Assembly: GCA_004298045.1 (NCBI GenBank)
Contig: SCRM01000009.1
Location: 1-47,444, forward strand
Source of the DNA: Rhodanobacter sp.
GTDB taxonomy: Bacteria > Pseudomonadota > Gammaproteobacteria > Xanthomonadales > Rhodanobacteraceae
DNA: 47,444 bases
Direction of reading: 5' to 3'
The notes under the pieces: generated by a model
What the model was told of the DNA's origin: nothing
Database searches by the model: none
What the model saw: only the letters and a program-made list of their open reading frames with translations
Translations under genes and position numbers: made by a program
In this document: positions 1-47,444 of the stretch, piece after piece
How positions within the stretch are numbered: the first letter of the stretch is position 1
How the letters are laid out: every line of letters starts with the position of its first letter

Positions 1-28
1 CGGGGGAACCGCTGCGGCGGATCGGGCA

Positions 29-1102
29 ATGAGGCGGAATACGGCGATGATGACTCCTGCCGCCCGCGCGAAGGTTTCCCGGCGATCCGCATTGGCGACC
101 CTGGTGATCGCGATGCTGGCCATGGCACCGGGCCTCACCACCGCCGGCGAGACTTTCGAGAACCCGCTGCTGCCTTCCGGACCCGACCCCTGGGTCGCGC
201 AACGCGACGGCTTCTACTACTACACCAATACGCTGGGCAACCGCGTCGCACTGTGGAAGACGCGCGACCTGGGCCGCCTCGCCGAGGCACCGGTCACCGT
301 GGTCTGGCGTGCGCCGGCCAGCGGGCCGGGCTCGGCCGCGGTGTGGGCGCCGGAGCTGCACTTCCTCGACGGCAAGTGGTACCTGTATTACACCGCCGCC
401 GACAAGGCGCACGACGACGACGCGCACCGCCATCTCTACGTGCTGGAAAACACTTCGCCCGATCCCACACAGGGCAAGTGGATCCCGCGCGGCCGGCTGG
501 AAACCGATCACACCGGCATCGATGGCACTGTGTTCCAGTCGCGCGGCAAGCTGTACTTCGTCTATTCCGCCTACGTCGGCGACCACAGCGACCTGGTGAT
601 CGCGCCGATGACGAACCCGTGGACCCTTGACCAGCCGCAGGTGGACATCGCTCACCCCACCTACGCGTGGGAGATGCAGGGCGGACGCAAGATCCTGGAG
701 GGTCCGGAGTTCCTCGCCGGCCCCACCGGCAAGCTGTTTCTCAGCTATTCGGCCAGCGCCTGCTGGTCCGACCATTACGCGCTGGGGCTGCTCGAAGCGG
801 CGCCGGATGCCGACCCGCTCGATCCCGCGGCGTGGCACAAGTCGGCGCAACCGGTGTTCGCGCAGTCGCCCGCCAACGGGGTCTACGCGCCGGGCCACAA
901 CGGTTTCTTCAAATCACCCGACGGCAAGCAGACCTGGATCATCTACCACGCCAACGGCGGCCCGGGCTGGAAGTGCGGCCCGCGCCGCTCGCCGCGCATG
1001 CAGCAAGTGCATTGGCGCGCGGACGGCACGCCCGACTTCGGCATACCGGTAAAGGCCGGCGTGCCGATGGCGGTGCCGTCGGGGCAGACGCCCGCGCCGT
1101 GA
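29..1102 (+). CDS. GH43-family glycoside hydrolase, secreted
   Basis: Likely a periplasmic arabinan- or arabinoxylan-degrading hydrolase with the five-bladed propeller of GH43 (for example alpha-L-arabinofuranosidase or arabinanase); the exact substrate cannot be read from sequence. Visible family signs are the catalytic-base motif GPDPWV (Asp53), IDGTVF (Asp165, pKa modulator) and LEGPEF (Glu224, general acid), in the usual order. The N-terminus has SRRSALATLVIAML followed by a small-residue stretch ending near TTAGE, a signal peptide that could be Sec or Tat. At 357 residues it is a single catalytic domain without a binding module. ATG at 29 is used; ATGs at 47 and 50 are also in frame, and the frame stays open to the window edge, so the true start is uncertain. 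It converges on the next gene across a strong hairpin. Confidence 0.88.
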   Translation: MRRNTAMMTPAARAKVSRRSALATLVIAMLAMAPGLTTAGETFENPLLPSGPDPWVAQRDGFYYYTNTLGNRVALWKTRDLGRLAEAPVTVVWRAPASGPGSAAVWAPELHFLDGKWYLYYTAADKAHDDDAHRHLYVLENTSPDPTQGKWIPRGRLETDHTGIDGTVFQSRGKLYFVYSAYVGDHSDLVIAPMTNPWTLDQPQVDIAHPTYAWEMQGGRKILEGPEFLAGPTGKLFLSYSASACWSDHYALGLLEAAPDADPLDPAAWHKSAQPVFAQSPANGVYAPGHNGFFKSPDGKQTWIIYHANGGPGWKCGPRRSPRMQQVHWRADGTPDFGIPVKAGVPMAVPSGQTPAP

Positions 1103-1109
1103 TGGGCTG

Positions 1110-1138
1110 CACGTGCGGGCGCGACCGCGCCCGCCGTG
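1110..1138. terminator. Hairpin between convergent genes, likely bidirectional terminator
   Basis: GCGGGCGC and GCGCCCGC pair perfectly around a GACC loop, and CACG/CGTG extends the stem across one unpaired T. It sits in the 45-base gap between two converging stop codons. There is no T-run, so intrinsic termination is not certain. Confidence 0.5.
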
Positions 1139-1147
1139 TCTACTGGC

Positions 1148-2710
1148 CTACCGCAATATCCACTGCTGCGGTGCGAGGCCGTTGTCGGTCCAGATCTGCA
1201 ACTGCGTGCCGGCGGTAGTGGAGCCGGCGGGATCATCCAGCATCAGAGACCCGGAAGCGCGGTTCATCAACTTGTAGCTGCCGTTGCCGAGGTCGATGAA
1301 CTGCCAACTTTGGTTGGCGTTGCCGACGCAACCCCACAACGTCACCAGATTGCCCGGCGCGGTGCTGCCGCCGGTGTTGTCCACGCACAGGCCGGTCTGC
1401 CGGTTCTGGATGCTGAACCAGCCGTTGCCCTGTGCGTGCACAGTCCAGTTCTGCACCGGCGCGCTGTTGCAGGTCCACAGTTCGGCGCTGGTGTTGTTGG
1501 CGGTAGACCAGGCGGTGTTGTCCAGGCACAACGCTGGCGCCTGCACGCTCTGGAACACGTAGGTGGAACCGTCGACGGGCAGCTGGTTCCAGACCTCGCT
1601 GGCGAAGTAGGTGATGCAGCCGCCGTTGAGGTAGTCGGACGCGAGTTCCAGGATGCTTGACCCATCGCTCGCCGGCAGCAGCGCCGAGGAGTAGTTGGGG
1701 CAGTAGTTGTCGTAGGCGCTCGGCACCTGCACGGGGGCGGCAACGGTATACCAATTGCCGGTGCCGTCCACGTTGGTATTGACGAACAGCACCTTGCCGT
1801 TGGACGGCGAGACGCTGCCATTCGACTCGTACATCACCTGCCCCACCAGCAGGATTGCGCCGTTGGCGGACAGCACCGAGGGGCTCCAGCGGTTGAGCGG
1901 CGCGTGTTCCAGGTACTGGCCGGTGGCCGTCTGCACTTTGCCGCCCATGTTGGTCGGGTCGCCGAAGTTCCAGCCGTCGGTCGAGGTGCGCGAGAACACC
2001 GTGCATGCAGCCGGCCCGCACAGCTCGTAGCTCATGAAGAAGTGGCTGTCGGGCAGTTTGCTGACCGTGATCATGCCGGGACGGTCGCCGGAGACGGTGC
2101 TGCGCACGGTGTCGGTGCGGCCCTGCCAGGTTTGGCCGTCGTAGCTGCGGATCTGCACCAGTTTCTGGCTGCAGCAGGGGTCGGTCTCGTCGGACCAGAA
2201 CATCACCAGCGCGCCGTCGTTCGCCACTTCGAACTCCGGCTCCCACAGGCCATGATTGAGGTCGCCGCCCTGCACCGGCGTGCTGTGGTAGGTCCACGTC
2301 GCGCCTTGATCGGTACTGGTGTAGACCTCGATCGCCGGCGTCTGGCCGACGAGGTAGGCGGCGGCGGACAGCAGGGTTCCCGGTGCCAGCGTACCCACCT
2401 GCTGCGGCAGTTCGTACAGCGTGGCGCAGCAGCGCTCGGTGCTGCCGGACACCGTCGGCACCGGGCCAAGCAGGTTCCAGCTCGCACCGTTGTCGCCACT
2501 CTGGAAGATGATGCCGTTGGTGCTCGCAACCAACCGGCCGTTGACCTGCGACGACCCGTGTTCGAGCCGCACCACGCGCGAGTACAGCGTGCTCCCTTGC
2601 AGCACGGTTCCGGTGGCGGCCTGTGCCACCGACGTGCCCAGCCCGAGCCATCCCGCAAGCAGCACGAGTACCGGCCACGTCCCCTTCCAGCCGATGGACA
2701 AACGCTTCAT
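1148..2710 (-). CDS. Secreted sialidase-fold beta-propeller enzyme with C-terminal ricin-type lectin domain
   Basis: Probably a secreted exo-acting glycosidase of the six-bladed sialidase fold. Asp-box-like repeats are seen (GDNGASWNLL, STDQGATWTY, TSTDGWNFG). Residues about 385-520 form a ricin-B/CBM13 trefoil with three Q-x-W motifs (QNW, QSW, QQW) and paired cysteines, which usually binds galactose- or xylose-containing polymers. The motifs LYELP, WEPEF and RPGM are shared with the neighbouring propeller gene, so the two are paralogues. With GH43 beside it, a GH93-like exo-arabinanase is a reasonable guess; sialidase is less likely because the triad arginines are not obvious. The ATG at 2710 is chosen because GGAGGA lies just upstream and a signal peptide (GWLGLGTSVAQA) follows; the frame is open further upstream but codes nothing sensible. 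Confidence 0.8.
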   Translation of the reverse strand: MKRLSIGWKGTWPVLVLLAGWLGLGTSVAQAATGTVLQGSTLYSRVVRLEHGSSQVNGRLVASTNGIIFQSGDNGASWNLLGPVPTVSGSTERCCATLYELPQQVGTLAPGTLLSAAAYLVGQTPAIEVYTSTDQGATWTYHSTPVQGGDLNHGLWEPEFEVANDGALVMFWSDETDPCCSQKLVQIRSYDGQTWQGRTDTVRSTVSGDRPGMITVSKLPDSHFFMSYELCGPAACTVFSRTSTDGWNFGDPTNMGGKVQTATGQYLEHAPLNRWSPSVLSANGAILLVGQVMYESNGSVSPSNGKVLFVNTNVDGTGNWYTVAAPVQVPSAYDNYCPNYSSALLPASDGSSILELASDYLNGGCITYFASEVWNQLPVDGSTYVFQSVQAPALCLDNTAWSTANNTSAELWTCNSAPVQNWTVHAQGNGWFSIQNRQTGLCVDNTGGSTAPGNLVTLWGCVGNANQSWQFIDLGNGSYKLMNRASGSLMLDDPAGSTTAGTQLQIWTDNGLAPQQWILR

Positions 2711-2774
2711 GTCGTCCTCCCATCGCCGCCCCATGCGGCGTTCAAAAGGCAATGCGCCCGGCGGGCGACGGCGG

Positions 2775-4361
2775 CTAGCGCGCCGGCTTCGCGACGGCCG
2801 CGACGCCGGCGGCGTCGATCTGCAGGTAGTCGATGTCCAGCGCGTGCGCCGAACCACTCACCGCGATCGTGTGATCGCCCGCGCGCAGCGGCGCGCGGAA
2901 ACGGGTGATGCGCCAGCCGTCGCGGTCGGCGCGCGTGTCGCCGCCCGCAACCGCCTGGCCGTCGATGTGCAGCACCGGTTGCGTCGGGAAGCCGAGATCC
3001 TGCCAGCGCACGCGCAGCAGGCGTGGGCCATCCGCAGCGGCATGCACGGCGAACTCGAGTCGGCCCAGCGGCGGCGCGGCGACGCGCGCCTTGCGTCGGT
3101 TGGAGCCGGAAGGGTCATCGATCTGCACCGCCCACTGGCGCGCCGCATCCTCCGCTTCGTAGCGGTCGAAACGCGCCGGCGCGCTGGCCTCGAGAATGAC
3201 ATTGGCGCGCGCATCGGCAGGTGCCCCGGGCGCGGACGACGAGGTGAGGTGCAACAACGTGCCGTCGGCTTGCAGCAGCAGCGCCTGGGTCCAGCCGGCG
3301 TGGATGTTGCCGGTGAGTTTCTGCACCGGCGCCGGCATTTCCCACCACGGGCCGCGGCCGAGGTTGTTGTTCCAGTACATCGCGCGGCCACCCGGGTCGC
3401 CGCCACCGCCGGCGCGCTCGGCCAGCACCACGAGCGTGCCGTCGCGGCCGCCCACCGGCAGCCATTTCACGATCGGCGAGGCGGCGGGCCACGCGCCGGC
3501 CTGCGTTTGCACCGGCGTACCGCGGTTGGCAGGGTTGCCCCAGTCCAGGCCGTCGCGGCTGAACTTCAGGTAGACGTGGCCGTTCCGCGGGCCATCGATA
3601 TCCTCGTAGCTCATCACGTAGCGGCCATCGGGCAGGCGGTCGACCACCGCCATGCCGGGGCGCTCCACGCCGCCGGGAATCGCCACGTCGACGTGCTCGA
3701 CGCCCCACGTGCGACCACCGTCGTCGGACACCTTGTGCGCCAGCAACTGGTTGAAGCCCGCAGCCTTGTGCTGCTCGCTGGAGTAGTACGCCACCAGGCG
3801 GCCGTCGTCGAGCACGCGCAGGTTGGGCTCCCACACGCCGTGGTTGTCCTTGTCTGACGGCTTGCCACCGCCTTTGATGATGGAACTGAGGTAACGCCAG
3901 GTGCGCCCCGCATCGTTCGAGGCGTAGAGCTGCAGGTCCTCGCTGGCCACCCTGCCCTGCGCATCATTGCCGGTGGCGTTGGCGCCAAGCAGCACGGTGC
4001 CGGCCGGCAGCGGGCCGCTGGCGCGCGGCAGCTCGTACAGATTGGGTTGCCACCGCAATTGCCAGCGGGGATCGCGGTGCACCTGGTCGGTGACGTTTGT
4101 GGTGAATCGCCAGTCGTGCTGCCCGGGCTCGCGCACGTACAGCGGGACGCCGTCCATGCCGTGGCGCTCGAATGCCAGCAGCACACGGCCGTTGTCCGAC
4201 CTGGTGGCCTGATGGCTGAGACGCACCAGTACCGGGTAACCCACACCCTTTGCCAGTTCGGTGCCGACTGGCGCCTCATCCGGCTGCACCGCAGCCAGCG
4301 ACGCGCTACTCAGGACGCACAGCCCGATGGCAACGGCGACGGCGAAAACGGAAGGTTTCAT
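2775..4361 (-). CDS. Secreted sialidase-fold beta-propeller enzyme with C-terminal carbohydrate-binding-like domain
   Basis: Paralogue of the downstream ricin-domain protein: it shares NLYELP, GVWEPNLRVL, ERPGMAVVDRLPDGRYVMSYE and Asp-boxes (SNDAGRTWRYL, SDDGGRTWG). The last ~140 residues, from about FDRYEAEDA onward and ending with HALDIDYLQID, look like a CBM6/CBM35-type beta-sandwich, which often starts with YEAED and ends with a hydrophobic D-Y strand. A signal peptide follows the ATG at 4361 (VFAVAVAIGLCVLSSASLAA), which has CAGGAG upstream. A second in-frame ATG at 4496 has an even better Shine-Dalgarno (GGGAGGAACC) but would add 45 residues without signal character. Likely acts in the periplasm or outside on the glycan handled by the adjacent receptor. 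GH93-like activity is inferred only. Confidence 0.8.
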   Translation of the reverse strand: MKPSVFAVAVAIGLCVLSSASLAAVQPDEAPVGTELAKGVGYPVLVRLSHQATRSDNGRVLLAFERHGMDGVPLYVREPGQHDWRFTTNVTDQVHRDPRWQLRWQPNLYELPRASGPLPAGTVLLGANATGNDAQGRVASEDLQLYASNDAGRTWRYLSSIIKGGGKPSDKDNHGVWEPNLRVLDDGRLVAYYSSEQHKAAGFNQLLAHKVSDDGGRTWGVEHVDVAIPGGVERPGMAVVDRLPDGRYVMSYEDIDGPRNGHVYLKFSRDGLDWGNPANRGTPVQTQAGAWPAASPIVKWLPVGGRDGTLVVLAERAGGGGDPGGRAMYWNNNLGRGPWWEMPAPVQKLTGNIHAGWTQALLLQADGTLLHLTSSSAPGAPADARANVILEASAPARFDRYEAEDAARQWAVQIDDPSGSNRRKARVAAPPLGRLEFAVHAAADGPRLLRVRWQDLGFPTQPVLHIDGQAVAGGDTRADRDGWRITRFRAPLRAGDHTIAVSGSAHALDIDYLQIDAAGVAAVAKPAR

Positions 4362-4462
4362 GCACGAACTCCTGGCAGGTCCGACCCGGGAAACCGGGGT
4401 GCGGTGGGCCGTCGATGCGTTGCCATCGCAGTCCGGGCCCCGTCGTTGCGGCCGGAAAATCG

Positions 4463-4488
4463 CCGCCTGCGGTATCCGCCGCAGGCGG
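4463..4488. repeat. Perfect 10-bp inverted repeat in the leader of the propeller gene
   Basis: CCGCCTGCGG and its exact complement CCGCAGGCGG are separated by six bases. It lies between an unused-looking ATG with a strong ribosome site (4496) and the likely start at 4361. On the minus strand the stem is followed by CGATTTTCC. It may be an attenuator or a regulator site. Confidence 0.45.
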
Positions 4489-4548
4489 ATGGGCATGGTT
4501 CCTCCCTAGGCAATCCAGCCGTCTGGACGGCCGAATGAATAAAACGCG

Positions 4549-4579
4549 GCGATGGCGGCGGGGAGGTTTCCGCCATCGC
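4549..4579 (-). terminator. Hairpin after the TonB receptor gene, likely terminator
   Basis: A perfect 10-base stem (GCGATGGCGG / CCGCCATCGC, 11-base loop) starts 9 bases after the receptor stop codon and is followed on the minus strand by CGCGTTTTATTC, a short T-rich stretch. It should limit read-through into the propeller genes. Confidence 0.55.
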
Positions 4580-4588
4580 CGTCGGCGC

Positions 4589-7396
4589 CTACATCTTGAG
4601 GCGCACACCCAGGCCGATCGTGCGATCCTGATAACGGATGTCACGCGGACGGCTGTTGCCATCGCCCCAGAACTGGTGCAGGTCGTTGCCCAGCAGGTTG
4701 GTGGCGTTGAACACTACGGTGAAGTGCGGGTTGACGTCGTAGCCCAGCGAGAAGTCGAGCTGATTGGCCGGCTCGATCTCGTCGTGGTTGCCGGCTACCG
4801 TCGGCTGGGTGAAGAAGTCGATGAACCGGCTGCGGTAGTTGTAGGCCAGCCGCGCGGAGAAGCCGTACTTCTCGTACATCAGCACTGCGTTGTAGTTGTT
4901 CTTCGACACGTTCTGCAAGGGCGAGGACACGACCGGTCCGCCGATGAACTGCGGCGAGCGCGTGGATCCCTGGATGTAGGTGTAGTTCAACTGCACGCCC
5001 AAGCCGCTCAACGCACCGGGCAGGAAGTCGAAGAACTGCTGGTAGGCAAACTCGGCGCCATCCAGGTGGCCGCTACCCGCGCTCTGCGGTGACGACAACT
5101 GGTAGGCCTCGCCACCGATCGTCACGTCCGTCACGTAGTTCTGGATGTAGCCGTTGATGTCGCGATAGAACGCACCCAGGCTGACGTAACCGGCCGGGGC
5201 GAAGTACCACTCCAGCGAGGCATCGTAGTTGTTCGACTTGATCGGCTTGAGGTTCGGGTTGCCGCTGGCGGCCGCGCCGGCGCGGTTGATCGTGCCCGGG
5301 TTGAGCGAGATCGACGGGTTGAGCTGGCCGAAGCCCGGGTAGGTCACCGTCTTGGCGGCCACCAACCGCATCTGCAGCGAGTCGGTAAGGTGCAGGTTGA
5401 AGCTGAGGTTGGGCAGGTACACCGGCTCGCTGGTATTGACCGACAGCGGCGTGTAGATGCCCGTGGCCGCATTGAAGGAGTACGCGTCGAGGTTGCGCTT
5501 GACGCGTTCCACGCGCATGCCCATCAGGCCGTCCACCGGCAGTCCAAACAGCGTGGTGGCGTAGCCCGCCTGGGCGTAGCCGGCCAGCGTCTTCTCGTCG
5601 ATGTTGTAGTAGCGGCCGGGGTTCACCGGTGGCCGGCCAGCGGGCAGGCCGTACAGGCCGCGGATCGCATCCGCGTTGCCGGTAAGGTAGTTGAAGCAAC
5701 CGGTCAGCCAGGAAACCGGGATCGCCGAGGTGGTCGGCATCGCGCAGAAATACTCACTCGGGAAGCGCGCGGTGACCTGGTTGGCCGGGTTCGGCGTCTC
5801 GACGATGTTGCCGGTGCCGGCGCCGCCTGGCGGCGGCGTGGAAATCTCTACGCTGCCGGTGTACCGCGCCTTGTGGTCGGCGTAGCGCAGGCCGAAATCC
5901 AGGTAGCTGAAGAAGCTGCCGTTGATGTCCAGGTTGCCGTCGCCGCGCCACGCGTATTGCTTGCCGCGCTGGGTGTTCCAGGTCTGGAACAGGCCATTGA
6001 GGTAGTAGTTGTTCGGATCCAGCTGCACGTTGTTGCCCAGCGACCAGTTCTGCTGGTTGCCGGCAGTGCCGTTCCACACCGTGGTCACCGGTCCCTTGAG
6101 GAAGGTGTCGACGATGAAGGTGTTGACGTCGAACGAGGTCGAGCCATAGGACAGATCCGAGCTCAACCGCAGCCGGTCACCCTGCCACTTCACGCCGATC
6201 GCGTGCTGCATGTCGCGGCCGTGCTGCAGGTGCGCCTGGGTGCTGGTGGCGGAATAGGTGTTGCCGTTCCAGCTGCCGCCGGAAGCGTCGCAGATGGTCT
6301 GGCCCGCAAACGGCGAACCGGTGAGCTGGTCGGGGTAGCAGTGGTTGCCGACGGTCAGGTTGTTCGGCGTTACCGCGCCGACCGGGAAGGAGAAGTAGAA
6401 CGGCTGGTTGTATGCGTCCGAATCCCAGTCGTACAGCCCCTCGGCGTAGAACTCGGTGCTGTCGTTGGGCTTCCACTGCAGCGCGTAGTTCAGCTCCGGC
6501 CGCTGGCGATAGCCGATGTTGTAGTCGGCACCGAACCCATTGGGCGCGGCGATCAGATCGCCCGCGGCAGTACGCATCGGCGTACCGGTGCCGTCGCGCA
6601 ACACCTTCGGAAAGTCGCCCCACACCGCGTTGTACTGGTAGTGCTGCGCCATGAAGCTGGCATTGAGCAGCGCGCCGACCTCACCGATGTCGGTCTGCCA
6701 GCGGTCGCTCATCAACACGCTGAAGTTGGGGTCGGTGCGGCCGCCGTACTTGCTGTGCGTCGCGGTGTAGGTCGCCGCGAGCTTGGCGCCATCGAAGTCG
6801 AACGGGCGGTACAGCTGCATGTCGACCACGCCGGCGATGCCGCCGTCGAGCAGGCTCGCCTCGCTGGACTTGTACACCTTCACCGCCTTGACCGCCGTGG
6901 CCGGCAGGTTCTGGAAGGCGAAGCCGCGGCCCACGCCGCTGAAGATCTCGCGGCCATTGAGGGTGGTGATGACGTTCGGCAGGCCGCGGATCACCACCGA
7001 GCTGGTTTCGCCCTGGAAACCCTGTGCCACCTGCACGCCGGTGATGCGCTGCATGGCATCGGCCACGCTGTTGTCCGGCAGCTTGCCGATGTCCTCGGCG
7101 ACGATGGAATCCACCACCATGCGCGAATCCTGCTTGATCGTCTGGGCACTCTGCAGGGAGTCGCGCAGCGGCGTCACGGTGACGGTCGACAGGTTGACGG
7201 CATTTTTCTTCGCTTCTTCGGCGCGCTTTTTGGCCGCATCCGAGGCCTTGTCGCCGGATGCCTGAGTTTGCGCATCCTGCGCTGCAACCGGTGCGCTGCC
7301 GGTGTCCGTTTCAGCCGCATGGGCCGGGAACAGGCAGGCGCTGATGGCGCTTGCCAACAAGGTTGCGGTGCATGAGACCAGAACCGGATGTTTCAT
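4589..7396 (-). CDS. TonB-dependent receptor, Xanthomonas/Caulobacter oligosaccharide type
   Basis: Outer-membrane active transporter for oligosaccharides released by the neighbouring hydrolases, energised by TonB-ExbBD. The 935-residue product has a signal peptide (residues 1-28), an Ala/Lys-rich linker, a TonB-box-like STVTVTP near residue 70, a plug with SIVAEDIGKLPDNSVADAM, VVIRGLPN and LNGREIFS, and a long barrel ending RDIRYQDRTIGLGVRLKM. The IKQDS...KLPDN plug pattern is typical of the large sugar-receptor family in Xanthomonadales. ATG at 7396 is preferred since GGGGAGAAG lies 7 bases upstream and the signal peptide starts there. A 34-base inverted repeat lies about 165 bases upstream. 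Substrate is inferred (arabinan or galactan fragments) from neighbours. Confidence 0.93.
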   Translation of the reverse strand: MKHPVLVSCTATLLASAISACLFPAHAAETDTGSAPVAAQDAQTQASGDKASDAAKKRAEEAKKNAVNLSTVTVTPLRDSLQSAQTIKQDSRMVVDSIVAEDIGKLPDNSVADAMQRITGVQVAQGFQGETSSVVIRGLPNVITTLNGREIFSGVGRGFAFQNLPATAVKAVKVYKSSEASLLDGGIAGVVDMQLYRPFDFDGAKLAATYTATHSKYGGRTDPNFSVLMSDRWQTDIGEVGALLNASFMAQHYQYNAVWGDFPKVLRDGTGTPMRTAAGDLIAAPNGFGADYNIGYRQRPELNYALQWKPNDSTEFYAEGLYDWDSDAYNQPFYFSFPVGAVTPNNLTVGNHCYPDQLTGSPFAGQTICDASGGSWNGNTYSATSTQAHLQHGRDMQHAIGVKWQGDRLRLSSDLSYGSTSFDVNTFIVDTFLKGPVTTVWNGTAGNQQNWSLGNNVQLDPNNYYLNGLFQTWNTQRGKQYAWRGDGNLDINGSFFSYLDFGLRYADHKARYTGSVEISTPPPGGAGTGNIVETPNPANQVTARFPSEYFCAMPTTSAIPVSWLTGCFNYLTGNADAIRGLYGLPAGRPPVNPGRYYNIDEKTLAGYAQAGYATTLFGLPVDGLMGMRVERVKRNLDAYSFNAATGIYTPLSVNTSEPVYLPNLSFNLHLTDSLQMRLVAAKTVTYPGFGQLNPSISLNPGTINRAGAAASGNPNLKPIKSNNYDASLEWYFAPAGYVSLGAFYRDINGYIQNYVTDVTIGGEAYQLSSPQSAGSGHLDGAEFAYQQFFDFLPGALSGLGVQLNYTYIQGSTRSPQFIGGPVVSSPLQNVSKNNYNAVLMYEKYGFSARLAYNYRSRFIDFFTQPTVAGNHDEIEPANQLDFSLGYDVNPHFTVVFNATNLLGNDLHQFWGDGNSRPRDIRYQDRTIGLGVRLKM

Positions 7397-7561
7397 ACGT
7401 CTTCTCCCCAAATTTGTTAGGTCGTGCTTCGCAGCAGCGATGACTGAAGCGTCGATGTCCGCCGACTCACCGCGTTCTTCCCGATGGCTGGCCCGCTTCG
7501 ATGAATCCACCCCTTTGCAGGGGAACCGTCTGCCGGCAGGCGTGCCGTCCGGCGTGCTTCT

Positions 7562-7595
7562 TATAGTCTGACAATAACCTATTTGTCGTACTATA
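7562..7595. promoter_or_regulatory. Operator-like inverted repeat upstream of the TonB receptor
   Basis: Arms TATAGTCTGACAA and TTGTCGTACTATA match at 11 of 13 positions around an 8-base spacer. On the minus strand each arm reads TTGTCnnACTATA. A closely similar element lies before the aldose epimerase gene (10235-10249, 12 of 15 identical to the right arm extended). Probably the binding site of a sugar-responsive repressor or activator encoded elsewhere; the family (LacI, GntR or other) cannot be told. Confidence 0.45.
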
Positions 7596-7681
7596 TGACT
7601 AACGATGCATCACCTGCGCCGACTTGTCATGCTGCGGTGCACCGTCGAAGATTCACGCTTGCCTTCGCCACTTCGAAAACG

Positions 7682-7707
7682 AAAACGCCCAGCGGGCCGG
7701 GCGTTTT
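7682..7707 (-). terminator. Intrinsic terminator of the hydrolase/epimerase operon
   Basis: AAAACGCCC and GGGCGTTTT form a perfect 9-base stem with an 8-base loop; the minus strand continues TTTTCGTTTTCG. This is a classic A/T-flanked terminator placed after the stop of the GH5-like gene, and it could act in both directions. Confidence 0.8.
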
Positions 7708-7764
7708 CTTGCTCTGCGTGTGGCGATCACCAACCCCGGCGCAACCGACCTCTCGGTGCGTGCT

Positions 7765-8925
7765 TCACGGGCTCAACGCCGCCGCCGGCACCACACCTTT
7801 CGGCGAGTGGCTCAGCGCGCGGATGATCTGCACCTCGCGTTCGCGATACGGCGTGCCATCGCCGTGCAGCAGATCGTGGAACCAGACCGTGGGCGGCTGC
7901 AGCGTGTACGGACGCTGCCAGGAATCCCACGGCAGGTTGGTCTGCGTCTTGCCGACCACGAAGCCCCAGTTGACCATGCCCACGTCGAGTTTCTTCGCCA
8001 GCGGCAACACGCCGTCGATGGTGGAACCGGCGCCACGCGCCATGTACTCGGTGCAGATCAGCGGCCGGCCATAGGGTTCGAGCTGCTCCACGCGGCGCTT
8101 GAAGTTCTCCGGCCAGCCGTAGTCGTGGAAGGTGATGATGTCGGATTGGTCGACCTGGGTGCGCTCCACCGCATTGAGCTTTGCCGACGGGCTCCAGTCG
8201 TCGTCGTGCCACAGGCCGCTGGTGAGCGGCTGGGTCGGATGCGCGCTGCGGGCCCAGGCGAACACCTGCGGCAATAGCTCGGCCACGCGCTGGAACTTGT
8301 CCTTCGGCTCGCGCGCGCCGTAATCGCCGCCGCCCGGGTTGTCCGGCTCGTTCCACACGTCCCAGGCAAGGATGCGGTCATCCTTGGCGAAACTGCCCAC
8401 GATGTCCTTCACGTACTGCTCCAGGCGCGGGTACTGGCTCGGGTCGTCCATCGCCACGCCGGGGGATTGCACCCAGCCAGAGTTGTGCACGCCGGGGATC
8501 GGCGGATGCTGCGGGCCGAGCTTTGGCCCCGGATCCCAGCACGAGTCGAACAGCACGAACATCGGCTTGATGTGGTGCTTCGCCGCGATGTCGAGAAAGG
8601 TGTTGATCCGCTGCTTGAACCCCGCGGCGTCCTGCTTCCACAGCAGGTCGTGCAGGAACACGCGCATGGTGGTCATGCCCAGCGACTGCGCCCAGCCCAG
8701 CTCCTGGTCGATCCGCTTGGGGTCGAACGTGGCGGCCTGCCACATCTCCAGTTGGTTGATGGCATCGGAGGGGACGTAGTTGCTGCCCAGCAGCCAGGGC
8801 TGTTTCGCGTACCAGGATTGAGCCTGGGCCTTCGACCAGCGCGCGGACGTGTCGGCCTGCGCCGGCACCACCGCCGTGACCGCCGCCACCACGGCAAGCA
8901 GCAGACAGGACAATGCGTGTTTCAT
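7765..8925 (-). CDS. Secreted clan-A (GH5-like) glycoside hydrolase
   Basis: A 386-residue (beta/alpha)8-barrel hydrolase of the cellulase superfamily. The signal peptide covers about residues 1-24 (cleavage near AQA-DTS). The acid/base glutamate is Glu193 in WDVWNEPDN and the nucleophile is Glu293 in ICTEYMARG, at the spacing expected for clan GH-A; MRVFLHD and FHDYGWPE are further barrel-strand motifs. Relatives are often named 1,4-beta-xylanase or cellulase without test; activity here could be on galactan, xylan or mannan. ATG at 8925 follows AGGAGGTTCC, an excellent ribosome site. It lies 105 bases downstream of the epimerase gene on the same strand and is probably cotranscribed with it. 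Confidence 0.85.
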   Translation of the reverse strand: MKHALSCLLLAVVAAVTAVVPAQADTSARWSKAQAQSWYAKQPWLLGSNYVPSDAINQLEMWQAATFDPKRIDQELGWAQSLGMTTMRVFLHDLLWKQDAAGFKQRINTFLDIAAKHHIKPMFVLFDSCWDPGPKLGPQHPPIPGVHNSGWVQSPGVAMDDPSQYPRLEQYVKDIVGSFAKDDRILAWDVWNEPDNPGGGDYGAREPKDKFQRVAELLPQVFAWARSAHPTQPLTSGLWHDDDWSPSAKLNAVERTQVDQSDIITFHDYGWPENFKRRVEQLEPYGRPLICTEYMARGAGSTIDGVLPLAKKLDVGMVNWGFVVGKTQTNLPWDSWQRPYTLQPPTVWFHDLLHGDGTPYREREVQIIRALSHSPKGVVPAAALSP

Positions 8926-9006
8926 GGAACCTCCTGTGACGGCGGCGATCAAGCCCGCCAACGAACGCGCCTGCGCCAACGGAGCAAGCGGCAGATTCAA
9001 CCATGC

Positions 9007-9023
9007 CCCGGCCAGCGGCCGGG
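9007..9023 (-). terminator. Hairpin between epimerase and hydrolase genes
   Basis: CCCGGCC and GGCCGGG form a 7-base stem with an AGC loop shortly after the epimerase stop codon. There is no T-run, so it may damp rather than stop transcription into the hydrolase gene. Confidence 0.3.
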
Positions 9024-9030
9024 ACGCGGC

Positions 9031-10185
9031 TCAGCCACCGTGACCGGCGGCCCGATCCACCGAGAACCGGTAGACGATGTGGTTGTGATAAGTCTGCCCC
9101 GGCGCCAATCGCGCCGAGCCGAAGTCGGGATGGTTGGGCGTATCCGGAAACCTCTGCGGCTCCAGCACGAAGGCATCGCCCTGGCGGTAGATGCGCCCCG
9201 ATTTGCCCACGCTGGTGCCGTCGAGAAAATTGCCCGAATAGAACTGCAGACCCGGCTGGGCGGAATGGAGCGTCAATACGCGGCCGCTGTGCGGGTCTTC
9301 CACCTTCGCCACCAGCCGTGGCGCAGGAGCCTCGGTGCGGCTGATCACCCAGTTCATGTCGTAGCCGTGGCCGCGCAGCAACTGCGGCTCCCTGCCGTCG
9401 CGGATGTCGCGGCCGATCGGCTTGCCGTGGCGGAAGTCGTAGGCGGTGCCGGCCACGGCGCGGAACTCGCCGGTGGGAATCAACGTATCGTCCACCGGCG
9501 TGATGCTGTCCGCCGGGATGGTGAGGATATCGTCGTAAATGCTGCCGGAGCCCTCGCCACCCAGGTTCCAGTAAGTGTGGTTGCTGAGGTTGACGATGGT
9601 GGGCTTGTCGGTGGTGGCGCGGTAGTCGATGTCCAGCTCGTGGCCGGCCTTGAGCGTGTAGGTAGCGGTGGCGGTGAGCGTGCCGGGGTACCCCTGGTCG
9701 CCATCGGGGCTGACGTAGCGCAGCGTCACGCTGGGCTCGGGCGCCTTCACCACCTTCACCACCTGCCACACCACCTTGTCGAAGCCCTTGGTGCCGCCAT
9801 GCAGCGAGTTCGGGCCGTCGTTGAGGGTGAGCTGGTAGCTCTTGCCATCCAGCGTGAAGCGCCCCTTGGCGATGCGGTTGGCGAACCGCCCCACCGTGGC
9901 GCCGAAGTACTGCGGCTTGGCCAGGTAGTCGTTGAGGTTGGGATAGGCCAGCACCACGTCGGCCAGCTTGCCGTGGCGATCCGGCAGCATCAGCGACTGC
10001 AGGCTCGCGCCCAGGCTGATGACACGGGCGGTGAAGCCGTGACCGTCGTCCAGCGTCACGACTTCCACCTTGTTCCCATTCGGCAAGGTGCCGAAGGTCG
10101 CGCGGCTGGCATCAGCCGCCGCGCAAAGCCAAGACGCGATCAACAGCGGAAAGGCGATGCCGCAGACGACCAGGTGCTTGTTCAT
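9031..10185 (-). CDS. galM: Aldose 1-epimerase (galactose mutarotase), exported
   Basis: Interconverts alpha and beta anomers of free aldoses such as galactose, arabinose or glucose. Family features are ATVGRFANRIAKGRF, NSLHGGTKGFDKVVW (active-site His), SNHTYWNLGGEG (second His) and FYSGNFLDGTSVGKSG near the end, in normal order. The 384-residue protein carries a signal peptide (LVVCGIAFPLLIASWLCAAA), so it works in the periplasm on sugars released there. ATG at 10185 is spaced 7 bases from GGGGA; a TTG one codon upstream is less likely. It is the first gene of a two-gene unit with the GH5-like hydrolase, and a site like the receptor operator lies 50 bases upstream. Confidence 0.93.
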   Translation of the reverse strand: MNKHLVVCGIAFPLLIASWLCAAADASRATFGTLPNGNKVEVVTLDDGHGFTARVISLGASLQSLMLPDRHGKLADVVLAYPNLNDYLAKPQYFGATVGRFANRIAKGRFTLDGKSYQLTLNDGPNSLHGGTKGFDKVVWQVVKVVKAPEPSVTLRYVSPDGDQGYPGTLTATATYTLKAGHELDIDYRATTDKPTIVNLSNHTYWNLGGEGSGSIYDDILTIPADSITPVDDTLIPTGEFRAVAGTAYDFRHGKPIGRDIRDGREPQLLRGHGYDMNWVISRTEAPAPRLVAKVEDPHSGRVLTLHSAQPGLQFYSGNFLDGTSVGKSGRIYRQGDAFVLEPQRFPDTPNHPDFGSARLAPGQTYHNHIVYRFSVDRAAGHGG

Positions 10186-10234
10186 CAAACAGTCCCCGCT
10201 TCATGAAATGACATCGAGCAGGGTTGAACAGAAA

Positions 10235-10249
10235 CATATAATAAGACAT
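10235..10249 (-). promoter_or_regulatory. Putative operator site upstream of galM
   Basis: CATATAATAAGACAT on the plus strand matches CATATAGTACGACAA, the complement of 7583-7597 before the TonB receptor, at 12 of 15 bases. It is an AT-rich island in GC-rich DNA, 50 bases before the galM start. Could also be part of the promoter -10 region. Confidence 0.35.
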
Positions 10250-10360
10250 TTTTCAAGCATCCCGCCGCCGCAGGAAGCCATCGCCAAGCCCTCCGTGCCG
10301 GATGGAAACCGCCATGGCCGGCATCTTCAGTCCGCCTCAGCCCACAGTGAATCTCGGGTG

Positions 10361-12433
10361 CTACAGCGCCGCCCGTCGGAGCAGCTGGGCGTTGATCGCC
10401 ACGATCACCGTGCTGGCGGACATCAGGATCGCGCCCACTGCCGGGACCAGCAGGATGCCCGTCCAGGCCAGTGCGCCCGCGGCCAGTGGAATCGCCAGGA
10501 TGTTGTAGCCTGCCGCCCACCAGAGGTTCTGCACCATCTTGCGGTAGCTGGCCCGGCTCAGGGTGACGATGCGCGGCACGTCGCGCGGATCGGAGCGCAC
10601 CAGCACCACGTCTCCGGCTTCCACCGCCACGTCCGTGCCGGCGCCGATGGCCACGCCCACGTCCGCGGTTACCAGCGCCGGTGCGTCGTTCACGCCATCG
10701 CCCACCATGGCGACCTTGCGGTTGCCCTGCTGCAGCTCCCCGATCTTGGCGACCTTGTCCTCCGGCAGGATTTCGGCAAAGACCACGTCGATCCCCAGCT
10801 CCCGGGCAACGGACTCGGCGACTGCTCGGGAGTCGCCGGTGAGCATGGCCACCTTGATGCCGGCAGCGTGCAGGCGTTCGATGGCTTCCCGCGATTCGGG
10901 CCGCACCGCATCGGCGATGGCGAACACGGCGAGCACGCGGTTGCCTTCGATCAGGTAGGTGGCCGACTGCGCGTTGGCGGCCGCGGCCTGCGCGGCTTCC
11001 TGGATCATCCGGCCGGGCCGCGCGCCCAGCCGCCTGAGCATGGCGGGCCCACCGACATGCAGCAGGCGGCCTTCCACCTCGGCACGCACGCCCACCCCGG
11101 CCATCGACTCGAACCCGGCCGAGGCAGGTATCGCCAGGCCGCGCTCCTTCGCGCTCGTCGTCAGGGCATGGGCGATGGGATGCTCGGCGTCACGCTGCAC
11201 CGCCGCGGCCAGGCGCAGGGCGTCGTCCTGCGTCACGCCGTCCTCGACTGTCATCGACACCACGCGATGCGAACCAAGCGTCAGCGTGCCCGTCTTGTCG
11301 AACACGACGATATCGAGGTTGCGTGCCTCTTCCAGACCGCGCCGGTCGCGAACCAGCAGGCCGTTCTGCGCGCCGATCGTGGTGGAGATCGCGGTTACCA
11401 GTGGCACCGCCAGCCCGAGGGCGTGCGGGCAGGCGATCACCAGTACCGTCACCACGCGGGTGATGGTGAAGTCCAGTGTTGCGCCCGCCGCCGACCATGC
11501 GACGAACGTGACCACACCCGCGCCAATGGCGACCAGCGTGAGCCAGAACGCCGCCCGGTCCGCCAGTGCCTGGGCGCGCGAACGGGACGTCTGCGCCTGC
11601 GCAACCAGGCGCATGATCCCGGCCAGGGCCGTGCTGTCCCCGGTGCCGGTGACCTCGACCCGGAGCGATCCCTGGCCGTTCACCGTGCCGGCGATGACCT
11701 TGGCGCCTTCGCTTTTTTCGACCGGCTTCGACTCGCCGGTAATCATCGCCTCGCTGACGCTGCTCTTGCCGCTCTTCACCACGCCGTCGGCGGGGATGCC
11801 CGCGCCGGGCCGGATCAGCAGCACGTCGCCGGCGCGGAGTTCGCCGACCGGGACCACCTCGGTTTCATCGCCGCGGGTGATCCGTACCGCCGTGTCCGGC
11901 AGCAGTTTGGCCAGCTCCTTGAGCGCGCCCTGGGCCTGGAAGATCGAGCGCATCTCGATCCAGTGGCCCAGCAGCATGATCGTCACCAAGGTCGCCAGCT
12001 CCCACCACAGCGCATGCCCCGGATAGCCGAGTGTCACCGCCGCGCTGTAGAGGAAGGCGACCACGATCGCCATCGAGATCAGCGTCATCATGCCTGGCAG
12101 GCGGTCGATCAGCTCGCCCCATGCGCCCTTCACGAACACCCAGCCGCCGTAGAGAAAGACGACGGTGCCGAAGATCGCGGGGAGGTACTGCGCGCCGGGG
12201 AACCGGGGCGCCGTGTACCCGAACCATTCCTGCAGCATCGGCTCCCACACCAAGGCGGGAAGGGTCAGTGCCAGGCTGAGCCAGAACCGGTCGCGGAACA
12301 TCTCCACGCTGTGGCCGGCATGCTTGTCGTGGCCGGCGTGTTCGCCGGTGTCCGGCCCATGTCCGTGCGCGTGGTGCGCGGAATGCTCATCGGACGCATG
12401 GGCGTGCCCGGATGGATGGCGGTCGGTATGCAT
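10361..12433 (-). CDS. copB: Copper-transporting P1B-type ATPase, CopB/CPH class
   Basis: Inner-membrane ATP-driven exporter of copper. The membrane motif is CPH (residues 335-337) rather than CPC, which marks the P1B-3 (CopB) class. Other signs: phosphorylation site DKTGTLT (Asp379), TGES in the actuator domain, and GDGVNDAPAL. There is no HMA domain; instead the first ~45 residues are His-rich (HAHASDEHSAHHAHGHG), a typical metal-binding tail. 690 residues is the normal size. ATG at 12433 follows CGGAGG. It is 174 bases downstream of the PRPP synthetase-like gene on the same strand, so it may be the last gene of the copper operon or have its own promoter in that gap. Confidence 0.93.
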   Translation of the reverse strand: MHTDRHPSGHAHASDEHSAHHAHGHGPDTGEHAGHDKHAGHSVEMFRDRFWLSLALTLPALVWEPMLQEWFGYTAPRFPGAQYLPAIFGTVVFLYGGWVFVKGAWGELIDRLPGMMTLISMAIVVAFLYSAAVTLGYPGHALWWELATLVTIMLLGHWIEMRSIFQAQGALKELAKLLPDTAVRITRGDETEVVPVGELRAGDVLLIRPGAGIPADGVVKSGKSSVSEAMITGESKPVEKSEGAKVIAGTVNGQGSLRVEVTGTGDSTALAGIMRLVAQAQTSRSRAQALADRAAFWLTLVAIGAGVVTFVAWSAAGATLDFTITRVVTVLVIACPHALGLAVPLVTAISTTIGAQNGLLVRDRRGLEEARNLDIVVFDKTGTLTLGSHRVVSMTVEDGVTQDDALRLAAAVQRDAEHPIAHALTTSAKERGLAIPASAGFESMAGVGVRAEVEGRLLHVGGPAMLRRLGARPGRMIQEAAQAAAANAQSATYLIEGNRVLAVFAIADAVRPESREAIERLHAAGIKVAMLTGDSRAVAESVARELGIDVVFAEILPEDKVAKIGELQQGNRKVAMVGDGVNDAPALVTADVGVAIGAGTDVAVEAGDVVLVRSDPRDVPRIVTLSRASYRKMVQNLWWAAGYNILAIPLAAGALAWTGILLVPAVGAILMSASTVIVAINAQLLRRAAL

Positions 12434-12607
12434 GGATGCCTCCGGTCAAGCACAGGTCGAAAAAAGATGGTGGGATCGCCGTCGCCATCGATGGCGATCG
12501 GCTCCTCCGTGTCCAGCAGGTGTGCCCGGTTCATTCCCGGTAAGCCGCCGCTACCACGCAGGCCCGGTGCAACGGTTCGCAGACCGCAGGCCGGCGACGT
12601 CAAAGGT

Positions 12608-13522
12608 TCACGAGGCCCCCGGCGCAGTGGGAAGCGACGTCATGAGCTTGGCCGCGGCGGCGCCGAGCGCCGGTCCCGTCGAGATCGCGTTGGACGGATG
12701 GGCGATCGTGTCGGTACTGACGATTCTCGCCAGACGGGCGGCTTTCAGTTGCTCATAGGCATCACCCGAGAACACCGGATGGATCGCCACCACGACCGGC
12801 GCCGGCAGGCCGAGTCGTTCCAGGTGGCCGAGCGTCTCCAGGATCGTGCGTCCCGATGAAACGATGTCGTCGACCAGCACCGGGGTGCGTCCGGCGACGG
12901 CAGCGGCATCGGGCAAGCTGACGCTGACATCGTAGTCGCCGCGGCGCAGCTTGCGCAGCACCTGGAAGGGCACGCCGGCCCGCGTGGCGATGCTGCTCAC
13001 CCATTGCTCACTTTCGCTGTCAGGCCCGATCACGATGGCGTCGGGCACATTCGAAGCGATCCAGCGGGCCACGAGCGGAGCGGCGCGCACGTGTGCCGTC
13101 GGGATGCGGTACAAGGCATCCAGTCGTGGCGTGCGATGCAGGTGGGGGTCCACCGTCACCAGCCAGTCGAAGGACTGCTCCAGAAAGCGCGCGAACAGCG
13201 GCGAGGTGACGGCCTCGCCGCGGTGGAAGCGGGTGTCCTGCCGCATGTAGCCGAGGTAGGGCGCAATCAGACCCACGCTGCGGGCGCCGAACTCACGGGC
13301 GGTCTCCGCGGCGAACCGCAGCGGCAGCGCGATGGCGTCGGCCGTGCGCAGGCTCGCAAGCATGGCGACGTCCGCGTCCTGCAGGGCAGTATCCAGGGTA
13401 ACCAGGGATTCCCCATCGGGAAACCGGTGCCAGTCCAGCGGGGCAACGCGGGCGCCGAGTTCGGCCCCGACCGTCGCCGCCAGGGCGACGTCGGCGGGAA
13501 ACGGGATCAGGATGCGATTCAT
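12608..13522 (-). CDS. Ribose-phosphate pyrophosphokinase-like protein (PRPP synthetase family)
   Basis: Expected to make 5-phosphoribosyl-1-pyrophosphate from ribose 5-phosphate (or a related pentose phosphate) and ATP. Seen: YLGYMRQDTRFHRGEAVTS (ATP/flexible-loop region), TVDPHLHRTP (divalent-cation/catalytic His) and VLVDDIVSSGRTI, the PRPP-binding loop. At 304 residues it is of usual size but sequence details differ from housekeeping Prs, so it is probably a specialised paralogue. The start overlaps the stop of the phosphorylase gene by ATGA, implying translational coupling. Known gene neighbourhoods pair such proteins with AMP/thymidine phosphorylases and MBL-fold RNases; the joint role in nucleotide salvage is inferred. 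Confidence 0.85.
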   Translation of the reverse strand: MNRILIPFPADVALAATVGAELGARVAPLDWHRFPDGESLVTLDTALQDADVAMLASLRTADAIALPLRFAAETAREFGARSVGLIAPYLGYMRQDTRFHRGEAVTSPLFARFLEQSFDWLVTVDPHLHRTPRLDALYRIPTAHVRAAPLVARWIASNVPDAIVIGPDSESEQWVSSIATRAGVPFQVLRKLRRGDYDVSVSLPDAAAVAGRTPVLVDDIVSSGRTILETLGHLERLGLPAPVVVAIHPVFSGDAYEQLKAARLARIVSTDTIAHPSNAISTGPALGAAAAKLMTSLPTAPGAS

Positions 13523-15030
13523 GCGGCCTCCTCCAAGGCGAAGGGCACGGCCGTCGCCGCGTACTCCAGCGCGTACGCCAACTCTCCGCGCGACTGCGCA
13601 TGGACGGTGAACAGGGGTTGTCCGCGCTGGACGACGTCACCGATCCGCCACGCGGTGGCCAGGCCCGCGGCAGGCGAGCCGGGGGCGCCGGCAAGCTTGG
13701 CAATGCGTGCCAGCCGGCGGTTGTCGATCGCCGCAATCCGCCCGGACGCACCCGCGGTGACGTCCGCGGTGAACTCCGCGTGTGGCGGCTCGCGGAAACC
13801 GCCCTGGGCTTCGCAGATCGCGAGGAACTTCGCCAGCGCCCGGCCCGAGTCCAACACCTCATTGGCCCGCGCTACCCCGGTGCCTGGGGTGGTGCCGGGC
13901 ACCATGTCCAGCAGGGCACCGGCGAGCGCCACGCTGCGCTCGCGCAGATCCGCCGGTGCATCGGCGTTGTTGCGCAGGACCTTGAGCACATCCAGCGCCT
14001 CCAGCGCGGGCCCGATGCCCACGCCGACCGGCTGGCGGCCGTCGGAGCGGTACACGTCCAGCTGAAGGCCAAGCGCCGAGGCCGTGCCACCCAGCCGGGT
14101 GGCAAGACGGGTGCCGGCGGCGTCGCTGCGCACCTTCGCGGTCGGACCTACCGGGATGTCGATCAGGACGTGGGTCGAGCCGGCCGCAACCTTTTTCGAC
14201 AGCACGCTGGCGACCAATTGCCCGTCGCTGTCGAAATCCAGCGGTCGCTGGATCCGGATCACGATGTCGTCGGCCGGGCTCAGGCGGACGTTGCCTCCCC
14301 AGACAATGCAGCCTCCCTCACGCTCCACGACGCGCCGCATGTCCGGCAGGTCCAGTGCCACCGGCGCCAGCACCTCCATGGTGTCGGCGGTCCCCGCCGG
14401 CGACGTGATCGCGCGCGAGGAGGTCTTGGGGATGCGGTAGCCGAGCGCGGCGATGATCGCCACTACGATCGGGGTGGTGCGATTCCCCGGCAGACCACCG
14501 ACACAATGCTTGTCCAGCACCAGGCCTTCGCCCCAGTCGAGCCGCTGGCCGACGGTCAGCATGGCCCGGGTCAGCGCGGTGGTTTCACTCTGGTCCAGCC
14601 GCTCGCCGGCGGAGGCGGCGACGAAGGCCGCGAGCTCCAGGTCGGACAGCCGGCTGGCCACGGCGTCCTGCATCAGGGCGAGATACTGGGATTCGTCCAG
14701 ACGTCCGCCAAACACCTTGGATCGCAGTGCACCCACGGAAGCCGCCGGCTCGGGGTGACGGAAGCTGGCCAGCTCCCCGGGCTGCGGTGCCAGTGCGCTC
14801 CAGGCCGCCTCCGAAAGAGCTGCCTCATCGACGGTGACCAGGTCGCCGACCACGACATTCAGGGTCGCGATCAGCGTGCGCTGCCCGAGCTGCACCTCCA
14901 CCCGGGTCATGGCGGCGAATCCTTCCGAGCGGCAAATCTCGCATTCGCGGTGCATGTAGACCACCGGCTGCTGGTAGGTGTCGATGCCGGCACGGACGAC
15001 CCGCATGCGGGTGTGGGTCAACGCGTTCAT
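13519..15030 (-). CDS. Thymidine/AMP phosphorylase family protein (archaeal-type)
   Basis: Phosphorolyses a pyrimidine nucleoside or a nucleoside 5'-monophosphate, giving the base and a ribose 1-phosphate or ribose 1,5-bisphosphate. The 503-residue product is longer than DeoA (~440), with an extra ~90-residue N-terminal domain as in archaeal AMP phosphorylase. Catalytic-domain motifs are LDKHCVGGLPGNRTTP (phosphate binding) and KTSSRAITSPAGTADTME. ATG at 15030 with GGAGGACGTGGAAC upstream is chosen over an upstream in-frame start. Both ends overlap neighbours by ATGA (MBL protein before, PRPP synthetase after). AMP-phosphorylase activity rather than thymidine activity is favoured by length and context but unproven. 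Confidence 0.85.
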   Translation of the reverse strand: MNALTHTRMRVVRAGIDTYQQPVVYMHRECEICRSEGFAAMTRVEVQLGQRTLIATLNVVVGDLVTVDEAALSEAAWSALAPQPGELASFRHPEPAASVGALRSKVFGGRLDESQYLALMQDAVASRLSDLELAAFVAASAGERLDQSETTALTRAMLTVGQRLDWGEGLVLDKHCVGGLPGNRTTPIVVAIIAALGYRIPKTSSRAITSPAGTADTMEVLAPVALDLPDMRRVVEREGGCIVWGGNVRLSPADDIVIRIQRPLDFDSDGQLVASVLSKKVAAGSTHVLIDIPVGPTAKVRSDAAGTRLATRLGGTASALGLQLDVYRSDGRQPVGVGIGPALEALDVLKVLRNNADAPADLRERSVALAGALLDMVPGTTPGTGVARANEVLDSGRALAKFLAICEAQGGFREPPHAEFTADVTAGASGRIAAIDNRRLARIAKLAGAPGSPAAGLATAWRIGDVVQRGQPLFTVHAQSRGELAYALEYAATAVPFALEEAA

Positions 15031-16418
15031 GTTCCACGTCCTCCTTCCAGCGCCACCCGTTCCAGGTGTTCCGGAGCGCGGGCCGACCATCCGAGCTCGC
15101 GCTGGATGCGCGCGCGCAACGTGTCTGCCGCGTCCGGCTCGCCGTGCGTCACGTAGACAATGCGTGGCGCCGTCGGTGCGGTGCGCATCCAGTCCAGCAG
15201 TTCGTTCGCATCCGCGTGGCCGGAGAACCCCTCCAGTTGGACGACCTCGGCGCGGATGGGAACGTCGCGACCGAACATCCGCAACGTGGACGCGCCCCCC
15301 ACCAGGGCCGCGCCCCGCGTGCCACCGGCTTGGTAGCCCGCGAGCACGATGGCATTGCGATCATCCGGGCCGAACGCCTCGATGTGATGCAGTACGCGAC
15401 CGCCGGTAACCATGCCGCTGGCCGAGATGATGATCAGCGGCCCGCGCTGGCGATTGAGCGCCTTGGACTCCTCGACGCTGTTGATGAAGGTCGTCAGCTC
15501 GTACATGCGGCGGCACTCCTCGTCCGACACGCGGTGTTCGTCGTGGTGGCGGTGGTAGATGCGGGTCGCATTGATGGCCATCGGGCTGTTGAGGTAGACC
15601 GGAACCCGCGGGATTTCGCCCCGCTCCCGCAGGCGCGTCAGGTGCAACATCAACGCCTGCGCCCTGCCCACCGCAAAGGCCGGGATCACCATCACCCCGC
15701 CCCGGGCAGCCACCCGGCGCACGATCGGCGCGAGCTCGGCTTCCTGGTCGACGGACACGTGCGCCCGGTTGCCGTAGGTGGACTCGCAGACCAGCACGTC
15801 GCAGGCGGGCAGTGGCGAAGGCGGGTTCATCAGCGCCTCGTTCTGGCGCCCGAGGTCGCCGCTGAAGTGCAGGCGCTGGCCATGCACGTCCAGGCTGACA
15901 TGGGCAGCGCCGATGATGTGACCCGCCGGATGGAAGCGTGCCCGGATGCCGGGCACCACCTCGACCTCTTCGCCCTGGTCGTGGCCGTGCAGGTATTTCA
16001 GGCTCCTGCGCGCCTCCTCTTCGGTGTACAGCGGCAGCGGCTCCTTGTGCTTCGAGTATCCCTTGCGCGCCGCGTACTTGGCTTCCTCCTCCAACAGATG
16101 GCCGCTGTCGGGCAGCAACAGACCGCACAGCGCCACGCTGCCATGGGTGCAGTGGATGCGGCCGCGGAACCCCTGCTTGACCAGCGCCGGGAGGTATCCC
16201 GAATGGTCCAAGTGCGCATGGGTGAGCACGACGGCGTCGATGGCTGCCGGATCCACCGGGAACGGGGCCCAGTTGCGGTCACGCAGCTGCTTGTAGCCCT
16301 GGAACAGGCCACAGTCGACGAGCACGCGGTGCCCGCCATCCTCGACCAGATAGCGCGAACCGGTGACGGTGCCGGCGGCGCCGAGGAACTGCAGGGTGGA
16401 TCCGCTGGTGGTATTCAT
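15027..16418 (-). CDS. MBL-fold/beta-CASP metallo-hydrolase, putative ribonuclease
   Basis: A 463-residue member of the CPSF/Ysh1-like metallo-beta-lactamase superfamily, which cleaves RNA with two zinc ions. Seen: LTHAHLDHSGYLP (the HxHxDH metal motif), HPAGHIIGAAH, FSGDLGR, the beta-CASP part with FAVGRAQ and SASGMVTGG, and SGHAD followed by VTHGEP near the C-terminus. Length and motif order are normal. It is cytoplasmic (no signal). It overlaps the phosphorylase gene by ATGA and is itself overlapped by the 34-codon ORF upstream. Placed before a nucleotide phosphorylase and PRPP synthetase, it could supply nucleotides from RNA; this is an inference. Confidence 0.88.
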   Translation of the reverse strand: MNTTSGSTLQFLGAAGTVTGSRYLVEDGGHRVLVDCGLFQGYKQLRDRNWAPFPVDPAAIDAVVLTHAHLDHSGYLPALVKQGFRGRIHCTHGSVALCGLLLPDSGHLLEEEAKYAARKGYSKHKEPLPLYTEEEARRSLKYLHGHDQGEEVEVVPGIRARFHPAGHIIGAAHVSLDVHGQRLHFSGDLGRQNEALMNPPSPLPACDVLVCESTYGNRAHVSVDQEAELAPIVRRVAARGGVMVIPAFAVGRAQALMLHLTRLRERGEIPRVPVYLNSPMAINATRIYHRHHDEHRVSDEECRRMYELTTFINSVEESKALNRQRGPLIIISASGMVTGGRVLHHIEAFGPDDRNAIVLAGYQAGGTRGAALVGGASTLRMFGRDVPIRAEVVQLEGFSGHADANELLDWMRTAPTAPRIVYVTHGEPDAADTLRARIQRELGWSARAPEHLERVALEGGRGT

Positions 16419-16519
16419 GATTGCTCCGGGGCGAACGGGGTGCTGTGTGCACGGTCCAGCAACGACTGGTGCTCGGCCGGCAAGCCGGTGAGCGCCAGGG
16501 CGGGGAGAGGCTTTTTCAT
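16415..16519 (-). CDS. 34-residue ORF linking cusA and the MBL gene
   Basis: Small frame [13 protein letters not shown]...PFAPEQS. Its ATG overlaps the cusA stop as ATGA and its TGA overlaps the MBL start as ATGA, so it exactly bridges two genes. A GGAGGG lies 11 bases before the ATG, inside cusA. It has no membrane segment or known motif. It may be a real microprotein or only a translational relay that carries ribosomes from cusA to the MBL gene. Confidence 0.5.
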
Positions 16520-19500
16520 GGCGTGGATTTCCCTCCGTCGGGTTGGGGACACGCGTCCTGGACGTTCCTGCGCAAGCGGTGCAGGACCAGCAGCCGGAAT
16601 GCGGCGGGTACCACCAGCATCGACAGCAACGGCGCGGTGAGCATGCCGCCGATCATCGGCGCGGCGATGCGCTGCATCACTTCCGAACCGGCGCCGTGGC
16701 CGAGCAGGATCGGAAACAGGCCGGCGAGGATCACCGCCACCGTCATCGCCTTCGGCCGCACGCGCTGCACCGCGCCCTCGCGGATCGCCGCGTCCAGCTC
16801 GGCCGGCCCCGAGTGCGAATCGATGGCCAGCTGGTGGTCCCACGCGTGGCGCAGGTACAACATCATCACCACGCCGAACTCGGCGGCGACGCCGGCCAGC
16901 GCGATGAAACCGATCATCGTCGCCACCGATACCGCATGGCCGAGCAGCCAGATCAGCCACAGTCCGCCGACCAGCGCCAGCGGTACGCTGGCCATGATCA
17001 CCGCCGCCTCGCTCACCCGGCGGAACACCACATAGATCAGCGCGAAGACGATCAACAACACGACCGGCACCACCAGGGTCAGCCGCTGCATCGCCTGCGC
17101 CAGGTATTCGAACTGGCCCGACCACGCGACCGTGACGCCCGGTGGCAGGCGCACCTCGCGCGCCACCGCCGCTTGCAAGTCCGCCACCACCGCACCCAGG
17201 TCGCGCCCGGCGGTATCGACGTAGACGTAGGTCGCCAACTGGCCGTTCTCGCTCTTCAGCATCGGCGGTCCGGCGACCACCTTGATCTCGGCCACCTGCC
17301 CCAGCGTCAGCTGCGCGCCGTTCGCCGCGACGATCGGCAAGGCCTTCAATGCGGCCAGCGAATCGCGATCGGCCCGCGGGTAGCGCAGCACGATGGGATA
17401 GCGCTCGCGGCCTTCGACGGTTTGCCCGATCGGATCGCCGCCGACCACCGTCGCCACCAGCTGTTGCACCTGCTGCTGGGTCAGGCCATAGCGTGCGGCC
17501 TCGGCGCGGCGGATACGCACGTCGACATAGCGACCGCTGGCCGCCCGCTCGGCAATCGCCGAGCCCACGCCCGGCACCGTGCGTGCTACCGCCTCGATGC
17601 GGTCGGCGACCGCCTGCAGGCGGTCCACCTGGCTGCCCAGCACCTTGATGCCGATCGGGCTCTTGATGCCGGTGGCCAGCATGTCGATGCGGTTGCGCAG
17701 CGGCGGCACGAACAGGTTGGTCAGACCCGGCACCTGCACCGCCTGGTTCAGCTCCGCCTTGATCTTCGCCATCGTCATGCCCGGTCGCCATTGGTCCTTC
17801 GGCTTGAAGGTGATGGTGGTTTCGAACATCTCCATCGGCGCCGGATCGGTGGCGGTGTCGGCGCGGCCAGCCTTGCCGAACACGTGGTCGACCTCAGGCA
17901 CCGTCTTGATCATGCGGTCGGTGAGCTGCAGCAGTTGCGCCGCCTTGCCGGAGGACAACCCCGGCAATGCGGTGGGCATGTACAACAGCGTGCCCTCGTC
18001 CATTGCCGGCATGAACTCGCTGCCGAGCCGGCTGAGCGGGAGCAGCGCGCTGAGCAGCAGGAGTCCGGCCAGTACCAGGGTCGTCTTCGGACGGCGCAGC
18101 ACCACTTCCAGAATCGGCCGGTACAGCGCAATCAACCAGCGGTTGAGCGGGTTGGCATGTTCCGGCCGGATACGCCCGCGGATCAGATAGCCCATCAGCA
18201 CCGGCACCAGGGTTACCGCCAGCCCGGCCGCCGCCGCCATTGCGTAGGTCTTGGTGAATGCCAGCGGCTTGAACAGCTTGCCTTCCTGCCCCTGCAGCGC
18301 GAACACCGGGATGAACGACAGCGCGATGATCAGCAGGCTGACGAACAGCGCCGGCCCCACCTCTGCCGCCGCCTCGACCACCAGCGACCAGCGCGCTGCA
18401 CCTTGCGGCTCATCGCCGCCGTGCGCGTCGCGCCAATGCTCGAGGTGCTTGTGCGTGTTCTCGATCATCACCACCGCCGCATCGACCATCGCGCCGATCG
18501 CGATGGCGATGCCGCCGAGCGACATCAGGTTCGCCGTCACGCCCTGCAGGTGCAGCGCGATGAACGCGGCCAGCACGCCCAGCGGCAGGCTGACCACCGC
18601 CACCAGCGCCGAGCGCAGGTGGCCGAGGAACAGCACGCAGACCAGCGCGACCACCAGAAACTCCTCCAGCAGCTTGCCCCACAGGTTGTCCACCGCCGCG
18701 TCGATCAGCTGCGAGCGGTCGTAGGTCGGCACGATCTCGACGCCGGCCGGCAGGCTGCGCTTGAGTTCGGTGAGCTTCGTCTTGACCGCCTCGATCGCGG
18801 CCTTCGCGTTCTTGCCCGAACGCAGCACGATGATGCCGCCGGCCACCTCGCCCTGGCCATCCAGTTCCGCAATGCCGCGCCGGAAGCTCGGCCCGCGCCG
18901 CACCGTGGCGACCTCGCCCAGCAGCACCGGCACGCCGTTCGCATTGGTGCCGACCGGCACATGCTCGAAGTCCTCGCGGCTGTGCAGATAGCCTTCGCTG
19001 CGCACCATCAGTTCCGCCTCGCCCTGCTCGATCACCGAGCCGCCGCTGGCGCCGTTGGCCGCGCGTACCGCGTCCGTCAGCTGCGCCACGGTGATACCGC
19101 GCGCGGCCAGCGCCTGCGGGTCCGGCACGATCTGCCAGGCGCGCTCCATACCGCCCAGGCTGGCCACCTCGGCCACATCCGGCACGGTCTTCAGCTGGTA
19201 GCGCAGGAACCAGTCCTGCAGCGCGCGCAGTTGGCCGAGGTCGTGCTTGCCGGTGCGGTCGACCAGCGCGTATTCGTAGATCCAGCCCAGGCCGGTGGCG
19301 TCCGGGCCGAGCGACGGATTGACCCCGGCCGGCAGTCGGTCGCGCACCTGGCTCAGGTACTCCAGCACGCGCGAGCGGGCCCAGTACAGGTCGGTGCTGT
19401 CGTCGAACAGCACGTAGACGTAGGAGTCGCCAAAGAACGAGTACGCGCGCACCGTGCGGGCGCCGGGCACCGACAGCATGGTGGTGGCCAGCGGATAGGT

Positions 19501-19695
19501 GACCTGGTCCTCGACCACCTGCGGCGATTGCCCGGCCCAGCTGGTGCGGATGATCACCTGGGTATCGGACAGGTCCGGCAACGCGTCGAGCGGCGTGCGC
19601 GTCAGCGAGAACATGCCCGCCGCCGCCAGCGCCAGTGCGGCCAGCAGCACGAACACGCGGTTGGCGACCGCAGTGCGGATCAGGGCGGCGATCAT
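16516..19695 (-). CDS. cusA: Cu(I)/Ag(I) efflux RND transporter permease CusA
   Basis: Inner-membrane RND pump driven by proton motive force, expelling Cu+ or Ag+ through CusB and CusC. At 1059 residues it has the standard RND layout: TM1 after [20 protein letters not shown], two large periplasmic loops, and TM4 motif [19 protein letters not shown], which is of the Cu/Ag (HME4) type rather than the Zn/Co type. [20 protein letters not shown] is another family signature. Starts at the ATG overlapping the cusB stop (ATGA) and ends overlapping a 34-codon ORF. Metal choice is inferred from the motif and from CusB and CopB nearby. Confidence 0.95.
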
Positions 19696-21014
19696 GGCCG
19701 ACCTCCGCTCGGCACCACCTGGCCCGCATGCGAGTCATGCGGGGTTGCCGGACGAGGGGCACTGGCGGCGGCTGTGGGAACCCCTCCGCGTTCGCCAAGG
19801 CGTTCCAGCGCACCAGACAGGCTGGCCTCCGAGTCGATCAGGAACTGGCCGGAGACGACGACCTTCTCGCCACCATGCAAGCCATCCAGGATTTCCGTGT
19901 AGCCGCCGGACGAACGCCCGGTGCGCACGGCGAGCGGGCGGAACCGGCCGTCCATTTCCGCCACGATCACCCGCGTCTGGGTGCCGGTCGCGATCAATGC
20001 ATCGCTCGGCACCACCGGCACCGCCTCGCCGGCGGCTGGCTGCAGTTGCACGGTGGCGAACATGCCCGGACTCAGCCGGCCGTCCGGGTTGGCCAGCACG
20101 ATGCGCGCGCGCTGGGTGCGCGTGGCATTGTCGATGTCCGGCAGCAAGGTCTCCACGCTGCCGTGGAACACTTGCCCGGGGAACGCATCGACCGTGACGG
20201 TGACCGGCGTACCGGCGTGCACCGTGCCGGCGACGGCCTGCGGCAGCGACGCCTCGACCCACACCGTCGCCAGACCGTTCAACATCATCAGCGTCTGCCC
20301 GGCGCCGACCCGCTGCCCGTCGCGCACCTCCAGCGTGGTGACCACGCCCGCCTGCGGCGCGTGCAGGGTGATCGCCGCGCCCGCGCCGCGCCGTGCGGCG
20401 CGGATGTCCGCGGCAGTCAGGCCGAGTACCTGCAGGCGCGCGCGCGCGGCGCTCCGCAAGGCCTTCGCGTCGGCCGACTGCGCGTCCTGCAGCGCGTCGT
20501 ACTCGGCCAGCGCGCTGCTCCATTGCGGCGCTAGCAGCTCGGCCAGCGGCTCGCCGGCCGCCACTTTCGTGTACGGCGCACGCACCAGCAGTCGGCTGAC
20601 CACCGCGTCGACGCGGGCGCTCACCGCGCTGGCCTCGCGCGGATTCCATGCCAGCGTGCCGGGCACGTGCAGCACGGTCGGCAGTACCCGGCGCTCGACC
20701 GGCGCGGTACGCACGCCGAGGTTCTGCACGGTGGCCGGGTCGATCCGCACGACGCCCGCATCGGTACCGCCGCCGCCGGCGTAGCGGGGCACCATCTGCA
20801 TGCCCATCGGCGACAGGCCGGGATGGTCGAAATGCTGCTCCGGCACCATCGGGTCGTACCAGTACAACACCTTGCCGGCGGTGTCTGCGTTAGTCGCCGA
20901 CACCGGCGTGGGCGCCGGCGCCATCGGCGCTTGGCGACGACCGCTGAGGTAGCCGACGACGAGCAGGGCCACCGCCGCGGCAACAGAGGCAAGAATGATC
21001 AGCGGACGCTTCAT
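19692..21014 (-). CDS. cusB: Efflux RND periplasmic adaptor CusB
   Basis: Membrane-fusion protein joining CusA and CusC and passing copper to the pump. The 440-residue product begins with an N-terminal membrane anchor ([19 protein letters not shown]), followed at about residues 50-80 by the heavy-metal-binding domain seen in CusB proteins ([22 protein letters not shown]). Then come the barrel, lipoyl-type ([32 protein letters not shown]) and helical hairpin regions. ATG at 21014 is set by CGGAGGTGACGCC upstream and by ATGA overlap with cusC; the frame is open far upstream but that part lies inside cusC. Confidence 0.93.
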
Positions 21015-22282
21015 GGCGTCACCTCCGGAGGCAGCAGATAGGCGAGTGAAGCCCACAACCGGGCATGCGCAGCGAGCGCATCCACATAGCTCAGGCGCAG
21101 TTCGATCTCGGCGCGGCGGGCATCCAGCCACGGCTGCAGCGGGCCGCCGCCGCGGTAGCCGGCCAGCGCGGTGCGCGCGCGATCGCGTGCCAGCGGCAAC
21201 AGCGTTTGCCGATAGCGTGCGATCTGTTGCCCCCAGCCCTGCCACGCTGCCAGCGCCCGCGTTACCGCCTCGCGCTGCGCGCGGCGCGCGTCTTCGTGAT
21301 CAGCCTGCACGGCGTCCCATTGCGCCTGACTGGCGCTGATGCCGCGATCCTGCCGGTTGCGCGTGAACAGCGGCAGGCTGACCCCCACCTCCAGCATCAC
21401 CATGTCCGACAGGCCCGGCGCACGCCGGCCGTAGCTGGCGGTTACGCTCCAGTCCGGGTGGCGCGCCGCGCGCGCCCGTTCGAGCGTCGCCCGCGCCAGT
21501 TGCTCGCGCGCGGCCCACGCCTGCAGCGGCGCCTGCTGGTCGATGCCGGCCAACATGCGCTCGGGTGGCACCGGCAGGTGGTTGAAATCCGGTGTCGCCG
21601 CGAGCGTGCCGGGCGACACGCCCAGCCAGCGCTGCAGGCCGGCCTGCGCGGCGGTCCGATCGGCCTCGACCGCGGCCAGTCGGTTGTCCAGCGTGGCGAG
21701 CTCGGCACGGGTCGCCAGCGCATCGACCGCGCTGCCTTCGCCCCCATGCAGACGTGCCTGGGCGAGCCGCACGGCCAGACTGGCCTCGTCGTGCAGCTCG
21801 GCCAGCAGCGCATGCTGCCGCTCGACGGTCCACAGCTCGATCCAGGCGTCGGCGATGCGCTCGCGCACGCTCTGCGCGGCCACCACGCCTTCGGCCTGGG
21901 CCGCATCGATCCTGGCGCTGGCCAGATCATGCTCCGCGCGGCGTGCGCTGCGCGACGGGATGGCCTGCATCACGCCGACCGTGCGCTCCGTCATGGCGTC
22001 CGAACGCAGACTGAAAGCGCCCGGACCGGTGACGGGAACATTGGCGAAGCCGAACGTGAGCACGGGATCCGGCAACCGCCCTGCTCGCGCTGCCTCTTCG
22101 CGGGCAGCGGTACCGTCGGCGGCACGCGCCTCCAGTTGCGGCGCCCGCGCCAGGCCTTGTTGTACGGCCGCTTTCAGGGTCAGCGGCGCTTCGGCGGCAG
22201 ACGCAACCACGGCCAAGGCCCCGCACAGGAGCAAAGCCACCCCCGCCACCATCGGGCGCCGGGTCAATCGCATGGACAACAT
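21011..22282 (-). CDS. cusC: Outer-membrane efflux protein (TolC/CusC family)
   Basis: Forms the trimeric outer-membrane duct of the CusCBA pump. The 423-residue protein has a signal peptide (MVAGVALLLCGALAVVASAA) and two TolC repeats of long amphipathic helices rich in Ala, Arg and Gln (for example AAREEAARAGRLPDPVLTFGF and ELRLSYVDALAAHARLWASL). There is no lipobox, unlike E. coli CusC. ATG at 22282 has GGAG 9 bases upstream; an ATG at 22273 is the alternative. It overlaps cusB by ATGA and is preceded by a His-rich protein gene 81 bases upstream. Confidence 0.9.
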   Translation of the reverse strand: MLSMRLTRRPMVAGVALLLCGALAVVASAAEAPLTLKAAVQQGLARAPQLEARAADGTAAREEAARAGRLPDPVLTFGFANVPVTGPGAFSLRSDAMTERTVGVMQAIPSRSARRAEHDLASARIDAAQAEGVVAAQSVRERIADAWIELWTVERQHALLAELHDEASLAVRLAQARLHGGEGSAVDALATRAELATLDNRLAAVEADRTAAQAGLQRWLGVSPGTLAATPDFNHLPVPPERMLAGIDQQAPLQAWAAREQLARATLERARAARHPDWSVTASYGRRAPGLSDMVMLEVGVSLPLFTRNRQDRGISASQAQWDAVQADHEDARRAQREAVTRALAAWQGWGQQIARYRQTLLPLARDRARTALAGYRGGGPLQPWLDARRAEIELRLSYVDALAAHARLWASLAYLLPPEVTP

Positions 22283-22363
22283 GAATGAACACTCCGTCAA
22301 TCTGCAAACCACGCCGTGCCACGCAGGCACGGCGCCCGTCGGTGGATACCGCGACGGTTCAGA

Positions 22364-22786
22364 TCAAATCAGGAGCGAGCAGAACAACAATCTGGGAAGG
22401 GGTGGCCGTTCACGCCAAGGGTCGTGCCGCGCATGGAAACGGTTCGACGGCAATGCGACCATCGTGGCGAACGACGGCGTTGGCGGCAGCGCCGCCAGCG
22501 CATTGACCGGCACCGACGCCGTGTAGGCGCCGACCTGGGTGGCGTGGTCGGGTTGGCAGTGCTGGTGGCAGAGGGCGTCGCCCTGGGAGGCCGGCATCTG
22601 CGCGCAGTGGTGACCCATCGCCGCCGTCGAATGCGCCTGCACCATCGTCGCCACCGCGTCCGCCGGGACCGGCGCGACCGCACACACATACGCCGCCACC
22701 GCCACCTGCTGCCACAACAGCATCATCGCCACCAGCCAGCTGAGGCGGCGGCGGGTACGCAGGCGGAGGTGTCTGGCGCGCTTCAT
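22364..22786 (-). CDS. Small exported His/Met/Cys-rich protein, putative copper-binding
   Basis: A 140-residue protein with an Arg-rich start, a signal or anchor segment (LSWLVAMMLLWQQVAVAAYVCA) and a mature part with MGHHCAQM and LCHQHCQPDH, plausible Cu+ ligands. I do not recognise a named family; small proteins like this often head Cus/Cop operons of Xanthomonadales, and CopL is an example of the type, but identity is not claimed. ATG at 22786 is the only start next to the signal segment; no good ribosome site is visible. An FNR-type box lies 38-51 bases upstream, making this the likely first gene of the cus operon. Confidence 0.6.
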   Translation of the reverse strand: MKRARHLRLRTRRRLSWLVAMMLLWQQVAVAAYVCAVAPVPADAVATMVQAHSTAAMGHHCAQMPASQGDALCHQHCQPDHATQVGAYTASVPVNALAALPPTPSFATMVALPSNRFHARHDPWRERPPLPRLLFCSLLI

Positions 22787-22787
22787 G

Positions 22788-23311
<524 letters not shown>

Positions 23312-23656
23312 TCATCGTGCGGGCCACCTGAGCCGCGGCTTGCGGCGGTTCAATCCGCCGGCTGGGCGCAACCGCCCTCTTTGTCCGCTCGGTTGTGGAT
23401 CAAGCGCAGCGTGCATCGCGGCCGTCATCTGCCGTTGCCAGGCGACAATCCGTTGGCGCGCCAACGCCTGTCGCTGCAGCTCCGCCTGATAGCGGCGGCG
23501 TCCGTACAGCGCGGCTGCAACGGCTGGCAGCGTAAACACCAGCGCAAACCACCGTGCAAGCGGATGGCCACCAAGCCAAAAGCCGTAGTACGCGCCAACC
23601 ACGCAGGCGATCAGAATCAGCTCGGCAAGTTTCTTCAGCAGCATGACGCGGCGCAT
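23312..23656 (-). CDS. Small membrane protein, function unknown
   Basis: About 114 residues if started at the ATG at 23656. Two hydrophobic segments (LAELILIACVVGAYYGFWL and WFALVFTLPAVAAALYG) are followed by a basic, Gln/Arg-rich helix (RRRYQAELQRQALARQ). No family recognised. Starts at 23713 and 23644 are possible; 23656 is preferred because 23713 falls against an FNR-like site and gives an N-terminus of low quality. No clear ribosome site for any. Divergent from the two-component genes. Confidence 0.4.
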   Translation of the reverse strand: MRRVMLLKKLAELILIACVVGAYYGFWLGGHPLARWFALVFTLPAVAAALYGRRRYQAELQRQALARQRIVAWQRQMTAAMHAALDPQPSGQRGRLRPAGGLNRRKPRLRWPAR

Positions 23657-23716
23657 CACCGACCCCGCAACGCAAGAACCATCGGCCCCATCCTCGCCGG
23701 CCGTACTCGACATGGT

Positions 23717-23730
23717 TTGCGAAATATCAA
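23717..23730. promoter_or_regulatory. FNR-like site between a membrane-protein gene and the two-component genes
   Basis: TTGCGAAATATCAA has TTG and ATCAA of the consensus (8 of 10). Its complement, TTGATATTTCGCAA, is nearly the same as the site before the nos operon (TTGACAATTCGCAA, 12 of 14). It lies 105 bases before the response regulator start and 60 before the divergent gene. Confidence 0.35.
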
Positions 23731-23835
23731 ATCGGCCCATGCGCGCAACCAGCGCCGACAGATTGCCGCAGACGGTGCGACATCGATTGTCCGCAGGAAA
23801 TAGAATGCACGCGACACCGTTCCGGCAACCGCATC

Positions 23836-24564
23836 GTGACCACACCCTGCCCGCGACTGTTGATCGTCGACGATGATCCGGGGATCCGCAGCTTGCTGCA
23901 GCGCTACCTGGCCGCCCAGGGGCTGCAGGTGGATACCGCCGGCGACGGCGCGCAGATGCGCGCGCTGTTGGCACACCAGCCAACCGATCTGGTGTTGCTG
24001 GATCTGGGCCTGCCGGGCGAGGACGGCCTGGCGTTGACACGCGAACTGCGTGCCAACTGGCACGGCGCCATCATCATCGTCACCGGCCGCGGTGCGCCGG
24101 TCGATCGCGTGGTGGGGTTGGAAATCGGTGCCGACGACTACGTGACCAAACCGTTCGACCTGCGTGAGCTGCTGGCGCGCGTCCACTCGGTGTTGCGGCG
24201 AACCCGACCAGTCGAAACCAGCGCTCACGTCGATGCAGCCCCCCGGCGCTACGGCTTCGACCGCTTCGTGCTCGACCGCGCCACCCGCGAACTGACCGAC
24301 AACGGCAAACCGATCCCCCTGACAACCGGCGAATACACATTGCTGGACGCACTGGTTGCCCAGCCGAACCATGTGCTGTCGCGCGACGAACTGATGGCGC
24401 GTCTGCACCGGCGCGATGCCGGCCCAATCGATCGCGCGATCGACATGCAGATCGGCCGCCTGCGGCGCAAGATCGAAGTCGATCCCGGCAATCCGGTGCT
24501 GATCAAGTCGGTGCGCAGCGCCGGCTATCTGCTCGCGGCGCGCGTGACGTGCAAGGAAAGTTGA
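23836..24564 (+). CDS. OmpR-family response regulator
   Basis: Two-domain transcription factor of 242 residues. The receiver has the acidic pair IVDDDPG, the phosphorylated Asp in LVLLDLGLPG and the conserved Lys in YVTKPFDL. The C-terminal winged helix contains LTTGEYTLLDALV, LSRDELMARL and IDMQIGRLRRKI. The start is a GTG at 23836 with no strong ribosome site. It is followed after 2 bases by a hybrid histidine kinase gene, its likely partner. An FNR-like site lies upstream. Confidence 0.92.
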   Translation: MTTPCPRLLIVDDDPGIRSLLQRYLAAQGLQVDTAGDGAQMRALLAHQPTDLVLLDLGLPGEDGLALTRELRANWHGAIIIVTGRGAPVDRVVGLEIGADDYVTKPFDLRELLARVHSVLRRTRPVETSAHVDAAPRRYGFDRFVLDRATRELTDNGKPIPLTTGEYTLLDALVAQPNHVLSRDELMARLHRRDAGPIDRAIDMQIGRLRRKIEVDPGNPVLIKSVRSAGYLLAARVTCKES

Positions 24565-24566
24565 CC

Positions 24567-26600
24567 ATGGTCGGGGCACCGGATCAGCGCGATGTGTTCG
24601 GCGTGCTTCGCGCCCTGTTCGACATCACTCCGGACGCCATGCTCGCCGTGGACGAGGATGGCCGCATCGCGCTGGCCAACGCGCAGGCGGAGCAGCTGTT
24701 TGGCTATGCGCCGGGCGCACTGCACCGCCAGCCGCTCGACGCCCTGTTGCCGCTGCCGCTGCGCTACATGCATGCCGCACATTTTCGCGAATACCTGCGG
24801 CGCCCGCGCGTGCGTCGCATGGGCATCAATTACGAGCTGCAAGGCGTGCGCGCCAATGGCGAGAAGTTTGCGGTGGATGTGGGCCTGAGTCCCGTGGCCA
24901 CCGAACACGGCCCGTTGGCCATCGCGGCCATCCGCGACATTTCCACCACTCAGCGCGGCCAGCAAAGCGCACGGGGTTCGCGGCTGGACAATTTTGTGGT
25001 GCAGATCGGCCGGCTGTTGCTGGAGTCGCCCGACCACTGGGAAGCCATTGCGCGCATTCCCGAGCAAGTGATGGCAGCGCTCAGCATTGACGCGGTCGCG
25101 ATCCTGGCCACCGACTGGCATGACAAGCTGCTGCGCGTCCGCGCGGATGCGGGCATTCCGGCCGAAGCCGTGGTCCGACTGGCACCGATCCTGTCGACCG
25201 CGGGCTGCATGCATCACTTCTTCGTCGACCGCGATCTGCCGGCGATGACCATGGATGCCCTCGCGCGCGCGGAGTTTGCGCAGCTGCAGGCGGAACTGGC
25301 GCAGATGGGCTTTGGCGATTGCGCCATCGTGCCGTTGTTCGGCTTGTACGAGCCATCCGGGCTGCTGCTCGCACTCGCCCATGCGCCGCGCCGGTTCGAC
25401 CATGGTGCGGTGAGCTTCTTGCAATCGGTCGCCAACCTGGTGGCCTCGGCGGTACAGCGGCGGCGCGCCGAGGTGCAGCTTGCGCACGCCCAGCGTCTGG
25501 ATGCCATCGGCCAGCTGACCGGCGGGATCGCGCACGATTTCAACAACCTGCTGACGGTGATTTCCGGCAATCTGCAGCTGCTCGAAATGGAGTCCGAAAA
25601 CTCCGACTCGGCCGCGACCTCCATCGCCAGCGCGCGTCACGCAGTGGAGCGCGGCGCCGACCTCACGCGCAAGCTGCTGGCATTCGCCCGCCGCCAATCG
25701 CTGCGCCCGACCGCGGTGGCAGTGCGTCCGATGCTGGACACCCTCGGCAACCTGCTGACGCGCACGCTGGGCGAAACCATCGAGCTGAAGATCACCTGCG
25801 TCGATGCCTTGCCCGATGTGCAGGCCGACCCCACCGAGCTGGAAACCGCCCTGATCAACCTGGCGTTGAACGCGCGCGACGCGATGCCGCGCGGCGGTCG
25901 CCTGGCGCTCGTCGCCGAGCCTTGCACGATCCCCGTGGCCGGGCCGGAGGACATCCCGCCAGGCTGCTACGTGACCTTCACCGTGACCGATACCGGCACC
26001 GGCATGCCGGCCGAAATCCTGTCGCGCGTGCTGGAGCCGTTCGTCACCACCAAGGAATCCGGCAAGGGAAGCGGCCTCGGCCTGCCGATGGTCTACGGCT
26101 TTGTCGAGCAATCGGGCGGGCGCATGACCATCGACAGCCGGCTCGGCTATGGGACCAGCGTGCGGCTGTACCTGCCGGTGGCGACCAATCCGGCGATCGC
26201 CGCCGGTGCAAGGCCGGATACCCGCGACGCAGAGCGCCATGCCACGGTGCTGGTGGTCGAGGACGACCCCGAGGTGCTCAACATTGCCATCGCGTTCGTG
26301 CGATCGCTCGGCCATCGGGTACTGGTTGCCCGCGATGCCGGTCAAGCCCTGGATATGCTCGCGGAGGAAGCGCAGGTCGACTTGCTGTTCACAGATGTGG
26401 TGCTTGGTATCGGCATGGATGGCATCGCGCTGGCGCACGCGGCACGTCTGGCGCGCCCCGGGCTGGCGGTGCTGCTCACCTCCGGCTACCCACGCGGCGA
26501 GACCGGCGGCGTCGAAGACGCATCCGAATTCGACCTGCTGCGCAAACCCTACCGGCGCGAGGACCTGGCTGCCGCGCTGACGCGGGCACTCGGCGATTGA
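24567..26600 (+). CDS. PAS-GAF hybrid sensor histidine kinase with C-terminal receiver
   Basis: A 677-residue cytoplasmic sensor with no membrane segment. Order: PAS domain (about 10-130, ending IAAIRDIS), GAF-like domain (about 150-310), dimerisation/phosphoacceptor helix with IAHDFNNLL (near 335), ATPase domain ([25 protein letters not shown]) and a receiver ([26 protein letters not shown]). In the PAS, the segment [14 protein letters not shown] aligns with the haem-histidine region of FixL, His69 falling at the haem ligand, though similar non-haem PAS families exist. ATG at 24567 has AAGGAAAG upstream. Cytoplasmic PAS+GAF suggests sensing of redox, gas or a small molecule. Confidence 0.9.
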
Positions 26601-26615
26601 GCGCGCCCGCTCAAT
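26596..26615. terminator. Hairpin containing both stop codons of convergent genes
   Basis: ATTGAGCG and CGCTCAAT form a perfect 8-base stem with a CGCC loop. The kinase stop (TGA, 26598-26600) and the regulator stop (26611-26613) are both inside the stem. Likely a compact bidirectional terminator, although there is no T-run. Confidence 0.5.
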
Positions 26616-27309
26616 GCACGGCAGCGCCGTCCTCCACCCAGACGCGCAGCGCGTTGGCATCGAGCAGGCGAATCTGCCTGCGCGATACCGCGATCAGACC
26701 CCGCCTGGCGAGCCCGGCCAGCGCGCGTGTCACCGTTTCGTGCTGTACCGCGAGGAAGCTGGCGATGTCGGCGCGCCCCATGGCCAGCACGAACTGTGAC
26801 TGCCCACAATGCGCGGCGTGGTTGAGTAGAAACGCGGCAACCCGACGCTCCGCCGCCAGTGTGCCGATTGCCAGCATCCAGCCGTGGTCGCGGCGCACCT
26901 CGCTGGCAACCGCGGCAGTCAAGCCGGACTGCAGCGCCGGGTTGCCGGTGCACACGCCGAGCATCGCGTAGTACGGCAGGCACCAGACTTCCGTGTCGGC
27001 GAGCGCGACCACGTCGCAACCGTAGGTCTCCAGCCCGATCGACTCGACGCCCAGCAACTCGCCGCGCATGCGAAATCCGGTGACCTGCTCGCGACCATCG
27101 CTGCTCAGCAGACAGCTCTTGAGCAAGCCCTCGTGCACCAGGTACAGCGCATTGAACGGCTGCCCCGCGCGATACAGGTGATCGCCCGCTTTCAGCTTGC
27201 GCCGCGCCAGGGCAAGGTGCTCGCGGAACGGTTCGACATCGAGCGCCCACGTCGTGTGCGGCATCGGCGTGGCGGCCTGGCGGTGGCAATCGGCAAGGGC
27301 AAGGTTCAT
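26611..27309 (-). CDS. CRP/FNR-family transcription regulator lacking Fe-S cysteines
   Basis: A 232-residue regulator with a cyclic-nucleotide-type beta-roll (AGDHLYRAGQPFNALYLVHEG, EQVTGFRMRGELLGVESIG), dimer helix and a C-terminal helix-turn-helix (IASFLAVQHETVTRALAGL). The recognition helix has ETVTR, close to ETISR of FNR, whose Glu and Arg read TTGA half-sites. The N-terminal cysteine cluster of FNR/ANR is missing (only one Cys before the beta-roll), so oxygen sensing by a 4Fe-4S cluster is unlikely; a DNR-like NO/haem sensor or other ligand is possible. ATG at 27309 gives the usual length; an ATG at 27264 is the alternative. Divergent from an RNR-like gene with a near-perfect FNR box between them. 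Confidence 0.88.
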   Translation of the reverse strand: MNLALADCHRQAATPMPHTTWALDVEPFREHLALARRKLKAGDHLYRAGQPFNALYLVHEGLLKSCLLSSDGREQVTGFRMRGELLGVESIGLETYGCDVVALADTEVWCLPYYAMLGVCTGNPALQSGLTAAVASEVRRDHGWMLAIGTLAAERRVAAFLLNHAAHCGQSQFVLAMGRADIASFLAVQHETVTRALAGLARRGLIAVSRRQIRLLDANALRVWVEDGAAVH

Positions 27310-27428
27310 GGGGCTCGGCCGAATTGAAATGACGGCTGCACCATAGCCGCGCGCCACTGGAGGCTGGGCCACAAACCGGAAACGGCGGGTAACGGTGTGT
27401 AACAGGCACAGTTGCCGCCGGTCGCAAG

Positions 27429-27442
27429 TTGATATCTGTCAA
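27429..27442. promoter_or_regulatory. FNR/ANR-type box before the RNR-like gene
   Basis: TTGATATCTGTCAA matches TTGAT-N4-ATCAA at 9 of 10 positions and the ANR form fully. It is centred 63 bases before the RNR-like ATG and 126 bases before the divergent FNR-family gene start, so it could serve activation of one and autoregulation of the other. Confidence 0.7.
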
Positions 27443-27498
27443 CGTGGACACGCTGCCTCTGCGCAGAGTCGCGTTGACCCTTTCGAGTTGTCACCTGC

Positions 27499-28599
27499 AT
27501 GCCCGCCTTACCCACTGATTCGCCCTTTCTTTGCGCCGCATCGGTGGAGGCGTGGGATGCATGGTTCCGCTGGCGCGACGCCAAGAGGCTGCACGACGTG
27601 TCGATCGAGGACACCTGGCAGCGGATCGCCACGGCGCTTGCCGCTGCGGAGCCTCACGCCGGGCGAGTGAGGTGGTTGAACCGCTTCGTCGAGGACATGG
27701 CGCAGTGGCGGGTGCTGCCCGACGAGCGGCTCTACCAGCTCGGCACCGGGACGCTCGCCCTGCGCAGCGGCCCACTGCACGCTACGCTGAACGCCGCGTG
27801 CTTCGTCTCCCGGCCGGGTACGCCCAGCGCATTTTCCGACTACGGTGCAGTCGCGCGCAGCGCCGGCCTGGCGCTGCGCCTGCTGGACGATGCGCTGCTG
27901 CTGGTCGGACGCACCGATACCCACGTGCGCATCGGCATCATGGGCATCGCCGACGCATTGGCGTTGCTGGGCCTGGATTACGCCAGCGCGGCTGCCTGCG
28001 ACACCGCGCGGCGGTTCGCGGAAGCACTCGACGAGGGCTGCCGGCAAGCCAATCACGAGCTGGCCATGGCGCGCGGAGCCACCGCTTCCCTGCGCGGCGA
28101 GACACCGCTGACGGTGACCCGCCGCTACCCCTCGCCCGCAGTGCGTCGATCCGGTGTGCCCCACCGCTGGCGCTATCGCAGCATCACCGCGATCGACAGT
28201 CAGCGCCGCCTCGCCCTGCTGGCCAACGACGTCAGCGATGCACTGGATCCCCTGCCCGCCGGCCGGCGCTCGCACCGGATCGACGCCCCCGGCGGCGCCC
28301 GTCTGGTGCTCTCGCCGGGGTACGCCGCAACCGTACTGCAACACAGTGCGCCCATCGCGGCCGACCCGGCAGCAGCGGGTGACAGCGCCGTCTGGCAGGC
28401 ACAGCTGCGCCTGCGCGCCGCGCTGCAACCGCAGATCGACAAGCCGATCGACTACCCACTGGCCCTGGCCGCCAGTCCGACCGCAGACCTGCGCCAGCAA
28501 GTGGAAGCGTTGGCGCGGCAAATGGCAGTGGCCACCCCGCGCTGGCCGTTGATGCTTGCCGCCCGCTCTTCAGCGCAACAGCCCACACACCCCAGCTGA
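27499..28599 (+). CDS. Ribonucleotide reductase-like protein lacking the catalytic core
   Basis: A 366-residue protein whose segments resemble class II/I ribonucleotide reductase large subunits. Residues ~70-105 resemble the start of the catalytic barrel (LHATLNAACFV, Cys101 at the redox-Cys position). Residues 144-193 (VRIGIMGIADALALLGLDY ... ELAMARGA) resemble the conserved helix region near the barrel end, and residues ~225-260 (RSITAIDSQRRLALLANDVSDALDPL) resemble the loop usually containing APTG. Only about 45 residues separate the first two blocks where true enzymes have over 200, and the N-x-C-x-E active-site motif is absent. So it cannot reduce nucleotides as known enzymes do. The frame is intact and preceded by an FNR box. 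Role unknown. Confidence 0.6.
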   Translation: MPALPTDSPFLCAASVEAWDAWFRWRDAKRLHDVSIEDTWQRIATALAAAEPHAGRVRWLNRFVEDMAQWRVLPDERLYQLGTGTLALRSGPLHATLNAACFVSRPGTPSAFSDYGAVARSAGLALRLLDDALLLVGRTDTHVRIGIMGIADALALLGLDYASAAACDTARRFAEALDEGCRQANHELAMARGATASLRGETPLTVTRRYPSPAVRRSGVPHRWRYRSITAIDSQRRLALLANDVSDALDPLPAGRRSHRIDAPGGARLVLSPGYAATVLQHSAPIAADPAAAGDSAVWQAQLRLRAALQPQIDKPIDYPLALAASPTADLRQQVEALARQMAVATPRWPLMLAARSSAQQPTHPS

Positions 28600-28604
28600 G
28601 CGAT

Positions 28605-29369
28605 TCAGGTGGTTGCCCGCACGCGGTCGTGCGGCAACAGCCAGCGCACCGCAAGCAGACCCAACTCGTAGAGAAGACACATCGGAATCGCCAGCAGGAT
28701 CATCGAGACGATATCCGGCGGGGTGATCAGCGCGGCCACGGCGAATGCGCCGACCACCGCATACCGGCGCCCCTGGCGCAGGCGGTCGAGATCGACCACG
28801 CCCAGGGCGGCAAGGATCACCACCGCCACCGGAATCTCGAAGCACGCGCCAAAGGCCAACAACACCAGGGTGACGAAATCGAGGTAGTGCGCAATGTCGG
28901 TCATCATCGCCACGCCGTGCGGCGTGGCCGCGGTGAAGAACCGGAACGCCGCCGGCAGCACGGCAAAAAACGCGAACGCGCAGCCGAGGTAGAACAGCAG
29001 CACGGCGGATACCAGCAGCGGCCGCGCCAGCCGTTTCTCGCCCGCGTACAGGCCCGGCCGCACGAACGCCCACGCCTGGTAGAGCACCACCGGCATGCCG
29101 GCGAACAGCGCCGCATACAGCGCCAGCTTGAGCGGGGTCAGGAACGGGCTGGTGACCTCGGTGGCGATCAGGTGCGCGCCGGCGGGCAGGCGCGCCACCA
29201 GCGGCCGCGCCAGGGCGGCGTACAGGCGGTTCGCAAACGGCATCAGGGCCGCAAACACCAGCCCCACGCCGGCCGTTGCCTTGAGCAGGCGCGAGCGCAG
29301 TTCCAGCAGGTGCGGAAACATGCCCCGCGGCAAGGCCGCAGTGACGGTATCGGGCGCGGCGTCGTTCAC
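28605..29369 (-). CDS. tatC: Sec-independent protein translocase TatC
   Basis: Substrate receptor of the twin-arginine translocase; binds RR signal peptides such as that of NosZ. The 254-residue protein has six membrane segments, HLLELRSRLL near the N-terminus (conserved cytoplasmic motif), LYQAWAFVRPGL (conserved loop) and LDFVTLVLLAFGACFEIPV. The start is GTG at 29369, overlapping the tatB stop as GTGA. It is the last gene of the nos operon. It converges on the RNR-like gene with only five bases between stops. Confidence 0.95.
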   Translation of the reverse strand: MNDAAPDTVTAALPRGMFPHLLELRSRLLKATAGVGLVFAALMPFANRLYAALARPLVARLPAGAHLIATEVTSPFLTPLKLALYAALFAGMPVVLYQAWAFVRPGLYAGEKRLARPLLVSAVLLFYLGCAFAFFAVLPAAFRFFTAATPHGVAMMTDIAHYLDFVTLVLLAFGACFEIPVAVVILAALGVVDLDRLRQGRRYAVVGAFAVAALITPPDIVSMILLAIPMCLLYELGLLAVRWLLPHDRVRATT

Positions 29370-29695
29370 GCGGGGTCGTCGCGGCGGGCATCGCCGCCGG
29401 GTGCGACGGGTGCCGGCGCGGCCACGGCATCCACCGCATCACGCAGGTCGCTGGCGAGCGTCGCGGCCTGCGATTCCAGCGCGACGGCCTGCGTGTGCGC
29501 CGCGCCGACCGCCGTCTTGAGCTCGGCGTACTGCAGGTCGCGCGCCACTTCCGCCTGCACGCTGGCCCAACCGCCACGCAGCCGGCGCAGCAGCGCCCCG
29601 GCGGTGCGCGCCGCCACCGGCAGTTTCTCCGGCCCCAGCACCACCAGCGCGATCAGCGCCAGCAGGATCAGCTTGCCGAAATCCAGCTCGATCAT
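29366..29695 (-). CDS. tatB: Twin-arginine translocase subunit TatB
   Basis: 109 residues: one N-terminal membrane helix with the Glu near the start (MIELDFGKLILLALIALVVLGPEKLP), a Gly-Pro hinge, then a long amphipathic helix and a Pro/Ala-rich tail. Works with TatC in signal-peptide recognition. It is nine bases after tatA and overlaps tatC. Confidence 0.9.
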   Translation of the reverse strand: MIELDFGKLILLALIALVVLGPEKLPVAARTAGALLRRLRGGWASVQAEVARDLQYAELKTAVGAAHTQAVALESQAATLASDLRDAVDAVAAPAPVAPGGDARRDDPA

Positions 29696-29704
29696 GGCGG
29701 TCGC

Positions 29705-29923
29705 CTAGCTGCGCGCGACCTTGTCGCCCGCGGGTACCGACTCGCCGGTGGCGGCCGCGTCGGCCTGCAGGCGCTCGACCGGCTTCGGCGCCGGTTCGGT
29801 GCCCATGCTCTCCTTGAAACCGCGAATGGCCGCGCCGAGGTCGGGGCCGATCTTGCTCAGCTTGCCGGTGCCGAACACCAGCGCCACCACCACCAGCAGC
29901 AACAACAGATGCCAGATGCTCAT
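29705..29923 (-). CDS. tatA: Twin-arginine translocase subunit TatA
   Basis: 72 residues with the N-terminal membrane helix [20 protein letters not shown], the FGTGKL hinge and an amphipathic helix [12 protein letters not shown], as in TatA/TatE. It multimerises to form the protein passage. Preceded by GGAGAG, 33 bases after nosL, so likely in the nos transcript. In Pseudomonas a single tatE may follow nosL; here a full tatABC does. Confidence 0.92.
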
Positions 29924-29956
29924 GGGTCCACTCTCCGTCGATGAAACAGGAACTGC

Positions 29957-30622
29957 TCAGTGCGGGACATGCGCGGACATCGCGTGCCCCGGCGACATGC
30001 CCGACCTGCCGTCGTGCATGCCTGCCATGACGGCGACCGATGTGTCGGCCATGCCGGAGCCGGCAGCACAGGCGCGGAACCGCGCATGCATCGCGCTGCC
30101 CGGTGCCGGGCAACGGGTGTCCAGCGCGGCGGTCAGCGCGGCATCGACGTCGTCGAACCGCACCACCTGCCCACCGTGGCGGCGCACGAAATCCGCCGCG
30201 GCCGGCGCGTTGGCAAACGAGGCGAAGGTCGGCCCCATCATGCCGGCGAGCGGCTGCCAGGCCACGTAGTACGCCGTGCGCGCGTCGATGAAACTGCGCG
30301 GCGATGACGGCGGCCGCCGCCAGTCGGCACCGGCCATGTCCTGCACGTAGAGCTGGCCGAGCTGGTGGCGGTTTTCCGGCTGCAGGATGAAGGCGAAGAA
30401 ATCGCGCACCGAGCCAAACTTGAGCGGCGCCGGCTGGCCGGCCAGATAGGCCTCGGCCCGCGGCCCGGGTGCACCGGCGATCGCCATGCCGCAGCCCACG
30501 CTGGTGTCGTCGACCGCGATCGCCACCGCCGGTTGCGCCACCGTCGCCACCTGCCGCCCGCAGCCGGCGGCACCGAGCACCGCCAGTGCCAGCCACACCC
30601 CTTGCATCGCGTGCATGCTCAT
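29957..30622 (-). CDS. nosL: Copper chaperone lipoprotein NosL
   Basis: Periplasmic lipoprotein that delivers Cu+ for NosZ copper-site assembly. The 221-residue product has a lipobox (LGAAGC), then the NosL domain with GMAIAGAPGPRAEAYL (the Cys-Gly-Met region just before it is the metal motif CGM), YVQDM, and FIDARTAYYVAW. The C-terminus carries an extra Met/His-rich tail (MAGMHDGRSGMSPGHAMSAH), probably another copper-binding stretch. ATG at 30622 overlaps the nosY stop (ATGA) and follows GAGGAGGC. Confidence 0.92.
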   Translation of the reverse strand: MSMHAMQGVWLALAVLGAAGCGRQVATVAQPAVAIAVDDTSVGCGMAIAGAPGPRAEAYLAGQPAPLKFGSVRDFFAFILQPENRHQLGQLYVQDMAGADWRRPPSSPRSFIDARTAYYVAWQPLAGMMGPTFASFANAPAAADFVRRHGGQVVRFDDVDAALTAALDTRCPAPGSAMHARFRACAAGSGMADTSVAVMAGMHDGRSGMSPGHAMSAHVPH

Positions 30623-31452
30623 GCCTCCTCGCGTCGGAACAGCCACTGCGCCAGGCCGAACGGCACTACCACCCACAGCACCAGCGCCAGGTACAGGCCC
30701 CACAGCGGGTAGGCGTGCCCGGCGGTCATGCCCATGAACAGCTCGTTGCCGCTGCCGGCGCCGAGCGTGGTGAGGTTGACCAGGCGGAACACGTCGACCG
30801 GGTTGAGGTACAGCAGATACGGAAACGCGGCGCGCTCCCATCCGCTGCCGCCGCTGAGCACCAGCACCGCCAGCAGGCACAGGTCGAACACCACCACTGC
30901 CATGAGCCACACCAGGAGCGCGATGCCGGCAGCGCGCGCCTTGTCGCGCGCCGCCGTGCCGACGATGGCGGCCAGCGCGATGAAGCACGCGCCGAGCAGC
31001 GCGCCGCTCAGCATGAAATTGCCCAGGCTGCGCCAGGCGTCCAGCGTGCGCGCCTCCGGCTGCATCACCTGGATCGCGATGGCGGCCACGCCGAACCCGG
31101 TCAGCATGGCGCCGGCCATCGCGCTGCAGTGGCCGACGAACTTGCCGGCCAGCAACGTGGCACGCGAGATCGGGTAGCTCAGCATCAGCAGCAGCGTGCC
31201 CTTGTCCTGCTCGCCGACGATCATGTCGTAGGCCAGCAGCAGGCCGATCAGCGGCACGATGAACGCGGCCAGCGTGGTGAGGCTCGCCAGCGTGGCGTTG
31301 AACGAGGTGAAGCCGACCTTGCCGGCCGCCGCGCCGCCGAAATAGGAAATGACCAGCGCCAGCGCGGCAAACAGCACCGCCACCGCGATCGTCCAGCGGC
31401 TGCGGAAATCGTCGCGGAATTCCTTGCCGGCAATGATGCCCATGTTGTTCAT
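30619..31452 (-). CDS. nosY: ABC transporter permease NosY
   Basis: Membrane part of the NosFY ABC complex, which with NosD supports maturation of the CuZ site. 277 residues with six hydrophobic helices and the start MGIIAGKEFRDDFRSRW typical of NosY; YDMIVGEQDKGTLLLMLSYP is the conserved ABC-2 coupling region. ATG overlaps the nosF stop by ATGA and the stop overlaps nosL. Confidence 0.93.
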   Translation of the reverse strand: MNNMGIIAGKEFRDDFRSRWTIAVAVLFAALALVISYFGGAAAGKVGFTSFNATLASLTTLAAFIVPLIGLLLAYDMIVGEQDKGTLLLMLSYPISRATLLAGKFVGHCSAMAGAMLTGFGVAAIAIQVMQPEARTLDAWRSLGNFMLSGALLGACFIALAAIVGTAARDKARAAGIALLVWLMAVVVFDLCLLAVLVLSGGSGWERAAFPYLLYLNPVDVFRLVNLTTLGAGSGNELFMGMTAGHAYPLWGLYLALVLWVVVPFGLAQWLFRREEA

Positions 31453-32384
31453 CGCATGCCCTCCCCCTGGCGTGCGACGGCGCCGAGGTGGTCGTACAGG
31501 CGCGCCAGCGAGGCCTCCTTCACCACGATGTCGCCGACCTCGGCGCGCGCGGCGAGCCGTTGCAGCAGGGCGAGCTTCGCGCTGCCGGCCACCTCGATCT
31601 CGTAGCGGCCGTCGTTGGCCACGTGGTAGAGCGCGCCGCTGGCATGCAGCTCGCGCAGGAACTGCGCGGCATCGTCGTCGCGCCGCAGGCGCACCTGCAT
31701 CAGGTCCGGCAGCCCGGCACGCTGGCGCAGGTCCTGCATGCTGCCGGCAGCCAGCAGCTCGCCCCGGCGCAGGATCAGCGCGCTGTCGATGTGCGGCTCC
31801 AGCTCGGCCAGCAGGTGCGAGGACACCAGCACGCCGCAGCCCTGCGCGCGCAGTTGCGCGATGACGCCATACAGCTCGCGCGTGGCCTGCGGATCGAGGC
31901 CGCTGGTGGGCTCGTCCAGCACGACCACCTCGGGGTTGCCGAGCAGCGCCTGCGCCACGCCGAGGCGCTGGCGCATGCCCTTGGAATACGCCGCCACACG
32001 CCGGTCCCGGGCCGCGGCAAGGCCGACGCGTTCGAGCAGCTCGTCGACCTGCGCCCGCGGCGCGCGCTTGAGCGCAGCGAGGTAGGCCAGCACCTCGCGG
32101 CCGGTCAGGTTGCCGTAGAAGGCGACGTTTTCCGGCAGGTAGCCGATGCGTCGCCGGAGTGCCGCCGACCCCGCGCCCCACGGCGAGGCGCCGAGCACGG
32201 CGATGTGCCCGGCGCTCGGGCGGATCAGCCCCAGCACCAGCTTGATCAGGGTCGACTTGCCCGCGCCGTTGTGCCCTAGCAGGCCGACCACGCTGCCCAT
32301 CGCCACCCGGGCGCTGACGTGCTCCAGCGCGACGCATGCCGGGTAATGCTTGGCCAGGGCTTCGACCACGATCGCGTCGGTCAT
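31449..32384 (-). CDS. nosF: ABC transporter ATP-binding protein NosF
   Basis: ATPase of the NosDFY copper-site maturation complex, 311 residues. Walker A GHNGAGKST, Q-loop YLPENVAFYG, signature YSKGMRQRLG and Walker B VVVLDEPTSGLDP are all present. The ATG at 32384 overlaps the nosD stop (ATGA); the frame is open far upstream but only as the other reading frame of nosD. Confidence 0.95.
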   Translation of the reverse strand: MTDAIVVEALAKHYPACVALEHVSARVAMGSVVGLLGHNGAGKSTLIKLVLGLIRPSAGHIAVLGASPWGAGSAALRRRIGYLPENVAFYGNLTGREVLAYLAALKRAPRAQVDELLERVGLAAARDRRVAAYSKGMRQRLGVAQALLGNPEVVVLDEPTSGLDPQATRELYGVIAQLRAQGCGVLVSSHLLAELEPHIDSALILRRGELLAAGSMQDLRQRAGLPDLMQVRLRRDDDAAQFLRELHASGALYHVANDGRYEIEVAGSAKLALLQRLAARAEVGDIVVKEASLARLYDHLGAVARQGEGMR

Positions 32385-33667
32385 GGCTGGTGTCCTCTCC
32401 ACGCTGCGGGAATGGCCATCAGCGGAAAGTGGTCGCTGACGCCGGGGGTGGCAAACACGGGGAACGCGCGCTGCACGTAGCGCAGCAGCAACACCGAGGG
32501 GCTGGACATCAGCAGCCGCGCGTCGGGGTATTTCCACATCAGCGCATCGACGCCATCGTTCGGCCGGTATGGCACGTCGCCGATGCCGTTGCCGTCGAGA
32601 TCCCAGCCGGCGTAGTTGCTCCAGTAGTTGCCGTGTCCGGGCCGCGACCATTCCTGCGCGGCGTTCTGCACGTACATCACCTGGGTGCGGTTGCCGAGGA
32701 ACGCATTGCCCACGATGCGGTTGGCGTTGGACCCGGCGGTGACGTGGATGCCGATGCGCGAGTCGGCCAGCAGATTGTCGACGATGGCGTTGCCCTGCGA
32801 CAGGTAGACGAACAGCGCCTTGCCTTCGGCGCCGACGATGACGTTGCCGTCGGCGTCGAACTGCCCGGCGATGCCGCGGATCTCGTTGCCGCGGATCTCA
32901 CTGTCGTTGATGTAGTTGAGCAGGATGCCGTACGACATGTCGCGATAGGCGCGGTTGCCGACCACGCGCAGATGGTCGGAGGCCATCAGCGCGAAACCGG
33001 CGGTGTTGTCGTGGCTGACATTGCCGGTCAGCTCGTTGTGTTTGGAATACATGTAGTGCACGCCGTAGCGCACGCCGTGGATGTGGTTGTCGCGGATCAC
33101 GTTGTCCGGGCTGATGTAGACGTAGATGCCGTCGCGCGTGCCGCTGACGTCGTTGTGCGCAATGGTGCAGCCGGTGTCGTTCCACAGGTGGATGCCGTCG
33201 CCGCGGTCGGGCGGGCGCAGGCCGGGCATGCCGACGATGGTGTTGCCGCGCACGTCCACCGCGGCCGGGCCGTCGAGGTACACGCCGAACAGCACGTCCT
33301 CGATGCGGTTGTCCAGCACCTGCGCGCCGCGCGCGGCCTGGCCAACGCGGATGCCGGCGTCGGTGGCGGTGAGGTCGCTGCCCGAGTGGCGCACCACGAG
33401 TCCGCGCACGGTCACCCCGGGCGCCGTGATCGTCACCACGCTGCCGGTGCCGTCGCCGTCCAGCACTGCGCCCGGCGCGCCGGCCAGGGTCAGCGGCCTG
33501 TCCAGCACCAGATGCAGGTGGTGGACCCCGGGCGGCACGGTCACCGTCGCGCCCGGCCGCGCAGCCGCTACCGCCTGCAGCACGGCGTCGGCGGCCGGCG
33601 CCGCCTGCAGCAGCGTGCAGGCGCCAAGCAGCATGCCGGCGAGCGGGAGCAGGCGACGGGGCGTCAT
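32381..33667 (-). CDS. nosD: Periplasmic copper-binding maturation protein NosD
   Basis: Right-handed beta-helix (CASH/PbH1 repeat) protein that works with NosFY on N2O reductase. The 428-residue product has a signal peptide ending near AAPAA, many short repeats of the N-x-I-x-G/D-N type (RGNTIVGM, IRDNHIHGV, VVGNRAY), and near the end GHGNYWSNYAGWDLDGNGIGD, a family signature. ATG at 33667 is selected by the signal sequence. A large hairpin lies between nosZ and this gene. Confidence 0.93.
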   Translation of the reverse strand: MTPRRLLPLAGMLLGACTLLQAAPAADAVLQAVAAARPGATVTVPPGVHHLHLVLDRPLTLAGAPGAVLDGDGTGSVVTITAPGVTVRGLVVRHSGSDLTATDAGIRVGQAARGAQVLDNRIEDVLFGVYLDGPAAVDVRGNTIVGMPGLRPPDRGDGIHLWNDTGCTIAHNDVSGTRDGIYVYISPDNVIRDNHIHGVRYGVHYMYSKHNELTGNVSHDNTAGFALMASDHLRVVGNRAYRDMSYGILLNYINDSEIRGNEIRGIAGQFDADGNVIVGAEGKALFVYLSQGNAIVDNLLADSRIGIHVTAGSNANRIVGNAFLGNRTQVMYVQNAAQEWSRPGHGNYWSNYAGWDLDGNGIGDVPYRPNDGVDALMWKYPDARLLMSSPSVLLLRYVQRAFPVFATPGVSDHFPLMAIPAAWRGHQP

Positions 33668-33683
33668 GGCCTTCGCAGGCAGC

Positions 33684-33717
33684 GGCGGTTGCCGGTCGGG
33701 GCCGGCCGGCAACCGCC
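33684..33717 (-). promoter_or_regulatory. Strong hairpin in the nosZ-nosD gap
   Basis: GGCGGTTGCCGG and CCGGCAACCGCC form a perfect 12-base stem with a 10-base loop, placed 5 bases after the nosZ stop and 16 bases before the nosD start. No T-run follows. It probably protects the nosZ mRNA 3' end or partly blocks read-through, giving more NosZ than NosDFYL. Confidence 0.55.
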
Positions 33718-33722
33718 CGCCA

Positions 33723-35669
33723 TCACGCCTCCACCAGCATCCGGCCACGCATTTCCAGGTGCAGCGCGTGGCAGAAGAACGTGCAGTAGTACCAGTACAC
33801 GCCGGGCTGGTTGGCGACGAAGGTCACCGACGAGGTTTCCTGCGGACTGATCTCCATGTTGATGCCGTAGTCGGTCAGGCAGAAACCGTGCGTGAGGTCT
33901 TCGACCTGGTCGATGTTGGTGACCACCACGGTCACCTCGTCGCCCTTCTTGACCTTGAACTCCGACAGGCCGTACTTCGGCGCGGAGCTGGTCATGTACA
34001 CGAACACCTTCCTGCCGGCGCGAACCACCTTGCTGTCCTTCTCCAGCACCACGCCGTGCTTGCGCGCCTGCGCCACGGTCTCGGCGAAGAACGGGTCCTT
34101 GCGGTCCCACTTGCGCTTGATCTTGTCCATCACCATGCGCCGCGGCAGGATGATGGCGTCGTGCGGCTCGGAGAACACCGGCGCATCGGCCACCAGCACC
34201 ATCTTGTCGCCGGAGATGTCGATCAACTGGTCGAGGTCGGGATGCAGCGGGCCGGTGGGCAGGAAGCGGTCCTTCGAGAACTTGTTGAGCGACACCAGCC
34301 ATTTGCCGTCGGCGTCGCGGGTTTCGCCGAGCGACGTATGGCAGTGGCCGGGCTGGTAGGCCACATCCAGTTTCTGCCGCAGGTAGTTGACCTTCTTGCC
34401 GGCATACGCCGCGATCGCGTCGGCGATGTTCCACTTCGCCATCTGGCTGTCGATGAACAGCGTGGTGTACGCGTTGCCGCGGTTGTCGTAGGCGGTGTGC
34501 AGCGGCCCGAGGCCGAGCTGCGGCTCGGCCACCACCGCGCCGCGCGGGTCCTTCAGCCGGCCGGCGAAGTAGTCGTCCACCTTGCTCCACGCCATCAGCG
34601 TCACCGTGGGCGAGAGCTTGCCGTTGGCGGCGAAGTACTTGCCGTCCGGCGAGGCGTTCAGGCCGTGCGGGCTCTTCGGCACCGGGATGTACATGGTGAG
34701 CGGCGAGCCGTGACGGCCGTCGAGCACCGGCACCTTCGAGCTGCCGATGCGGGTGAACTTGCCGGCTTTCACCGCTGCCTCGATGCGGGCAAGGTTGAAC
34801 ACCACGACCCAGTCGCGCTCGCTGCGCATCATGCCGGCGAGGTCGACCGCGCCTTCGCTGTTGTAGCAGGTGGAGGCGGCGTACTTGCCGGCGTAGTCGC
34901 AATCGGTGTTGTCGAGGTTGCCGTCGACGATGACCTGCCAGGCCACCTCCATGGTGTCGCCATTGAGCGCGGTGAACATCGCCTGGTACTTGGCCGGGGC
35001 GTCCAGGTCGCGGCCGTCGTTCGGCGTCGGGATGCGGAACTCGGCATTCGCGAACACGTAGCCGGTGCGCGGCTCGCGCTGCACGCGCAGGCCGTGGATC
35101 GCCTGCACGTTGGGGATTTTGGTGATCTTGTCGGTGCGCATCACGTCGAGGCGGATGCGCGCGACGCGGGTGCCGGCCTTGTCGTTGATGAACAGGTAGC
35201 GGCCGTCGTAATGGCCGTGGGTCTGGCTGCCATGCGGATGGTGCGCGTCGCCACCGGCGGGGAAGCCCTTGCCGAGCACGCGCTTGCTCTCGTTGGTGAT
35301 GCCCCAGCCGATGGCGAAATCGGGATTGAACACCGGGATGCGCATCAGCTCGCGCATCGATGGCACGCCGAGGATGCGCATCTCGCCGGACTGGCCGCCG
35401 CTCCAGAAGCCGTAGTACTCGTCGAGCTGGCCGGACGCCACGTGGTCTTCCGGCATCTTGTCGTGGTCCGATGCCTGCGCCGTGCGTTCCAGCCCGAGGC
35501 CGCCGATCAGGCCGCCGGCGCCGACCAGCCCGGCCAGCGCGCTGCCGCGGATGAAGGTGCGGCGCGCCGGGTCGCCCGGAAGGTCCGCTGCGGCCGCCGG
35601 CGACGTGCGCCCGGTGGCGGGGGAAGTCGGGTTCGACGCGGCGTGCTCGTCGTGCTTGTGGTCGCTCAT
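33723..35669 (-). CDS. nosZ: Nitrous-oxide reductase NosZ, clade I (Tat-exported)
   Basis: Periplasmic multicopper enzyme reducing N2O to N2. The 648-residue protein has a Tat signal ([18 protein letters not shown] at about residue 40), a seven-bladed propeller bearing the CuZ histidines (HHPHG and later His residues), and a C-terminal cupredoxin with the CuA motif [15 protein letters not shown] Tat rather than Sec signal and a following nosDFYL place it in clade I. ATG at 35669 follows GAGGAGC. The His/Asp-rich start DHKHDEH is unusual but lies before the signal. Gap to nosR is 46 bases. Confidence 0.97.
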
Positions 35670-35715
35670 GGTGATGCTCCTCGCTCTCGGCAATGGCCGG
35701 CAAAGACTCGGGTGG

Positions 35716-37893
35716 TCAGGAAACTTCGGTGGGTTCGGGGCGGCCGGCCACGGCCACGACCGGCGGCGGCACCGGGCGGGCGGCGCGCTCGCGCTTCTTG
35801 CGGTGCTCCACCAGCGGCGGGCACTTGCGGTCGTTCCAGTAGGTGACCTGGCAATCCAGGCAGTAGTGGCATTCGTTGTAGTTGATCTCGCCGGTGGGGC
35901 GGATCGCCTGCACCTCGCACTCGTTGGCGCAGATCTGGCACGGGTGGCCGCACTCCTTGCGCCGCCGCAACCACTCGAACAGGCGCAGCCGGCCGCCGAC
36001 CGCGAGGCTCGCGCCGAGCGGGCACACGTAGCGGCAGTACACCTTGTTGGTGAAGGCGGAGGCGACGAGCCACGCGCCGGCGTAGGCGACGTAGCCCCAG
36101 GAGCGCGCAAAGTGCAGGCTCACCGCGGTCTTGAACGGCTCGACCTCGGCGTAGCGCTCGGCCAACCCCACCGACTGCAGCGACAGGCCGAACAGCACCA
36201 TCAGCACCAGGTACTTGATCGCCCACAGCCGCTCGTGCACGAACGGCGGCACCTCGTACTGGCGCACCTTGAGCTTCTTCGCCGCCTTGTTGATCAGCTC
36301 CTGCATCGCGCCGAACGGGCACAGCCAGCCGCAGAACACGCCGCGCCCGACCAGCAGCAGGCAGACCGCCACGAAGGTCCACAGCACGAACAGCAGCGGG
36401 TCCATCAGGAACACCGACCAGTGGAAGCCGTGGATTACCGCGCTGACGAAGGTGAGCACGTTGACGATGGAGAGTTGCGCCAGCCCGTACCAGCCGATGA
36501 ACACGACCGTGTAGACCAGGAACCCCACGCGCAGGCGTTCCAGCAGCACCGGACGGCGCACGAACCAGTCCTGGAACGTGAGCAGCGTGAACAGGAACCC
36601 GAGCCCGGCCACCAGCACCGCCAGCTTGAAGCGGTTCGCGTACCACACCTTCACCCACATCGGCGCGTTGTCCGGCACCAGCTCGTGCCTGGCCTTGGGC
36701 ATCGCGTAGTAGTCCGCCGGCAACTGGTAGCCGCCGGAGAACGTGCTGTAGACGCTCTTGAGCGGCCCGACCTGGCGGTTGACCAGAAGCTGCAGCGTCC
36801 ACGGCGCGCCGGGGTTGAAGCCCTGGCCGTGGCGCAGGATGAACACCCCGCGCTCGTCGAACGCCGGCGCATCGGCGGGTTTCGCGCGCTCCAGCGCGAG
36901 GTAGTCGGCGTCCTTGAACAGGTACAGCTTGCCGTCCTGCATCACGTGCACGCGGTCGAACACGCCGCCGCGCACGTAGCCCAGGCCCTTGAATGAGTAG
37001 ATCCCGTTGGCCATCACCGCGATCGCTTCGTCGCCGGGCTGCAACTGCTTCAGCAGCTCCGCGTACCCGGCCTTTCCGAGCAGGTTCTCGCCGATGGTCG
37101 GCGCCATGAGGTCGGCGTAGTACAGGTCAATGAAGGTGTCCTGCCCGTGGCCCGGCACCGGCGCGGTGGGGTCGTCGTCCAGCCCGCTCTCCGGCTGCCC
37201 CTTGAACGCGGCGGCGACCGTGTCGCGGGTGAGGTGCAGGCGCCGGATCGCGCCGTTGCCGGTCAACTGCTGCCACGTCGCCGGGTGGAAGACATCGCGC
37301 CGGATCGTCGCCATCGGCAGCCTGCCGGCGCCGAGCGCGGCGCCCGCCACCAGATGGCGCGACGCCGCCACTTCCAGCGCCGCATTCATGATCGTCTCGT
37401 TGGTGACCATCGAGGTCACCGTCGCGCTGCTGATCGCGTCGATCTTGACGCTGCCCGGCGCGCTGCTGCCGCCTACCACGATCTTGTCGTCCACCCGGTG
37501 GCCGACGTAGCGCGCGACGAAGTCGTAGAGCTTCTGCACCGGGATGCCGACCAGGAGGATCGGCTCGTCCTGGTAGATGACCTTGGTGCCGACGATCCGG
37601 CCGGCGACGTCGATCGCCACCAGGATGTTGATCGGCTCGCCCGAGTACGCCGGGATCGGCGCCACCATCACCGACTCGAACACGTAGCCAATGACCTGGT
37701 CGCCGGCGTACACGCTGGCCGCCGCCGGCTTGCCCTCGATGTCGCCGAACCGCGTGGCCTGCGGAAAGTAGGTTTTCACCACCGGAAACTTCTGGTCCAC
37801 CCCGGCCCATGCCGTGCCCGCCGCGAGGCCGAGCAGCAGGGCCGCGAACAGGCACCGCGCGAATCGGGCGAAACGCGTTTGTCCGCGGACCAT
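35716..37893 (-). CDS. nosR: NosR, membrane flavo-iron-sulfur protein for N2O reduction
   Basis: 725-residue polytopic protein required for nos expression and for electron supply to NosZ. Order: signal peptide; periplasmic FMN-binding domain with SSATVTS, the site where ApbE-type enzymes attach FMN to Thr; five to six membrane helices; polyferredoxin-type [14 protein letters not shown] and CRYVCPLGA motifs; and a C-terminal pair of 4Fe-4S clusters ([20 protein letters not shown]). ATG at 37893 shares its A with the TGA of the ApbE gene (TGATG). Length and domains are complete. Confidence 0.96.
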
Positions 37894-38960
37894 CACGCCA
37901 CCTCCGCGCTGCCGGCGACCTGCGGCAGCAGGGGCGAGCGCCACGCGCGCCGGTTGGCACGGTCGAACACCAGCCACTGCGCGTTCCATCCGCGCATGGT
38001 CTCGCGCAGCCGCGGCAGCGGCATCGAGGCCGCGGCCACGCTCAGCGCATCGGCCGCGACCGAGGTCTCCGCCATCACGGTGACGCTGGCGTAGTGCAGC
38101 GGCGAGTACCCGGTGTGCGGATCGATCACGTGGAACAGGGTCTTGTCCGCGTCGTAGAAGATCCGGTAGTTGCCCGAGGTGCCGAGCGCCGCGTTGCGCA
38201 GCTCGACCACCGCCGCGATGCGCCCGATGTCGGCCGGGTCGACGATGCCGACGCGCCAGCGGTGGGCGATGCGCCCGGAGGAGATCGCGCGCACGTCGCC
38301 GCCGGCGTCGATCAGGGCATCGTCGATGCCGTACGCGCGCAGCGCGGCGATCCCCTGGTCGATCACGTAGCCCTTGGCCAGCCCGTCCAGCGTGATCGCC
38401 ATGCCCGGCCGCGCGAAGCGCACGCCCTGCGCGTCGAGCGTGATGCCGCGGTAGCCGACCAGGTGGTCGCGCTGGTGGATGCGCGCGCGGATCGCCGCGT
38501 CCAGGCCGGCCGGTTGCCGCAGCGATTCGAAATAACGCAGCACCGGCAGCACGCTGATGTCGAAATCGCCGTCCGTCCGCGCCGAGACCGCCTGCGCCTG
38601 CTGCAGCACCTCGCGCAACATCGCCGGCGGCTGGTCCAGATGCCCGTCGCGGTTGAGGCGGGCCACCGGGCCGGCGGGATCGAAGCGGGTGAGCACGCGG
38701 GTGGCGGCCGCCATCCGCGCATACGCCGCCTCGATCGCGGTGCCGCAGGCGGCCGCGTCGGCGGCGAGGCAGCTCACCACCACCGAGGTCTGCATCAGGC
38801 TGCGCTCGCGGCGCACCTCGAACACGTCGCGGCCGCGCCGCGCCACCAGCCAGCCGCCACCGCCCAGCACCGCGACCGCCGCGGTGCCGGCCAGCGCCTT
38901 GAGTGCCCGGCGCCGTTCCGGCGACCACGGCCGGTCGGCTTTTTCGTCCGCCTGCATCAT
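37893..38960 (-). CDS. nosX: ApbE-family FMN transferase (NosX-like)
   Basis: Periplasmic flavin transferase that should attach FMN to the Thr of NosR. 355 residues with an Arg-rich N-terminus and membrane/Tat-like segment (RRRALKALAGTAAVAVLGG), then ApbE motifs: MQTSVVVSCLA, ITLDGLAKGYVID, DALIDAGGDVRA and HVIDPHTGYSP (metal- and FAD-binding). ATG at 38960 (or 38957) follows GGAGG; a GTG at 38987 is less likely. Just upstream of nosR with one-base overlap. Confidence 0.92.
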   Translation of the reverse strand: MMQADEKADRPWSPERRRALKALAGTAAVAVLGGGGWLVARRGRDVFEVRRERSLMQTSVVVSCLAADAAACGTAIEAAYARMAAATRVLTRFDPAGPVARLNRDGHLDQPPAMLREVLQQAQAVSARTDGDFDISVLPVLRYFESLRQPAGLDAAIRARIHQRDHLVGYRGITLDAQGVRFARPGMAITLDGLAKGYVIDQGIAALRAYGIDDALIDAGGDVRAISSGRIAHRWRVGIVDPADIGRIAAVVELRNAALGTSGNYRIFYDADKTLFHVIDPHTGYSPLHYASVTVMAETSVAADALSVAAASMPLPRLRETMRGWNAQWLVFDRANRRAWRSPLLPQVAGSAEVA

Positions 38961-38996
38961 TCCGCCTCCGCGCAGCCCGTTCCGCACCCGCGACGC

Positions 38997-39296
38997 TCAG
39001 CCCTTGGCCGCGTAGGCCACGCACCAGGCCTGCGGTGCGACCGCGCCGGCCACCACGTTGCAGGTGCCGTCCGCCTTGGGGTTCTTGCCGGGGATGTAGT
39101 GGATGCAGTTGGCGCAGGTCTCTTTGCCGTGCGGCGTTGGCTGATACATCATCGTGTCCTTGGACGCCTTCTCCTCCGCCCGCACCGCGCGCGGCGCGAA
39201 CAGGCCGGTGGCGGCCACCGCACCCAGCGCGGCCACCGTGGCGCCGGTCTTCAGCCACTTGCGGCGGCCGGCATCAAACGCATCGTTCTGGTTCAT
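38997..39296 (-). CDS. hip: High-potential iron-sulfur protein (HiPIP), Tat-exported
   Basis: A 99-residue periplasmic electron carrier. It has a twin-arginine signal (RRKWLKTGATVAALGAVAAT) and four cysteines in the HiPIP pattern: Cys61-x2-Cys64-x14-Cys79-x12-Cys92, with the usual YxPTPHGKETCANC and aromatic residues near the cluster. AGAGGATC precedes the ATG. Sitting first after the reductase and before nosX-nosR-nosZ, it may donate electrons to NosZ in place of cytochrome c or azurin; that is inferred from position. Confidence 0.92.
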   Translation of the reverse strand: MNQNDAFDAGRRKWLKTGATVAALGAVAATGLFAPRAVRAEEKASKDTMMYQPTPHGKETCANCIHYIPGKNPKADGTCNVVAGAVAPQAWCVAYAAKG

Positions 39297-39337
39297 GGTT
39301 GATCCTCTGGTTGTCGAACTGCTGGAGCCGGGCCGCA

Positions 39338-40447
39338 TCAGGCCGGCACTCCGGTTGCGGCGTCGGCCCCGACGCCGCCGGCGGAACGGGTTTGCCCGGG
39401 CGCGCGGACGGCGTCGCCGTCCGCGTTTTCGCGCACGCCGAGGCGCTGGTGCATGAGCGGGCTGGTGGTCGTGTACTGCAGCGGAACCCGCACGTCCGGC
39501 GCGAGGTGGCCGTGCACCGCGAAGGCGCACAACGCCGCTTCGTGGAACGCCGACAGGATCAATTTCTTCTTGCCGGCATAGCTGGCGATGTCGCCGATCG
39601 CGAACACGCCCGGGCGCGAGGTCTGGAACGTGGCGGGGTCGACCACGATCTGCTGGCGGTCGAGCGCGAGATCCCAGTCGGCGATCGGGCCCAGTGCCGG
39701 GTGCATGCCCCAGAACACCAGGAGCTCCTCGGCGTCGACGCGATTCACCATGCCGCTGCGACTGCGCACGCGCACGGTCGAGAGGCGGCCGTCCGCGCCT
39801 TCGACGCCGACGATGTCGCCCTCGAGAAATTGCATGCGTCCCTGCGCGCACAGCGCCTGCATGCGCGCGACGCTGGCGGCGGCCGCGCGAAACGTGCCCG
39901 AACGGTGAACCAGCACCAGGCTGCGCACGCGATCGAGCAGGGCCAGCGCCCAGTCCAGCGCGCTGTCGCCGCCGCCGGCGACGATCACGTCCTTGCCGCG
40001 GAGCGCGTCGGCGTCGGCCACCTTGTAATGCACCGAGCGCCCCTCCAGCGCATCGATGCCTGGCAGCGCGAGCCGGCGCGGGGCGAAAGCGCCCAGACCG
40101 CCGGCAATCACGATGGCGCCCGCATCGAATTCGGTGCCGGCGCCGGTCTGTGCACGCCACCGGCGCCCCTCGCCGGGCGCGATGCGCACGACGGTTTCGC
40201 CCAGGTGGAGCATCGGGGAAAACGGGCGGATCTGCGTCGTCAGCCGCTCCGTCAGTTCGCGCGCGGTGCAGACCGGCACCGCCGGGATGTCATAGATCGG
40301 CTTGTCCGGATACAGCTCGGTGCATTGCCCACCGATGACCGGCATGGCATCGACCAGATGCGCATGCAGGCCCAGCAGGCCCAGCTCGAACACCTGGAAC
40401 AGGCCGGCAGGGCCCGCTCCGACAATGAGCACATCGCAACGCTGCAT
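39338..40447 (-). CDS. Thioredoxin-reductase-like ferredoxin-NAD(P)H reductase
   Basis: Flavoprotein with two Rossmann domains: FAD site VLIVGAGPAGL with VIGGQCTELYPDKPIYDIP (the ferredoxin-NADP reductase type 2 pattern) and NAD(P) site VIVAGGGDSALDWAL; second FAD motif FAIGDIASYAGKKKLI. There is no CxxC redox pair, so it is not thioredoxin reductase. 369 residues. ATG at 40447 is used, without a clear ribosome site; a TTG lies three codons upstream. First gene of the nos operon, 41 bases before the HiPIP gene, suggesting it feeds or reduces a NosR/HiPIP-linked carrier, although it is cytoplasmic. Confidence 0.85.
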   Translation of the reverse strand: MQRCDVLIVGAGPAGLFQVFELGLLGLHAHLVDAMPVIGGQCTELYPDKPIYDIPAVPVCTARELTERLTTQIRPFSPMLHLGETVVRIAPGEGRRWRAQTGAGTEFDAGAIVIAGGLGAFAPRRLALPGIDALEGRSVHYKVADADALRGKDVIVAGGGDSALDWALALLDRVRSLVLVHRSGTFRAAAASVARMQALCAQGRMQFLEGDIVGVEGADGRLSTVRVRSRSGMVNRVDAEELLVFWGMHPALGPIADWDLALDRQQIVVDPATFQTSRPGVFAIGDIASYAGKKKLILSAFHEAALCAFAVHGHLAPDVRVPLQYTTTSPLMHQRLGVRENADGDAVRAPGQTRSAGGVGADAATGVPA

Positions 40448-40509
40448 GACCGCCAACTCGGTGTTTGCCCGGATTGGTTGTCACGTTAGTTATCGGCTTT
40501 TTCCCGCAA

Positions 40510-40523
40510 TTGACAATTCGCAA
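40510..40523. promoter_or_regulatory. FNR-like site upstream of the nos operon
   Basis: Minus strand TTGCGAATTGTCAA carries TTG and GTCAA of TTGAT-N4-GTCAA (8 of 10). It is centred 69 bases before the first nos-operon start codon, a usual distance for an activator site. N2O reductase operons are generally under FNR/DNR control. Confidence 0.5.
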
Positions 40524-40628
40524 CTGCGCGCCCGCCGGCGCGTCGCGCATGGCCATTCGGCCAGCGGCAAGTTGTCGCGGCGATGCCGCGTGCGGCTGCG
40601 GCACGCACCGCCGGGTGGCGGTCCTTTG

Positions 40629-40862
40629 CTATGACACCCGTTCGCCCGCTGGCGGCTCGCCGGTGCCCTTGGCGGATTTGAACCGGTAGGCGAGCTTGGC
40701 GCGGCTGATGCCGAGCAGCTTGGCCGCGCGGGTCAGGTTTCCGCCCGAGCGGTTCACCGCCATGGTGAGCCGGCTGTCCTCCAGCTCCTCCAGGCCGACG
40801 CCGGATTCCAGCGGTGCAGCGGCGGCGGGAAACGGGCTGCATGAGAACCTGCAGGCTGCGAT
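40629..40862 (-). pseudogene. Remnant of a sigma54-dependent (NtrC/NorR-type) regulator: C-terminal Fis-type HTH only
   Basis: The frame between an in-frame TGA at 40863 and a TAG at 40629 encodes LEELEDSRLTMAVNRSGGN followed by LTRAAKLLGISRAKLAYRFK, the end of an NtrC-family activator (Fis-like helix-turn-helix, with RAKLAYRFK as in NorR-type proteins). The AAA+ and sensor domains are missing and there is no start codon before the helix region. It is probably the tail of a deleted regulator gene at a rearrangement point next to the nos operon. Confidence 0.7.
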
Positions 40863-40886
40863 TCAAGCATCGCTTCCCGGCGGCCG

Positions 40887-41957
40887 TCACTGGGGGACGC
40901 TTTCCCCCGGCGCGTGGGCGCACCAGTGCCGGTGCAGCGTGCGCACCTGTCCGACGAGCAGCAGCAGCCAGGCCAGCAGCCCGATACCGAAGACGACGTG
41001 CGGCAGAAGACCAAGGAAGCCCAGGTCCATCGCCTGCATCATGCGCAGCGTGCTGGCGGCGTACATGCCCAGCGGGAACACCGCGCCCCAGTACATCGGG
41101 TCGTAGGCAAACGGAAACCGGCGCACGCCGTGGCGCCAGATCGCCAGCACCACCAGCATCGGTATCCACCAGGTGCCGGTCGCCCAGTACAGCACCGTGA
41201 AGCCCTTGATGAAGGGCAGCATGGAGAGCAGATACGGCGCGTGCGGCGTGTTGATGATGAGCAGCGAGCCGGCGAGGGTGGAGATCGCCATCGCCCCCAT
41301 GTTGATCCAGTAGGGCGGCGAGAGGTCGGCCGGCGAGAAGACGAAGAAGGTGTAGCGGTAGAAGATCAGCGACATCATCCAGATGTAGAGCATGCCGCCC
41401 CACAGCCACATCGACAGCGCGAAGAAGTTCAGCTCCAGGCGCATCGGCTGCGGCACCTCCGGCGCGATGAGCGCGGCCATCACGCTCATCGACTGGGTGG
41501 CCACCACGGCGAGCAGCCAGCCGCCGTTGATCCCCTTGTCCAGCGCGGGCTTGTCGGCTTTCACCGTGAGCACGGTGAACACGGTGTAGGTGGAAGCGAT
41601 CCACCCGGCGAGGCCGAGGCCACCGAGCAGCATGGCGAGCCACAGGCTGTGGCCGATCAGCAGGCTCTGGCTACCGAGGATCGAACAGGCGGCGACGAAA
41701 GTGAAAAAGCCCGGTGCCTGCGCATGGTCGAACAGATCCGCCAGCACGCGCCGGGGATGCCACCAGACGCGCAGCAGCGCGAGCAGGCCGATGGCGACGA
41801 ACAGCATCCAGTTCAGCACCAGCAGGGCACGCGGCAAGAATGGGACGGCCATCAGGTGCGCGGCCAGCGACAGGATGCCGGTGGCCATCACCATGCTGAA
41901 GTAACCCGGAGACATGGTCTCCAACGAGGCGCGCACGCGTTGCAGCAGGGCGGTCAT
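40887..41957 (-). CDS. TDT-family transporter (TehA/SLAC1-like)
   Basis: A 356-residue inner-membrane protein with about ten hydrophobic helices; it starts RASLETMSPGYFSMVMATGI, which is the conserved first helix of the tellurite-resistance/dicarboxylate transporter family, and has TGTWWIPMLVVLAIWRHG and FAYDPMYWGAVFPLGMY of the same family. Relatives carry dicarboxylates, sulfite or inorganic anions (plant SLAC1 conducts nitrate and chloride). ATG at 41957 has AAGGA upstream. Divergent from moaA, and lying between nos and molybdopterin genes, an anion such as nitrate or nitrite is possible but unproven. Confidence 0.85.
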   Translation of the reverse strand: MTALLQRVRASLETMSPGYFSMVMATGILSLAAHLMAVPFLPRALLVLNWMLFVAIGLLALLRVWWHPRRVLADLFDHAQAPGFFTFVAACSILGSQSLLIGHSLWLAMLLGGLGLAGWIASTYTVFTVLTVKADKPALDKGINGGWLLAVVATQSMSVMAALIAPEVPQPMRLELNFFALSMWLWGGMLYIWMMSLIFYRYTFFVFSPADLSPPYWINMGAMAISTLAGSLLIINTPHAPYLLSMLPFIKGFTVLYWATGTWWIPMLVVLAIWRHGVRRFPFAYDPMYWGAVFPLGMYAASTLRMMQAMDLGFLGLLPHVVFGIGLLAWLLLLVGQVRTLHRHWCAHAPGESVPQ

Positions 41958-42142
41958 GACAGGTCCTTGCGATCCGGTCGAGCCGGGACGTGAGTGATGA
42001 GCGTTGTGCTGTTGCCCGCGAACCGGCGTGGCCTGGCCGCGTCGTCACGGGAGCCCGGCCGGCCGGCGGCGAGGGGCGTGCCGGGCTTTCGGGCGACCCG
42101 GATTCCGGCGGGAGGAACGAGCATCGGGGTCGGGCGGTCCAT
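41954..42142 (-). CDS. Possible 62-residue ORF upstream of the TDT transporter
   Basis: Pro/Arg-rich frame starting MDRPTPMLVPPAGIRVA; GGAG lies 7 bases before its ATG and its TGA overlaps the transporter ATG (ATGA), the coupling pattern used throughout this window. No motif or membrane segment. It may be a spurious frame in GC-rich leader DNA. Confidence 0.3.
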   Translation of the reverse strand: MDRPTPMLVPPAGIRVARKPGTPLAAGRPGSRDDAARPRRFAGNSTTLITHVPARPDRKDLS

Positions 42143-42193
42143 GAGGTGCTCCGTCTTCGGTGGCGATGATCGCGAGCGGCCCGGTGGTCCCAT

Positions 42194-42207
42194 TTGAGCT
42201 GCGACAA
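42194..42207. promoter_or_regulatory. FNR-like site between TDT transporter and moaA
   Basis: TTGAGCTGCGACAA agrees with TTGAT-N4-GTCAA at 8 of 10 positions. It is 59 bases (centre) before the ATG of the small ORF/transporter unit and 184 before moaA, leaving room for the long moaA leader. Confidence 0.35.
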
Positions 42208-42239
42208 GTCGCTCATCGACAGCCGCTCCGGATTGACCG

Positions 42240-42376
42240 CAGAATCGCCGCACAAACTCCGAGATGCAGCATCTTCAGTCGCCAGCGACCTGGTGCCGTG
42301 TCCGTAGCCGGAAAGCTTGCATGCCGGCTGCCGGGTGGGTGTGGAAACGCACCCGCCTCCCGCCGATTGGAAAGGA
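42240..42376 (+). promoter_or_regulatory. Structured 5' leader of moaA, possible molybdenum-cofactor riboswitch
   Basis: The leader can fold into several hairpins: GTCG/CGAC (42278-42289, CCAG loop), AGCCGG/CCGGCT (42306-42329) and an 8-base stem GGTGGGTG/CACCCGCC (42334-42357) just before the ribosome site AAAGGAG. Moco RNA elements are known before moaA in many gammaproteobacteria, so this is a candidate. I could not confirm the conserved core by eye; it may be an unrelated leader. Confidence 0.35.
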
Positions 42377-42384
42377 GCACATGC

Positions 42385-43362
42385 ATGACCCTGCTGGCCG
42401 ATCGCCATGGTCGCCGGTTTCCGTACCTGCGGCTCTCGGTCACTCCCGCCTGCAACTTCCGTTGCAGCTACTGCCTGCCGCACGGCTACCGGGTCGAGGC
42501 GGGCACGGCCGGCCCGCTGTCCTTGGACGAGATCGCCCGCCTGCTGCGCGGCTTCGCCGGGCTGGGCATGCACAAGCTGCGCCTCACCGGCGGCGAACCC
42601 AGCGTGCGCCGCGACCTCGGCGACGTGCTGCGCGTCGCCACGGTTTCCGGCGTGACCAAGCTCGCGATGACCACCAACGGCACGCTGCTGTCGAAGCGCC
42701 TGCATGGGTGGATGGACGCCGGGTTGAACGCCATCAACGTCAGCGTGGACAGCCTCGACCGCGCGCTGTTTGCGCGTATCACCGGGCATGACCGGCTGGC
42801 GGACATCCTGCACGGCGTCGACATGGCGCTGGAAGCCGGCTTGCCCACCAAGCTCAATGCCGTGCTGCTGCGCGACGTCAACGACCGCCAGTTGCCGGCG
42901 TGGCTGGACTACCTGCGCGACCACGCCGTGGGCGTGCGTTTCATCGAGCTGATGCAGACCGGCGACAACCTCGATTTCTTCCGCCGGCACCATGTGCGCG
43001 CCGCCGCGCTGGAAGACCATCTGCGCGGGAGCGGCTGGCAGGCGTTGCCGCGTGCCCCCGATGCCGGCCCGGCACGCGAATACGCCCACCCCGGCTACGC
43101 CGGCCGCATCGGCATCATCGCCCCGTACTCCAGGGATTTCTGCGCCGGCTGCAATCGCCTGCGGGTCACCGCCACCGGTGACCTGCGGTTGTGCCTGTTC
43201 GGCGAGTTCGGCATCCCGCTGCGCCGGCACCTGCAGCGCGACGACCAGCTGGACGACCTGCTGCAGGCCATCGGCGGCCAGATCGGCCGCAAGGAGCAGG
43301 GCCACTTCCTGCACCAGGGCCGCACCGGCATCACGCCCCATCTCGCAGCCACCGGAGGCTGA
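42385..43362 (+). CDS. moaA: GTP 3',8-cyclase MoaA
   Basis: Radical-SAM enzyme making 3',8-cH2GTP, the first step of molybdopterin synthesis. The N-terminal cluster motif is CNFRCSYC and the C-terminal cluster motif is CAGCNRLRVTATGDLRLCLFG; the protein ends in Gly-Gly, needed for function. 325 residues, usual size. ATG at 42385 is preceded by AAAGGAG. It starts the plus-strand molybdopterin operon. moaC, which acts next, is not in this window. Confidence 0.97.
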   Translation: MTLLADRHGRRFPYLRLSVTPACNFRCSYCLPHGYRVEAGTAGPLSLDEIARLLRGFAGLGMHKLRLTGGEPSVRRDLGDVLRVATVSGVTKLAMTTNGTLLSKRLHGWMDAGLNAINVSVDSLDRALFARITGHDRLADILHGVDMALEAGLPTKLNAVLLRDVNDRQLPAWLDYLRDHAVGVRFIELMQTGDNLDFFRRHHVRAAALEDHLRGSGWQALPRAPDAGPAREYAHPGYAGRIGIIAPYSRDFCAGCNRLRVTATGDLRLCLFGEFGIPLRRHLQRDDQLDDLLQAIGGQIGRKEQGHFLHQGRTGITPHLAATGG

Positions 43363-43365
43363 TCC

Positions 43366-43458
43366 ATGAGCGGGCCCGACAGCGGCAAGATGGTGGCGCA
43401 GGGCATGGGAATCCTTGCCCACGCGCTGACGATGATGGCCGGGGAGCGCCACCCATGA
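43366..43458 (+). CDS. 30-residue ORF between moaA and moeA
   Basis: Frame MSGPDSGKMVAQGMGILAHAL...GERHP begins three bases after the moaA stop, with CGGAGG 7 bases upstream, and its TGA overlaps the moeA ATG (ATGA). It is Met-rich and weakly amphipathic, without a known motif. It may be a real microprotein or a relay that couples moeA translation to moaA. Confidence 0.5.
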   Translation: MSGPDSGKMVAQGMGILAHALTMMAGERHP

Positions 43459-44708
43459 GCGACGGGCTGCTCGATCCCGAAGCCGCGCTGCGACTGATCC
43501 TCGCCGCATGCGTGGCGCTGCCCGCCGAAGACGTGGCGCCCGACGCGGCGCTGGGCCGCGTGCTGGCGGAAGCGGTCATTGCGCCCGAGACCCTGCCGCC
43601 GTTCGACAACTCCGCGATGGATGGCTACGCGCTGGCCGGCGGCAGCGCGCCCTTGCCCGCCGGCAGCGAGTGGATGATCACGGGCGAGCAGGCCGCTGGC
43701 GACGGCATCGCGCAGGGCGGTGCCGGCGCCATCAGCATCATGACTGGCGCGCGCGTGCCCGATGGCCTCGACCGCGTGATTCCGCTGGAGCAGACCGAAC
43801 GCCTGGATGCGCCGCCGCGCGTGCGACTGAAAGCCGCCGTGGCGGCGGGCGACAACCTGCGCCGCGCCGGTTCCGACGTGGCGCAGGGTGAGGCCGTACT
43901 CGCCGCCCGCACGCTGCTCGCCACGAATCACCTGATGCTGCTCGCCGCGCTGGGCGTGGCGCGCGTGCGCGTGGCCGCGCGGCCGCGCGTGGCCGTGCTG
44001 TGCACCGGGCGCGAGCTGGTGGATGCGGTGAACGTGGCGCTGACGCCGGGGCAGATCCGCAACTCCAACGGGCCCTATCTGGCCGCCGCCTTGCCGCGCG
44101 CCGGCGCCGCACTGGTGTACCGCGAGACGGTGGGCGATACGGTGGAGCCCTTTCTCGCGGCGCTGGCGCGGGCACGCGAAGCCGGCGCGCGCGTGCTGCT
44201 ATCCACCGGCGCGGTGTCGATGGGCCAGTACGATTTCGTGCCGGAGGCGCTGGAACGCCTGGGTGCGCAGGTGATCTTCCACAAGCTGGCGATCCGTCCG
44301 GGCAAGCCGCTGTTGTTCGCGCGGCTGCCCGACGGTACGTTGTTCTTCGGCCTGCCGGGCAATCCCATGGCGGTTGCCGTGGGCCTGCGCTTCTTCGTCG
44401 AGCCGGCATTGCGGGCCATGCTCGGCCTGCCGCGCGAGATGCCCTGGCGCGTGCCGCTGGCCGCCGACTACGTCAAGAAATCGCGCCTGCGTTTTCATCT
44501 CAAGGCCCGGGTGGCGATGGATCCGCAGGGCCGGCTGGGCGCCTGGGTGCTGGATGGGCAGGAGTCCTACCGCATCCGCTCGCTGGCGGCAGCCAATGCC
44601 TGGGTGGTGATCCCGGCCGAGGTGAACGCCCTGTGCGCGGGCGACCTGGTGGATGTCTACGGGCCCGGTCATCTGGCCAGCCCGAACACGAGCGGGAGCA
44701 CAGCATGA
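43455..44708 (+). CDS. moeA: Molybdopterin molybdenumtransferase MoeA
   Basis: Inserts molybdate into adenylated molybdopterin. 417 residues with the MoeA pattern: PPFDNSAMDGYAL, TGARVPDGLDRVIP, GDNLRRAGSDV, LCTGREL, STGAVSMGQYDFV, KLAIRPGKPLLFA and GLPGNPMAV. ATG at 43455 overlaps the stop of a 30-codon ORF, and its own stop overlaps moaD by ATGA. Confidence 0.96.
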   Translation: MSDGLLDPEAALRLILAACVALPAEDVAPDAALGRVLAEAVIAPETLPPFDNSAMDGYALAGGSAPLPAGSEWMITGEQAAGDGIAQGGAGAISIMTGARVPDGLDRVIPLEQTERLDAPPRVRLKAAVAAGDNLRRAGSDVAQGEAVLAARTLLATNHLMLLAALGVARVRVAARPRVAVLCTGRELVDAVNVALTPGQIRNSNGPYLAAALPRAGAALVYRETVGDTVEPFLAALARAREAGARVLLSTGAVSMGQYDFVPEALERLGAQVIFHKLAIRPGKPLLFARLPDGTLFFGLPGNPMAVAVGLRFFVEPALRAMLGLPREMPWRVPLAADYVKKSRLRFHLKARVAMDPQGRLGAWVLDGQESYRIRSLAAANAWVVIPAEVNALCAGDLVDVYGPGHLASPNTSGSTA

Positions 44709-44965
44709 GTACACGCATCAACTTGTTCGGCGCGCTGCGCGAGGCCGACCCGCGCGGCTACGTGGAGCTGGAACTGCCCACCGGCAGCACCGTCGCGGGC
44801 TTGTCCGCGGCGCTGGTGGCGCATCTGGCCGTGCACGCCCCGGCGGTGTCCGCCAGCCTGGTGCGCCACTGTGTGTTTGCCACCGACACGGAAATCCTGC
44901 ACGACCATCGCGAGGTACCCGCCGGCGTGACGCTGGCGGTGCTGCCGCCGGTGAGCGGAGGTTGA
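44705..44965 (+). CDS. moaD: Molybdopterin synthase sulfur-carrier subunit MoaD
   Basis: 86-residue ubiquitin-like protein carrying thiocarboxylate on its C-terminal Gly-Gly (LPPVSGG). NLFGALRE at the start and the beta-grasp pattern are usual. Overlaps moeA by ATGA; moaE follows after one base. Confidence 0.94.
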   Translation: MSTRINLFGALREADPRGYVELELPTGSTVAGLSAALVAHLAVHAPAVSASLVRHCVFATDTEILHDHREVPAGVTLAVLPPVSGG

Positions 44966-44966
44966 G

Positions 44967-45455
44967 ATGGAAGGCCTGCACGTCGCCGTGGTGGAACGCG
45001 AACGAGCCGCGCTGGACGTGGCCGCCGCGCTGGATTTCGTGAGCGATCCGCACTTCGGCGGCATCGCCACCTTCATCGGCCGGGTGCGCGACCACAACGT
45101 GGGGCGCCGCGTCACGGGCATCAGCTACGACTTGTTCGTGCCGCTGGCGCTCAACCAGTTCCGCGCCATCGGCGAGCGCGCGCTCGCCGAGGTGGGCGCG
45201 CCGCTGAAACTGTGGATCGTGCACGCGAAGGGCCAGCTGGCCATCGGCGATCCGGCCGTGGTGGTGGCCGCCGGCACCCCGCACCGCGACGAGGCTTTCC
45301 GCGCCTGCCGTCTCGCCATCGAGGCGGTGAAGCATGAGGCGCCGATCTGGAAGCAGGAGCATTACGTGGACGGCGACAGCGCCTGGAGCGAAGGCTGTTC
45401 GCTGTGCGAGGAAGACCGCGCCCACACGCATGCCGCGCATGGTCACGCCCACTGA
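44967..45455 (+). CDS. moaE: Molybdopterin synthase catalytic subunit MoaE
   Basis: With MoaD converts cPMP to molybdopterin. 162 residues; FGGIATFIGRVRDHNVGRRV, IVHAKGQLAIGDPAVVV (with the conserved Gly-Arg-type region near HAKG), and KHEAPIWKQEHY (catalytic Lys residues) are present. The C-terminus has an additional His-rich tail (AHTHAAHGHAH), which is not needed for the reaction and may bind metal. GGAGG precedes the ATG. Its 3' end overlaps mobA by 17 bases. Confidence 0.95.
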   Translation: MEGLHVAVVERERAALDVAAALDFVSDPHFGGIATFIGRVRDHNVGRRVTGISYDLFVPLALNQFRAIGERALAEVGAPLKLWIVHAKGQLAIGDPAVVVAAGTPHRDEAFRACRLAIEAVKHEAPIWKQEHYVDGDSAWSEGCSLCEEDRAHTHAAHGHAH

Positions 45456-46011
45456 AAACCGGCCCTGCCTCGGCGTGCTGCTGGCCGGCGGCCAGTCCCG
45501 CCGCATGGGCCGCGACAAGGCACTGCTCGACTGGCAGGGCCGGCCGTTGATCGAACGCCAGCTCGCGGCCCTGCGCGCATCCGGCGTGGACGGCCTGCGG
45601 GTGAGCGGCGAACGCCCCATGCACGGCGGCACGGCCGATGCACAACCGCACTTTGGCCCGCTGGGCGGCCTCGCCAGCGTGGCGGCGACGCTGACCGGCG
45701 AGCCCGATCTCCTGGTGATGCCGGTGGACATGCCGCGCCTTTCCAGCGGTTTGTTGCGCCGACTGCGCTGCGAAAACCCGGCGGCGCGCAGCCTGCGCCT
45801 GGCTGGCCACGTGCTGCCGTGGCGGGTGCGGCTGGATGCGGCGTGCCGCCTCGCGCTGGCGACGCTGCTGACCAGCGACGAGCCGCGTCGGCGCTCGCTG
45901 CACGGCGTGCAGCACGCACTGTGCACCGCGGAGTTGGCGCTGACGCGGGACGAAGTGGCGCAACTGATCGACTGCAATACCCCCGAACGATGGAACGAGG
46001 CGAACCGATGA
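45439..46011 (+). CDS. mobA: Molybdenum cofactor guanylyltransferase MobA
   Basis: Adds GMP to Mo-molybdopterin to make the bis-MGD cofactor used by nitrate reductases of the DMSO-reductase family. The nucleotide-binding motif LGVLLAGGQSRRMGRDKALL is at the N-terminus, and MPVDMPRL holds the metal-binding Asp. About 190 residues. ATG at 45439 is used; 45430 is the alternative, both inside moaE. Stop overlaps the next gene by ATGA. Confidence 0.93.
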   Translation: MVTPTENRPCLGVLLAGGQSRRMGRDKALLDWQGRPLIERQLAALRASGVDGLRVSGERPMHGGTADAQPHFGPLGGLASVAATLTGEPDLLVMPVDMPRLSSGLLRRLRCENPAARSLRLAGHVLPWRVRLDAACRLALATLLTSDEPRRRSLHGVQHALCTAELALTRDEVAQLIDCNTPERWNEANR

Positions 46012-46334
46012 AAGTGCAACAGCAAGGGCAGGCGCTGCGCCTGCGCATCGACGAGGCGGAACTGGCGCGGCTGCTCGCCGGCGAGGTGGTGGAGAACGCC
46101 ACCCGCTGGCCCGATGGCCGCGTGCAGACGCAGCGTGTGGGGTTAGCCGCTGCCACCACTTGGCAGCGCAGCGACGATGGCTGGTGCGTGCAACTGCCGG
46201 ATGCCGAGGTGCGTGCGCTGGCATCGCGGCTGCCCAGCCGCGACGGGCTGAGCTTCGCGCTGCATGGCCTCGACCTGAGTTTCGATGTGGACGTGCGCGA
46301 CAGCGCGCGCCGGATGCAGAAGGACAGGCACTGA
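46008..46334 (+). CDS. Hypothetical protein at the end of the molybdopterin operon
   Basis: A 108-residue soluble protein that I do not recognise. It begins MKVQQQGQALRLRIDEAELARLLAGE, has a Trp-rich middle (TTWQRSDDGWCVQLP) and ends LSFALHGLDLSFDVDVRDSA, giving alternating beta strands, possibly a small beta-barrel. It overlaps mobA by ATGA, so it is translated with the cofactor genes. A role in cofactor delivery is possible by position only. Confidence 0.75.
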   Translation: MKVQQQGQALRLRIDEAELARLLAGEVVENATRWPDGRVQTQRVGLAAATTWQRSDDGWCVQLPDAEVRALASRLPSRDGLSFALHGLDLSFDVDVRDSARRMQKDRH

Positions 46335-46651
46335 GCCCCGCGCGGTTCGCATTGCGGCAAATCCGCGCAGGCGGTGCTCGCGTCGACGTCCGCGGCGGCG
46401 CGTCGCGGCGGTGGGTCAGGCCCGATGGCGGTGCGCGAGACGCCATGCGGCGGGCGTTGCGGGCCGATCCGGGGCGCCTTCGTCACCCCGACTTTACGCG
46501 GCGGCAGTGATGTTTGGCGCGGGCGGGCTCGGTGCGGAGCGTGGTATCGGGTCCACGGTATTTGACGATGGACAAATGAACGGCGCCATCGGCCAAGTAG
46601 GGTTTTCCCAGCTGCTTTCGCCCCATCGACAAGCCAGTAGAGACGAGCACG
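46335..46651. other. Intergenic region before narK
   Basis: 317 bases. The first part is GC-rich with no gene seen; the second holds an FNR-like site (46562-46575) and an AT-richer promoter region before narK. Confidence 0.5.
46562..46575. promoter_or_regulatory. FNR-like site upstream of narK
   Basis: TTGACGATGGACAA matches TTGAT-N4-GTCAA at 8 of 10 positions, centred 83 bases before the narK ATG. narK genes are typically FNR/NarL regulated, so the position supports function. Confidence 0.5.
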
Positions 46652-47444
46652 ATGCGTGTCGCCTACCGAGTGTTGTTCGCCAGCACGTTTGCCTTCGTGG
46701 TCTGCTTCGCCGTGTGGATGATGTTCGGCGTGCTCGGCATCCCGATCCGTCAGGAGCTGGGCCTGAACGCCACCGAGTTCGGCCTGCTCACCGCCACCCC
46801 GGTGCTTTCCGGTGCCGCGCTGCGGTTGCCGCTGGGCATCTGGACCGACCGCTACGGCGGGCGCCTGGTGATGACGGTGCTGCTCCTGGCCTGCGCGCTG
46901 CCGGTGTGGCTGGTGGGTTACGCGCACGCGCTTTGGCAGTTCCTCGCCATCGGCCTTGCGCTGGGCGCCGTGGGTGCGTCCTTTGCGGTGGGCACGCCTT
47001 ACGTGGCGCGCTTTTTCCCCGCCTCGCGGCGCGGTTTCGCGATGGGCGTGTTTGGCGCCGGCACCTCGGGCGCGGCGCTCAACCTGTTCGTGACGCCGGC
47101 GCTGGCGTCGCACTGGGGCTGGCGCGCGGTGCCGCCGATCTACGCGGTGGCGCTGCTGGTCACGACAGGCCTGTTCTGGCTGCTCTCCGCACCCGATCCG
47201 GTGGTGGGCAAGGGTGGCAAAGCGCCCGGGCTGGCGGCGCAGTTGCGCGTGCTGCGCGACCCGCGCGTGTGGAAGTATTGCCAGTACTACTCGCTGACCT
47301 TCGGCGGCTTCACCGCGCTGTCGTTGTGGATGCCGCAGTACTTCATCGGCGAATACGGCGTGGCGATCGGCGTGGCGGCGGCCCTCGCGGCGAGCTTCTC
47401 GCTGCCGGCCGGTGCGCTGCGTGCGCTGGGCGGTGCGCTGTCGG
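46652..47444 (+). CDS. narK: Nitrate/nitrite MFS transporter NarK, cut by window end
   Basis: The first 264 codons of a major-facilitator protein of the nitrate/nitrite porter family. Seen: FGVLGIPIRQELGLNATEFGLL, ALRLPLGIWTDRYGGR (with the conserved anion-binding Arg in helix 2 and the A-motif-like loop), a Gly-rich helix FGAGTSGAALNLFV, and QYYSLTFGGFTALSLWMPQY. About seven membrane helices are within the window. ATG at 46652; weak ribosome site. It likely opens the nitrate reductase locus beyond the edge. Confidence 0.93.
   Translation, partial: MRVAYRVLFASTFAFVVCFAVWMMFGVLGIPIRQELGLNATEFGLLTATPVLSGAALRLPLGIWTDRYGGRLVMTVLLLACALPVWLVGYAHALWQFLAIGLALGAVGASFAVGTPYVARFFPASRRGFAMGVFGAGTSGAALNLFVTPALASHWGWRAVPPIYAVALLVTTGLFWLLSAPDPVVGKGGKAPGLAAQLRVLRDPRVWKYCQYYSLTFGGFTALSLWMPQYFIGEYGVAIGVAAALAASFSLPAGALRALGGALS

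Follow-up and report, generated by a model that had tools for sequence, protein, structure and literature searches.

Mycobacterium tuberculosis possesses NrdZ, an extra class II ribonucleotide reductase (RNR) that is tied to hypoxia and belongs to the DosR regulon; it is a full-length enzyme, and its host falls into another phylum than the hosts of the protein described here. Inactive relatives of RNRs are already known from betaherpesviruses, in which the large-subunit homologues UL45 and M45 are catalytically inactive and bind other proteins (PMC5469499). The likeness to the present protein is one of description and not of sequence: the R1 homologues are viral and have lost most catalytic residues, whereas the present protein is bacterial, derived from a class II enzyme and has had a whole block excised. 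In Burkholderia, the lxa locus comprises universal stress proteins, a two-component pair and a CRP-family regulator, and BCAM0310, annotated as a ‘ribonucleotide reductase-like protein’, is listed in it; the locus is described as induced under low oxygen, and in B. contaminans it is also expressed aerobically (PMC4981469). What BCAM0310 shares with the present protein is this annotation only. In the literature searched, at the level of titles and listings, no inactive RNR relative from bacteria was found. Such a relative in bacteria, conserved and probably oxygen-regulated, would suggest either that dNTP supply is controlled at a level not yet recognised or that the RNR fold has been put to a new use, and its gene would be a concrete test case for why low-oxygen survival clusters carry RNR-like genes.

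The gene lies at 27499..28599 on the plus strand of the window, i.e., of the whole stretch of 47,444 nucleotides from Rhodanobacter sp. that was analysed, and encodes 366 residues in a frame without internal stop (GC of the three codon positions 0.73/0.57/0.83). Its ancestry, deletion, conservation, selection, promoter pattern and neighbourhood were established by computation. The Pfam domain PF02867 (RNR barrel) is recognised at residues 144-200 with 25.6 bits (E 6e-6; cut-off 23.9), and in a search of the entire source genome the same ORF scores 25.7 bits, while PF00317 (RNR all-alpha) at residues 35-74 stays with 20.7 bits below its cut-off of 28. The best NCBIfam matches are NF005401/PRK06948, ‘ribonucleotide reductase-like protein’, and TIGR02504 (39.4 and 36.8 bits); the former lies far below the NF005401 cut-off of 906, which is reached in none of the 369 genomes of the class. 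Searched alone against solved structures, the protein finds one RNR, weakly (E 0.09); a profile of 25 family members finds RNRs at E 1.7e-13, the best being the class II enzyme 1xje. The source genome (95.9% complete) holds a class II-type NrdJ frame of 729 residues and a NrdA frame of 851 residues elsewhere, which makes this protein a third, extra RNR homologue.

Class II RNRs of about 600 residues (NrdJ/NrdZ type) can be aligned with the protein over the N-terminal domain and the second part of the barrel, but they carry the N-x-C-x-E active site and, in most cases, an IAPTG/IAPAG loop, both of which it lacks, together with 217 residues. Compared with L052, a class II RNR frame of 633 residues whose host belongs to the same bacterial family, a single internal block is absent, namely L052 residues 112-328, the equivalent of which comprises 227 residues in the NrdJ of the source genome. 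The N-x-C-x-E motif falls inside this block and is absent from the ORF and from the aligned family, whereas all 27 of the longer RNR frames inspected retain it, as N-P-C-x-E or, in L055, as N-V-C-x-E. The alignment follows the all-alpha N-terminal domain (residues about 10-85) through and then jumps, at a junction around residues 84-92, to ‘N..CFV’ in which the profile pairs the invariant N98 with Asn334 of the Thermotoga RNR 1xje. The second part of the barrel and the C-terminal helices (residues about 93-345) are retained and can be followed in the family relatives as LALLANNVADAVDPL, compared with ISLLANGVSSGLEPL in L052, and in the C-terminal stretch as LTAITSQPRLALLANNVADAVDPL, compared with LLAIAPAGSISLLANGVSSGLEPL. 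Pfam, the profile and the alignment to L052 thus confirm what the first-pass annotation had proposed, an RNR-like protein without catalytic core and without N-x-C-x-E; its estimate of about 45 residues where over 200 are expected was right in the size of the loss, and the junction is now placed near residues 84-92. Since the active site is absent, enzymatic activity has presumably been lost.

The structure prediction and structural search that had been proposed as a check returned reductases. An AlphaFold2 model of the window protein, built with 25 native sequences, reached a pLDDT of 85.0 and a pTM of 0.86, and Foldseek retrieved 126 PDB matches at E<=0.001 (best 4e-9), of which the 50 listed are all RNR large subunits. 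Among these listed matches the TM-score by query length is mostly about 0.5, indicating that the RNR fold is partial. Judged by the architecture of RNRs, the deletion would remove the finger loop together with the first of the two halves of the ten-stranded barrel, the second being kept; the few strands in the model agree with the loss of the first half. For a Tahibacter member sharing 35% identity with the window protein, a second model reached a pLDDT of 85.4 and a pTM of 0.87, with helices and strands following one another in almost the same order, its alignment rows being drawn from the same sequence set as those of the first model.

On 27 longer RNR frames the family profile reaches 71-223 bits and on the NrdJ of the source genome 112 bits, compared with 21 bits on its class I NrdA, which argues for a class II origin. 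In the trees, all family members fall into a single clade (ultrafast bootstrap 100) on a long branch (1.4-1.5), both in a first tree without class I enzyme and in a second one to which the NrdA of the source genome was added (L055 was left out of both); the deep nodes are poorly supported, so that the nearest longer RNR is not singled out, and NrdA sits on a very long branch. On the favoured reading, the protein arose when an ancestral class II RNR, about 600 residues long, lost the first part of the barrel with N-x-C-x-E by internal excision, its helical N-terminal domain and the second barrel part being kept.

Upstream of the gene, an FNR/FixK-like box, TTGATATCTGTCAA, is located at 27429..27442 on the plus strand, matching 9 of 10 specified bases and ending 56 nt before the ATG. 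It is followed after 21 nt by a -10-like element, CAGAGT (27464..27469, plus strand), which is a weak match in the window and often reads GATAGT, CATAGT or GATACT in relatives. The density of boxes with up to two mismatches is 0.27 per kb for the window and 0.49 per kb for related loci; a single box is by itself weak evidence for this reason, and it is the conservation across loci that makes it strong. The earlier claim of a conserved FNR box ahead of the gene held up: among the non-duplicate loci with adjacent regulator, 30 of 32 have such a box, in 29 of these 30 at 55-80 nt upstream, and the remaining two (L018 and L024) carry a three-mismatch version at 66 and 63 nt. The distance from the box in the 30 loci is 68 +/- 9 nt to the gene start and 170 +/- 44 nt to the divergent regulator, the latter measured to the start of the BLAST match and not to the start codon, so that the box tracks the pseudoenzyme gene. 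These counts leave out duplicates on the same contig (L060, L065-L067, L076, L082-L084) as well as loci in which the regulator is non-adjacent or was not found or in which the contig ends (L007, L012, L020, L063, L064, L081; at L064 no good box was found), and they retain both L057 and L019, whose promoter sequences are identical.

In 20 of the 32 loci the box is followed, at a distance of 21-23 nt, by a NATA(G/C)T element, and a looser form, defined after seeing the data, adds 11 more, including the window; in L028 no -10-like element was found. Taken together, the box mostly precedes the -10-like element by 21-22 nt. The mean match to TATAAT amounts to 2.7 of 6 positions at offset 21 compared with 0.6-1.5 at the other offsets scanned. 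This spacing places the centre of the box at a predicted position near -41, the geometry of promoters that are activated by FNR-type proteins. Based on promoter pattern and gene context, we infer that the gene is activated at low oxygen. In eight of the 32 loci (L013, L021, L022, L023, L025, L027, L029 and L080) an in-frame ATG lies 6-7 nt after the -10 element, which suggests a leaderless mRNA; L059 is a ninth locus with such an ATG, out of frame by its coordinates. Two more FNR-like boxes with one mismatch are present in the window, at 22824 and at 42724, the latter within a frame (42160-43362) that encodes a moaA-like radical SAM protein.

Divergent from the gene, a CRP/FNR-superfamily regulator of 253 residues, FNR/FixK-like, is encoded at 26611..27372 on the minus strand. 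In 50 aligned regulator rows, duplicate loci included, no N-terminal cysteine cluster is conserved, and cysteine occurs in at least half of the rows in two columns only, neither of them N-terminal; the regulator thus looks FixK-like and not like an Fe-S FNR. Frequent neighbours are a hybrid histidine kinase with PAS, HisKA, HATPase and receiver domains (24549..26600, plus strand) and an OmpR-type response regulator (23836..24564, plus strand). Of the 16 gene-bearing genomes of the bacterial family, 15 have a match to the kinase at E<=1e-100; in the sixteenth, G688, the contig begins inside the kinase gene. The 12 rows shown for the kinase PAS domain contain an H..H motif; such motifs also occur in heme-free PAS domains, so that no conclusion on a heme-type PAS domain is drawn.

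Loci of this type, whether or not the gene is present, have universal stress proteins and a cation ATPase among their neighbours. Rough clustering counted phosphoketolase in 10, acetate kinase in 8, alcohol dehydrogenase in 8, phosphate acetyltransferase in 6, thymidine-phosphorylase-like proteins in 6 and PRPP-synthetase-like, BON and CBS proteins in 4 each of 54 loci, these numbers being approximate as rough gene calls mis-clustered some antisense frames (e.g., cluster 3 in L069 and L071). The stress, fermentation and nucleotide-salvage functions among these neighbours speak for a low-oxygen survival cluster, as does the listing of BCAM0310 in the lxa locus. To the left of the gene, the window encodes a PRPP-synthetase-like protein (12608..13522, minus strand) and a thymidine-phosphorylase-like protein with Glycos_transf_3 and PYNP_C domains (13519..15090, minus strand), gene types that also lie near the family in some other genomes, besides a beta-CASP nuclease and a P-type ATPase. 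On the other side, 28605-37000 contains tatC and tatB genes and then a nos cluster, with NosD at 32381-33748 and NosZ propeller domains at 33723-36110; the source genome probably reduces nitrous oxide. Among the longer-RNR loci L052-L056, the response regulator, the kinase and the regulator are all nearby only in G625 (L052/L085), where about 8 kb separate the longer RNR from these regulators and a universal stress protein is encoded close by; L053, L054 and L056 gave no match to any of the three, and L055 distant matches only.

With moderate confidence, we favour the reading that the gene encodes a conserved, catalytically dead RNR pseudoenzyme of a low-oxygen survival cluster, activated by a regulator and acting by partner binding. 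The gene product would be a dead RNR-derived protein and its gene a member of the survival cluster; activation would probably be brought about by a regulator of the FNR/FixK type acting at the promoter with the box near -41, the likeliest candidate being the one encoded divergently next to the gene. The pseudoenzyme would then work through binding a partner and not through catalysis. It may pair with a subunit of a genuine RNR (NrdJ or NrdA), or compete for one, with the outcome that dNTP synthesis is restrained or reset as cells enter anoxia. That it partners or brakes NrdJ or NrdA is our leading guess, which we regard as possible but rather doubtful. Somewhat more doubtful still is the wider proposal of a first described family of bacterial RNR pseudoenzymes, class II-derived and induced by low oxygen as brake or partner of the cell’s own RNR during anoxic persistence.

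A role with a neighbouring regulatory protein has a similar likelihood to that of an RNR partner, i.e., the protein might be a non-catalytic scaffold or co-regulator working with the neighbouring regulator or the kinase system and no longer related to RNR function, a tentative reading as well. It would fit the hyperconserved N-terminal motif and the close association with the regulator, which in 22 of the 25 loci scanned stands next to the gene in divergent orientation (two of the exceptions are cut by contig ends, and in the third, L007, no regulator match was found). Across the 87 genomes of the bacterial family, a regulator orthologue (>=50% identity, >200 bits) is present in 27, and the gene occurs only among these, in 16 of 27 genomes with and in none of 60 without it (Fisher p 1e-10, relatedness left uncorrected; G625, whose regulator has 48% identity, is counted among the 60). 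However, 11 of these genomes have the regulator without the gene, which argues that the regulator does not need it, and mere membership in the regulon accounts equally well for the link. These 11 genomes also weigh against the favoured reading, as do L007, L064, L028 and the longer-RNR loci L053-L056 described above, and the separation of the two genes in some genomes: they lie 27 kb apart in G417, about 51 kb in G679 and 3.6 kb in L063. At L068-L075 the regulator and kinase module occurs with no pseudoenzyme gene at that place, providing natural comparison strains. Co-occurrence with nrdJ, which had been proposed as a check, proved uninformative as RNR barrel matches are found in 87 of 87 genomes of the bacterial family, with or without the pseudoenzyme gene; the informative partner in co-occurrence is the neighbouring FNR/FixK-type regulator. 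In at least nine genomes (G637, G649, G614, G689, G627, G494, G612, G685 and G454) the NrdJ frame has a length of about 1100-1200 residues and the barrel match spans about 2,760 nt compared with 1,640, indicating a large in-frame insertion, perhaps an intein.

Less likely than either of these roles, and in our view improbable, is a sensor that has kept a binding site for nucleotides or cobalamin without catalysis. The retained portion of the barrel and the N-terminal helical domain would speak for it, but the missing block presumably comprises the specificity-effector site and the larger part of the substrate site, and the pseudoenzyme family has S-Q-R/P-R in place of the IAP(T/A)G loop of most longer relatives; the nucleotide sensor put forward in the first-pass annotation is disfavoured on both counts, while the inhibitor and the assembly factor that it also put forward would be candidate roles only. 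Very improbable is one half of a split enzyme whose other half-barrel would be supplied in trans from a gene of its own: class II RNRs that are split occur elsewhere among bacteria and provide a precedent, but the deletion is internal, and the missing 217 residues, sought at E<=0.01 in the 95.9% complete assembly of the source genome, match inside NrdJ only, so that no second gene was found to supply the missing half.

A decaying gene remnant, for which the patchy presence in 16 of 87 genomes of the bacterial family and divergent C-terminal parts in some members, e.g., in G674, might speak, has an equally small probability and is contradicted by open frames over several genera, a dN/dS of 0.19-0.42, the conserved promoter and the deletion shared by all 25 scanned loci. 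The argument that intact frame and conserved regulator site speak against decay was sound, and the proposed check for orthologues and purifying selection found intact orthologues across several genera. The dN/dS range refers to the 25 closest pairs (NG86), YN00 giving 0.08-0.40 for 18 of them; by region, five pairs show 0.11-0.41 outside the linker 195-222 and 0.14-0.55 within it. Internal stops in the profile matches of G655 and G688 were dismissed, since coordinates relative to the frames of L025 and L022 place them at the natural gene end, and G674, matched only to profile position 183, has an open frame of 315 residues with recognisable C-terminal part.

A short-peptide scan of 84,980 species genomes yielded 26 loci, 25 family members and one ordinary RNR. 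The members have 36-55% identity and reside mostly in Rhodanobacteraceae, with Dyella, Rhodanobacter, Tahibacter, Rudaea and Pseudoxanthomonas among the hosts. In alignment A1 (25 rows, without the ordinary RNR L031 and without L026, which is cut by a contig end) 34 columns are invariant, comprising V16, A18-R26 (AWDAWFRWR) and 24 further ones. A profile search of the order retrieved 13 members in 12 of 299 genomes, none of them weaker than E 1.2e-57; a longer RNR follows at 6.5e-45, and the seventeenth match in the search of the bacterial family, G625, is likewise a longer RNR. Throughout the class, 61 of 369 genomes match at E<=1e-25; two of these matches, both in Rhodanobacteraceae, are members (E below 1e-127), and we take the other 59, at E about 5e-49 or weaker and with most frames of about 600 residues or more, some cut by contig ends, to be RNRs and not family members. 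G624 (L060 and L061), which belongs to a different family within the order, carries the pseudoenzyme gene twice, each copy beside a regulator of the same type.
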